In this document: positions 1 through 64,000 of the stretch, piece after piece
Layout: each line of letters begins with the position of its first letter
Numbering within the stretch: position 1 is the first letter of the stretch
From: Rhytidiadelphus loreus
Lineage: Eukaryota > Streptophyta > Bryopsida > Hypnales > Hylocomiaceae
Reading direction: 5' to 3'
NCBI GenBank assembly: GCA_947034895.1
Contig: OX344765.1
Location: forward strand, 13,335,001-13,399,000
DNA: 64,000 nt
Notes under the pieces: model-generated
The model's database searches: none
What the model saw: the letters and a program-made list of their open reading frames with translations, nothing else
What the model was told of the DNA's origin: nothing
Translations under genes and position numbers: made by a program

Positions 1-350
1 AAAAAAATTTGTGGTAATTTTGTTTTTGAGGAAAAAATGTAAAAACAATATGAAATCCTTTTGAAATCTATTTATCTAAACGGGGAAATTTCCCCCCTCA
101 TGATGCAATAGATATGATGAATTGCTCAATTGATTTTAAGCAATTTGTAAGCATGCATCATTTTTGAACTTACCTTGAGCTAGAGCATAGAGAGGTCAAT
201 TGGAATTGATGGCATCGTTGAATACATATTTTCAATGTTCAAATTATTTTGAAATTTGCAAATATACACTTCTAGCACCAACCAATAGTGCATTGATGCT
301 TTTTAATTAATCCCTAAAAGATTAAGTATTCTAAATTGTAGATTCATTAT

Positions 351-830
351 ATTGATTGATGATTCTATAAAAATAGAATAAATCAATGCAGTGGAAATAT
401 AATCCCATTCATGTCCTAACAATAGTCAAAGTAGTTGCAATAAATTACCTAGTGAAAAATGATTATACGTAGGAAAAAAATAACAATTAAAAATATAAAA
501 TTAACCACTACAGAAAAGGAAATGATTCTTATGTTGACCTTGAGCTGGAACAAAGGGGGGTCAATTCTCCATGACCTTGGAAGATCTAAAATGAAATTAT
601 TCTAAGATTTTGAGATACGTACTTCTAATAGCCGTTTCCAATTGTCCACTGATAGGGTTTAGTGTACCCTATCAATGCAATCATGAATTTATGGACTTTT
701 TATCCCTAAAAGTCCATAAATTCATGATTGCAAATTGATGGAATAGATTGATGGTTTATAAAAATAGGATAAATCAATGCAATGAAAATATAATCTTATT
801 TATGTCCTAACAATAGTAAAAATAGTTGCA
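351..830. repeat. Diverged direct duplication
   Basis: Two related segments, about 351-440 and 748-830, share the order ATAAATCAATGCA, GAAATATAATC and ATGTCCTAACAATAG. They lie about 398 bp apart with many substitutions, which indicates an old tandem duplication. Confidence 0.6.
676..732. repeat. Perfect 25-bp inverted repeat with 7-nt loop
   Basis: Arms 676-700 and 708-732 are exact reverse complements (TGCAATCATGAATTTATGG at the outer side) around the loop TATCCCT. A transcript would form a perfect 25-bp stem. It sits inside the second unit of the local duplication; no gene is attached. Confidence 0.85.
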
Positions 831-1836
831 AAAAATTATGTTGTAAAAAGTGTTTCCGTACATAGGAAATAAAAGTGATTGTTAAAAAATTATGAAGATT
901 CATTCAACAACAACATTGACAAATGAATTTGATTCAAGAATAAGTAACCATTTTATGGCTTGAAGCTTTGGCTTGATGATAATTTCCTAGAGGTTGCAAA
1001 ATTAAAGCATTTGGAATCTTTTTGTAATATCTTTTCCTTTAATCAATTTTTTTTTTAATTTGAAGAATGAAGATGAAAATTCTAGGTAGAACCATCTTGG
1101 GATCCCCCTCCATCCACCCTACCACGGTCTTCAATATATAATAGATAATACATTAGTAAGCATAGTTGAACTATGGTTACTAGATATTCAATGGTCATAG
1201 TAAGTTGTTGATTGATTTCATGTTGGTTGGAGTTTTCGTAGTGATTGTATATGTGGGAATATATTGTTGAATGAGTCATGAATTGTCGCATGTTAAAATC
1301 TATTAATATAGATTTTGGTTTCCAAAAAACAATTTTTTTTCTTATTGCCAAAATTTTCATCCATTGAAGTACTTTTATGCATTTCATTGTTTTTTCATTC
1401 ATTTCAAGTGTATTCCAATAGATTCTAGCTAATATACTAGTATGACCAATTTAGGGGTTGGTCCATTATAGCCATGCAAGAAGCCTATATGTGTTATAAT
1501 TAATTTTTTGAATAAATAGAGCAATAAACATTTTGAAATCAGATAGTAGCACCTTTGGAATGCACTAGTGTAGGAGTGTTATAGTGGATACAATATGGTT
1601 AAGGACTTTTACACTATCAAATTGGTAACAAATGTCACCATTTTGGGTGGGGTGCATAAGAATTCCATTATCGATTCATTTTTTGTCATATTCTTTCAAA
1701 ATAGTGTGATTCAATCTACATAATATTTTATAGTGTAAATATTCTTCAATGTCTATGAAAACAATTCTTTCTTCCTCAACCTTTTTAGAAATCTAGTAAG
1801 AAAACTATGTCAGTGACCACAATTGGGTGATTTATC

Positions 1837-2839
1837 TAAACCCCTAAAGTTCCATGGCCTTTTTTCCATCAAAAAACACTATGAAGTGCCATTTCTATTG
1901 CTAAGTGCAAAAACATTTTAAAAATTGTTATTTTTGCATATTTAACCATAAAATCTTGCACTAGACTATTACAAGAATGTGTAAAAGAATTTCAAAAACT
2001 TTGATTGTATGGATTGTAAGATATTTGCATTTAAATTGAAGAAAACAAGTTTTTTTGCACATCATTTGCCTAAATTTTTTTACTTTGAATCTTCTTAGCT
2101 TAAAATTTTTGCACAATTGATTTTGAATTACTAAATTTTTATATAGAAGAATTGAGTTGAGAATCTAGGAAAATAGTTCAAAAAAAGAACACATAATTCT
2201 TACTCATTAAAAATTGTTCAATAAAAGTAGCTTTAAGATTGAAAGGAAAACAAAACCATGAATAGCTTTAAGATGGAATTGAAACACACTAATCCCAATG
2301 ATGAGATTGTTCTAGCAAGAAATCTTAACCTTGCGAATTTATTTATTTTAAATTGTAAGAAGTTGAATTAAAAAATGAATTGTATAAGTTATTTTTTCAA
2401 GAAGATGCTTAGAGTACTCCAAAACAAGATTGTCCATAACTTTCACTTTACTAAACCAAATGGAATGAATTGAATAAAAGCTTCCCATATGAGTTGTGTT
2501 AGTCCAATTGCGTCTCTTAAAGGCCATATGTTTCAAAAAATAAATAAAAATCAAAGCTTCCTATATAGATAAAAATATGATATATGAGAAAAAAAACTTT
2601 AAAACTTTAAATTTTACTTTATTTTTCCTACTTGAAAATTAAAACTTGGACTTATTGTGGCATAACTTTTGTTCCTAGGTGGCCCAATTGAAATAAAAAT
2701 TATATTTTGAGAAAGATCATGTCTTTTTTTCTATCTTCATAAAAAAATTCAAAAAATCATGACAAATTTTGAAATTGTAAGAGCTTGTTCCAAATCCGTT
2801 TTGTCTCCTGAGGGGACAACAATTGACTTCAGGGGTTAA
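1837..2839. mobile_element. Inverted-repeat element, TTAACCCC family, old copy
   Basis: The left end reads TAAACCCCTAAAGTTCCA; the right end, reverse-complemented, reads TTAACCCCTGAAGTCA. A shorter relative with the same termini lies at 56938-57524. No coding capacity is seen, so it would be non-autonomous. The terminal repeats are imperfect and no target duplication was found. Confidence 0.45.
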
Positions 2840-3384
2840 CTCCCTATCATACATTATAAATCAAAAACACTATCAAGAAGGGCATTGGTACAACAATAAA
2901 CAACCAAAGACAATCTGTGGATGAAACACACACATTCAATGCTTAGACCATTGTAAAGATGTTTTTTGGCATGGAAAAAATCATTTTTTTGCACAATCAA
3001 TACTTAGACCTTTGTAAAGGTGTTCTTTGGCATGGAAAAAAATCATTTTTTTGCACAAGTTGGCAACTCTTCAATATCCAATATTTTTCATCTACAAATA
3101 TTTCAATTTTTATACTACATAGGTACAACCAATGATTAATATTCGCCGTGCTTTTCGCACATATAGATGATTGGAAGCCAATATTAATAGCGCCTAGCAC
3201 AAGAGTGGCAAAGAAGTGACCCAATGATCCACGTGATGAATGTGCACATGTGCTCAAATTCCCCATTCTCGCTCCTTTAATTTAATTTCTTTATACTAGT
3301 GTGCTTTTAATTTTTATATTCTTGCGCATATTCCCGAACTAATATTCCTGAATATGGAAATAAAGACTAGCTCTGCCTAGGACG
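2840..3384. other. Intergenic sequence upstream of SnRK2 copy A
   Basis: AT-rich. It contains two near-identical short segments around 2940-3000 and 3001-3060, built on GACCNTTGTAAAGNTGTTNTTTGGCATGG. No gene or clear promoter element was recognised. Confidence 0.5.
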
Positions 3385-3697
3385 CACAAGTGGCCGCAAC
3401 CGAGGACATCGCCAGCAGTGCCGCCCCGCCACGCGTCTACCATCTCGGTCCAAGTTCCAAAGCGCTGAGCACGGACAGCCTGCCACGCACTGCCTTACCG
3501 AGCCTCCACCCGTACCTCTCCCGAGCCCACACCCGAAGCCACGGCCACCGAACGGGATCCACGCGGCCCCTCTCCACAGACCCGCGGTAGAGGACTTTCC
3601 CGTGAGGCTTTACTCCCAGGGCACCTATCACCGCTTTCGCCCCCAGACACCGCCGAACCAAGGGCACAAGCCGAAGGGATCCAAAGGCAAAGGCAAC
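3385..3697 (+). promoter_or_regulatory. Diverged 5' flank of SnRK2 copy A
   Basis: A GC-rich block just outside the identical duplication core. It aligns with the reverse complement of about 44613-44890 upstream of copy B, but with many substitutions and an extra stretch of about 35 bp near 3660-3695 that copy B lacks. It probably contains the core promoter or distal leader. No TATA box was seen. The two otherwise identical genes therefore have different upstream DNA. Confidence 0.6.
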
Positions 3698-3783
3698 GAA
3701 GGGAACCGAAGGGAAGGCGCGCCCGCCCCTGCTGGCCTGGTAGCTTGAGCTTTTCCTCGAACAATCGCCATCGCCTCCCTCGC

Positions 3784-3855
3784 ATGCTCAGGCGCTTGGA
3801 GGGTCATGAGCTTAGGAGCACTGGGCTGCTGCGTCTCTTGAAGGAGGTTCAGTGA
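3784..3855 (+). other. Upstream ORF, 23 codons, in SnRK2 leader
   Basis: An ATG-started frame ending in TGA 90 bp before the kinase ATG, beginning MLRRLEGHELRS. A second, overlapping upstream ORF runs 3806-3841 in another frame. Both are repeated exactly in copy B (44455-44526). If the transcript starts upstream of 3784 they could reduce kinase translation; transcript evidence would be needed. Confidence 0.4.
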
Positions 3856-3944
3856 GTTAGTTGCTGGTCGTGTTGTTGGTTTTGCGTTGCGTGAGTTGGA
3901 GAAGTGCGCGTGGAGGGTTGGTTGCCCCCGAAAGAGAGGCCGCC

Positions 3945-6063
3945 ATGGACCATCTGGACATCCCCGACATGCACCACCACGACCGCTACGAGCTCGTCAA
4001 GGACATTGGCTCGGGGAATTTCGGAGTCGCCCGACTCATGCGCGACAAGCTCACCCGCGAGCTCGTCGCCGTCAAGTACATCGAGCGCGGAGAGAAGGTG
4101 CGTCGCTTGTGGGTTTGGGCGCCTGGGCTGGCCTGGGGATGGGAGGGCGTTGGAGACCTAATGGATTGTGTGAGCGAAGGGGGAATTGGTGGGTGTTGAC
4201 GTGGAATGGGGTGGACTGTTGGTGCAGATTGACGAGAATGTGCAAAGGGAGATCATCAATCATCGGTCGCTGCGCCATCCCAACATCGTGCGCTTCAAGG
4301 AGGTGAGTGGATGGAGTGCTTCATTTGTTTGTTCTGGTGTGCTGTTTTTTTTTTTCGGGTGGTGGTCTAGGGGGTGCGGAGCGTGGAATGTTGATTTCAA
4401 GGGTTTTGTCGTTTGGTGTCAGGTGATGTTGACTCCGACGCATTTGGCTATTGTGATGGAGTATGCTGCCGGTGGTGAGCTGTTTGAGCGCATCTGCAAC
4501 GCCGGACGGTTCAGTGAGGACGAGGTGAGCTGCGTGTTTTTTTCGCGGAGCGTCTGTTTGGTGCGCGTGTGCATTCTCGTGGCATTTTGTACATTTTCGT
4601 GAAACGTGAATTCACCCGACCGTTCGTCGTTTTTTTTCTTTGCAGGCTAGGTTCTTCTTCCAGCAGTTGATTTCGGGAGTGAGCTACTGCCACTCGATGG
4701 TACTACTCCTCATCTTGGCTTTTGACCTTCATGAAGCTGTTGTCGACATCACGATTTGTCTCCCCCCTGTACTTCGTAATTGGATTGAATTTCGGGTGCA
4801 AGTAATTCTTCGTGGTTCGTTTCGCCGTTTTCTGTTTTCGTGTCTGCGTAGATCTGTATTGACGTTGACGCTGTGATTTGCAGCAAATCTGTCATCGGGA
4901 CTTGAAGTTGGAGAACACGTTGCTTGATGGCAGCCCTGCACCTCGGCTGAAGATCTGCGATTTTGGTTACTCGAAGGTCAGTTGGCTGGATGTTTTGGGT
5001 TCATGATTGGGTGCTCGTTGGTAGTTGCATTCCGTGGCTCCATCCGCTCCAGTGAATCAGAGGTTGCGAGGTTGCTTTCCCGCTTGTGCTGATTCCTTTG
5101 TTGTTTCGCTTGCAGTCGTCTTTGTTGCACTCTCAGCCCAAGTCGACAGTGGGCACCCCTGCGTACATCGCTCCCGAGGTGTTGTCGAAGAAAGAGTACG
5201 ATGGCAAGGTGAGCGTCCATTCGTCGTTTCGGATGAGTGTCTTTCGACTGTTTGGGGTGTTGGTGTGGATGGTTAGGGTATTGGGGTGCGGCATGATGGA
5301 ACTGAGCGGATTGTTGTGAGGTGCAGATTGCGGATGTGTGGTCCTGTGGCGTGACTTTGTACGTGATGTTGGTGGGAGCGTATCCCTTCGAGGATCCCGA
5401 GGACCCCAGGAATTTCCGGAAGACCATCGGGGTAAGTGGACGTGCCCATCGGGATTCGTGGTGTATATGATTTTCGCACACATTCCAGCTGCCTAGGTTT
5501 GGAACATTGTGAGTCTGACTTTGGTTCCTGTTTCGTTGTTGCAGCGTATCTTGAGCGTGCAGTACTCCATCCCCGATTATGTGCACATCTCCGTGGAGTG
5601 CCGTCACTTGCTGTCTCGGATTTTCGTGGCGAACCCAGCCAAGGTAGGGTGGTGCGATTGCGCCTTGCAATTCCGTGGATGAGGATCTGGACTGGTGGAT
5701 TGTGTTTTTCGTTTTGGTAGTAGGGCATTCGGAGTGGCAGGCTTGTGACGTCTTCGCGGTCTGACTTTAGGGTTTTGTGTGCAGAGAATCAACATCCAGG
5801 AAATCAAGAACCACGAGTGGTTTTTGAAGAACCTCCCGGCCGATCTGGTGGATCTGGCCGACCGTAGCTACGACTTCGAGGACCCGAACCACCCGCCCCA
5901 GAGCATCGAGGAGATCATGCGCATCATCAGCGAAGCTCGTGAGCCCGGCGCCGGCAGCACCGGCAACTACTTCGGTGACCCCGTGGACGACATGGACTTG
6001 GAGAACGACGCGGACGTGGACCCCGACATCGACAGCAGCGGGGAGTTCGTGTGCGCAATGTAG
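3945..6063 (+). CDS. SnRK2: SnRK2 protein kinase, ABA-type subclass (copy A)
   Basis: Nine exons encode 350 aa: 3945-4097, 4228-4302, 4423-4524, 4646-4699, 4884-4976, 5116-5208, 5327-5431, 5545-5643 and 5785-6063. All introns are GT-AG and phase 0. Visible motifs: glycine loop IGSGNFG (21-27), VAVK lysine 44, HRDLKLEN with D134, DFG (154-156) and activation segment [13 protein letters not shown] (168-180). Ser169 matches the serine phosphorylated in OST1-type kinases. The C-terminus has the SnRK2 box followed by an acidic stretch ending [10 protein letters not shown], the hallmark of ABA-activated SnRK2s, which bind PP2C phosphatases. These soluble kinases phosphorylate bZIP factors and ion channels in ABA and drought signalling. 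The gene looks intact. The ATG was chosen because it starts the conserved [14 protein letters not shown] N-terminus. Confidence 0.95.
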
Positions 6064-7080
6064 GTTGTTGGATGGACGGGGAGGAAGTCGCCTCGATCCG
6101 CGCTTTGCTAAGATAGTAGGAGGTGTCTTTATGTAGACGGCACGGTGCAGTTCAGTGGCGTGGGATCCGCGTTGTCTGCGTTCCCGTCCACTTCTGTGGA
6201 TAGTTTTACTGCACCCGTTCTCGGGGATTCCCGGGAAGCGAGTTGGAGGGTCGCGCTGCACCGGTCACTGGTCTGGTCCTAGCATTCCTTGAGAATGGAT
6301 TTCGAGGATGAATCGAAGGTAGCGTTCTCTTTGGTAGGTAGGTTCTGGAGTCGAGGGTAGGTTCTGGAAGCTTCCGGCCTTCGCGTATGCTCCAATTGGC
6401 TCGGCCCCCTTTTGGAGTTTCAGTAGCGAGGGCAATGCGGATCACAGCGCGTGTAGTACAGTAGGTAGCGTAGTCATTTCGGGGCATCAGTTCTTCTCGC
6501 CTGCAGTCCCTCTCCCGAATCTTTCGAGGTAGTCGTCGAGGTATGAGTGGGTGTTTTTTTGGTCAGCCCCGTACAGTATAAATTATTGGCCAGGATTCAC
6601 TGCGCCAGCACTCTGAGCCGATTCTCTTTGTTCCTCTTTTCTTTGTACCCTTTGTTTTTCCACGGACACCGCAGTGGGTTTCGTCGGTTAGGTCTTTCCG
6701 TAGGGCCTGTGCTGAAGTCCTGGCTTTGAAGCAGTTGGAGCGCGACATGGCGGATTGTTTAGGGCCATTAGGGTTGGCAGTACTTGTGGAGAAGGGTTGG
6801 TGGTGGGAGCTTACGTGAGAGTTGTAGCCTGTCATGCGGTGAGACCCTGCGTGGGAACACTGATTCTTTTGTAATATTCGTTTGAGAAATCACAATCTGT
6901 AAAGTATAGTGGAAGTTTTTTGAACCCGGAGTGTGTTTTCCAATGACCGTCCGTTGTGTCTGGTGTTGGATTGCGGACCGAATGAGCGGCCGCGTGGGTC
7001 TGGAAAGTTGTGTGGTTCCAGGTGTATGGGTTCTCTTGAGGGTGCCTTGGTTCTCTCAATTCCCTGCGCAAGTGGATGGT
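6064..7080 (+). other. 3' UTR and downstream flank of SnRK2 copy A
   Basis: Noncoding sequence following the stop. It is duplicated exactly downstream of copy B and lies inside the identical core. No clear AATAAA signal is seen. Open frames here are shared only because the DNA is duplicated; none resembles a protein. Confidence 0.5.
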
Positions 7081-8719
7081 CTGGCCTTTTTTGGATAGCT
7101 TACTTCTGCGAACTGATTGACCAAATTGCTGCAGTGTCCTGTTGTGTCGTTTGAATTGGTCTACTCTGTCGGTCCTTCTTTCGTTTACCTTGGAATTATG
7201 ACGTTCTTCTGATTTTGTGACCTGGTTTTTTCTCGGTCGTGGCCTTTTTAACTCGTATAGTCACTGCTCAGAGTATACTCTGCGTTACTGTGCGTTACTG
7301 TGCATTTACCAGGCTTTCTGTGCACTTTTCGTTGTTTCCTTTTTCCTTTTCTTTTCGAACCGTGCTGGCGCCAAGTATTCAGTTGTGGGTTTGTGGCTAC
7401 TTCTTCTGGTGATTGCTTTACAGTATGTTCACTTCAGTTCACATTATGGTGAATTACTTGAAATTTGCTAAGTAATGATGATGAAGTTTTGAAGTGGAGT
7501 ACAGAATGTTGAAATCTGCGGATGTTTAGCTCAAGGAGAATAGTTTAGTGGTGGTGCACGAGTGGCTGATTGTAACTTACGAATTATCAGAACTTACCCT
7601 GCAAGGGATTATTGAGGGATGAGATATTATTCGAGCATTTGGTTCTGTATTAACGATTACTTCATTGACTCTTAAACTCCTCACAATCCTAAATTTATAT
7701 GAAAAACTCAAGTCTTCACGGCAAACAAAAGATTTGATTGAACCGTTAAGTTCCATACAACTGCAAAACAATGAAAATCTTGCATAGATCCTATGAAAAA
7801 ATTAGCAATTGAAGTTCATCTAAACAAAAAACCTCAACCAAAATGAAATGAAGTTTCAAATTGCAAGTTCACCTATATTTACAATTGCCTAAATTATGTT
7901 CAATGTTTTCAACTTTGGCTAGAAATCAAGATTTTGCCACAACTTCATTAATGAACAAGAGTGTCAAAAATTGCAATTATTTAATGGCAACCAAGAAGCC
8001 AACATAAGGAAAAGAAGGTGAAGAATCAATAAGCATTGAAAGATTCAAAAGAAAACATTGGGTCCTTAGAGAGAGGATTAGCTTATTAGCCCAAGTACAA
8101 CTACAAAATGTGGCACAAGAAGAGGGTGGCAAGTAGAAAACAAATGATGGACTTGACTATAAGAAATCCTCACAAGAACCCCTAGGATAAGACTGTGGCG
8201 ACATTGCCAATAGTACATCACCAACATTTTAGGTTTAGGATAGATTTTTGTTTTTTTTATATGCAACTGATGACTAGAGCTAGTCATGTTGTAGTTGGTT
8301 GTCAATTTGCAGTTAAACATGTAGGGGTGGTAATGTATGAGCTTAAGATCAAGAGCATATGAATCTAGGAGTTTAGACATCTATGTTATAGGTGTCTATA
8401 TTATAAAAACCTTCCATGATTATAAAGTACCTATATTATGGATACCTATATTATAGTACACTCCCATTGTTTTTAGTCAGGCACATGCAATCAAATGAAG
8501 GATTATTATAATTATCTTGGTCCTAAATTTTAGACACGGCTTAGAAGTAAATTAGCTTCATCATAATGGATTTAGGATCTTTATAAATAATGAAGGGTAG
8601 AGAGGATAATAATGAAATTTATCTTTTTATTTATTTATACAATAGCCTTGTCAAAAAAACAAAACTTTTTAGAACTACTATAACTTTGTGAGAAGTATCC
8701 TAGGTGAGATCCAATGTTT
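7081..8719. other. Intergenic sequence after the left arm
   Basis: Nothing gene-like was found. From 7081 on, only scattered similarity to the sequence beyond 41229 remains. An AT-rich segment at about 8340-8460 with repeated CTATATTATAG words resembles 63340-63480. Confidence 0.5.
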
Positions 8720-8977
8720 CATTAGATGGGATTTGGCCCATCCGGAGGGCCATGAGTTCCCGACTGCAGGGAATGCGCTGCGCTAGCGCAACAGTTTGAT
8801 GTGGCCAAGCGACTACCACATTATTGGAAAAAAAAATTACTTTCATTTTTTCATTTAAAAAGCAAATTTTTTTCTTCTTCTTGGTAATATAGCACCCGAC
8901 ATTCCCTCGCTGCATTGGGAACAAATTTGAGAATGGGCCTGAAACGGCCCTCCAGTGCAGCTGAAAAACGTCTAATG
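8720..8977. mobile_element. MITE, CATTAGATG family, copy 1
   Basis: About 258 bp bounded by CATTAGATGGGATTTGGCC and, at the far end, CGTCTAATG. The interior has the GGAGGGCC/GGCCCTCC pair and an AT-rich core. Relatives with matching termini lie at 33076, 37800 and 58467. It has no coding capacity. Confidence 0.6.
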
Positions 8978-10705
8978 GTAGTATCTTGGTAATTAGTATG
9001 CAGATGTTACATTGGACGAGAAAAAATACAAGTTGTTTTTTCTAACGTCACCTAAAATCCATCTGAAAAAATTACAAAACGCCAACTAAAATGCAAGTTT
9101 CTTATAGTGTAGTACAAAACAAACAACAAGTGCATGAAAATGCAAGCTTTGAAGGGACCCCAATTCCTTCAAAGATTGCTTCAAAAACAAATACAATGGA
9201 ACAACAATGGCTCCCAAAACAACCATTTGGCAAGTTTGGATTAAATGGCTCAAAGTTCACTAAAGTACACCCAAGATGGACAAAGTAGCAACAAGGGGTG
9301 GTTTAAGAAGGCGAATGGTGCCCTTAAATACTTTTTCAAAGGCATCTCTCCCTCTCATTTCTTAACAATAATCCAATCATTTAGGATTTTCATCCTAATC
9401 TTTTAGATTTTCTACTTCTACAATGGTTCAAAACTCTAGATAATCTTTAGAAAAACACTCCAAATCACAAATAAATTGTGCCATTAGCTTCAAAATTCTT
9501 TTTGTTTAATTTGCTAAATTCCTCTCCCCCTTTTCCATCACAAAAAATTCATTAATATGTAGAGTCAACTTAAAATTGAAACAAGGTAAAAATCCAATTA
9601 TTAGACTTTATCTTTCTTGAAGAAAGTTACTAGCCTAAGTTCTTTAGAAGGTGCAAGGGAGTATTAAATGACCCCGCTTTGTCCTCATTCCAATTATTTA
9701 TGTCCTTAGAATGCTAATCAAGTCTACAAAAATCTCCAAATTTGCCAAAATTAGGAAATCTCACTAGTTCAGGTACCTCTTCACTTCTAAGTGCTTCTTC
9801 TAGCACTTAACTCCTAGTGACACCAAGAGTTACAATTGCCTAACACTGTACATGCCACGTACATACAACATTAGATTCCAACTCTAATCGCGAGGTTCCC
9901 CATAATCCCATTCCTCTGTGACTCCCAACTATCCACTTTCAACACTTAACTTTCACAAGACACCGGGCATGTCATTTAATGACATGAGGCAAAACTTCCA
10001 TTGATGTCCAAGCACTCGGTAGTGGCACTACTCTTTACCATGGCCCAGTATAGAGTCAGACACATCCAACCGGTATCAAGAAGTGCACAAGCACTCCATG
10101 GTAACACACAAGTGGTGGTAAGGCTCCAACACCAACCTCACCACTCATGGCCACTTTGGCTCACCATGACACCATTCAAGAAGGAAGAGTGAGACCACCC
10201 CTACTCATAGTATTCTCTACAAGATTCCTAAGGGTCTTTCGGAACACCCAAGAGACTCCCCCACTTGGAAGACCACCCATTTCCAAGTTGTCACTTCCAA
10301 AACCTAGGAACAAATAGTATTGGGGTTCTAATCTTAGGAATAGTCAAATAGTCTAACGTATTGTAACTAAAGTCACTTGTATCTTATAGAAAAATGAAAA
10401 ATACACTTATATAATCTATTGACAATTTATCATTATCCTATCAATTCTTTATATACAATTCCAAATTAGAAATCGCTTCATGGTCAATTGATCATACACA
10501 CATACAAGATCTTCCTTACACATTCAACATCAAATCATCAATACTCTACTAATCTGGTCAACTTGCCCAATTACAATTTCGTTACAAGTTAAACTATATA
10601 AAACAATTTGACATTTAGATAATAGAATTCAAATACAACTTGTTGTACAATTCAAAGACATGGAAACTCCCCTAAAGTATTTTAGAGCAATATCCTTGTT
10701 TTGTC
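8978..10705. other. Unassigned repeat-like sequence flanking the large transposon
   Basis: No intact gene. The CCA/TTG-rich composition at 9650-10350 resembles retroelement relic DNA and similar sequence at 33340-33900, so the large transposon may have landed in an old retroelement. This is a compositional impression only. Confidence 0.35.
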
Positions 10706-10709
10706 ACTT
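10706..10709. other. Possible target-site duplication ACTT, left
   Basis: ACTT abuts the left terminal repeat and is matched by ACTT at 31923-31926, directly after the right terminal repeat. Four bases could match by chance, so this is supportive rather than decisive. Confidence 0.5.
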
Positions 10710-10734
10710 AAGGCCTTATTCGTTAAAATGAGAC
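10710..10734 (+). repeat. Left terminal inverted repeat of the large transposon
   Basis: AAGGCCTTATTCGTTAAA followed by ATGAGAC. The reverse complement of 31898-31922 matches at 24 of 25 positions, differing only at position 19 (A here, T there). Confidence 0.85.
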
Positions 10735-10975
10735 AAGTTGCAGTCTCATTTTAATTCATTCCTATATTTAGGTTCAAGAAATCTTTCATTAAATTGAGAC
10801 TATTCATTAAATTGAGACTTAGAAATGTCAAAATATGTATTTGATTATTTTTCAACCATTAAAAAATAATGGTTAAAATTCGAAATCACATTTGGATTCA
10901 CAAACTTATTTGTGAAAAGGAGAAAAAAATACTCAAAGACATTATAAAGTGAGACATTTCTTTAAATTGAGACTT
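10725..10975. repeat. Subterminal TTAAATTGAGAC repeats, left end
   Basis: Copies or near-copies of TTAAATTGAGAC occur around 10725, 10789, 10807 and 10962, an inverted GTCTCATTTT at 10743, and a weaker AAAGTGAGAC at 10946. At the other end, GTCTCAATTTAA and AGTCTCAAAATGA occur near 31879-31909. Arrays of short subterminal motifs are typical transposase-binding sites in several plant DNA-transposon families. Confidence 0.7.
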
Positions 10976-11268
10976 AAAAATGTCAAAGAACTAATCTACA
11001 TATTCGAGGTATGTCCAACTTTGATATGAAACACATGAAAAATAAACAAAATATATCAAAAAATTAGTTAAATATAAAGCTTGAAGATGCAATAGTATGA
11101 AATAAGTTTACTATTAATAGAAATAGAATTTCCTTACTTACATAGCCAAACTATCATAATAAAACAAATACATATATGATCATTGATCAGTTGCAATGAT
11201 CATTCTAATTGTAATTGAACTACCAAAACAATAGTCTACTAGTAATAGAACTATGAACTATGAACTAA
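10976..11268. other. Noncoding sequence between left subterminal repeats and DUF7869 gene
   Basis: AT-rich and probably the 3' flank of the minus-strand DUF7869 gene. No feature recognised. Confidence 0.4.
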
Positions 11269-13753
11269 TCAATCTTCTTCCATATAGTCATCATTAGTTG
11301 CAGTTGTCGTAAAGGCCGCCACTGATGCCTTTATGATATCAATTTGCAAACTTGGAATTGTCACTTTTAGATGTTTAGTTGTTTCACGAAAACGTGGCTT
11401 CCAAGTTGTCATGATACAATCTGTATTTGCCCAATCTGAAGGTATTACGCGATCTTCACGCCACACATTCCCTTCTTTGGTGTCCCATCCGGCATAGTTC
11501 ACCATATCAATGTGCCGATCCGAAGTAGGTGTCCAATATTGGATTTTGATCTTATGCATATGCCCCGGATCTGGGTTGAGATAAAGGCCCTGGCAAGCCA
11601 AAATGGCTTCGGGTCATGATCTGCGGGACGCACCACAACAAAAGAACCTGCATGCGTATCACGATTAACACGAAAGGAAGGACGTGGACGATCACGTCTA
11701 CATCCAACAAAGGGTGCATCCTCTGCATCTTCTTCACGCAATGTGCCATCTCTTTGCATTCGATCTGTCTCGTCAGGGGCGATCCTCGAAGCTGGCCAAA
11801 ATCCATCAAGTAACACCTCACGTACTTGAAGAGGAGCATCCAAAGCACTTCTGACGCCTTTCCAATAATCTTGTAGTGGGCCATTCTTCCGCCTAAACTC
11901 TCCAGTGTAATCGTCATTTGCCATTTTGTTCCAATGTCCAACATAACCATTCAAGCCCTTCTTTATGTCATCAAGAGCTTTCATCGGTTGAGGAGCCAAA
12001 GGTAGAGGACTACCACTTGGCACTATGGGAAGTCCATCTTCACTCTCAATCCACAACCTAATTCCTTTGCCATGCTCTGGCAACCACTTATCGTCTATAC
12101 ACAAATTCTTATACTCCATCAAAGGCCATCCTGAAGAATCCATGAAAAACTTAAATTGTTGGGACTTCGAATGTCCTTCAAGGTAGTCCCCGCGAGAGCC
12201 CAAGTAACCCTCCACAAATTTCTTGAAATCAGGAAGCTCCTCAATGAGATGAGGAATCACGGGATGCGTTTCACAATCCATGAAGGATTTCATGAGCAAA
12301 GGAAGTGTTGGGTAGTTATTTGTCTTCAATCTTGAACTCCATCGACCAAAAAGAGCATCAATGTCTTCGTGAGTGTGTCCTACAATGAGGAAGTTGATGT
12401 ACACCTCACGAAAAATGCCTTTATATACAAGCAAAGAGCAAAAACATATCGATTCTTGTTGTCCCCTGAAGCATTATCCAATTGCAATACTAATACTGGT
12501 GGGAGAGGTTGAACCGGAATCGGTTCTTGTAGAGGTGGAAGGAGGGAGTCCAAGCAATTCTCTACTCCAATTAGAAGTGCCTTCGTCAAGGTGGATTGGC
12601 CTCTCTCGATAGAAAATAACGTGCGCGATGAATTCTTTGGCGGTCCTTCCAAATCACGCAACAACCTTGCAATGGATCCAATGGTATGATTTGAATCAAA
12701 TGGGTAAATGCCCAAACCGTAGTATGCATATCGCACATCTCCATGACCATGAGCAATCATACCTGTAACAGCAACGGGCATTTTCATGAAGGACTCTGTC
12801 ACTTTGGTCTTGTGAGAAAAGTGTGGAGAAGACGTCTTTGAATGATCCATTTTATCATGAATGATGCACAACATCTTCTCTGGGTATGTCTCGGAAAAAT
12901 ACCAATTTCCGTAGTAGTATTCCCTATGGGCCTTCTGCCCGGCAACGTGGATATTCAAAAGATTAGTCCACTTATTTTGTGTCTCCGAATACACACAAGC
13001 ACTCCTCAATTGCTTGTATGTATCACAGAGGCCACACCTAGCAAAAGTGTCTCCACGAGCCTTTGCAGCAAATTCTGGGAAAGAAGCACGGCGAATGTTG
13101 CTCAAGCCACTAGAAGAAATTGGTTGCAAGTCAAGTGATGCATTACACTCATTGATTTTTGGTAATTGCTCACTCCAACAAAATGCAGAAGGTAGAACCA
13201 TTGAGGGGACTTTCTCCCCAGACTCTAATGTTCTTGTCTTGTGTGGCATTTTATCTGCATCAGACTCAATAAGTTGGCAAAGTGTGGCAGTAGCTTGAAG
13301 AGTATGCATGCGGGGCTTCTTTGATCCCACATTTCCATGGACCTCAGATTGCTTTCCAACTCTGGCCTTTTCTTTATACCTATAGTAGGTAGCTTTTGCA
13401 ATCCCATGAATGATCCACCACGCTGTGGGACACACTTCCCTACCTTTCAAAGTTATCCACTCCTTGCCATCAACGTCTTTGTGGATTTGCCTATGCACCT
13501 CTAAAAGTGTCTTGTTGCGAGCCTTGAAGTCATAACCTCCATAGAGGTCAGTCCGAATTGCTTGAATTTGCTCACGAGGAAAAGGCTGCACACAATTTCT
13601 ACTGCAACATGTTTTCGTGGAAACTGTTGTGATGGATTCCATAGTGAGGAGAAACTCTCTCTTAGGAGGCACAACAGGATCAACCTTCTCATGAGTTGTT
13701 TCATATGATCGAACCCCTTTACGAACTCTTCTGTTTGAGGCGTTTGCAGCCAT
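11269..13753 (-). pseudogene. DUF7869-type protein, frameshifted; transposase candidate
   Basis: Three overlapping minus-strand frames form one degraded protein: 13753-12380 (start MAANASNRRV), 12434-11499 and 11601-11269. The first break lies near 12434, between the strand LQLDNASGDNKN and the signature IVGHTHEDIDALFGRW. The second lies near 11590, after DPKPFWLARA. Both fit the loss of one base. Cysteine pairs at CCSRNC and ARCGLC suggest small zinc modules. Acidic residues in IIHDKMDH, LQLDNASGDNKN and GHTHEDID are placed like an RNase H-fold DDE/D triad (inference). GHTHEDID marks DUF7869 proteins, which are common in some seed-free plants. As the only DNA-processing candidate in the transposon it is the best guess for the transposase. 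An endonuclease or unrelated cargo cannot be excluded. Confidence 0.7.
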
Positions 13754-13822
13754 GTTGTATATATAGGTCTAGTCATGGTCATACAAATTTACACCATCGT
13801 GGAGAAACACTCGTTTAATGTG

Positions 13823-14061
13823 CTAAGAGCACAACGACCACATATTTGCAGACGAGAACAACTCTTCATTCAAAGACTCTGCAATCTGAATGGCAACTCG
13901 ATCATCACCAAGAGGCTTCTTATCCATGTCAATGATCAAGTCCGGTTCAACATTTTGACAAACACCCCTTGTGACGTCCAACCCCTCTTCATTTCTTAGA
14001 GTGACGGGCAATGACACCCATTTTGCACGAGGAATTCCTTCGCAGGCCTGAACACCAGCTG
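13823..14061 (-). CDS. Probable upstream exon of the DUF7869 transcription unit
   Basis: A protein-like minus-strand frame containing GIPRAKWVSLPVTLRNEEG and EPDLIIDMDKKPLGDDRVAI. A good acceptor (CTACACTTGCAG) sits just upstream at about 14062. The downstream splice to the frame starting at 13753 was not resolved. The intron side upstream carries six palindromes. No family was recognised. Confidence 0.45.
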
Positions 14062-14138
14062 CAAGTGTAGGAACTAGATTTACAAACAATTAGGTCTATG
14101 AAAATCCATTCTAAAAATACGAAGACAAATAGTTAGAA

Positions 14139-14677
14139 TTATCTTCGACTCGAGGATGACAAATTTCTATGCTATAAGTAAATATATAGGAAGAGTAAAT
14201 TCGGAAATATATGGCAATAGCAAAGTAAGAGACATTGATACAGATGTTTGAACATGTCGTCTAAAGGACAGAGGTCAATACTACATCGTCGACTCGATGA
14301 CAAAGTATACCCACGATTCTAGAGTTTATAGTAGGATTCCAATTTATCATCGAATCGATGATAAATTATTATTTCACAGTAAACCACACATGTACTGTGA
14401 TTGCTAACAGTTGATTTCAATAATGATGTTGGATTGTTTAGCAATTTCTTGACAATAGTAATCTCTCTGACAAGAGAAAAATTATCGTCGACTCGAGGAT
14501 AATATACTGACTCTCAACCTAGAAGCTATTATGTAACTTCACTGTTAATTATGATAATATACTTCTTAAGTTTGTCTAGTAGACGGGGTCATTAACATAT
14601 CGTCGAGTCGATGATAATTTTTTCTGATTCAGAATCACAGTATTGTTGTCAGTTTGTTATCCTCGAGTCGATGATCC
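14139..14677. repeat. Palindrome cluster I (six copies)
   Basis: Copies of half-site TTATCNTCGA, one central base, then its reverse complement: 14139-14159, 14283-14303 (degenerate), 14344-14364, 14482-14502, 14597-14617 and 14657-14677. The third is a perfect palindrome with 11-bp arms (TTTATCATCGA). They lie in noncoding DNA upstream of the exon at 13823-14061, most likely an intron or leader of the DUF7869 gene. Confidence 0.9.
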
Positions 14678-15045
14678 CGAGAAATGCGGCTAAATATTCG
14701 GAAGCCTCCATGTTCATACATTCTTCACATTTACGTCATGAGGAAATGATTACACCTAAGAGACTGCACTACAAAAATGTTTCCATACTCCCATCCTATA
14801 CAGTACTTTCAAAACCAATGACATAGTGCACACTATCAACCTCCACATCTCTCTACATTCACTACAAGGTTATCATGTAAATCCAATGCAGTTCTATAAC
14901 AACGCAAATGACATAATGACTCCGATGACATAATGACTTTGTCAATGCCAACTGGAGAAACCTATAATACATCACATACAAACAAAACAACATCAAGTAG
15001 GAACCATAAATGAGCAACACCATTTGTTTAGTGCATAAAATCATA
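14678..15045. other. Noncoding sequence, probable first intron of the DUF7869 unit
   Basis: AT-rich with no coding signal. It lies between palindrome cluster I and a donor-like site at about 15045 on the minus strand. Confidence 0.35.
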
Positions 15046-15215
15046 CCTAAACACAATCACTCGACAACAACATGCACTACTCTTCACTCCAAACGACTGA
15101 AAATGATGCGCATCAGTTGGTGGTGTTGAACTTGCTTCCGAATACGGAGGGAGAGCAAGAGAGAGAGGGCGGGAGTGAGATATGGCGGGATGTATGAGGC
15201 GGGAAACACAAATTC
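15046..15215 (-). promoter_or_regulatory. Putative promoter/5' leader of DUF7869 gene
   Basis: Read on the minus strand, a CTCTCTCTCTTGCTCTCCC pyrimidine tract at about 15150 is followed by a leader-like segment ending TGTTTAG|GTATGATT, a good 5' splice site. Pyrimidine-rich tracts are common in plant core promoters and leaders. No TATA box was confirmed. Confidence 0.4.
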
Positions 15216-18129
15216 AAACGGAAGTTTCCAAGTTTAGATTTAGATCCGCTTTCAACTTTGGCCGATATTCCCGTCTCTAAAAGGTGCTTCCATTAACGAT
15301 GTCACCTAATTTTGGATATGGAGAAGTCCTTCCAAGAAGGCTGCTCTAGTCCACGGATTCCACAATTGGAGGAAATTCCGTGGTTGCCAGCTTGCGAGCG
15401 GGAAGAAAATTCTAAAGAAAAAAAATACATTTTTCTGATACATCTCTAATTTAGAGCATCAATCATGACCATCTTCTATCAAGCATATTTCAAGAGCAAA
15501 AGTTGGTGTTGTAGCCAGGGCAAATCTAATCAGCTTTTGTAACCTCAAATCAACAAGTACCAATGTATATTTGCAGCCCATATAGGAACCAAATCTATAA
15601 TACAAGGACAAATAAGATAACATAAGGTAGAATAAAGTCCAATCAGATAAGACATTAGTCTTGTCTCATAGTAACAATTTAACTCCATCCTATGTAAATG
15701 GAGTATAGACCAAGCTCCCAAAGCTTGCACATATTAAGCTTAGACGCTACAAAATCACAGGAAGCTCAAAAGACTCCCAATAGGAATTTGAAGCAAATGT
15801 AGTCGAAATTCTCATGAGGTAGTAGACCTCACCTGCACCCATGACAACCAACATCCAACAAGAGGTTAGTTAAGTCGTATGCAAGGTGTCTTCAATCTAC
15901 TACGCTTGTTATCGCTGTCACATGAGAAATAAACTCCAACAAATGCAAAAATTCCATCACCCAAGACCACTGATAAAATGAACCTGACTGTTGTTGGCAA
16001 ACTGAGATGCAGCCATGATAGTAAAAACCTCCTTCAATTGAAACACCACAAACCCACGTTGCATACAAGCTGGCCAGGAGCTCTAGTTATAGTCACAAAG
16101 GTAGCTTTGTTAACTATTGCTCATCTTCTCAACGGAAGGTGAACATAATTGTAAGTAATAGCCATGGCATAACTCATCTGGCGGCAATTTTCTAGGCAGA
16201 TAATTCAAATCAGCTATTTAAAAGCATAACCATCTGCCTCCCATATTAACATGGATGGCTGGCTTGCAGTAAGCCCACAATTAGTAGCAGCTTAACACTG
16301 CTTGCAGTAAGCTCATAAATAGCCGCAGCTTAACACTGCTGACAGTAACTTTACTGACGGTAACTCTGCTAATGGTAGTTTAATTTAGGACCATATGCCA
16401 AGTACTAAGCACCAATTAACACCTGGCCATATGCATCCCATATCAACATGGGTGGGTGGGTGGATTAGAATCAACAAACTTATTGAGGAAACAGTCAAGA
16501 AGATCCTCTGATGTCATTTCATAATATACCACTAAATTAACAACTAGAGGTATAGAATAAATCTGGAGACATAACTTAAGTAATTAGCTGGTCACTAATA
16601 CTGGTTGAGAGATCTTGAAAAAAAGAAAAAAGAAAAAAGAAGTAAAAGATAAGAACCTATGACCGTGGATTCAGTTAATTTTTTAGTAACATAAATGTTA
16701 GTTGATTTTCCTAAATTTCGAATCAATTACAAACCTTTGAAAATAAAGAAAATTGTAGTATGCAAATGTTATAGATTTCTATAAAAAAAGTGTAAACAAA
16801 AATGAATCCTCAAGCACATGTAGGCACTAAACATTCAAATCCATCCTTGTTTGTTTGTTTGTTATGTTCAAACCTCCCAAATTGAAGGACCCCCCGATTG
16901 CATGTTGCGTACCGTTGGAAAGCCCTCGGCAAGGACATTTTTTTGTGACGTTTGGACACATAGTGCAAAAATTCTTTAATTTTGAAGTTATTTATGGATT
17001 AAAAATATTTTAAAATTATTTTTATTCTTGATTTCAATGTGCTTGGTTCCGTTAGAAAACCCTTTGCAAAGAGGCCGTGGTGCATACATTTTGTTTCTTG
17101 ATGTTTAGACTCATGATACACGAATGAAGTCATTCATACATTACAAAATTTAGAAAATTACTTTTAAGTTTGTTTTCATTGTGGCAACGACACAGGATTC
17201 TTTAGTAATAATTAAAATCAATACAAAATGCACTGGCTTATAAGATTTGTCAATCTCACAAGTCCAATTTCTACATGTAAAAGTTTGGAAAGCATATGTA
17301 CAAGTTTGCAAATACACTTTAGATTTGTAATCCATAAAATTTTTTTGCTCTTGACCATTTTCTAAAAACATATACAAGAATGAAAATATATAAAATTACA
17401 GCAGGCGTTCTACTTTAAATTCCAACACCTATAAACTCATGAGTTTTTCACGTGAAAGAATTTGGAAAGCATATGTACAAGTTGCAAATAATTTTAGATT
17501 TGTAATCCATTAAAATCTTTGATTTGCTCTTGATCATTTTCTAAAAACATATAGAAGAATGAAAATAACTAAATTCATGACAAATATAAAATATAAGTGA
17601 CGAAGAAATTATGTGGTCATGAATGCAACATCCTTCAAGTATTAGTAACTTATTTGAAGCATTTGGCATCTTCTTATATGTGCATTGTATGGGATATAGA
17701 GTTTGATTAGTTTTTCTTAAATACAGGGCATGAGTCATTCTTTTTTGCAAGCATCAAAATTGGATAATAAACAATAGTGACCCTTTCCTTGCGCAAAATA
17801 ACTTTTACTATTTAATTTCATTAGGCCATGTGTAACTGTTGTAGTTTAAGAAACGAAAGGCCAAAAAATAAAAGAGAAATTGAAAACAAGAAAATAAAAG
17901 AAATATTTCGATGTTGTAAAGTACAGAATAATTAAAATTTCATGAGGAAACTAATTTTATGCTACTTGTATGCAATCTTCAATCCGCCAAAGAATTCTAC
18001 TTTCATATGCCATATGTTATTGTCTAGAAATCGTAACTTTTAATTGAAATAAAATAATTTAAAAGATATATATATACACTTGATGGCTTTTAATTAGGAC
18101 TTCAGGGCTTATAAACTGCAACGCTTGGT
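15216..18129. other. Noncoding interior of the large transposon
   Basis: AT-rich with no recognisable gene on either strand. Short duplications occur, for example around 16260-16380 (TTGCAGTAAGC and AGCAGCTTAACACTGCT repeated) and 17280/17460 (GGAAAGCATATGTACAAGTT). Confidence 0.45.
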
Positions 18130-18850
18130 TCATTTGCGTACAAAAATGCATGAAAGTACCATAAATTAATTATTTCCATGATTTCTAAATGTTCAATTAA
18201 TCTTGAACTTCTACATATTTTTTTGATTTCATTTACTTCATTTATCCCATGGCTTTTGGGAGCGCCTGGTTTAATTAAATAAAAGTTCCTTGGCGTACAA
18301 AAATGCATGAAAATACCATAAATTAATTATTTCCATGAATTCTAAATGTTCAATTAATCTTGAACTTCTACATAATTTTATGATTCTATTTACTTAATTT
18401 ATCCCATGGCTTATGGGCTTTGGTATTTGTTAACTACAGTGCCTGGTTCAATTAAATAAAAGTTCCTTGGTGTACAAAAATGCATGAAAGTACCATAAAT
18501 TAATTATTTCCATGAATTCTAAATGTTCAATTAGTCTTGAACTTCTACATATTTTTATGATTCCATTTATTTAATTTATCCCATGGCTTGTGGGCTTTGG
18601 TATTTGTTAACTACAGCGCCTGGTTCAATTAAATAAAAGTTCCTTGGTGTACAAAAATGCATGAAAGTACCATAAATTAATTATTTCCATGAATTCTAAA
18701 TGTTCAACTAATTTTGAACTTCTACATATTTTTATGATTCCATTTACTTAATTTATTCCATGGCTTCTAGGCTAACCTTCAGTATTTGTTAACTAGGGTA
18801 GAGCCGTAGAGGGCTCATTGAAAGATATGATTCTTGGTGTACAAAAATCC
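18130..18850. repeat. 177-bp satellite-like tandem repeat, about four units
   Basis: CATAAATTAATTATTTCCAT recurs at about 18160, 18317, 18494 and 18671. The last two intervals are 177 bp; the first is 157 bp because of an internal deletion. Units also share GTACAAAAATGCATGAAA and AATTTATCCCATGGCTT. A monomer near 177 bp is in the usual size range of plant satellites. Confidence 0.85.
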
Positions 18851-20715
18851 ATATAAGTTGTTTGATTTATTTTTTCTAAATATTTCTTAGTGTTCGTATA
18901 AATTCCCAAACTATAAAAACTCATTAAAGGTTTGGGGTTGTAAATGTTGTCAGAAGTTGAAAGTTTATTTAGAAAATAATCATAAATTGAATACATTGAG
19001 TGCAAGCTATTTTTTTTTATACATTATATATAACAAAAATGGTACAGTCCATCGTATTTTGGGTGCAGGAAATGTCAAATGTCATGAAGAAAGATTGAAA
19101 GAGCATGTAGATTTTAAATAATAGAAGTTTTGAAAGAGACAAAGAGAGCACTATCAATTATGCCAATCATAAGTCACAAATCATTGTACCTAGTGGCACA
19201 CATTCAATATCTAGTATAATCATGAATGACAATTATAACAGTGAATGTCTATTTATGGTGACTAACTATTTTGAATGAGTGGTGAAACGGAACAAGTTAA
19301 TTTAAACTACTACATATGATTGTGAATTTGAATTATTTGTTATATTAATTAACTATATACTTTAAATCCAAAAATATTCATTTGCCATCCAATGCAATTT
19401 TGATAAGTTTGTGAACTTCATTTAGCACGAAAAGAAATCAACAAAATATTCATTTGCATTTCTGCTACAAAATACATGCTAAAGATACCTGAATTGTGGA
19501 ACTTCAATTTTAATAAGGTACTAGTAGCATTATTTATATGTATTTAGAATTATATTTTAAAGTATTTTCATTCTTGTAAAATTATCTGAAGGCCATTTTT
19601 GAACAATATAATCTATGATTCTAAAAAATCGTAGTTTAAAAAAAATATTATAATTGATTCATTCTAATTTCTAAAGAACAAAGTCTTATTTATTTGGAAA
19701 TAGTCTATTTCATTGGTTTATATTTTTCAATGGACACTTTGTAATTACTGTAGAGTAGAAAAAATAAAACCATTTAGGATTCACAATTAAGGATAATTAA
19801 GAACCAAAATTCCTCTAAAAAAAAAATAGTGTGGAATCAACTTTTGTTTCGGTGGAGGGCTAAAGTTTATTTGGAAGAATTTTGGACTAACATTTGATCT
19901 TGCCTTTACATTCTCTAATTTTCTTAAATACATACCTAACTTGGATTTTTTTTTCACCAATTTCTCAAAACATTATGCAATTAAAAGTACAACAAATTCT
20001 AACGTAAGTTCTTTATCTTTTTTTTGGACTTTATAAATTTTCAATGTGTTCTTTCTCGCAAGACACTAAATCATGCTCTATTATAAAGTGGGCCAATAGA
20101 GTAATTTGGGGGTTCATTGGGGTACAATAAAAATTAAATCCTCATATTTTGAGTTCTAGGTATGGTCTCTACAATGTGAAAAGTTTAGTTCTTCTTCAAC
20201 AATCAATATTCAAAAATTATAAATATAACCTATAGGTTTCAAGTACTTAACGTCTTCAAATACTTTAAGTAATGGCACTTGTAGAACTAAAATAATTACA
20301 TAGAACTGAATTGTTTTCAATGAAAACCTTTTTAATACGTGGTATACATTTTTATACCTCATACGGCAAAAACACATGCGCAAATTGCTTAACTTTAGAA
20401 AAATAAAAATACTGTATAAGATGTTCTTTTTTTTTAAAGAATTTCGAAGATAAATAGTTGCATTTCTATTCTATATAGAAGAATTCACTGTCATGCATTG
20501 GACATTTAGTATCCATGGTAGCGTTACAGGGCTAAGTGGTTCACAATCAAAGGTTACAACATACATGAACTCTTACGTGTTTTTAGGTTTATATTCTGGA
20601 CGATGAACAGAGGTCTTGCAGGCGTTGTTTCATCCAACTACCTTGTCATTAAAACAGATGTAATACTTGAATCTTGAGAAGACAACCTTCTTTTATGCAC
20701 AATTTCATGAAATTC
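18851..20715. other. Noncoding interior of the large transposon
   Basis: AT-rich with no recognisable gene or RNA. Confidence 0.4.
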
Positions 20716-21278
20716 TGGTAAATGGTGTTACTTTTCAAAGATATAAGCAATTTGGTAAATGGTGTTATTGTACAAAGGTATAAGCAAAAATGTGTCCAAA
20801 TTTCAAAAAGAATCTATTTGTTAAGGGGTTAAATATCGATGAAGAAGTTAGACCTTCGTACTAAGGAAGGTTCGCCCCTCAAAGCGAATATACCCTCAGG
20901 TCCGGGTATCAACCTCAGGCGGGTATAAATACCGCTACAACGGGCGTGTATGATTGACAACACGACGGGTATGATTAACAGAGGGCGGGTATGAGTGTGG
21001 TGAATGGTGTTACTTTTCAAAGATATAAGCAATTTGGTAAATGGTGTTACTGTACAAAGGTATAAGCAAAAATGTGTCCAAATTTCAAAAAGAATCTATT
21101 TGTTAAGGGGTTAAATATTGATGAAGAAGTTAGACCTTCGTACTAAGGAAGGTTCGCCCCTCAAAGCGAATATACCCTCAGGTCCAGATATCAACCTCAG
21201 GCGGGTATAAATACCGCTACAATGGGCGTGTATGATTGACAACACGACGGGTATGATTAACAGAAGGCAGGTATGAGT
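20716..21278. repeat. 281-bp tandem duplication
   Basis: Two near-identical units. The landmark TTAAGGGGTTAAATAT recurs at 20821 and 21102, 281 bp apart, with only a few substitutions. Each unit includes GGTTCGCCCCTCAAAGCG and CAGGCGGGTATAAATACCG, so a potential TATA motif is duplicated. Confidence 0.9.
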
Positions 21279-21425
21279 GACAAGGGCGGGTATGCGTGAG
21301 GGGGGCGGGTATGAGTGAGGGGGGCAAGTATGAGTGAGAGGGGCGGGTATGATTGAGGAGGGCGGGTAAGAAGTGAGGGGGGCGGGTATGGGGGCGGATA
21401 TGGGCGGGTACGGGCGGGAATGTGT
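21240..21425 (+). repeat. G-rich minisatellite, about 20-bp unit
   Basis: Imperfect tandem copies of GGGGGCGGGTATGAGTGA. Closely spaced runs of G on the plus strand could fold into G-quadruplexes. It lies just upstream of the likely transcription start region of the plus-strand ParB-like gene. Confidence 0.85.
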
Positions 21426-22600
21426 GTCGGGCATTAGGGTTTGGCGCTCCGTCTTTGCTGCATCTGGGCGCAAGTTTTCTTTGCTGCTTTTTTTTCTGTT
21501 TTTTTGCTGCGCTTGTTGTTTTCTGCCGTGTGAGTTCTTATTCTCTGGTGAAGTTCCTAAACTTGTGAGGTCTTGGCGGAGGTTGGAGTGAGGTCTTGGC
21601 GGAGGTTGGAGTGAGGTCTTGGCGGAGGTTGGAAAAGCTTGGCGGACTTCGAGGAGCTCAGCGCACCTTGGCGGAATCAGCAGAACTTGGAAGCAGCTTG
21701 GAAGAGCGCAGCGGAGCTTGAAATCTGATTTGCGGAGCTTGGAATTTGATTTGTGAGGTATAGTCTTTCTCGCGTTTGATTTTGGAGAGTTCATTTTCCC
21801 GCAGTTTATGTGGATTTCATGTTTTTGCAACGAAGCTTCCAAGGTTTCAAGCAGGTTGTGAATATTTTTTTCGCACCTTGGAAGCTGAAACCCCAGTCGC
21901 AGCTTCCAGTCCAAGCTTCGAATTTGTAGCTTTGCAGTCTGTGAATTTGCAATGAATTTGATTTTCTTACCAGTTCGGACTTCGCGTTAGATTTGCGTGG
22001 AGGGTTTAGGGATTTGATTGATCTTCCGTGTGTGATCTTCCGTGCTGTGCGACTGGGTTTTCGAGATTGTGAATTTGCGTTGTTTTTGATCGCCTTGTGT
22101 GATCTTCCGTGACTATTGCTGTGCGACGTGGGTTTCATTGTTTTCGATCGCATGTGTGTGATCTTCTGTAAGTATTGCTGTGCGACTGGGTTTTTGAGGT
22201 TGTAAAGAAACCTCACATATTTCCAAAATGGTTTTGAGTTTGTATATGGAAATACGCTGAGTGTTTTGAGGTGAACACTGAAAGCTTTCTAATCTTGTTG
22301 CTGTGCGACTTTGGTTTTTGCATTCGTATATGTTTAGGATTTATTTCCATGTCTGATTGCGTATTTGTGAGGTTTCAAGAAGCTGTGAGATCTCTTGTTC
22401 AGATGGTTGTCAATGTTTGGAACTCTATTTTTTATGTTTTGCTGTGAAATTGTTGTCGGGGTACCAGGAAATCTTCCAGTGCACAACAAATTTTATTAAA
22501 TTTTTTTGACATGCTTGCACGTTTGCATGTCAGTGTAACAAAAACACAATTGTGTTGTTGATCAGCGTTTACACATACTTTGTTGACTATTGGCTCCAGG
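21426..22600 (+). promoter_or_regulatory. Putative promoter and leader of the ParB/methylase-like gene
   Basis: A GC-richer block containing ATTAGGGTTTGGCG, a word typical of plant leaders, three tandem 23-bp units (TGAGGTCTTGGCGGAGG core, about 21566-21635), and repeats of TGTGATCTTCCGTG with CTGTGCGACTGGGTTT at 22020-22200. It ends in a strong 5' splice site, CCAG|GTAAGTC, at 22599/22600. No convincing protein frame was seen, so it is probably untranslated. Plus-strand transcription through it is inferred. Confidence 0.4.
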
Positions 22601-22799
22601 TAAGTCAGTTGCTTGAATAGGAATTAGGGTTTAGGCATCCAAATTAGGGTTTAGAATTTACCAAATACAACCACAATAACCTACACGGAAATATATCCCC
22701 GATGCAACGATAAAACCCTTTCTTCAAAAGGCAGATATGGTCACAAGAGTGGAAAATGGAGTCACCGACTAATAGAACAGGAATAGAGAACTCTGTTAA

Positions 22800-23295
22800 T
22801 TATCCTCGACTCGAGGATAACATACAAACCGATGACTATTACAATTCTCATTCTATATTACTCACAATCCAATAAAAGAAATTAAAATTATAGACTAATA
22901 AAACTCTGTAATAAAGAAAAAATCTAAAACAAAGATTATCCCCGAATCGACGATAATCCGGGTGATTTATAGATTCAAATCACTCAAACGAACATAGCAT
23001 TCTATCTTATATATATATCAATGAACAACATTAAAAAAAAAAAATTTTAATTTTAAAAATTAAATCATACATAGTTGAGGCACACCTAAATTCTAAGACC
23101 TTATCCTCGAGTCGGTGATAATAGAACCGATAACATAACAACCAAGAGTTGCAAAGATAAGAATGTTTGTATCGTCATCTGGTGATAAAAACAGACGAAA
23201 TGATTCGTGCCATTATTAAAAAAGGATAAAAAACTAACAAATAAACAATCCGGCCAAAATAAATAAGAAGGAAATTATCATCGATACGATGATAA
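22800..23295. repeat. Palindrome cluster II (five copies)
   Basis: Copies at 22800-22820 (perfect 10-bp arms TTATCCTCGA around C), 22936-22956, 23101-23121, 23169-23188 (degenerate) and 23275-23295 (one mismatch). They lie downstream of the splice donor at 22600 and before the first recognised coding exon, so most are probably intronic. Confidence 0.9.
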
Positions 23296-24196
23296 TCAAA
23301 CTCACATTAGAGCAAATTTCGGGTCTCTACATGCCTAACTTGCTTTTTGTAATATCGGGCCAGAAAATCCTTGAAATTACCACCTTGCATGTTGCCAACA
23401 TGGAGTCTAAGGTGATGACATCAGATTTGACATGGGATGCCTCCAATCGGAGAAAAGTGTTGGGTATGATAAAATAAAGGTGTACCCAACGTACCATGTC
23501 CTCTGTTCAGATTTTAAAAAGCATTTGGAAATGGATGTACTAATGCAGGACTTGTCCCGCAACCGGACATTCACAAAATTGAAATCACCTCCACATTGAC
23601 ATTCCCACATTCCCCCAAGTTCCCACACTCCTCAGCTGGATTGTACACCACAAGTACAAAAATTAGAAATAGTAGCTTCCAAATCTCAACCCCTAAACTC
23701 GGACTAAACTAGAAATATTTTCCAAATGGTACTTACAGACTATAGTAAAATAGTGGTCAAAGAATATTAAAAAATGTGTTGTCTTCATTGCTTCAAGTGC
23801 TAAGTTGCCAACAGGGCCACTATTTGTACAAAGTGAAGGTGCACGGCTGTTGCCAGCTAGGACGGGCTTGAGTGCTTTGATGCCAACTAGGTATGTACCG
23901 CCCAGAGCTCATTGGTGCACAGGTTTGATGGAAACGCTTGGAATTGACTATATAATCAGAATTAACCCTTTTCCAAATAGCAAAAAATTAATTTTCAAGC
24001 CAAAAGTACCGGCCATCCAGAGACCCAAATTTTGTTCTAATGTGAGCAACTATCTCGACCCACTGTAGAAATTAGAATTAATGCAATCCCAGAAATCACC
24101 AAACACAACACAATCACCAGAAAAAGCACTGGGACGAAAGCATTCGAAAATTATTGAAACATTTTAAAATAAATGAAACCCAATACTAAGAATTCA

Positions 24197-24217
24197 TTAT
24201 CCTCGCATCGACGATAA
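24197..24217. repeat. Palindrome copy in intron
   Basis: TTATCCTCGC-A-TCGACGATAA. It lies 37 bp before the acceptor at 24254, inside the intron 23891-24254. Confidence 0.85.
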
Positions 24218-25697
24218 TGCATCACTGAATGACCGACATGTACATTGATTGCAGGTACATCACGATGGAACCAACAGATGGGTATGACTACTCGGCGAGC
24301 GGGCACCATCTAGTTCTCTTTGAGAATCCAATGAAGGACGAACCCTTCATTGTCGAGATGGAGGACACGTATGGAACACTATGGGAGTTTAAGGACTACA
24401 TCTCGACGTGGTCATTCGGAGTGAATCGGTTCAAGAATTACGTCTTCCTCCGTTATTGTGTCCAAGGGACAACTACCTTCATGCCCTGGAACATTAAGGA
24501 GAAGGTCACCTTAATTGAAGAGCACAACCAAGACTACGTTGTCCTAGTGCTCCGTGAGTGTGATGACAAAGGAAATCCTGGAGATCATTCCCACTCAATT
24601 GTCATCGACGTAAATTTAGAGCAGGCAAAATTTGATCTGGACAGCCTCATGGACTTTCTCAAGGGATCACAAATGGAGTCCCTGAACGACCAATTCGTGA
24701 AATCAGGATACGTTCCTTGGCTAAACACCCCGGCGAAGTCGATTGCCACGAGACTGTGCATAATATTCCAGACGCTAGATCGATATGCACTTGAACATGT
24801 CGAGGCGGAGCCGGCAATAGGTCGCGCCGCTGCGCAAGGACGACGGAAGGAGGCCGAGTCACTAATAACACCAGCATCTGTCGAGGGGGTGTCGGGAGGG
24901 AGAGCTGCAAGGTCGGGACAAACCAGATCCGAGCTTCAAAAACGAGCCTCAGCACCCTCTGAAGAAGCAGGGCCATCGAAGAAAAGGAGGAAAAGTCATC
25001 CAGGTGGACCTGTTGGTACAGGTAGTTCAGGATCAGCATTGACGACAATGTCGGCTGGTCCAACCACTTCGTCAGCTCCAGTGCTTGAATATGAGAAGTT
25101 TGCAGAGATTCAGAAGAACTTCTGGGCGGAGCACAAGAACTGCTTCCTATTCGATGATCAATCCTTGCAGGTTGACATCGACCAATGCATATTGGCTCTT
25201 CCCCAGTATGTCATTCGGACCCTACAATGGGACATTGTCGATGCCAACAAGAAAGAACTCATTCAATACATTGACATCAAACAACGGCAGAAGCTGTGTC
25301 TCACTCCAGTTGATGGCAGAAATAGATTATTGAAGAAAAAGCCTGAGAACTGGGATGATATTAAGAATGGTCGATTCATGATTATCAACGGCCAGCACAG
25401 CATAACAGCTTCCCAAGAACTCTAGGAAGGGGGATGTGGAGAGGCCAGGAAGGTAGAACTTCAGAGATGGGATGCTTATATTGTGTGGACGCTCGATCCC
25501 GCTAAGCTCAGGGGTATTTCGAAGTTCTACAACATCACCAATCATTTGGACCACGCCCAACCAACCTGGGGGAACCAAATGATCAGCTGCAAGCAGATAT
25601 GGATGACTTACAAGCGGCCAACAGACACCCGTAGCGAAGCTCAGACACGAAAAAATGAAGTCGTGTTTCACCTGAGCAATTTCAAGGTACAGCCACG

Positions 25698-25718
25698 TTA
25701 TCACCGATTCGGTGATAA
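25698..25718. repeat. Perfect palindrome copy near a 5' splice site
   Basis: TTATCACCGA-T-TCGGTGATAA, perfect 10-bp arms. It begins 11 bp after the donor GT at 25687. Both arms carry compensating changes from the commoner TCGA core, so symmetry is kept although the sequence differs. Confidence 0.9.
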
Positions 25719-25848
25719 TAAGAACCGTCAATTCGAATGAACAATCGATAAAAACATTTCATTGGACATTCAATATGAATAGAATACGATTCAGCCAGTG
25801 TTAATTTCACTTAGCAAGTGTTAATGTGCTTGTTTCAATATGCTAACC

Positions 25849-25869
25849 TCATCCTCGAGTCGAGGATAA
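25849..25869. repeat. Palindrome copy near a 3' splice site
   Basis: TCATCCTCGA-G-TCGAGGATAA, one mismatch. It is the second copy in the intron 25687-25931, about 62 bp before its acceptor. Confidence 0.9.
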
Positions 25870-27279
25870 CCTGTTCTGGCCATTCAATATGATATGTTCA
25901 TTCTAACATTATCTACTACCGGATCTTGTAGAGTTTTACTAACGCGGTAATCGAGAGGTTCCAGAATATTAATCCCGAGAGAGATGGTGCCTTAATTAAT
26001 GGAACCGCGGATCTAAAACCTGAAATCCAGATCATTACGTTGCCGAACGATCTTTGGGCGATGTGGGAGACTTTTCTCACAAAGCACTCCGAGGGCGAGT
26101 TGATTGATCCATTCTTCCTGACAATGCACAAGGACGTGAAGGGATTCAAGCTCAAGAATCACTCTCTGAAAAGAGAGTTCTTCAAGCATTTCGGGCACTT
26201 CACTGACAAAGACTACGGGGTCAATGTGCAGCACCTGATCGGTCAAACCCCGGGGTGGAAGGCTTTGTACCCGAAAGTATCCGTTGGGGTTCCCAAATTT
26301 ATTGTTCCTGACAATATGACGCACAAAGACTGGGTGGATTGGAGGAAGCGCAAAAAAGTTGTGCTTCAGGATTTGATGGCAGTCAAGCCCGCCTTAAAAT
26401 TTTTTGATAGTGCGGGTAATGTTGTCCATGAGACGTGGCACTCTTGGAAGGCAAGGCACAGATTCACTTCAACCTCGTGGGATTTCCTGCTCACGCACCC
26501 GAAGGCAGAGTACTTCAAACGGCGTTTGCACAACGATGCATGGTTGAAGCGGGCGAAGGACCTCGAGAAGCAGTTTCCCGAGGTCCATCACATGTTCGTG
26601 CGGTTCATGAAGTTGAAGTACCAACTTCCTGAACATGCTGGAGGGGTGCAGATCAGGGGGATAGATTACAGCGCGAAGGCGTTGATGACGAGTTCCAGTT
26701 ACCAATACCACCCCCTGGAGGTCAACATGGCTGTCGTGGATATGAGAGAAATCCCTATCCACAAAGAGGGAGGCAACCCCATGGAGCCCTTCCTCCACTT
26801 CCTAAAGAAGAAACTTGAGCCAGAAATGACAATGCCAAATGTCTGGCTATTCATTTTGAAGCGAAGAGACGAAATCAAGACTGCAACAGTTTTTGCAGGT
26901 TTGCACCTCAACGAGTATGAGTGTGCGATGTCGAAGTACGTACCGAGCCGAGCCGAGCTGTTAGACAACATTTCAACTCGCGCGACAGCTCCAGACTTGC
27001 CACTGCTGTTCCTTTTCAAAAAAGGAAATAAATTTGCAAAAGCGGCTCGTACCTTGTTCAAAACGAGGTACGTGACGTCCGATCACAACGTGTACTACTA
27101 TGAATTCGGTAGGAACACGGAGGACAAGTGGAGATTCGAGGCCTCCAAACTCCGAATGGAGTTCTACCTCGAGATCTTGCATCTATTTGCGCAGCCCAAG
27201 AAAAACGTTTTGGGCATCTACACGGGAGCCAAGTTCATGCTGGCCGCCAAGGTATAAGACATTGCCACATAGGCTTCTG

Positions 27280-27300
27280 TTATCACCGTGTCGGGGACAA
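27280..27300. repeat. Degenerate palindrome copy near a 5' splice site
   Basis: TTATCACCGT-G-TCGGGGACAA, several departures from symmetry. It lies 28 bp into the intron 27252-27434. Confidence 0.6.
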
Positions 27301-27375
27301 GCCTCCTAGAATTTTCCATTTCAATGTCATTACTACCTGTTTTTTCATCTATCTCGTGTGCTCCACAGGCTGGAC

Positions 27376-27396
27376 TTATCCTCGAATCGAGGATAC
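27376..27396. repeat. Palindrome copy near a 3' splice site
   Basis: TTATCCTCGA-A-TCGAGGATAC, one mismatch. It lies in the intron 27252-27434, 38 bp before the acceptor. Confidence 0.9.
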
Positions 27397-28642
27397 CCCT
27401 TGTCCTACTCAATGACCTGTCCTGTGTGTGGCAGATGTTCGGGGCGTTCTTCTATGGATTTGTTGATAAGGAAGATGTCAAGACCTACCTCAGCGTCTCA
27501 TACTTGGCAAATAAGATGGACAAAAATGATTTCATGATGTCCAATTCACCTTATTCGATGTTGTATGAGAAGCCACCTACACGTGAACCTGTCGCAGATG
27601 ACTCGAGTCCCCCCGCATCGCCACCGATGACTCTCGTGTCTCCGACGGTTCATAGTGACAAGGAGATTGATGGACCGCAGTCGAGATCTAACCCCGTTGT
27701 CGAGGGTATCGATGAGTATGGAACAAACATGTTCCAGATTTTCACATGGATGGCCTCTCTTGGTGTCTTACCCTCTGAAAGAGCCGATCCTACAGTTGAG
27801 GAAACGGCGACGGAACCGGCTGCCCTTCCAAGGTCCACTCAACGTGCAAGGACCAATACACCTCTAGAAACCTCAGTGCCTGCTAGTTCCTCTGCGCCTG
27901 TAGGGTCCGATGTACCTACTGCACCTGTCAATGAGTTTCCGGTTGATGAGGGCATGGAGACAGACTCCGAGTTCGATCGGCAGCGTGCAGCGAGCGGAAA
28001 AGGGGGGCAAAAGGAAACTCAAGGGCAAGAGGATGCTGACGCTCTCGGCAATGAATCCCTCATTACGCAAGAGGGCACACAAGAGAAAGCGCCTGAGATC
28101 ATTGACCTGGGCGATGACGATGACGAATTAGATCACCCTTGAGAGTCTGACGAGGACGAGGAAGATTTAGACGGCCCTCCCAAGGTGAAGGAAGCGAAGC
28201 CTCTCGTTTTACCGTCTGGATCCATTGTGAAGGTGGAGAAGGACTTCTGGAAAAATGAGGAGGAGAGGAGGATCGACCGTTTCAAGCAAAGAGAGGCCGA
28301 GAAATTGGAAAAGGAGGCGAAGGACAAAGCACTGGCTGAAGCAAATGCAAAGATTGTTCAAATGCAGTTGGATTCAAGGAGAGAGATGGACAGTATCACT
28401 TCTCAGCTTGTAGAGCTCAAGAAAATGATTAGTTCACAAGGGAGTCAAGGAGTGCCAGAGTCCTCTACTACGTCTCAGGCTCCACCGCCACCACTTCCTC
28501 CTTCCTCATTCACTGATCCATTAGGACATGATGAGTTTATCAAGTCAACACCGGCATCTCAAATTCCAAACGTCTCTTCCCATGACCACAGCAAGGTCGA
28601 GGCCCTCCCACAACTCCAGAACGTCGCAAAGCCTGCTCAAGA

Positions 28643-28663
28643 TTATCCTCGACTCGGTGATAC
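28643..28663. repeat. Palindrome copy within coding sequence
   Basis: TTATCCTCGA-C-TCGGTGATAC. It is read in the main frame as YPRLGDT. Confidence 0.85.
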
Positions 28664-28870
28664 TGCCAAAGTGGTCCCTAGACCATCAAGCGGCAAAGGT
28701 TTATAGCTCCCGTGTCAGGTATCGGAGCAGGTCATGCCAGAAATCCAACCACCTTCTGATCTTGACAATGAGGAGAGAGTGGACTACGGAGAAGACGAGA
28801 AGGATCCAGAGGACGATATCCCAATGGAATCCGGGGGTGGCTCGTTGGAGGTCTCCGTAGAAGGGAGGAC

Positions 28871-28891
28871 TGATTCTCGAGTGGCCGATAC
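28871..28891. repeat. Degenerate palindrome copy within coding sequence
   Basis: TGATTCTCGA-G-TGGCCGATAC. Weak, but aligned in the same reading register as the other coding copies (DSRVADT). Confidence 0.45.
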
Positions 28892-29147
28892 TACACAGGT
28901 ACAGACCTCTGACCCTTATAAATTCGATTAATTGAAGGAATTCTTCTGGTCCAGTGTCTTTGTAGTTTCACAAGCTTAATTGTACTCCTCCTTCGTGACA
29001 GGAATGCGAGCCCCGTCCTTGATTACCTGGCGCAGACGGCGCTGACGGAGATTCAGTCTGTACAATAGTGTAGCATAGTGTTGACTCCGCATTTTTGGCG
29101 GCTTAGTGGAAAGACGAATTTTCGACATGTATTATATAATCTATGTA

Positions 29148-29153
29148 AATAAA
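29148..29153 (+). terminator. Polyadenylation signal AATAAA
   Basis: An AATAAA in an AT-rich run about 80 bp after the last in-frame stop of the ParB/methylase-like gene and before the HAD-like gene. It suggests that the two are separate transcription units. Confidence 0.45.
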
Positions 29154-29437
29154 ATACGCACGTTTATTTATATAAGGTGCAAGTCCATCTAATTGTATCC
29201 CACTGTCCATGTTTTTTTGGCTCAGCTTCAAAAACATGAAAGCGTACACCGTCCACTACCAATGAAAGCACTTCCTCTCGGGAGCCCCCGGTCGATTAGT
29301 GGAATTAAATGCATCTCTCAGCTTTCTGGCTCTGCAACTTCTACATTTAACCAGGTACCTCCCATTCTTCGTTGTTTTGTTTTGATCAGGTAGAATCGGA
29401 GGGGCTGAAAGAGGTGGAGGCCAGGATTGAACATCCT

Positions 29438-30223
29438 ATGATGCCTCCACCGCGGAGGAAATGGTTGAACATTGTCTTCGACCTGAACGGCGTGTTGTGC
29501 CAGACGGCAAAAAAATCATACAACGAGAAAATGAAGCCCTACAAGCTCAAAGACAATGTTCTCTACCATCGGAAACCCACGATCATCGGGCCGAAGGCGG
29601 TTTTCGCTCGGCAGAATCTCAACGAATTCCTCCGGCAGGCTTCGGAGATTGCACATAGGGTCATTGTGTGGACCACCATGTTGAAGCGCAATGCTGAACC
29701 GATCGCGGGGCACTTGTTTTTGGGCTACAGAACCCCGTACGATATCCTAGGTCAGGAGCAGAGCACGAAAATAGAAATCGCTAAGGGAAAATTCTTCCAT
29801 TTGAATAAACAAGTGCATTTAATGAAAGTGCTTTCGGACAGTTTGTTCACGAGTAATGGTGGGGGGCCATCAATAGACTCGTCCAACACCCTTCTCATTG
29901 ACGATAGTCCTCACAAGAGTATCTGCAATGAGAATGGGAACGCCATATTTCTCAAGTCCTGGGATCACACCTACCGGAGGGACGACGTTCTCTTGGGCAC
30001 CCTCCTTCCTTGGCTTCGGCGGTTGCATTCATCTTGTCCGGACGGCGGATTGTTGCAATATGTCAACGAAAACCGAATCGGTTTAAACCCGCTCGAACGT
30101 GATGACTATAACATGAAGGAGGTCATAGAGGGCATGATGGAGTCAGCCGAGGTCATGGGTTCGCGATTTGATCTTCGGGGTATAGGCCTAGTGATAGAAA
30201 AGAAACACAGCTGGAAAAAATAG
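29438..30223 (+). CDS. FCP1/HAD-like protein with altered catalytic motif
   Basis: An open frame of 261 aa from the first in-frame ATG. It has the HAD/FCP1 layout: FDLNGVL at the N-terminus (motif I), VIVWTTM (motif II) and LLIDDSPHKS (motif IV). FCP1/SCP-type enzymes have DxDx(T/V) in motif I and dephosphorylate serine in substrates such as the RNA polymerase II tail. Here the second Asp is Asn, so ordinary phosphatase activity is doubtful. The frame also continues upstream from an acceptor-like GATCAG at 29389. An ATG exon at 29262-29354 would join in phase, but the intron would be only 35 nt, so the 29438 start is preferred. The gene follows the ParB-like gene on the same strand and is intact, unlike its transposon neighbours. 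Confidence 0.65.
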   Translation: MMPPPRRKWLNIVFDLNGVLCQTAKKSYNEKMKPYKLKDNVLYHRKPTIIGPKAVFARQNLNEFLRQASEIAHRVIVWTTMLKRNAEPIAGHLFLGYRTPYDILGQEQSTKIEIAKGKFFHLNKQVHLMKVLSDSLFTSNGGGPSIDSSNTLLIDDSPHKSICNENGNAIFLKSWDHTYRRDDVLLGTLLPWLRRLHSSCPDGGLLQYVNENRIGLNPLERDDYNMKEVIEGMMESAEVMGSRFDLRGIGLVIEKKHSWKK

Positions 30224-30517
30224 ACTTCCGTATAGACGCGCATTCAGGGGCCCAGGCATATCGTATTTTGTATTTTATATTTTATATTCATGTATTCAAC
30301 ATTTATAAATTGTAAATAATATATGGAGTTCTTCTTCATCATTTCTTCTATCCTTCGCTTCATCTTGGACTCTGCGCTGTATTCCATGTTTTCATCCTTT
30401 AACAACTGGAGGAAAATGTGTGTGGGTTTCCGCAATTATGTATTGCAGGTTGAAGGTCTCTGTTTTGTTAAAATAGCGAAAAGGCAGAAGCTCACGAGGA
30501 GTCTCCTTTCCAGTTCC

Positions 30518-31363
30518 ATGAAGTCGGTTTCCACCAAGTCCGAATCGGAAGGCGGAAGCTACAATACGGTTCCCCTGTCTAAGCCCTACATGTTGCGTTC
30601 AGCCACAGACGCCGCCTCGGCCGCCATAGACTATTCGAAGGGGAACGTCGAGGACGGGGTCGTAGACAGCCCCCCCAGTCGCGGACCCGACAGGACTCCC
30701 ATCTGCTCCCTTTTGCCGTTGAAGCGGGCATCCTCAAATCGTGGGCCGTCGTTGTCGCCAGGTCTGCGGACGGACGGAGGGACGAGCCGCAAACTGCAAC
30801 TTCCTCTCGAAGACACACTCGGTCATCCTCGAGGCGAGGATGTCATCTCTGATCCGTCCGCACTGCCTACTATCCTCAAGGTTGGAGTGATGTCATCGGA
30901 TGGGGTTGAGGACGAGATGACGATTCCAAGTCCCGGGCCGTGTGTTGCGAGACGCTTACCTCGACTCGACGATAACTGGACTTCCTCGTCCAAGTTGACG
31001 ATCCCTAGACAGTTACCGTCCGCCGACAGTCTTTTCCGTCATCGAAATCTTAGAGAACTTCGACGGTCTCTGGGCTCTAAATCAACTAGTACTGGATTTC
31101 CGTACGGAAACAATGCGAAAGTATCGCTGCCAACCGTGCCTCCGCGAGGATCAAAGTCTCATTCAGCTTCGGAAGTTCCTCATGCCACATACAATTCGAA
31201 AAGGAAAACCAATGGATCTCATAGTCTAGGGCTATGTGATGTTGTGGTTAGTGCAAGCAGGCTGCAATATCATTCTCGACTCGAGGATATCTTGAGAGGC
31301 CGAGCAAAGCTGAAGGCAAAAGAGATTGAGAAGAGCAATTGTACATCCAAGAGCAATACTTAG
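30518..31363 (+). CDS. Unrecognised Ser/Arg-rich protein
   Basis: An open frame of 281 aa from the ATG at 30518. The frame stays open further upstream to about 30323, and an acceptor (TGTATTGCAG) at 30447 suggests an earlier exon. The product is rich in Ser, Arg and Pro, probably largely disordered and basic. No domain was recognised. It contains three palindrome copies, all read in the same register (HPRGED, LPRLDD, HSRLED). It lies directly downstream of the HAD-like gene and could share its regulation. Confidence 0.45.
   Translation: MKSVSTKSESEGGSYNTVPLSKPYMLRSATDAASAAIDYSKGNVEDGVVDSPPSRGPDRTPICSLLPLKRASSNRGPSLSPGLRTDGGTSRKLQLPLEDTLGHPRGEDVISDPSALPTILKVGVMSSDGVEDEMTIPSPGPCVARRLPRLDDNWTSSSKLTIPRQLPSADSLFRHRNLRELRRSLGSKSTSTGFPYGNNAKVSLPTVPPRGSKSHSASEVPHATYNSKRKTNGSHSLGLCDVVVSASRLQYHSRLEDILRGRAKLKAKEIEKSNCTSKSNT
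30823..30843. repeat. Palindrome copy within coding sequence
   Basis: TCATCCTCGA-G-GCGAGGATGT. It encodes HPRGEDV in the frame of the unrecognised gene. Confidence 0.75.
30955..30975. repeat. Palindrome copy within coding sequence
   Basis: CTTACCTCGA-C-TCGACGATAA. The left half has one base missing relative to the consensus. It encodes LPRLDDN. Confidence 0.75.
31270..31290. repeat. Palindrome copy within coding sequence
   Basis: TCATTCTCGA-C-TCGAGGATAT. It encodes HSRLEDI close to the C-terminus of the unrecognised protein. Confidence 0.8.
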
Positions 31364-31897
31364 GATAGCCTGTCTAATTTTTGAAGCCTCTTGCTTCTAT
31401 GATTTTTTACTATAAATACCGTGGTAAATACACATTGAAAGTGCTTATAAAAGTGCAAGGCTTCATGTAATACAACTATCTAATTCTAGGCCTTGCTTAC
31501 TATAAATAGAATGTAAATTTTGGACATAAAAAAATTTTAGAAAAAAAATAATATGCTTCTTCAATTGTACTTCGATTATACAAAATTGTATATCATTGGT
31601 ATCGTAGACTTCAATGCATTTTGGGAGCAAAAGTCACTTACTCTATGTATTTTCTAAGGACCAAGTGAATTGAATATATTGAACTTGCCACTACAAGTTA
31701 CTTCTCTTTTACTCGAGCATATCGTTTGAATGTATGACTTCTCGTGTGATCATGCCCATCCACACCTTTGGTTTAAGACATTTAAGTCAAAGTTTATAAT
31801 TCTTGTCGACGATCAGCTCAATTTTTCATGGGGTTCAACAACTCTATGCTCTATACAACAGCGCTACTCGTTTTCAAAGTCTCAAAATGACCATTTC
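31364..31897. other. Noncoding right end of the large transposon
   Basis: AT-rich 3' flank of the last cargo gene leading into the right subterminal repeats. No gene seen. Confidence 0.4.
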
Positions 31898-31922
31898 GTC
31901 TCAATTTAACGAATAAGGCCTT
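31898..31922 (-). repeat. Right terminal inverted repeat of the large transposon
   Basis: Reverse complement begins AAGGCCTTATTCGTTAAA and then TTGAGAC. It matches 10710-10734 at 24 of 25 positions. Confidence 0.85.
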
Positions 31923-31926
31923 ACTT
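31923..31926. other. Possible target-site duplication ACTT, right
   Basis: Matches ACTT at 10706-10709, immediately outside the left terminal repeat. Confidence 0.5.
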
Positions 31927-33075
31927 GAGCTTCCAATTGCATTCATTAGTTCACTTAATCTTCATAGCAATTTATCATGTCCTCAACAACTTCTTGATGG
32001 CATAATCTCAACTTCTCTAGGATGGAAATTCCATTCTTATTTCTCGAGATTAATTGTGTAGACTTTAATCAACAAAGCTAAATCTACTCACAAACAATTG
32101 ACAATATATAGTATCCATTCTAGATTAGCAAGCCAACTAGTGTCCACACACATAGACATAGACACAAGGTCAAATTGGCAATTTGGCTTAATACTTATAC
32201 AACTCTTGACCAATCCCTAGTCTTATACAATAATTGGACAAATAGATAGGTAATCCAATCTATTTGTAATCCAATAAGTTACAAATTACACATACATACA
32301 TAAGAATCCAATCTCATAATCACAATGCGTAAAACCAAGTGGACAATTTGCTCCAAGCACAAAATAACAATAATTCCAATCTTTGGTTCTACAAATATAC
32401 AATTTGCCAAACACACAAATTACACAATATCAAATAACTCCTCCAATTATTCTAACATACAAAAATCCAATCACTGCAATTATTCTAACACAAAAAAATC
32501 CAATCACTCCAATTATTCTAACATACAAAAATCCAATCATTGAATCTAATAATAAAATTATTCAAGAATTACAATGGACAATTAAACTACAATGATTTGC
32601 CATCTTTCACAAATTAACCAATATATAAATCATCAATTTTAACACAATTAAATTGATAAATTGAACACACGATGAACTCCACAGAGATTGTTCATGCAAT
32701 CAAACCATATTGAACCAATCACTGGTCCTTAATAATACACAATAAACAATATGCCTAATCACCAAAAGATTAGAATCTAATCATTGGATTATAGCTCACA
32801 AAAAAAATAGACAATTTGTTCAAAACACACCACTAATACAAGTCCAATCATTTAGACTAACTCCAATACACAACAATTTGACATACCCCGAAAGAATATT
32901 ACGCGAAAGGGGTTGCATAAAACTTTGAAATTGACAACTATATACTCTTAGAAAGGTGACTGTTCACTTTTAGGTAACTACCAAACAACTCGTCCTCTTC
33001 CCAATCATGTGCTAAGCCCTTAGAATCCTAATGACAATTGACCTTATATTCTTTTACCAATGTAAAAGCAACTTA
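31927..33075. other. AT-rich intergenic sequence
   Basis: No gene. It contains a tandem array at about 32425-32545: roughly three 36-bp units built on CCAATTATTCTAACATACAA and AAATCCAATCA. Confidence 0.5.
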
Positions 33076-33340
33076 CATTAGAGGAGTTTTCGGACCCTTG
33101 GAGGGCCGTTTCAAGCAGCTGCGGGGGAACTATCTCCCTGCAATTTTCGGGGAATGGTTGTTCCCGATAAAAAAAATTCAAAAATTCAAAAAAAAAAAAA
33201 GTTTTACTCTTGAAATGCAAAAAAAACAGAAAAAAAAATTATTTTTTTCCGACGTGGAAGTCACCATGCGGCCCCCTGCGAACCAGTTCCCATAGTCTGG
33301 GAACTCACAGCCCTCCAAAGGGCTGAAATCTCCTCTAATG
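33076..33340. mobile_element. MITE, CATTAGATG family, copy 2
   Basis: 265 bp from CATTAGAGGAG to CTCCTCTAATG. GCAACTT occurs on both sides (about 33068-33074 and 33340-33346), a possible target duplication that slightly overlaps the terminus. AT-rich noncoding core. Confidence 0.65.
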
Positions 33341-33909
33341 CAACTTGTCCAATTTCACACAACAAATGACAATTAGTCAAGGATTATTTTTTTTGTGTGA
33401 ATACAACTCCAAATCTAGAGTGCAATCTCATTTTTGTGATTACTCTATCCGTAGATCATTCTAAAATATTCATTTCCTTAATTCCAACAAGTATAAAGGA
33501 AATTATGGCCCTCCAAAGATCCAATTTTCCAAAAAGAGTAGTTCTGCATGACTCCACCCTCTTTGAAAACCCATAACTCTTAGCACACAGCTCATATCTT
33601 CATGAGCCTTAGCATTCTAGAAAGCTTGTCTCTTTAGTTTTTCAACAATATGCGGCATGCCCTATTTGGCTCAAAATAATCTTCCCAAACCTTGACTCCT
33701 ACATCTCATCCACTTGGGACGTAGCTGGGACACTTCCAACTTTAAGGAGCCATAACTTTTGACTCACAATTTGGATCCTTGCATTCTTTAAATCCATGAA
33801 CGTATCTTCTCACAAGCTTTTCAAGAATGTGCGGCATGCCATCCCATTTGTCCCAAGCAAAGCGTTGCAACGCTTTGATTGCTCAGGACTCCCAATTCTT
33901 CACACCTCA
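33341..33909. other. Retroelement-like noncoding sequence
   Basis: No gene. Two diverged copies of a segment around CTTTTCAAGAATGTGCGGCATGCC (33640-33660 and 33820-33840) indicate an internal duplication. The downstream CACTA element interrupts this DNA. Confidence 0.35.
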
Positions 33910-34297
33910 CACTACAACAATATCAGTGTTTTATGACTGCAGAAATATGACTGAGGATGACTGGCAAATGCTCATAGTCATATTTTTGGATGCCAACACC
34001 TTGGGGAGAAATATGACTGCAAATATGATTGCTAGTCATTTTTGAACCTTATACTTCACAAGCATATATTATACGCTCATTGAACACACCAAAGTATTTC
34101 ATAGAGAACGTAGGGAACATGTTTGGGGAACGTTGAGTCATATTTCTAGTCATATTTTCATGGGAGTGACTTTTTTTAATTTTTGGGTAGTCCAAAATAA
34201 ATATGAGCAATCCAAAAAAATTATGGACAAGTCATTATTTAAAACTTTGAAATCCTAGTCAATTTTTTTTTTAATTTACAAACCTAATCACCACTTT

Positions 34298-34420
34298 TTT
34301 AGAGTTTTGAAACCCTAGCCGTCATTTCTTTAGGATTTTGAAACCCTAGTTGCCACTTCTTTAGGATTTCGAAACCCTAGCCGCCATTTCTTTAGGGTTT
34401 CGAAACCCTAGCCCTCACTT
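34298..34420. repeat. Tandem repeat, about 32 bp, GAAACCCTAGCC type
   Basis: Four units based on TTCTTTAGGGTTTCGAAACC inside the CACTA element. It resembles the AAACCCTA words of plant leaders. Confidence 0.7.
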
Positions 34421-35504
34421 CTCTTAGCTCTTCTTCCTTGCCTTTTGTTGTCTCTTAGCTCTTACTTGTTACTTGTTGTTTTTTGCTTCTTAGTTGTTGG
34501 TTTTTTTGTTGCATTTTAGTTCTTGTTGCATCTTAACTCTTGCTTCTTGTTGATTTTAGTTTATGAATCTTGTTTCTTCTTCTTGCATTTTAACTCTTTC
34601 TTTTTCTTAGTTCTTTCTTTTTGTTTCTTCTTATTGCTTTTTTGTTCTTATTTCTTGTTTCTTTTTGTTGCCTCTTAACACTTGTTTCTTATTGTTTCTT
34701 AATTGTTATTTCTTGTTGCATCTTAAGTCTTGTTTGTTGTTATCTTTTAGTACTTGCCACTTTTTTCTTCTTCTTTCCTTCATCATCATTTTTATTCTTC
34801 CTACTCTAAACTTGTGTTACATATTTTGTGTTGTTGTAAACCTTACAAGGTTGAGCTTTGTTGTTCATTCACTAAAAATTGACCTCTCATTTCTTTAATT
34901 GTATATGCAGGCACCAAAAGTTAAAACAAAGTTGTTGAAAGCTATTTGCAACCCAATAGAGCCATCTTCACATTATTGTAAGGAATATAGGCCCTATTTG
35001 ATTTTGTAAATGATTCATTGTGATATACATGTTTTATATTGTTGGCTACTAAATGTCAATAAAGAAAATTGCATTCCTTCTTGCATTCTCCCTCTCCAAT
35101 ATGATTGTCTCATGTATATCTCTAAAATCATGATTATGTATATTTAACTAAGTGAAGGGTTTTTTTCAATTGTTAAATCATCTTGACGTATAATTGCAAT
35201 GTGTCATGTCCATTTAAAATGCATGAAAAATGTAATTGTAATTTGTAATTAAAGCTATTTTGGACCTCAATCACCCCAATCACAAACTACACACAAATTT
35301 TAAAAATATGAATCTCAATTATCCAAAATATCACTTGCTTGAGTTACATTTCACAATATATATTGGCCAAAATATAATTAGTTATAGTCATATAATGCTC
35401 ATACTTATGTGTGTCAAAATGTGACCTTGCACTTTTCAAAATATGACTGCAGTCAGTTATAAAATTACTAATGACATCCACATTAACTGCCATGTCAATA
35501 AAGA

Positions 35505-35735
35505 ATATAACTCACAAAAGTCATATTCATATTTCACATCATTCAAAAATATGACCCACAAGAGTAATATTCCACAATTTACATCACCAAAAAAAATGAC
35601 TCATCACAATCATATTCCACATTATTAAAAAATATGACCCATTGCACTCATATTCCACGTCAACCAAAACATGACTCACCACAGTCATATTCCACGTCAG
35701 CCAAAAATATGACTAAATGGAGTTATATGCCACGT
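35505..35735. repeat. Subterminal repeats of the CACTA element
   Basis: Five or so units of about 45 bp containing CATATTCCACGTCA and AATATGACTCACCACAGT, close to the right end. These are likely transposase-binding repeats. Confidence 0.65.
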
Positions 35736-36689
35736 AGGATTTTTTTTCTTTGCCCGGGTAGCTCAAGAAAAGTCAAGCCCGCAAGGATAGTCAACGTATA
35801 CGCCATGTTGGCAAATTATGGCAAATTATACCCCCCAACCTATATGACTCAAAATATAACTAATGTCCAAAGCGACTCGTTGGTAAGGACTGGACCCAAT
35901 CATACTCCAAGTCATCTACAGTGATTTCTGCATGAGTCATATTTTTCGATTTTATGACTCACTGCAGTCATATTTTGCAGTCATAAAATACTGCTTTTGT
36001 TGTAGTGTCATCTGTTGCAAGGATTAGGGAGTCACCTCAATGTCCCCCTTCCTTACCAAGGTGGCACAAGCACGCCTCAAGATGAGGGTCGTGACAACAT
36101 GAGATTTTTCAAATTAAAATTAAGAACTTGATTGTGCTATTTTAATACTAAGGGCGGATATTAAAGAGCACACATGTTGGCGGAGGAACTGTAATGAGAT
36201 GGAGCTTCAGACCAAGGGGTGGCACAAGAGGTGTTACCAATGGATGAAGACATTTTTGCCAATGGTGTCAAAGCGTTCTCGAAAGTGGAAGAAGCAGAAT
36301 GTTTCCCAAAAGAAAAGCTACCACAATAGATGAAGATGAGATTTGGGAATCTGTGGTTGCATGTGAAGCAAGTGCATTGCTTGTGGAAGGTGGCACGACC
36401 TTGAATATGAAGGTGAACTTCCCATAAAAGGTGCCCACCTCAAGTGGAAACTTGGTCACAAAAGGATTTGATAAGGATGATCCAAGAGGCTAAAGTGGTA
36501 GGCCAAGTGGTAGTTAGGAGGAGCTTGCTGGGGTGCGCAATGACATGAGTGAGGACTCAAATTAATTAGCACCTTGAAGAAAGGCTAGACATGATGAATT
36601 GATGATTCACCACTTGGTGATAAGAAGTGAATGCAAAGTGTGATTGAGACCTTGACAAAGAAAAAGAAGGATTTCACCACTCGATTGGA

Positions 36690-37270
36690 TGTTCACTTGG
36701 CGCGGAAAGCGCTAAGTAGGGTCAAACTAGTGTACATGATGAATGTACTGAAATTGGTCACTTAGGATACTCAAGATTGGCAAAGCATCAAAACCTTCAT
36801 CATAGGGTATAGAACATATTGTGATACCTTGGGCTACATTGGTGATGAAGTCTTAGTTAGGAGATTTGGTTCCTTTCTCAAAGATGGGGCCACGGCCACC
36901 TACATTATGTAGAAGGGGGTGCAACCAAGACTGATCACATTGGTAGAACTTAAAACGTAGGTAGAGTTAAATTGGAGGAAATCACATCGACACTTGTTGG
37001 ATGTATATTCACTTAGTCCAATGAAGCTCAAATTCAATGATAATCTCATAAAATATATGGAGAAGTATAAAACTAAATATCTCTAATATAAGTGTGACAA
37101 AAAACCTCAATTAGAAATGATAGAAGGTTTGTTGGCAAACCTCAATGAAACCCTTTGGCAAAAAGTGTGGGAGCAAAAGAAGCTTTTAGAAACAATGTCG
37201 GAGCTTATTGACCTTGTAATACATTGATACACCTTGAAAACACTTGTGATTCAGAAAAACTTGATGGCCA
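36690..37270 (+). pseudogene. Retrotransposon gag-like relic
   Basis: One plus-strand frame reads protein-like with several stops. It includes VRRFGSFLKDGATATYIM, KLKFNDNLIKYMEKYKTKYL and MIEGLLANLNETLWQKVW. The hydrophobic/acidic pattern and length resemble plant LTR-retrotransposon gag domains. A zinc-knuckle-like remnant follows at 37728-37775 (CFKC, stop, KAEVHC). No reverse transcriptase was recognised. Confidence 0.5.
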
Positions 37271-37727
37271 AGGTGACCATAAGCCAAATAAGAAGAACTT
37301 TGCCACTTTGGTGGTAGTAGCCATAGTGGTGACAAACACAAGTTTGGCAAGTGGAAGGCAGAAGCAACCAAAAGCATAAGGAGAAATCTAAGATCTCTAA
37401 GATACTATCCGGACATGGTTTCCCTTGTTGTAAACCATGGCCAGACAGTCAGATTATTTAATAATATAAATAAATGTAAATGTAAATATAAAAATTATTT
37501 TTATTTTATAAATATTAAATAAATATATTTAAAAATCAATTAATTTATATTATCTAACAAGGCAATCTCTTTGCCAAATCGGATTGTTGGTCCTACAACG
37601 TTCCCATAGTCCTGGAACGTTGGAGAACTTTTAGTCTCCCAATGGCTTCAAAAATCATGTAATGCATTGAAGGCAACAAGGAGGTTTTGAAAAAAAGGCT
37701 ATGCACCTAAAGATCAAGTTGGCCAAA

Positions 37728-37775
37728 GATTGCAAGGTTTGCTTTAAGTGTTAGAAAGCCGAGGTACATTGCAAA
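37728..37775 (+). pseudogene. CCHC zinc-knuckle-like remnant
   Basis: Reads KDCKVCFKC, a stop, then KAEVHCKNEK. Spacing is close to the gag zinc knuckle C-x2-C-x4-H-x4-C but damaged. Probably part of the preceding gag relic. Confidence 0.4.
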
Positions 37776-37799
37776 AACGAGAAGTAGTAAAAAGTAAGG

Positions 37800-38064
37800 C
37801 ATTATATGAGATTCAGCCTTGGAGAGAGCTGTTTCAGGCTGGTTTCCGTTGCTGGGAACCAACCTGTCCTTCGAGAAATTTAAAATATTAAAATATTAAA
37901 AAAATATTAAAATAAAAAATATATTTTTTTATTGAAATAATTTTTTAATAATTACTAATGTAGTCTTCTTTTGACCACATCAGCATCCTGTGTGGTGGAG
38001 TTCCCAGCATTTGAGAACGCATCGAAACTCGAAGTCTTCTACTTCGCCAGAATCCCATCTAATG
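37800..38064. mobile_element. MITE, CATTAGATG family, copy 3
   Basis: 265 bp from CATTATATGAGATTCAGCC to GAATCCCATCTAATG. Same layout as the other copies, with an AT-rich centre. No convincing target duplication. Confidence 0.55.
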
Positions 38065-41000
38065 AAATGGGGCCAAAACCAATGTCTTTACGCTTTGTTG
38101 ATTTTGTGCCAGAAACAATTTTGGGTAAGATAAATCAAGATGAGGGTCCCTTGGCTAAAATGATAAGCTAAGGAAAGGCTACTATAGGGTTGCCCTTGAA
38201 AAAGGGCAAGAAGATGCTAAGAAATATTAACTCAAGGTAAACGGTGTAGGAAAGTGATTTTAAAGCTTCCCTCTCAACCATCAATCTTGGTAGCAAGAGA
38301 TTGGTTTATTTGATGTCTAAGTTGTCTGGAACTTATGTTGCTTGACATAGAGGCTATCAACTCATGATGCCACAATGCACAATGCGGCTTGGGATAAAAG
38401 TACAGAAGACAATGCTACCAGTCAACATGAATTTTACACAAGGCAAGTGCAAAGGAAGTGACGTCCACGGTGGATGGTGTGAAGTTCGAGGAGGACTTTA
38501 TCATTTTGTGAGCTTGGAGGAGTTGATGCCATATTAGGAAACATTTTTTTGCACTTTTATAGAGTAGAGATTAGGCGTAGAATTTATTCTAAACAAAATT
38601 TAGACATTCAATTTCAAAAATAGATTATATACAATCCTTAAAGTAAATAATATATAAATTTTTTATTCTGATAAAATCATCTTCTGGATTATTTTTTATA
38701 TTGAAAAAGACGTTTACATGTTTTTACTTTTGAATATTATAGAAAATGGAAAAATATTCATATTGTAGCAAAATAGTCCTTTTTTACTCTATCGTGTGAT
38801 TGTATATACATTTGATTGTATATACATGTGATTATATATACATGTCATTTTTTTGGATTCAATCACATTATTATTCATTAGAAATTAAACCTTTTTTCTA
38901 CCATTGAAAAACTTGACAAATTGACATTTGAACTTCAATTGAAACTATAGTAAAGAATTTTTTATTTTCTAATGAATAAAAAAATATTAGGCTTAACATG
39001 ACTTGAAGTACTAGTAAAAAGGAACCAAACTACCTTTAATTAATAGATTAGCTTTAAGAAACAATGTCTAAAAAGAAGTTACATTGCAAATTTTATTGAG
39101 TCTAAACCTTTTTTTGGTACCTTTGAGTATGATTTGACCTGCCAAGTGGAAATCCTAAGTGAGGGAACAATGAAACTAAAACCTAGTTTCTAACTAAAGT
39201 AGAAAGTCCCAATGTATGGGGGGAACCTAGAGAAATAACTTGGAGGATGAACACCATTGTAGCGACTTGCCAATGGTGTTATATTTATGGTGAGCTTAGG
39301 TGTGGCAAACTCAAGGTGCAATTGTCGAACTACAAAGGTATTCCTTTGAGAGGCATGCCTTGGAGCAAAAGCGCATAATTGGCCAATCATATTCCAGAGG
39401 ATGAACAAGGGAGAGGTCTTGCTAACCTCAAACACATTCTAATCAACTAGCTAAAGTGTTTGTAACTTGTCAATGTCATGATAGGATCTAGATGGGAGAA
39501 AATCTTAGTTGAAACTCAAAAAAAACATTAAGTGTTGGTCCTTAGTCTAGATAACATTAACAAGACCAATTGCACAAAGGACTGCTAAGTGTGAGCATTG
39601 GAAGGATTTTACATACTTAGAAGTTGGTTACTTCTAAGGGATGTGGAAGTTAAACATCTTGGGGCCAGGACTAGATGGGAAGGAGTGTCATGTTGGGCCT
39701 TGACGAGGACATCAAGTTCTCCAAGTTGGGCTGGTGTAACATCCCTCAACTTAGAGGCACATAGTGGGGTTGGCTCCGTAGTGGTAGTAGCACCGTGTCC
39801 TTTGATGTGAGTGATGGGGGCATATCCCAAGTTGGACACCTTGGTGGCACAAAGGATGGCGATGCAGGTGGACAAGGCCATGGTGAGGATATGAGATGGA
39901 CTTGGAGCACGAGCAAGATATTTGGGAAAGCCACACCTAGACTTGGTGGCAATGCCAAGTGCGGGGGTACATAGTGAGACCTCAAGAGCTGCACTAACCT
40001 TAGTGATGAGTGGGACCTGAGTGCTAGTTAGCATGATACATGTGAAACTAACCTGTGTGTGTTGCAGGTGCAAGTGTAGAGTGAAGTAGTTGCATTGCTG
40101 GGCGACATGGGACGTGGCAACTTAGAGAGTCATTACACTAAGCTTAATTAGAATCAGTGGTGGATGGGCACTTAAACAAACCTACTTGCCAATTTGTAAG
40201 TATTGAATCTCACATTCTTGGCAGCGAGAGTGCATGGGAACTGAAACTCTTCGCCACATCCTGCTTCAGCTGAAGTAAACTACAGTAGTCGCCAAAATAC
40301 AACCACCGAAAACGGTTTTAATCGCCACGTAGTTACCCGTGCATGTGGCGCACTTCATCGCCTAAACTGCCGCAACAGGTGGGGAAAAAAATCGCCAATA
40401 CTGGCGAAATAAATAAGAATCGCCAACTCTTGTCTTGAGGGCCTGGGCCTCAAAATCGCCACCTCGGCGATAAGCCACAGTATGAAAAAATATACGCTGG
40501 TACAGGTAGGTACTGTCCAGCTCCTGGTGCCATTCTTCCATGCTCCAGTCCAAGTCTCCCTCTAACTTGGCGCTCCAGATCAACGAAAATAAAAGGCAGA
40601 GCACATGTCGGGCAAGCTGCAAGGGTTGGCTTCAAAGCGCCACGAAGATGGCCGGATTTATTGCGCACCGACCTGGTATGCCAAACCCAGTCCCGGACTT
40701 GTATGCCAGGTATGCACTGTGAATGCCCTGAGGACCTATTAAACGACTTAAACGGCCGAGGTATAAGCCAATGGTTGTTCCTTTTGTCAATTCGTAACTA
40801 CGGAGTATATCTCAAGGCAAGTTTGAGCCCTCGAATTTCATTGACATTTGAAAATGTTTCTACAACAAAAAATAAATTGCAGCATACCAATTACCTCCCT
40901 ACTACTGTGTAAAGCAAAAATAGTTTAAAAATGGCCAATCTTTCTTAACCCCAGGTTCTGGAAAAAAATAAAAATGTGAATATAAAATCCAATACTTACT

Positions 41001-41229
41001 TCAGTTTGCTAAAGGGTACGTCAGCCGGACCAAAAGCACAATAGCACAGCGAAACTAACTCCATCCGAGTACAACAACCACAAGAGTAAATCAAGTAACA
41101 AGAAACCTGTAGCCAATGGACAGCAAAAGCTAAAAGTCCATTCAAGTGCAATCCAGTTGATAACAAGTTGCATCAACGGTCAAATACATTCAAGAACAAA
41201 AATTAAATGCAGGCCAAACGAGGAGACAA
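38065..41229. other. Intergenic and relic sequence before the right arm
   Basis: No intact gene. The 154-codon minus-strand frame at 39609-40073 is Ser/Thr-rich and resembles nothing known. Around 40270-40460 there are repeated TCGCCA/TGGCGA words of unknown meaning. Confidence 0.45.
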
Positions 41230-44200
41230 ACCATCCACTTGCGCAGGGAATTGAGAGAACCAAGGCACCCTCAAGAGAACCCATACACCTGGAACCACAC
41301 AACTTTCCAGACCCACGCGGCCGCTCATTCGGTCCGCAATCCAACACCAGACACAACGGACGGTCATTGGAAAACACACTCCGGGTTCAAAAAACTTCCA
41401 CTATACTTTACAGATTGTGATTTCTCAAACGAATATTACAAAAGAATCAGTGTTCCCACGCAGGGTCTCACCGCATGACAGGCTACAACTCTCACGTAAG
41501 CTCCCACCACCAACCCTTCTCCACAAGTACTGCCAACCCTAATGGCCCTAAACAATCCGCCATGTCGCGCTCCAACTGCTTCAAAGCCAGGACTTCAGCA
41601 CAGGCCCTACGGAAAGACCTAACCGACGAAACCCACTGCGGTGTCCGTGGAAAAACAAAGGGTACAAAGAAAAGAGGAACAAAGAGAATCGGCTCAGAGT
41701 GCTGGCGCAGTGAATCCTGGCCAATAATTTATACTGTACGGGGCTGACCAAAAAAACACCCACTCATACCTCGACGACTACCTCGAAAGATTCGGGAGAG
41801 GGACTGCAGGCGAGAAGAACTGATGCCCCGAAATGACTACGCTACCTACTGTACTACACGCGCTGTGATCCGCATTGCCCTCGCTACTGAAACTCCAAAA
41901 GGGGGCCGAGCCAATTGGAGCATACGCGAAGGCCGGAAGCTTCCAGAACCTACCCTCGACTCCAGAACCTACCTACCAAAGAGAACGCTACCTTCGATTC
42001 ATCCTCGAAATCCATTCTCAAGGAATGCTAGGACCAGACCAGTGACCGGTGCAGCGCGACCCTCCAACTCGCTTCCCGGGAATCCCCGAGAACGGGTGCA
42101 GTAAAACTATCCACAGAAGTGGACGGGAACGCAGACAACGCGGATCCCACGCCACTGAACTGCACCGTGCCGTCTACATAAAGACACCTCCTACTATCTT
42201 AGCAAAGCGCGGATCGAGGCGACTTCCTCCCCGTCCATCCAACAACCTACATTGCGCACACGAACTCCCCGCTGCTGTCGATGTCGGGGTCCACGTCCGC
42301 GTCGTTCTCCAAGTCCATGTCGTCCACGGGGTCACCGAAGTAGTTGCCGGTGCTGCCGGCGCCGGGCTCACGAGCTTCGCTGATGATGCGCATGATCTCC
42401 TCGATGCTCTGGGGCGGGTGGTTCGGGTCCTCGAAGTCGTAGCTACGGTCGGCCAGATCCACCAGATCGGCCGGGAGGTTCTTCAAAAACCACTCGTGGT
42501 TCTTGATTTCCTGGATGTTGATTCTCTGCACACAAAACCCTAAAGTCAGACCGCGAAGACGTCACAAGCCTGCCACTCCGAATGCCCTACTACCAAAACG
42601 AAAAACACAATCCACCAGTCCAGATCCTCATCCACGGAATTGCAAGGCGCAATCGCACCACCCTACCTTGGCTGGGTTCGCCACGAAAATCCGAGACAGC
42701 AAGTGACGGCACTCCACGGAGATGTGCACATAATCGGGGATGGAGTACTGCACGCTCAAGATACGCTGCAACAACGAAACAGGAACCAAAGTCAGACTCA
42801 CAATGTTCCAAACCTAGGCAGCTGGAATGTGTGCGAAAATCATATACACCACGAATCCCGATGGGCACGTCCACTTACCCCGATGGTCTTCCGGAAATTC
42901 CTGGGGTCCTCGGGATCCTCGAAGGGATACGCTCCCACCAACATCACGTACAAAGTCACGCCACAGGACCACACATCCGCAATCTGCACCTCACAACAAT
43001 CCGCTCAGTTCCATCATGCCGCACCCCAATACCCTAACCATCCACACCAACACCCCAAACAGTCGAAAGACACTCATCCGAAACGACGAATGGACGCTCA
43101 CCTTGCCATCGTACTCTTTCTTCGACAACACCTCGGGAGCGATGTACGCAGGGGTGCCCACTGTCGACTTGGGCTGAGAGTGCAACAAAGACGACTGCAA
43201 GCGAAACAACAAAGGAATCAGCACAAGCGGGAAAGCAACCTCGCAACCTCTGATTCACTGGAGCGGATGGAGCCACGGAATGCAACTACCAACGAGCACC
43301 CAATCATGAACCCAAAACATCCAGCCAACTGACCTTCGAGTAACCAAAATCGCAGATCTTCAGCCGAGGTGCAGGGCTGCCATCAAGCAACGTGTTCTCC
43401 AACTTCAAGTCCCGATGACAGATTTGCTGCAAATCACAGCGTCAACGTCAATACAGATCTACGCAGACACGAAAACAGAAAACGGCGAAACGAACCACGA
43501 AGAATTACTTGCACCCGAAATTCAATCCAATTACGAAGTACAGGGGGGAGACAAATCGTGATGTCGACAACAGCTTCATGAAGGTCAAAAGCCAAGATGA
43601 GGAGTAGTACCATCGAGTGGCAGTAGCTCACTCCCGAAATCAACTGCTGGAAGAAGAACCTAGCCTGCAAAGAAAAAAAACGACGAACGGTCGGGTGAAT
43701 TCACGTTTCACGAAAATGTACAAAATGCCACGAGAATGCACACGCGCACCAAACAGACGCTCCGCGAAAAAAACACGCAGCTCACCTCGTCCTCACTGAA
43801 CCGTCCGGCGTTGCAGATGCGCTCAAACAGCTCACCACCGGCAGCATACTCCATCACAATAGCCAAATGCGTCGGAGTCAACATCACCTGACACCAAACG
43901 ACAAAACCCTTGAAATCAACATTCCACGCTCCGCACCCCCTAGACCACCACCCGAAAAAAAAAAACAGCACACCAGAACAAACAAATGAAGCACTCCATC
44001 CACTCACCTCCTTGAAGCGCACGATGTTGGGATGGCGCAGCGACCGATGATTGATGATCTCCCTTTGCACATTCTCGTCAATCTGCACCAACAGTCCACC
44101 CCATTCCACGTCAACACCCACCAATTCCCCCTTCGCTCACACAATCCATTAGGTCTCCAACGCCCTCCCATCCCCAGGCCAGCCCAGGCGCCCAAACCCA

Positions 44201-44612
44201 CAAGCGACGCACCTTCTCTCCGCGCTCGATGTACTTGACGGCGACGAGCTCGCGGGTGAGCTTGTCGCGCATGAGTCGGGCGACTCCGAAATTCCCCGAG
44301 CCAATGTCCTTGACGAGCTCGTAGCGGTCGTGGTGGTGCATGTCGGGGATGTCCAGATGGTCCATGGCGGCCTCTCTTTCGGGGGCAACCAACCCTCCAC
44401 GCGCACTTCTCCAACTCACGCAACGCAAAACCAACAACACGACCAGCAACTAACTCACTGAACCTCCTTCAAGAGACGCAGCAGCCCAGTGCTCCTAAGC
44501 TCATGACCCTCCAAGCGCCTGAGCATGCGAGGGAGGCGATGGCGATTGTTCGAGGAAAAGCTCAAGCTACCAGGCCAGCAGGGGCGGGCGCGCCTTCCCT
44601 TCGGTTCCCTTC
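41230..44612 (-). repeat. Right arm of large inverted duplication (identical core)
   Basis: Reverse complement of 3698-7080 with no indel and no difference found by eye or by translation. It is separated from the left arm by about 34.1 kb that includes the large transposon. Confidence 0.95.
42247..44365 (-). CDS. SnRK2: SnRK2 protein kinase, ABA-type subclass (copy B)
   Basis: An exact mirror of copy A: the same nine exons (coordinates are 48310 minus those of copy A, for example 44365-44213 for exon 1 and 42526-42247 region for the last), the same 350-aa protein and the same intron sequences. The two genes are convergent, with about 36 kb between their stops. All kinase motifs are present, including [11 protein letters not shown], the activation-segment serine and the acidic C-terminus ending [10 protein letters not shown]. 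Because protein and leader are the same, any functional difference must come from the diverged DNA upstream of 44612. Confidence 0.95.
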
Positions 44613-44890
44613 CTCCGGCTTGTTTCGTTCGGTGGTTCTGGGTACGGAAGCGGTGATGGGTGCCCTGGGTGGACTGCCTCTGGGGAAAGTCCTCCACCGC
44701 GGGTCTGTAGGGAGGGGCCGCGTGGAGCGCGTTCGGTAGCCGTGGCTTCGGGTGTGGGGTTGGGAGAGGTAAGGGCGGAGGCCCGGTAAGGGAGTGCGTG
44801 GCAGGCTGTCCGTGCTTAGCGTTTCGGAACATGGCCCGAGATGGTAGACGCGTGGCGGGGTGGCACTGTTGGCGATGTTCTCGTTTGCAA
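44613..44890 (-). promoter_or_regulatory. Diverged 5' flank of SnRK2 copy B
   Basis: Homologous to 3385-3697, with an estimated six of seven bases matching by eye, but lacking about 35 bp present in copy A. Landmarks such as CCACGCGTCTACCATCTCG are shared. Copy B has a longer open frame (44832-44455) that runs in frame into its upstream ORF; copy A does not. Confidence 0.6.
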
Positions 44891-47814
44891 CCAGTGCGTG
44901 CCAGTGGGAGGGCTTTGGGAGCCTTTGGGCTCGTGTTTGGAAAAATAAAATAATTGTGCCGTGTGGAGACGTTGGAAATTATTATTTACCCTCCACCGCT
45001 TACAGTATGATAAAAAAATAATAATAATAATTTTAAACCCAGAGTTTAGTATGATAAATTTTGGAAGATTTGAATTAAACCCTCAAGGTTCAATAATTTT
45101 CTGACTATGGAGGTTTTTAATTAATTGTCCCACTTTGATATATTTTTTTGCACAGGGATGTGCTTATGATTTTTTATTTTTTATTTTTACTTAACAAAAG
45201 TAAAGACTATTTTGTCTAGTATGTTTAGAATTAGTTGTAGAAAATAATGACCATTATATTTTTAGATTATAACAATTTTGGATGATCAACTTTAGAGACA
45301 AAAAATGTAGCATTGGGGGAAGAAAAATTATAAGAAGATGAATAATGCTTTTTTACCCTCCATAAAATTGTATTGGAATCCTAGGCAAATTTAGTATTTT
45401 TTAATTAAAAATTTTGAGAACCAAAAAACTCTCTCAAATTTGTACACATTTTCAAAAAAAAGGAATGGAAAGCCAAAACTAAGGAATGGCAAGCCAAATT
45501 GGATCCTACAAAAAATTTAAAAATTTACATATGTGACAATTTTTGAAATTTAACAATTGACATAATTAGCATATATTTTGGAACATCTTGATAAAATGTG
45601 GAATCATTCTAATTATTTTGTATTAATTATCTCACCAAATTAAATTTCAAATGTTGTTTGTTTGTACAGAGTAAAGAATATAATTGTACAAGAAAATGTT
45701 TTTTTCCGTCACTAATATTCTTCTCATTGGAAAAATATTATGTTTGCCTCTTTTTTATATGAGAGTGCATTTTCTAAATAAATTTTGAAATACTATTCAC
45801 ATTGAAATTTTGAAGATATGAAAATGCAACAAGTATGTCAACTTGTTCCTCTACAAGATCCTAGTTTACAAAATATTGAAATTTTTTCACTTTTGTCATG
45901 ACCCTTGGCACAACCTTTCATGGATGAATGCATTGATAGATGAAAGATTTATGACGATTGTGTCATGACTTTCATGTCAAGAGCTTTTATGGATGAATGC
46001 ATTGATGTATGAACTAATCCATGATGAACTAGGCACTAGTGGATAAGCAAAGATTGCTTATAGATAGATATCTCCCAGTGGTGGGTTTTTATAATGGAGT
46101 TAGACAACTCCACTTGGATGACTAATGCATTGGACTTAACATATGTGTGTTGGAACTTGGAATTAGGCAACTCCAAGTAGAAGATCAAGATTTGGATACA
46201 AGATGAATTAGATAAGATATGATTGGAGAAGTATAAATAGGATTCTTTAGTTGATGGTTCTGGATAGAATTATGGATAGAAAGCTAAAGTTAAAAAAGAA
46301 ATCCTAGTCTATTTTCAGGACTAATAGTCTCATTGATAGTCTCTATTATATAAAACAGAGCTTGGGGGTGAGGAGACTCTCTTTTAGAGATTGATCTCTC
46401 TTTATGTTTAGGTGGTTTGAGCTCCTTGTAAAGCATTTTTGTTAATAAGAGTGATGATAAGTATATTTTGTGTTTTTAGTTGGAGTTCATTGTCAAAGGA
46501 CCATAACAACCCTACTAAGAATTTGCCATTGAAAATTTAAAGAAGACACATTGTATCCTCTTGGTCCTTGAGGGGATTGAAGAGTCTACTCTTAATGCAA
46601 CCTTTTCAAGCTCATTGCATTTGGAGGAAGCTAAACTCTTTGAAGCAATTTTCAATAAATTTTCATAGGAAAAATAAATAAAATTGGCATCTAATTTAAT
46701 TGTTTTAGTTTTTTTGACCTTTATTGGATAAGTTATAAATTTTTGAAGTTGAAACACAATGGTCATTAAAATTGACCACCTCCTGAAATGTATATTGTTG
46801 GTACATTGAAGAAAACAAAATGTATCTTTATATTAGTGTTCGCTTTAAGAGTAGGAGTGCTTTTAGAACACCTTACCTTCATATGTGGTATTTGGAATCA
46901 GTTACACCATATATAAGTAGAGAAGTATAAAATTTGCAACTATAAAATAAGGGACGGTGTTTTATGTTTATCTTGAGAACTTTCCAAAGGCATGCTTTTG
47001 GCAATTACTTGTACACTAGAAAGTTATTTAAGCCCTTTTCCAACAGAGCCAGGTTTTTGGAGAATATTGTCAAATATCAATCAAGTTTTCTCCATAATCA
47101 ACTTCATTTGATACTATATGCAAATTTAACACATTTATTATTATTTTGGTTTTCATGTGATATTCACACGATTTGCATGTGGATTTCTTAATGATAGAAG
47201 TTTTATAATTCTAAATAAATAGCATAAGTTCTTCAACCCATAGATTTTTAATTTTTTGAAACAAGGGGTTTAGAATTTAAGATTTTTAATTTGTGTGAGC
47301 GATATTGATGTCATATACTAAAATTACATTGCAATTTTAGGTAGAGGTCAAAGTATAATTCCTCAAAAGTCCATAGAGTTCATTTAAAAAAATATTATTG
47401 TTTTTTCAAAACTCACATCTTAGTTTCAAATAGGAGCAAAGGGAGATTTATAAGGCCTAGAAATTATTTAGCTTGTCTTATCCTCCCCTCAGTTAAGTCA
47501 AATGGTTTTAGAACAAGTTTCAACTAATTTTTTGAAACAATTGTTTCCAATTCTTCAAGTTTTTGTAATGTCCTCTAAAGAAATAAAGTTTTTATTGAAA
47601 ATGACAAATAACATAAGGCAACAATTCATTGAAGTTGTATCTACCCTTTTAGAGTATCAATTTTCTACTTCGGTCTAAAATTTGAATTGTACATTCATTT
47701 AAAAGCTTATATTGCTTTGGAAATTTGCTAAGATTACAATGTGCCTCACATTGCTTCAAATCTTCATTACTACCCTTAATTATTAAATTATAATTAGGTA
47801 GAATAGATGTAAGA
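44891..47814. other. AT-rich intergenic sequence, possible solo-LTR relic
   Basis: No gene. Around 46150-46450, TATAAATAGG followed by GTCTCTATTATATAAAACAG and a run ending TTGTTAATAAGAGTGATGA looks like an LTR promoter region, but no repeat partner was found in this window. Confidence 0.35.
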
Positions 47815-47974
47815 GCATAAGTTGTCCGTGGTCAAAAGGGGATTATAGATTCTCTTAAAATGCATTTTTTGGACATCATGTGGATAAACAATGAATTTTC
47901 AAAGTGTTGAAAAAAGGTATTACTAAATTGATCCTAGACTTTCATGAATAGTGGGAGTACATTTTAGGCAAGAG
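47815..47974. repeat. Dispersed ACACCTAAAATTGCAC repeat family, partial copy 1
   Basis: Shares TTTTGGACATCATGTGGATA, CAAAGTGTTGAAAA and AGTACATTTTAGGCAAGAG with copies at 48785, 52786 and 60218. Only part of the element is present. Confidence 0.6.
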
Positions 47975-48784
47975 TTTGTTGAGAATTGGTTATAGAAAGG
48001 GATCATATCCATATAATTAGACAAAAGCTACATTAACCAAAAATAGTCTATAAAATTTAGAATCAAATTTTTTTTAAAGTTTCCAAATTTAGCTATAGAT
48101 TGAATATTTGTAATTTTCATAAGATTTTTTTCTTTGAGTTCAAAATGCTAAATTCTAACTAAAGCTTCACATTGCTAAGCACAATTGTCAATGATTGTGT
48201 TGCAAGGAAGAATATGATTTTTTTTGTTTATTTTTAAGAAACTCATTGACACTAATGATGAAAGAGACATTGCAAATACACAAACATGCTAATTTTTCTT
48301 ATTTTTTCTATATGTATTTCATTGATGACGCCAACACCAACCAAAGTTTCATATTTTAATTTCGGTAAACCTCCTCCAATGTAAATATCATTGGCAAATT
48401 TATAATGATTATATAAGACTTATATTTTACTTATTTATTCAAGTCATTTTTTTAATTGAGAAAAGTATTTTTTTTAGAAACATACTTATGATTCTTAAAA
48501 TATAGAAGATTTGCAAAAGGGAAGTTGTGAAAACTTAGATCATACTAATATACAAGAATTAACATAAGAATCTACTAAAATTTAGATGAATGAAAAATAA
48601 TACAAATTTTTTGTGTCTTCAAGACATGTTTATATTCATCCATTTTACAAAATTTGAACTTTAGAGGCATCTCCAATCAATTTGTGAAATGAAAATTTTC
48701 CTTTCCATACAAGCTTTTACAATCCTTCTTTATTGGGAACTAATCCAATCATGCAACTATCATATCCACCCAAAGTTATATTCC

Positions 48785-49030
48785 TAACTACACCTAAAAT
48801 TGCACAGATAAGCAATTCAACATAGATTCCATTATTATATTGAAAAAAATATTGTGGGTCTTGTTGGTAGTCAAAAGGAATTCTAGATTATCTTAGAACA
48901 CATTTTTGGAACACCGTATGAATAAACTACAAATTTTCAAAGTACTGAAAACAAGTGTTTCTAAAACCATAGACCATAGACAACAAACCATTTTCTCATG
49001 AATAGTAGGAATACATTTTAGGCAAGAATC
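48785..49030. repeat. Dispersed ACACCTAAAATTGCAC repeat family, copy 2
   Basis: Begins CTAACTACACCTAAAATTGC and ends near CATTTTAGGCAAGAATC. No coding capacity. Copies 3 and 4 are in the opposite orientation. Confidence 0.65.
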
Positions 49031-50555
49031 TATAGTGGTCAGTTCAAGAAAGCAATCTAAATACCTTAAGTGAGAATACAATTCCTTGCAACACAGCTGA
49101 ATGCAATGCCTTGCAGCAATAATAATCATCCCCAGCAATTAAGTTACTGAAGCTAGAACAGGAATGTGTGATTATTTAGGGAATATTAGGCAAATCCCCG
49201 AACTCACTTGATAATACCCTAAGTTTGCTTTTGTTTGGGGTTTCAATGTAAGTCCATTACAAATGCAGTTCTATTGTTTCACAAAAAAATTCTTACAATC
49301 TGAAACTCTAGTTTCAGCAACTCCACATCCTTCTCCAACTAAGAGCAGTCCATCCCCTGTACCAAATCAAACAAGCGATACAGCAACTCTTTTTACTACA
49401 AAAATTGTCTTCCTCATGAATTTCTTGTGTTTTCAAGAACAGACCTATTTCTAGTATAAAAGTTGAAAGCAGTATGAGGGACAAGATTCATCTCCTTAAA
49501 CATCTAACCTGCAGAAGAACGAAACAAAAAATGATCTGCGAAACCAAATTGCCTAACGAAATTCCAAATATTGTGATCTCTCCTTCTAGTCAAAAATTAC
49601 ACGATCATCAGACCCAATATATATATATATAGTGGTCCACACCCCAAAGTATTCTCAATTCTTTTTAAAGTAATTCAATGAATTTACTTTAATTTCTATT
49701 CCAACTTCATCCAATACTGAATAAAACGATCATAAACGACCAAAGGTTTGCTATACTATCAATACGTCAACGATGACAAAAAATAACGACCTCAACCCTT
49801 AAGAAACATAATCAACAAGCAAGAAACCAAAAGTGATTGCAAAAGCCCAACTCATTCTCGATGCAGGAAACCGGACACTGATTAGGGTTACTACTAACTC
49901 CTCTCTGCAACACTGCCAATTGAAGTGGGAGACCCACGATTCACATCTCAATATTACCACCTGCATCGTACAACTAGTCTGATCGACAGAATCAAAGAAA
50001 AGCAATCTCACCTCCGAACGACCAAAAGTTAATGATGCCACAACCATACAAATAAATCTATTACAATTACTCATTTGCCCAACATGCTCATCACAAAGTA
50101 ACATGGTCTGCGAAGCTGTGCACAGGGTGGGTGGTACTCCCTTCGTTCAGAATGAGCACTAGCTTCAAACGGGACACTCGTGCGACAATTCTCAAAGGAA
50201 TAAAAAGAGAATGATAGGGTACGAAAATATGATCACCGCAGATAGAGAAACCTCAGTAATCTAGATCGAGCAGTGGAAAGATCCCACTACACACCATCTT
50301 GGCATTGAAAAAATAAATCGGAAGCCAACCAACGCAATTATGGAGGTCCTTCACTAGAGATATGCGATTCCAGAATACACAATCAAACCCGAGGTGCAAG
50401 AATCCTTCTCCGCGCTCCGGAGATTCAGTCACCCCCGAAACCCTAAACAGTCAGCCTGTGGTCAGATCTCGCCACATTCCCCCCCGCGCATGTATATGAT
50501 GTAAACCCTATGAAATCATCACGTCCATCACGGCGCCGATGACACCACGGCGCAA
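49031..50555. other. Intergenic sequence downstream of QCR10
   Basis: No gene recognised. It includes a short (TA)n microsatellite at about 49617-49632 and, near 50440-50555, the probable 3' UTR of the minus-strand QCR10 gene. Confidence 0.45.
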
Positions 50556-50744
50556 TCACTTGTTCTCTTCCTCGGGAGCGGCGGAGAATTGCGCCTTGAT
50601 CCAGTCGAAGGGTTGCACCAGCCACAGAGCGCCGCAGGCAGCCGTGGTGCCCCACAGCGCCACGGAGCTGATGTCGGAGCTTTGCGGGCGCATGGCCTTG
50701 GGGATGAACTTGAGCAGAGACAGTCCTTGCTTGGGTTGCACCAT
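50556..50744 (-). CDS. QCR10: QCR10-like subunit of mitochondrial complex III
   Basis: A 62-aa protein starting MVQPKQGLSLLKFIPK. The block WGTTAACGALWLVQPFDWIK is the single membrane helix and conserved QPFDW signature of the plant 6.7-kDa ubiquinol-cytochrome c reductase subunit, and the tail is acidic. The family length (about 55-65 aa) fits. It sits in the inner membrane as a peripheral subunit of bc1, near the Rieske protein. The ATG lies 19 bp downstream of an acceptor (TTGTTGTGCAG at about 50764), so the leader appears to contain an intron; a donor candidate is GC|GTAAAAG near 50866. The frame has no disruption and seems functional. Confidence 0.85.
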   Translation of the reverse strand: MVQPKQGLSLLKFIPKAMRPQSSDISSVALWGTTAACGALWLVQPFDWIKAQFSAAPEEENK

Positions 50745-50933
50745 GGTGAGCACCTGATTGAGCCTGCACAACAAGAACAACAACAAAGTTGATGTCGCTC
50801 TGGGATTGCCGAAACGCTGAAGGTGAAGAAAAGCTCCACAGGCGCGGGCAGGGCATGGACTTTTACGCTTCTCCGTTCAGTGCAGCTCGGGCCTCCATGT
50901 CACCGTCGAACTGACCTAGGTGGCAGGAGATCA

Positions 50934-51141
50934 GATTGACCCCCTCGCTCGTCCTTACCACGGGTGCATGTAAAATAAAAAGCCCCCTATTTTGGGCCGT
51001 TCTAGGGTATACTCTCGACCTCCCTAGACTAATTTAGGGTCTCTGATCGCAAAAATGAATTAAAAATTTGCAAAAAAACTCATGTGCGGAAAATAAATAA
51101 TTCCAGGGTTTGCCCGCAGGGCCGAGCGAGGGGGTCAGTTC
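50934..51141. mobile_element. MITE, GAGCGAGGGGGTC family, copy a
   Basis: About 208 bp bounded by GATTGACCCCCTCGCTC and GAGCGAGGGGGTCAGTTC, just upstream of QCR10. It is an inverted relative of 59414-59618, sharing TTTGCAAAAAAA and GGGCCGTTCTAGG-type words. Confidence 0.75.
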
Positions 51142-52785
51142 ACCCTGGCCGTGGCAGGATGGATGCCCTTACCCAATTAAGCTCTAGAAGGGTACCTAAG
51201 GTAGACAAGCCTATTACCACCCTCATTTGCAATCTGAACATCTTGGGGTCAACTTCAAGAGGGGCACTTATTTTTCAGAGGTGTGCGCTTGTTCACTAAT
51301 CAAACCCAAGTGGAATTATAATTCAATTAAAATTTTAATTTTTGTGAATTTCTAAGAGGTTTACCCTAAAATTACAAAACCATTCATAGAGTGGAGTCAT
51401 AGACATCCCATAAACAACCCCATAAATGCCTTTCCATACATTTTTGGCACTTATTAAGTACTCATTGATCAAGGATTGACGCGTTACCCCTTGTAGGCAT
51501 TAAAGCATTGATTTTGTTAGAAAAATGAACGGATTTGGATGTTTTCTGAACAGAATTGGGTAATGAACGGAATTGGATTGGTCTACCTTACAACCGACAC
51601 TTTTTTCTATTGTGCATAGTTTCTAATAATAAAATGGTGAAATTTTTAAAAATTATAATTGACAAATGGATGCAAATTCCAATACACCAAAGAATGCATC
51701 ATTTGGATATAACATGCAAAGGATCAAAGGGGGGGGGGGTTCAATAGATGTTCCCAAATTGTTTCTTTAACAATCAATATATATTGATTTCATAGATGTA
51801 CATAATGATAACATCTAATCAAGTGGCTCATGTCACTTTAATTTGGGTGTCTCTGCCTTACTATAGGTTTTACATTCACAATAAATAAAGAACATGTTGG
51901 GGTGATTCAATTTTTACTAAAGGTGAAGGTAATCCCCACCCCTCATCCCCGAGGACTTTGAGTTGGTATGGCTTGGTTTCATCTATGTGTAGTGTAAGAA
52001 AATCCCTAGACACTTAGAAACATCTAAATAATTAAGCTATGTGTTATGATGGGCATCTTTTGTACTTTGGCACATCTAAATGAAGTTGTATCTAAGTGGT
52101 TGTGCAATTTTAGAGTTATGATGAATTAGTTATAAATTTCAAAGATAAGTTAATTATAAAATTTCAATAAAAATAGACTATTGCTCTTTCTTAGGTGCAT
52201 CCAAAATTTATTTCATGTATTAAAAAAAAATCATGTTCGTAATGTTAAATGAATAGTGATAGGATTAAATAAACAATCATAGAGAGTCTTACCTTACCTT
52301 TGAGTGCAAAATTACAAAGGCTAGGATGCATATTGATTGTCCTATTGGCAAGGGGGATTAACTTACTACAAATTTTTATTTTTCTAGAAATTGGAATATT
52401 TCAACTTGCTTGAATTTCCAAAAAAATTAGTAATATTTCAACCTACTCTAATTCAAATTAGGTTCTGTGGAATAACCTAATTAGATTTGATATTCAAATT
52501 CCATCAATGGTATTTATTTCAAAGAGGGTCTACTTAGATTGAAATTTAAAACTTTGGTCGTCGGCAACAATAGCAGCAATGGTGAACGGCAATATCATCG
52601 GAAGAAAAAGAAATAGTTTTAGTTTGTTTGTGTATTTCCAATGTCTCATCCTTTGTCAACGGCCATGTTTTTATTTTGTTGAATTAATAAAAATTGATAT
52701 CTCATCCTTGTAAGTAGCAACACAATCATTGATGATTGAACTCACCAATGCGAAGCCCTAGTTATCATGACTTTGATAAATTAAT
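51142..52785. other. AT-rich intergenic sequence
   Basis: No gene recognised. A G10 run is present at about 51730. Confidence 0.45.
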
Positions 52786-53022
52786 ATTCTTGGCTAAAAT
52801 GAACTCCCACTATTCATGAGAGTCTAGGGTCGATTTATAAAACACTTATTTTCAACACTTTGAATATTCATAGTTTATTCACATGGTGTCCAAAAAATAC
52901 ATCCTAAGAGGATCTAGAATCCCCCTTCCACTACCACCAAGACCCCACCAAAAAAATTTCTATACAATATTGGGAACCATGCTAAAAATTGCTTATTCTC
53001 TAGATTTTAGGTGTAGTTACCT
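52786..53022. repeat. Dispersed ACACCTAAAATTGCAC repeat family, copy 3 (inverted)
   Basis: Begins TTGGCTAAAATGAACTCCCA and ends ATTTTAGGTGTAGTTA, the reverse orientation of the copy at 48785. It directly precedes the SF3a60 relic. Confidence 0.65.
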
Positions 53023-53552
53023 TGCTAGGACGAAGTAGTGGAAGGAAGGTCCCTTGATTGCAGTGCCTTGAGCACTGACGAGATCTTCCAAGCTCGAGTT
53101 CTCGAACCGCTACAGTTGCGATATGTACTTCAGAATTTTCAGCTTTCCGGTCAAGTAGTTTGTCAAGCAGACATGGCGCGCGGATTTAGAACACGACCGG
53201 AAGAATCGGGTAGGAATTTAGGGTTAGGAAGTTAGAGCTTCTGCGGGACTTGTGTTCTGAGAATATAGATACTGTTCATCAGATTTGGCAATCGGGACAA
53301 CCTACTGCTTGAAAATGGAGGTGACAATGAGCGGGAGCAGACTCGGGGCATTCACGAGGATATGAACACGGTTGGCGCAATGCATGGTGAAGGTGCTCCA
53401 GAAGGAAACAAATTTCTTCAAGAGAGGTTACATCAGAATCACCTCGTGAGTAATCCTGGAGTCTAAGCGCAAATTTCTGATTCTATAAGGTATTCATACC
53501 TAATTGTCACACTTTAAGCGCTGAGCATGTTTTCTGTTGTTTGAATTGTTAG

Positions 53553-55240
53553 CAAATCAAAAGAGATTCCAATGCACCAAGAATGCTTTGCTTGGATGCC
53601 ATATGCGAAATTTTCAAGGTTTCTAAATTTCATTGGTAAAATCGTCATTAGTTCCTATGCTGAGGGGTGTACATTCTCAGAATCAATATGTATTCATTGT
53701 GCAAGATTTTGGAGTGTTGCATTTATGTAAGTGTCGCAATTAGGCGTGGTTGATTACTATTATATGGCAGTATGCACATTCTTTTGCAGCAGTTGTCAAA
53801 TTAAGTCAGTTTTCTCGAGGTTATTGCTGTTAAATTTACTTGGAAGGGATATAGAGCCGTATCGTGAACATGTGGAATTTGATTAATGCAGGCTTTCGAA
53901 GAAATAAAGTCGCACATTGAGAAGAAGCAAGCTCCAAGCTATGAAGGACTGGAAACTGCGTAATTATGAAGTCAGAGGTGTTCTGTTTCATTTGGTGATT
54001 CAACTAATTTTTATCACTTCCTAGCTTGAATGACTCCTGTGAGTTCAACATTTCCTTGTTAAATCAATCGAATTATTTTCAATACTGACGTATGAATCCT
54101 GTGTTGCTTGGAATGTCTATGTTTCAGAGCAGAAAGAACATGCACAAGATATGAAGGAGAAGACGAGCAGCAAGTCATGTTTAACTCTTTGAGGTTGCCA
54201 ATGGGATGGGATATCAAACCTATACCCTGTTCGCTGTACTACCTGCGTGGACTTGGGGCAGGTTTTGCCCTGCTTTCCTATTAGAGAGTCTCTTGTCTCC
54301 CTGTATTTTGGTGAACCTCGTTCTACGATTCAAGGATCTATTTCATTTTATTTAAAAAAAATTGATATCTGTGAAATCCTTTGAGGCCTGCTAGTGTAGA
54401 TTTCAGGTCCTCAATTATCAGCGTTACTAGGACCGGATTATGAAAAATCAGTACGTTCTATCATCATAGATGCTATTTCCAGATAATTCACTGCAAAAAC
54501 TAGTTTTTGTTATACAATCCAGGGTTATCTGCCGTTGTCTAAGAAGTAAGAGCCGTAATTATTAGCAGCTCTTTGCCTGAATTTAATGATTTTTCGAATT
54601 TTAAATGCGAGATATTTGGAATTACAGTTTCTGTGGTCACTCCCAGCGGCACTGCGAAGAGTGGGGACATCAGCATGGCATGAGTTTTTTGGGTATTCCA
54701 AGTACGAATATTTTCCATGAGAGCACATCTATCAAGGGAATTTCTGTGCCTAGATACTTGTGCTGTAGTAATATCTGTGCAGTCTCCTAAGATATCTTCT
54801 CACATTCAGTCTTATCAAGAGTCCTTTTTTCAGTTGTACTAATTGTAGTTCTGTAATACTCTATGAGCTTCATGCTCTTGATTGAAACTTGTAGGCATAC
54901 TTGGAAGTTTCTTGCAGTTAGACTTAGTCCTTGCAAGTATTTCAAAGTCTTTCAGGAGCCTTGATGTTTTTTCTGCTAGTTTTGTTAACACCTTTAATTG
55001 CTTACGTATGATTCTTATGCCAATGACTGCAACTTTAAATGAATGGATTCGAGTACTTCTGTCTGCGACTCTGTCCACATTTTTGTGGGGTCAGGATGCA
55101 AAAACTGCGGGAGAGGATACAAGAGACAAGGGGTCAACGTATGGCGTCTTGACCTTGAGGAAGAGTACTGTGAAGATGTTGGGGGCACTGTCTACAATAT
55201 AATAGCTTTCTCTGATTTGCAACGACAAACACTCATCTGA
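53553..55240 (+). pseudogene. Splicing factor SF3a60 (SF3A3/ATROPOS-like) relic
   Basis: Exon-like pieces in the correct order resemble the C-terminal half of SF3a60, the U2 snRNP subunit. 53892-53963 contains HIEKKQAPSYEGLE. 54129-54261 contains LRLPMGWDIKPIP and LRGLGA. 54600-54736 contains WGHQHGMSFLGIPST from the matrin-type zinc finger. 55121-55240 contains KRQGVNVWRLDLEEEY and ends SDLQRQTLI. The segment 53553-53618 (NAPRMLCLDAICEIFK) may also belong, as may weaker frames back to about 53040. Introns are retained, so it is a duplicated gene fragment and not a retrocopy. Stops, frame changes and loss of a zinc-finger cysteine region show that it is dead. The functional gene is presumably elsewhere. 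Confidence 0.75.
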
Positions 55241-56937
55241 GTTATTGACAGTGCGTCCGTTTCCATATCTCAATGCTGGAATGACCCAAAGGACAAGAGC
55301 CTGCCGATTGCTTCTTTAAGAAAATCATTCACTGACAGGTGCTGCAAGGGAGCACAGTCGAATATATTCTGAACTACAATTTGAGTTTCAGAAGCATAGC
55401 ACTGATTGTTCACCACTTTTTAAGGTTCTCCCTGGTCTCGTCTTGCACAGGATACTTCTAGTGCTTTACGAGGCTTGTAGTTGGAACATCGACAAGGTAT
55501 CACCCAGTTGGCAACGGCGAGTTAAACATCGTGTTTGATTGTCCGCTACGGTGTTCTCATTCGTATAGTAGTCTGTTACTGAAAGCGATTTCATTTCATT
55601 TTTACGAGGCAGAGTTTTCTCACTTTTTGAAAAGATTGAGGTTTTTTGGTTGCACGAGTCGCAGTTCAATTGTGTGGCGAGTGATCATGTTGCGATTTAA
55701 ACCAGTCACAGCCATTCGTGCTGTTGGTTATGGCCGTTAAAATGTACATAGATGTGTCTTTCGCTCTCTGTTCATCATATGTCAAGGAGTTTCTTGGAAG
55801 CTCTTAGTCCCAAGCATGCACTATTTCACTTCTTTTTTATTCTATTGAAAATGGAATTATTCCTTCGTATTGCCAGGATGGGAAGCAACACAATTCTCTC
55901 AGAGACACGAACAGCGAACGAATACCAGAACGACACTACAGTAGTAGTAATTTCAGGTACTGTGATTCGATCTGTGATTCCATTAGCTTTTTGAACTTGT
56001 CATATGACCTTTCACTATTTTCTGTAACAGTAGAGAGCAAGTTTACATCTTCCAGACCGCTCACTGAGTGGTTACACCGTATGACTTTGGGTAGCTGCAC
56101 CAAGGGCAATCTAAACAATCACTCGTGTGTGATTGTGAGGAGAAATCTTGCACTATGAGGAGGTGCCAAATATTTTTGCAATAATTGTGAGCTACTCACT
56201 ATGATGGAAGGGGTAGAATAATGGCTTTGGATATTTGTTGCTTGATAGTTAAACCCGCCTAAGTAATGTGCTACGTTATGTGCAAACTTGTTTACCCCAT
56301 GTTTCAATGTTGTGAATCATTGAATAGACCTTCTGACTTACTACCTCACAACCAACAAAACGGTTTGGACCTTTGGAGTGAATTTCTTTACTAACTTTAT
56401 TGTCGACGATTGTTGTTGTGTAAACCTTTTGAAGCCTAAAACAATTCTTGGATGATAGAGTGTTACTTTGAAAGCTCAAGTATTGAAAGTACTTCATTCA
56501 TTGTTCAATAAAACTCTAAATAGAGAACAAGAGACAAATTTGGGGATTACTTATCCCAAGGTTTGTTACAAATGTGGATATCTCCACCATTGTCTACATG
56601 ATTTAACTTTCTATTTGTTTAAAACTAAAACTCAAGGTGCCTCATTAGAAATGCATCAAATATCACTTGAAATAGATGTATAAGAGAATGTTGGACAATG
56701 AATGAGCAAAATCCACCTCCTTTGCAAAAATGTCATTTCTAGAGGTATGGTGTCAACAACAAATCTTACACTAAAATTATTAATACCTTTTTATGGAGTG
56801 ATTGAGGTATAGAAGCCCTTACATCTCTATACAAGAATATAGACAAAGGGTGACTCAATGTTACAAAGTTCCATTCTTTTTTTAGAAGAAAGGTTAGAAT
56901 AGTAACATTAGCAATAAAACTAACAAGCATATATATC
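55241..56937. other. Region with isolated exon-like segments
   Basis: No complete gene. Two plus-strand stretches look exon-like: about 55346-55423 (REHSRIYSELQFEFQKHST) followed by AAG|GTTCTC, and about 55877-55955 (DGKQHNSLRDTNSERIPER) after a TTGCCAG acceptor. No family was recognised. They may be further remnants of a duplicated segment. Confidence 0.35.
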
Positions 56938-57524
56938 TTAACCCCTAAAGTCCCATTGTCCCTACGGGGGACAAAATGGATTTCGGGCAGGTTCCTATGA
57001 TCTCAATTTTTACTGAAATTTTTTGAAAATTTCTCATAAGATAGATAATCTTATGAGCTTTCTGGAAATATAATTTTTATTCCAATCGGTGCCCGAAAGC
57101 AACAATTATGCCACAATAACCTCAAAATGGGGGAGACCGGGCAACAAAAAAAATTCACAAAAAATTGAAATAAAAATTTTAATATTTTTTTTCTTATAGA
57201 TTATATTTTCTTCTAAATGGGAAGCTTTGATTCATTCCATTTGGATTAGTGATGTGAAAGTTATGGAGTTTCTTGTTTTGCGGGCAATCATAGCAACATC
57301 TAGAAAGAAATTTTTCACTTCCACTTTGAATGCTAATATCTTTCAATCTACACGGTCAAACATTACAAAAAAATTATCACGTTATCTAAGACAAGTGTAG
57401 AACAAGATCCTACGGCTAGATTCTAAAAATTATTTTAAGAAAATTATTTCATAGGTGAACTTGAAAAAAGTGGTAGTTTTGAGTGGTTTTGACAGAAAAA
57501 TGGTCTTGGGACTTTAGAGGTTAA
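56938..57524. mobile_element. Inverted-repeat element, TTAACCCC family
   Basis: 587 bp. The left end reads TTAACCCCTAAAGTCCCA; the right end, reverse-complemented, reads TTAACCTCTAAAGTCCCA. Related to 1837-2839. No coding capacity. Confidence 0.65.
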
Positions 57525-58466
57525 ATAGTCCAAATACATTGGTTTAAGCAAAGTGTGAGGTGGGTTTTGAACAAATGAACTCTTGACTCATGTTGATTAA
57601 AAAAGGGATCCCTTTTGGATTAGGAAATAACTTCTAGTGTGCCACAACTGAAGATTCACAACAATGCTACGGTACCAAGTCAAGGAAAAAATACCATGCC
57701 TTGTTTACAAACAATAAATTTAAAAAATACAATTCTTTAAATTCAAAAATTCTAAGATTACAAGTTTACAAGTCCATTCTTATCAAAATTTCAAATGTTC
57801 GAATTTTTACATTGGTCATCCCAAGTAGTGTAGGAAGTAGTGTAGCCAAACATGTTGAAAACAATTTTTTTTGCGGCCTTTCATGTCCAAGATGAACTTT
57901 CATTCCTCTTACATAATTTGACCCCATCTCATTTCTTTCTTTGCCTCAAGGTCACCACTTGGTCACAAGTTTAAGCTAGCCCCTTTAAAACCTCCTAGAA
58001 TTTATTTGTTTCCTAACAAGTATAGTTGTGACACATTTAATGGATCCTTTGGGAAATAATGATCATTGAACATGGAAGATACTAAACATCTCCCATTCAA
58101 TTGTTTGTAGGACGATAAATAATAAATAAAGCTTATGTGAACAAAAATCATACTATAGGTGTTGTTCTTTGAAGGACAAAAAGACATCACATTCAAATCA
58201 AAAGTTGAAAGGAAGCTTGGGTGGTCAAGTAGAGTGTAAAGTGTGCATATGCACACTTGAGTTCATTGGATCAAACCCCTAATACAACAATAGATATTGA
58301 AGTCAACAAGACATACCAAATAGTGTATAAGGTGGGCACCCCCAAATGCGCCATTGACCCAAAAACTACCATCATCACTATGTATACATCTCCAAAATCA
58401 ATATGTACCTAAGTATGTGGAAGAAATTATGAGATTTCAGAACCTCTACCAAAAAAAACTTTGACC
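57525..58466. other. AT-rich intergenic sequence
   Basis: Nothing gene-like or repetitive was recognised. Confidence 0.45.
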
Positions 58467-58784
58467 CATTAGATGTGATTCGGGGGGGCTAGAGGGCCGT
58501 TTCAGCCTATTCCCAGCCCCGTTCTCCCGTCCGTTCCCCCGGGCCCCATCAAACGCGGCTGACAGGTTTGTTTGTTTTTCAAAAAAAAAAAAATTTAAGT
58601 TCTTAAAATGGAAAACAAAGTTAATTTTTTTTTTTTTTTTTTTTTTTTTAAATGTCGACCTGGCAGTCGCTCGGCCAGGTCAGCAGGCCCTGCAAACGGC
58701 GATTTTCGTCCAGTTTCGTCAGTTTCGTCCAGTTTTCTTCTTGGGAACTCGCAGCCCTTCCCGATAGGCAAATCTCATCTAATG
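58467..58784. mobile_element. MITE, CATTAGATG family, copy 4
   Basis: 318 bp from CATTAGATGTGATTCGGG to AAATCTCATCTAATG. Contains a run of more than 20 T and the shared GGGAACTCGCAGCCC word also seen in copy 2. Confidence 0.65.
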
Positions 58785-59413
58785 CTTCCTTACTTTTGCA
58801 AACGGTATCCAAATGCCGTGTTCTCTAGTGCGTTGGAACCTTCTTTCACTTGCTACCAAGAAAACATGAAAATTTGATTGGACTAACCGGGCTCAATAGA
58901 AGGGAAAAAAAGTGGCATTTTTCGGGGTGCCTACCCTTAGGACATACAGAGCAAGGATAGAACCAAGAACACATAATGCCAAGTCTGGTTTTCAAGGCAG
59001 ATCTGTCCCCATTCCATTGGATAGTCAGAAAAGCGTTATAACTCATAATGTAAACCCTTCTTTCTACCCCCTTAGATTTGCAAAAAAGTACAGATACAAA
59101 CATCATTCTGTGATGAACTATTAAGTGTCCCATAATGCTCTCGAGCCTACCGTCTCTCGAGCATTACCTAGTCCATTTTTGTTGCAAGACACATCCATTC
59201 ACAAAACAAGGAAAGCTGATACAGATTGCTTGGTTTGATGGAGATGTTTAGCATCATGAATTGCCCATTGATAGAACTGAATAAAGCTGGCAGAGGATGC
59301 CAAGCTTTTACCCGTGCTCTCTGCTCTCTGTTTTGTCTCCCAGAGGCTTCAGCATGTGATTTGACAGCCTCTGGGAGACAAAGTCATGGAGCTCTTTTAC
59401 AAGGGGCGGGGTG
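58785..59413. other. Intergenic sequence
   Basis: No gene. CAGAGGCTTCAGCATG/ATGTGATTTGACAGCCTCTG near 59340-59375 forms a short inverted repeat. Confidence 0.4.
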
Positions 59414-59618
59414 GATTGACCCCTCACTCGGCCCTGTGGGCAAACCCTGGGATTATTTATTTTTCGCACATGAATTTTTTTGCAAATTTTTAATTCATTT
59501 TTGCGACCAGAGACCCCAAATTAGTTGGGAGAGGTCAAGAGTACAACCTAGAACGGTCCAAAATAGGAAGCTTTTCTTTTACATGCACCCCTGGTAAGGC
59601 TGAGCGAGGGGGTCAATC
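59414..59618. mobile_element. MITE, GAGCGAGGGGGTC family, copy b
   Basis: 205 bp from GATTGACCCCTCACTCGGCC to GAGCGAGGGGGTCAATC. Opposite orientation to 50934-51141, with recognisable interior similarity. Confidence 0.75.
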
Positions 59619-59807
59619 CACCCCGATCTTTTACAAGTAGGAACTGGATATAAACTAATTAAGCTTAGTGAGTGGAAACACATAAATTATGAAGGGAATT
59701 GATAAAGATTGGAGAGAGTCACTGTACCAGGGGGGAAGTTATAAACTTTAGGAGCTCCATTTCACATCTCACTTTCTCGGGGTGCAAAAGAGGCCCCGCA
59801 ATGTTGG

Positions 59808-60037
59808 TTAACCCTTAAACGTCGAAGGGGGGACCCTCGAAATCTTCCTTTTCTATTACCGTGTGAATCATTGACCTCCAGAATTGCAAAATTAGTCATT
59901 GGAAGTCAAACTACTGTAGAAGATCTTCCTTTTCCAAAACAAATTTAGAGGATGAATAGTTGCACTTCTGTCCTATACAGTTTGATTCCTTGTCATCCAT
60001 CGGACACAAAACGTCCGCCTCGACGTTCAAGGGTTAA
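59808..60037. mobile_element. MITE with TTAACCCTT termini
   Basis: 230 bp. The left end is TTAACCCTTAAACGTCGA; the right end, reverse-complemented, is TTAACCCTTGAACGTCGA. Clear inverted termini, no coding capacity. Confidence 0.8.
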
Positions 60038-60217
60038 TAATGTTATGAAGTCCATATGCACCTGTACATAACTTACTACCTCTGTCTCAAAATAAATCTG
60101 TAGTCTCTACAATAGTGGGAAACTAGTCAAAGTATCACGGATTTTAGTTATTGAAGTTGTTGAGATTTGAAACAACTTCATGAGAGACTCACTCCAAGGA
60201 TGACATTCAAGTATAAG

Positions 60218-60503
60218 GTAACTGCACCTAAAATCCAACACTTCCTAAAATTGCACACTAGAGATTCTTGCCTAAAATGTGCTCCCACTATTCATGAGAC
60301 TCTATAATCGCTTTTAAGAACACCTATTTTCAGCACTTTCAAAATTCATAATTAGTTTATTCTTAGGGTTGTGTCCAAAAAATGCATTCTAAGAGAATTT
60401 AGGATCCCTTTTTACTACCAACAAGAACCTACAAAAAAAATTCCAATATAATAATGGAAATCATGTTGAATTGCTTATTTGTGCAATTTGAGGTGTATAG
60501 TTA
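60218..60503. mobile_element. Dispersed ACACCTAAAATTGCAC repeat family, copy 4
   Basis: Both ends are visible: TAACTGCACCTAAAATCC at the left and, reverse-complemented from the right, TAACTATACACCTCAAATTG. This suggests a roughly 286-bp MITE. It contains TGTCCAAAAAATGCATTCTA, also seen in the other copies. Confidence 0.65.
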
Positions 60504-61126
60504 TTTGTGCAATTTTAGTTGCAACTTATTACTGATGTTCACTCTAGCTTAGTCCTGATGGATGGACCATCGTTGATAGCAATCACTTAAGTGTTAAATA
60601 AGCCTATTAATACTTTCTCACATGTTTTGGATTATTGGACCGACCTAACTTACCAAATCTGATCACTTTGGCGTACGAGGGGATGTGTACAGGTGTCAGT
60701 TGTCCATACTGAAAGACTGACCACACTACAGGTAACCACGAGTAAACATGTGACTGTGGTCAGTAAGTTAAGTTAGTGAGATTTGCTAGCAATACTACGG
60801 ACTGACAAAGCAATCAGCCATGAAAATCATGGTTGTCATGATACAATCCACGGCCTTTCCACTCATGGTCTAACTTACATCAACTGCTTTTCTTTTTGCA
60901 TTTTCTGTTTTTCAGCCACTCCAAACATTTTAGTTGATGGTACTAATTCTGGAAAAAAAAATTCAAAATATCTTTGTTATTTGGGTAGTAACAATAGAAT
61001 TTCTAGTGATTTTCAACAAATTTTAACAAAATTCCTGTAAAATCTAGCTAAATGACCACATTAAATTTCATGTAAGCAAGTAGTTGGACCAAAGTATTTG
61101 TAGAGACATTAATAGTAGCATATAGT
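60504..61126. other. Intergenic sequence
   Basis: No gene recognised. Confidence 0.4.
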
Positions 61127-61345
61127 TTAACCCTCGAGCACCCCAACTTCTCAAATCTAGCTTCTCAAAATTAAATTTTTTTCTTGTTTGACTATTATAA
61201 TCTTTTCAATGGTACAGTCAAAGACATGCCCTTTGCTTGAATGGAGCTTTGGACCTATCTCCAATCTCTAGGTGATAGTTTGATTGAAAATGAGTTTTGA
61301 AAGATCTGGATTTTAGTAAATAAGAGCTAGATGCTCAAGGGTTAA
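61127..61345. mobile_element. MITE with TTAACCCTYGAGCA termini
   Basis: 219 bp. The left end is TTAACCCTCGAGCACC; the right end, reverse-complemented, is TTAACCCTTGAGCATC. Probably related to the element at 59808 through the shared TTAACCCT start. Confidence 0.75.
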
Positions 61346-61854
61346 GAAGTAAGAGTTGGTCTTCATTGTTCACAATTCAAACTAAAACTCTCAAGGTAGA
61401 GTTCAAGTCATGGAGTTAGTAGATAAAGTAGATATACCCATTTCTAATTGGTTATCCAAAAGTGTGTGCAAATATATGTAAAAAATGAAATAGCAATTGA
61501 TTTCAAGAAGTATTACTCATTCATGTATACATCAAAATCAAATCGCAATTTTAGATAGACAATCTATAAAATAACCAATTGACATTTTGAAGGTTCACAT
61601 TCGAACTTTTTGAAATATTTCTCAATAGTTTTTTGTAAAGACAAATAGAATCAACATCTAACCAAGCACTACAAGAAAAACAGTGTATAAATGATTGCAA
61701 AAAATGACTACATAGGAGTCATTGTGGACAAAAATGACTACACTGTGATTTTGTTCCCTGGAGTCTTAGTGGACTAGTCATTGTTATAAATGACTGCCAT
61801 AGTATTATCACCATCCATTGTGAGCTTGGATGGGGTTTTGGATGAAACTTCCAA

Positions 61855-62110
61855 AGTAGTAAATCTAGGAAATTTGAATATTGTTTTTTGAAATCTAGGA
61901 TTATATTCTGAAATCTAGGAAATGTGAATATTTTTCTTCTAAAATCTAGGATTGTATTCTAAAATCTAGGAAATGTGAATATTATTTTTTGAAATCTAGG
62001 AAATGTGAATATTATTTTTTGAAATCTAGGAAATGTGAATATTTTTCTTCTGAAATTTAGGATTGTATTCTAAAATCTAGGAAATGTGAATATTATTTTC
62101 TAATATCTAG
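61855..62110. repeat. Tandem array, TGAAATCTAGGAAATGTGAA units
   Basis: Seven or so units of about 30-37 bp combining GAAATCTAGG, AAATGTGAATATT and TTTTTCTTC blocks, inside the CACTA element. Confidence 0.85.
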
Positions 62111-62355
62111 AAGATCTGAAGATTATTTTCGAGCTGTGGTGAAATGTGCAAAATGAGTACACCATGTACCGAACACCATATACAAATACATGACTCATAC
62201 ACCATATACAGATACATGATTCATACATTATATACCATATACATGATTCATACATCATACACCATATACATGATTCATTCATCATATACAAATACACAAT
62301 ACACTATATTTTGCATACGTGTCAAATGGATTTTCAAGCCATTTAGTGTGTGAAT

Positions 62356-62482
62356 CAGCGGGGGTTTTTTGGACATGTGTCCCTATGTTGGCTTCACTAT
62401 AGAGGCCAATTTTTGGAGGGATGAAGCCAGAGAGGTCAGATTTCTGACAGTTGAGCAAAATTTCGCCCAAAAAAAAACCCTG
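62356..62482. mobile_element. hAT-type MITE nested in the hairpin arm
   Basis: 127 bp starting CAGCGGGGGTTTTTTGG and ending CCAAAAAAAAACCCTG, flanked by the exact 8-bp duplication GTGTGAAT (62348-62355 and 62483-62490). CAG...CTG termini with an 8-bp duplication are diagnostic of hAT. Removing it restores the continuity of the left hairpin arm with the right arm. Confidence 0.9.
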
Positions 62483-62776
62483 GTGTGAATACAAAGAGTT
62501 CAAGTAACAAGCCTTTTATACAAGTGGGGTGGTAGGAGGCAAGACAAACCATGTGGGATTTGTAAAATGTTGATGCAATAGTAGAGTAGTGATGTAGAAG
62601 TCATTATGTAGTTGTGTTAGAGTATAATCCCTACTATTCTAACACAACTACATAATGACTTCTACATCACTACTCTACTATTGCATCAACATTTTACAAA
62701 TCCCACATGGTTTGTCTTGCCTCCTACCACCCCACTTGTATAAAAGGCTTGTTACTTGAACTCTTTGTATTCACAC
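62483..62776. repeat. Long near-perfect inverted repeat (139-bp arms)
   Basis: Arms 62483-62621 and 62638-62776 are reverse complements around a loop of about 16 nt. Beyond the nested MITE the symmetry continues (CAAGCCATTTAGT on the left, ACTAAATGGCTTG on the right), and a further block GTGAATATTATTTTCTAATA at 62086 matches 62810-62832. A transcript would fold into a long double-stranded RNA. Confidence 0.9.
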
Positions 62777-63095
62777 ACTAAATGGCTTGAAAATAATCTT
62801 CAAATCTTTTAGATATTAGAAAATAATATTCACATCATTTAAAGTGAAAAAAACAAGTTTTTCAGCACATTGCGGGACTAGATAAAGACAGCACGTTCCA
62901 GATGTAAAAATGTGGATGAAGACTCTCCATCGCTAAGCCGTCATCCTGTAGTCGCGAATGTGACTCTGAATTGACTCTAACGATGACAATCCCAAACCCT
63001 TGGTGCAATTAGGGAACATGAGTCATATTCAAGTCGTTCCGGACAAGCAGTCATTCTTCTATGGTTACATTCACCCCCATTTCCTTGTAGTGAAG

Positions 63096-64000
63096 GTAGT
63101 TTCAATTTTTGGAGAACTTTGTAGAATTAATTATGATTTTTAAAACCTTATACCTAAAGGTAGCTACCTCAATTTGTATGTAGGGGCACAAATCTCTCAC
63201 CCTTTGAACCTCCAAAGACTCAAAAGCAATATAATTAGGGCATCATTTATCTATTAAAACCCAAGTGAATTGATCAATAATCAACTATTGTGCAAGGGGG
63301 GGGGCTACATGTAAAAAGTGCTAGCATGTGAGCATAGAATCTATGAGCCCATGAGTGTAGGGGTCTATATTATAGACACCTTCTATATTTATACACATCT
63401 ATGTTATAGATTCTTTCCATATTATAGTATACCTATATTATAGGTATATATATTATAAACACCTTTACATGGTTGTAGGTACATATCTACAACTAGGTTC
63501 AAGGCTTGGAGGTTCATATCTCTAATCTCACTCACTGGCATCATTGTACTACATGTCACATCAAAACATTCAGAAACTATAAATGTTCTATATTTTTTGT
63601 ACTTACTTCCAAAGTCTTGTATATGTATTTAAATATTAATATTAATTAATTAAATGAAAAAATAGAGACTAAGGATGTATTAGGCTATGTCTCTTAAAGA
63701 GAATCCATATGAATATTTATTGCACCTAATATAAATCAAGTGAGTGATAAGTGAACCATTGGTCAATAGTTCCATATACAATCTTAACCCACTTAGGCAA
63801 AACATTTGGACCACAACATGGCATATGTAGAAAGAAATTTGACAATTTTTTCTTTCAAAATACTTACAACCCATGTATCTTTTGTTGTCGCAAAGCATTA
63901 GAAGGGATTTACCTTCTTTACAAGATTGCAAGTTCATTGCAATTCCCTGTAGTTCCCAAACTACGAGAATGCGTACATTGCTTCAGTCTAACTTGGTAGG
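63096..64000. other. AT-rich intergenic sequence
   Basis: No gene recognised. 63340-63480 has repeated TATATTATAG words similar to 8340-8460. Confidence 0.4.

Follow-up and report, generated by a model that had tools for sequence, protein, structure and literature searches.

An array of 21-bp palindromes in a moss transposon as candidate binding sites of its own ParB-like/methyltransferase-like protein

Results

Transposon and its genes

As summarized in Table 1, the window, that is, the whole 64-kb stretch of Rhytidiadelphus loreus DNA analysed here, contains a transposon of 21,213 bp with ends at 10710 and 31922 and the duplication ACTT, which carries a transposase gene, a ParB-like gene, a phosphatase gene and a further open reading frame (ORF 30323). 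Pfam PF25273 (DUF7869) matched two of the three transposase ORFs (E = 7e-23 and 1.3e-14). Arrays with a period of 37-49 bp precede both the transposase gene and the ParB-like gene, and others lie close to where the last ORF starts.

Table 1. Features of the transposon and its palindromes, in positions of the window
Feature	Position	Strand	Remark
Left target-site duplication	10706..10709		ACTT; second copy at 31923-31926
Left terminal inverted repeat	10710..10734	+	AAGGCCTTATTCGTT...
DUF7869 transposase gene	11269..13753	-	Frame interrupted in window copy; ORFs 12380-13753, 11499-12434, 11269-11601
Palindrome cluster A, 6 sites	14139..14677		Upstream of transposase gene; 14139, 14283, 14344, 14482, 14597, 14657
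Palindrome cluster B, 6 sites	22693..24217		Upstream of ParB-like gene; 22693, 22800, 22936, 23101, 23275, 24197
ParB-like gene, exon 1	24229..25686	+	N-terminal domain and predicted ParB-type domain; one in-frame stop in window copy
Palindrome	25698..25718		Intron 1 of ParB-like gene
Second palindrome	25849..25869		Intron 1 of ParB-like gene
ParB-like gene, exon 2	25932..27251	+	Helical region and predicted beta-class methyltransferase fold, degenerate motifs
Palindrome	27280..27300		Intron 2 of ParB-like gene; 4 mismatches
Second palindrome	27376..27396		Intron 2 of ParB-like gene
ParB-like gene, exon 3	27435..28931	+	Low-complexity tail; two in-frame stops in window copy
Palindrome	28643..28663		Within coding exon 3 of ParB-like gene
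Weak palindrome	28871..28891		Within coding exon 3 of ParB-like gene; 5 mismatches
NIF/FCP1-type phosphatase gene	29372..30223	+	Pfam PF03031, E 3.6e-13; kept between element copies
ORF of unknown function	30323..31363	+	Kept between element copies
Weak palindrome	30823..30843		In ORF 30323; 4 mismatches
Palindrome	30955..30975		In ORF 30323; 3 mismatches
Palindrome	31270..31290		In ORF 30323; 3 mismatches
Weak palindrome	31702..31722		Nearest right end (<200 bases); 5 mismatches
Right terminal inverted repeat	31898..31922	-	
Right target-site duplication	31923..31926		ACTT

Across the genome scanned (407,041,205 bases in 489 contigs), the terminal repeat was present at 333 places with at most one mismatch (167 forward and 166 reverse), versus one for the reversed control. 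The 97 exact ends formed 17 inward pairs 10-30 kb apart, all of which enclosed a scored ParB-like gene, its start lying 7.2-7.8 kb from one element end in 16 of the 17. Exact 4-bp target duplications were observed in all 11 flank pairs checked (the window and 10 of the 16 others), and these duplications together with the paired terminal repeats indicated that the transposon proposed by an earlier sequence-only reading of this DNA is real.

Sola1 transposons produce a 4-bp target-site duplication, as the moss element does, and the moss transposase gene is assigned by its match to Pfam DUF7869. The opposite-strand arrangement of the ParB-methyltransferase gene, a feature of the Sola1 element Sola1-1_Ec32 though perhaps not of all Sola1 elements, was likewise found in 15/15 pairs. 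DUF7869 was more widely spread than the element (150 scored of 1805 candidates), and 15 of the 150 scored matches had a scored ParB-like gene no more than 20 kb away, in every case on the opposite strand, compared with 3, 0, 2 and 0 in shifted controls; these pairing counts are lower bounds, since 88 of the 1063 ParB-like candidates were scored.

ParB-like/methyltransferase-like protein

The ParB-like gene consists of three exons on the plus strand, with three in-frame stops in total in the window copy, and its product is predicted to combine, in one fusion, a ParB-type domain with a beta-class methyltransferase fold devoid of the catalytic motifs. Many of the 88 scored exon 1 copies were free of stops. 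Profile searches of Pfam, NCBIfam and PDB with exon 1 gave no credible match, ParB included, and exon 2 had no match in Pfam and only arginine methyltransferases in PDB, which aligned to its last 44 positions with E = 1.1 and 1.3, so that the domain assignments rest on predicted folds. The predicted structure of the first part showed a ParB-type N-terminal fold in a weak model (pLDDT 57.7), and the structure search for exon 2, spanning residues 236-440, pointed to a predicted fold with motif IV ahead of motif I, the arrangement of the beta-class N6/N4 methyltransferases.

Methyltransferases of this kind are expected to carry a catalytic [DNS]PP[YFW] motif and a second glycine in motif I. Among 29 aligned sequences, none had [DNS]PP[YFWH] and 22 had D-x-R-x-x-P at the place of the catalytic motif, while motif I read G-x-K where the second glycine is expected in all 25 rows reaching it. 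The nucleotide-binding motif of ParB in ParABS systems is of the GxRR type; at the aligned place, GQHS was present in 7/7 sequences, and a G..R..A string occurred somewhere in three of the seven. Neither ParA-type nor helix-turn-helix families were among the Pfam matches listed for the 19 ORFs scanned. In viral contigs, 43 stretches fitted the protein patterns and none was confirmed as a relative.

Palindromes in the window and the genome

The 21-bp palindrome TTATCNTCGA-N-TCGANGATAA occurred 17 times in the window at up to three mismatches, against an expected mean of 0.04 (100 dinucleotide shuffles), and 20 and 22 times at up to four and five mismatches, respectively, in fair agreement with the about 21 copies noted previously. 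All 22 were located between 14139 and 31722, and the confinement to the transposon claimed by the sequence-only reading thus held within the window. The first lay 3429 bp from the left transposon end, and 632 bp separated the last one at up to three mismatches from the right end. According to our gene models, 17 of the 22 were noncoding and five (28643, 28871, 30823, 30955 and 31270) lay in coding frames. The perfect 10-bp arms noticed at 22800 and 25698 were confirmed, whereas the perfect arms at 14344, previously given as 11 bp, were 13 bp long.

The genome-wide motif scan that had been proposed as a check returned 6897 places at up to two mismatches, versus 16 for the reversed pattern. Exact palindromes on C1 up to 49.41 Mb amounted to 58 sites in 28 clusters. 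Around the first exact C1 places we sampled 20 loci of 3 kb, a non-random set in which 11 loci were non-overlapping and corresponded to eight places; an element gene was detected in 9 of these 11 loci and 7 of the 8 places, four of the 11 belonging to two copies that also served as queries. One further locus (L011) lay within 9 kb of a locus carrying an element gene, and another (L018) had only short DNA matches, to the element ends and to L033. As far as sampled, the motif was thus not equally common outside the elements.

On the same part of C1, an exact palindrome was found within 15 kb of 4/6 ParB-like matches and 2/22 DUF7869 matches, compared with 1.9% of random points. Two of these 22 DUF7869 matches that belong to the element family, one beside a scored ParB-like gene (C1:2310660) and one beside an exact end (C1:23859404), had no exact palindrome within 15 kb, indicating that exact matching under-detects the palindromes.

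As a separate observation, the exact palindrome pattern was also matched in two Frankia, an alphaproteobacterium and Moraxellaceae (L001-L004).

Arm symmetry

The sequence-only reading had held that changes in one arm are often mirrored in the other. For 173 unique sites, computed with random site orientation, mirrored changes were in excess at positions 6/16 (82 vs 54.9 expected) and 7/15 (142 vs 121.2 expected), each with p about 0.002, and weakly so at 8/14 (p 0.03); these p values are optimistic because the sites are related to one another. No excess was seen at 10/12, and the other pairs were not clear. The claim stood in part: covariation was clear at only two of the ten position pairs, and 32 of 245 deviant arm pairs were mirrored. 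The arms were nevertheless not fully independent. Mirroring at 1/21 and 5/17, apparent in 84 sites, was not borne out by the 173-site set (p 0.12 and 0.06).

Conserved placement in other copies

In the 30 best ParB-like copies, taken with 1.5-kb flanks, palindromes were present upstream of the ParB-like gene in 30/30 and inside the exon 1 match in 0/30. Of 20 control palindromes with shuffled half-sites, one gave 37 matches, presumably by its resemblance to the real one, and the others gave 0-1. A palindrome lay within 260 bases past the exon 1 match, i.e., in intron 1, in 29 copies, and two lay there in 26; among the remaining four copies, three (L060-L062) had shortened exon 1 matches. The same placement was seen in diverged copies: c11120 (exon 1 60% identical to that of the window) and c13612 (36-55%) had two palindromes per intron, and c44673 (45%) had one in each intron. 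L005 (40%), a contig of 4.2 kb listed as part of a cyanobacterial MAG, had four palindromes upstream and another in intron 1; considering its intron, it is probably eukaryotic contamination. A cluster preceded the transposase gene in all three copies where this region was visible (the window, c13612 and L010).

Outside the palindromes, the diverged introns had only 0-3 (intron 1) and 0-2 (intron 2) nine-mers in common per pair, and inside them 0-11 of 13-26, a low sharing attributable to sites varying within the palindrome rule. In a comparison with one representative per family, and with sites that are not independent within an element, positions 6-7 differed between element copies of different families. 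Position 7 also differed between c11120 and the window, which are 60% identical in exon 1. Both c13612 and c44673 were T-type at position 6, yet they were not closest relatives by protein.

Predicted proteins of other collections read into the introns, and some of their tails encoded the palindrome. In a first set of 63 proteins, of which 31 had tails of at least 10 residues, 15 carried peptide traces of it; there were 19 traces in 1630 non-exon residues versus none in 22,446 residues of exons. The second set comprised 57 proteins and yielded 16 traces in 1362 non-exon residues versus none in 20,979 exon residues (shuffled mean 0.055), from 14 proteins, one being L005's own. No palindrome trace was present in 48/63 and 43/57 of these outside proteins, including P0004 and P0005.

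Discussion

Self-marking by the ParB-like protein

VANDALs are Mutator-like elements with a transposase different from that of the moss element, and the likeness to VANC discussed here is one of site layout. In VANDAL21 of Arabidopsis, as described in the available parts of the reports (PMC5735166; PMC10398659), the VANC21 sites are numerous element-specific motifs in noncoding DNA, located in introns of the gene for the binding protein and upstream of the transposase-side gene VANA21 and forming tandem arrays. The moss element similarly has a private multi-copy motif in the introns of the gene for the putative binding protein and upstream of a transposase-side gene, in arrays, while the VANC21 motif is 9 bp long and arrayed in one orientation, unlike the 21-bp palindrome (PMC5735166, available part).

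On the basis of this shared layout, we propose that the palindromes are bound by a dimer of the transposon's own ParB-like/methyltransferase-like protein, which would thereby mark the element DNA where the two divergent genes begin and within the introns of its own gene. The most probable task of such marking would be to regulate both genes and protect them against silencing, as VANC does in VANDAL elements, and the protein could perhaps spread from the clustered sites in the manner of bacterial ParB. Self-marking by the element-encoded protein is, in our judgement, rather probable as the best overall explanation. Within it, the ParB-like protein is quite likely the palindrome binder, anti-silencing or self-regulation is a plausible outcome at slightly below an even chance, and spreading seems rather unlikely. 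The sequence-only reading had suggested the site of a dimeric DNA-binding protein or a recombinase; the dimer is favoured by the position and conservation of the sites, their partial covariation and the co-occurring ParB-type protein. The recombinase part was unsupported, the sites being interior and the ends being ordinary terminal inverted repeats with 4-bp duplications.

The binder could also be another element protein (the transposase, the phosphatase or the product of ORF 30323) or a host factor. Binding by the DUF7869 transposase for synapsis or repression would accommodate the cluster upstream of its gene in every visible copy and the weak site close to the right end, but it fits poorly with the distance of the leftmost site from its end, with the sites throughout the other gene and its introns, and with the exact palindromes found near a far smaller share of DUF7869 than of ParB-like matches; moreover, GAGAC-type repeats near the element ends resemble end-binding sites more than the palindromes do, and we consider this reading quite improbable. 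Much the same low probability applies to a ParB-parS-like partition or bridging role, in which element parts or copies would be joined for replication, transposition or segregation: the predicted ParB-type fold and the clustering of the palindromes speak for it, and the lack of a ParA-type Pfam match in the ORFs scanned and GQHS at the place of the nucleotide motif speak against it.

An active DNA methyltransferase that epigenetically modifies its own element at or near the palindromes is improbable, if slightly less so, in view of the motif losses described above. A role as RNA hairpins once transcribed, such as in splicing control of the ParB-like gene, would agree with the first intron site beginning 12 or 22 bases past the exon 1 match in 26/30 copies, but clusters are also located upstream of both genes, and arm changes compatible with G.U pairing on the sense strand were not in excess: G.T and A.C mismatches were balanced (22 vs 22 in 62 sites, and 1 vs 3 in 13 intron sites), which favours a DNA site and leaves the hairpin very unlikely. 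As an extension of self-marking by the ParB-like protein, we tentatively suggest a scenario that is possible, though on balance doubtful, in which a eukaryotic giant transposon domesticated a ParB-methyltransferase fusion of bacterial type, did away with its catalytic activity and arrived at a self-recognition protein that loads at about 20 parS-like palindromes per element and keeps chromatin open, independently of VANC in origin and with recognition bases diverging between families.

Relation to known systems

Sola1 transposons with ParB-methyltransferase genes have been described before. The available part of PMC12477816 describes Sola1-1_Ec32 of Ectocarpus, a 21.5-kb Sola1 transposon with a ParB-like and N4/N6 methyltransferase gene opposite the transposase, and cites green and red algal relatives. 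The moss element agrees with it in size class and in carrying a transposase gene with a ParB-methyltransferase-type gene on the opposite strand. The Ectocarpus methyltransferase is predicted to be active, with self-binding and self-modification suggested, in contrast to the lost motifs of the moss protein, and the available text contains no word that starts with "palindrom" (PMC12477816). In the literature searched, setting aside the green and red algal papers cited there and as far as the available texts go, we found no report of the palindrome array or the lost motifs, and a prior description is possible. The algal genes were reported without a named target in that available part (PMC12477816), and the moss element offers a candidate site, whose thousands of natural variants make the binding target of the protein testable in vitro. 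If anti-silencing proves true, the moss element would join VANC as a second example of transposon self-recognition by a dense private motif.

Bacterial ParB-parS, Noc and KorB have palindromic sites in clusters, and the moss protein appears to share their ParB-type N-terminal fold as predicted; it differs from them in its altered nucleotide motif, the methyltransferase-like domain further on, its residence in a eukaryotic transposon and the absence of a ParA-type partner among the matches seen. A loose match was obtained with the phage ParB-methylase fusion BFVD A0A6J5MMM5, which couples a ParB domain with a methylase fold of the adenine or N4/N6 type. Such phage and bacterial fusions are prokaryotic, and the methylase motifs are degenerate in the moss protein; one of them, Bce_0392, has a reported nicking activity according to the available part of its description (PMC5512222).

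A further parallel, in its general properties, is TnpA of Spm/En. This transposon-encoded protein recognizes a short motif present in many copies and acts against methylation; its sites are subterminal, unlike those of the moss element.

Palindrome arrays, and relatives from other sources

As summarized in the table, arrays of the 21-bp palindrome were found in three genomic loci, L010, L011 and the joined L030/L031, with periods of 37-44 bp, and they look as if they had been multiplied through tandem duplication. A gene search of L011 found none.

Coordinates of the palindrome arrays and of further features of the window
Feature	Sequence	Position	Remarks
Palindrome array	L010	1223-1521	upstream of transposase gene
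Palindrome array	L030/L031, joined	15845-15985	upstream of that copy's transposase gene
Palindrome array	L011	1421-1987
177-bp tandem repeat	window	18104-18791	4 copies, in spacer separating two palindrome clusters
282-bp tandem repeat	window	20716-21279	2 copies, in the same spacer
NIF/FCP1-type phosphatase gene	window	29372-30223	transposon cargo; 46-64% identity to two other copies
3386-bp inverted repeat	window	3698-7083, 41227-44612	arms 100% complementary, 34 kb between
142-bp inverted repeat	window	62483-62776	near-perfect, spacer 10 bp

Two outside proteins, P0004 and P0005, both on large contigs, were 48% and 46% identical, respectively, to the product of the window's ParB-like gene; in their intron read-through, no trace of the palindrome was found within the readable frame. 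The protein of contig L005, P0070, carries the annotation of a hypothetical protein from a cyanobacterium, and L005 itself is probably a eukaryotic transposon contig that ended up in a cyanobacterial MAG.

Inverted repeat surrounding the transposon

The transposon was found to sit between the arms of the 3386-bp inverted repeat, which could represent either a recent duplication or a larger palindromic structure.
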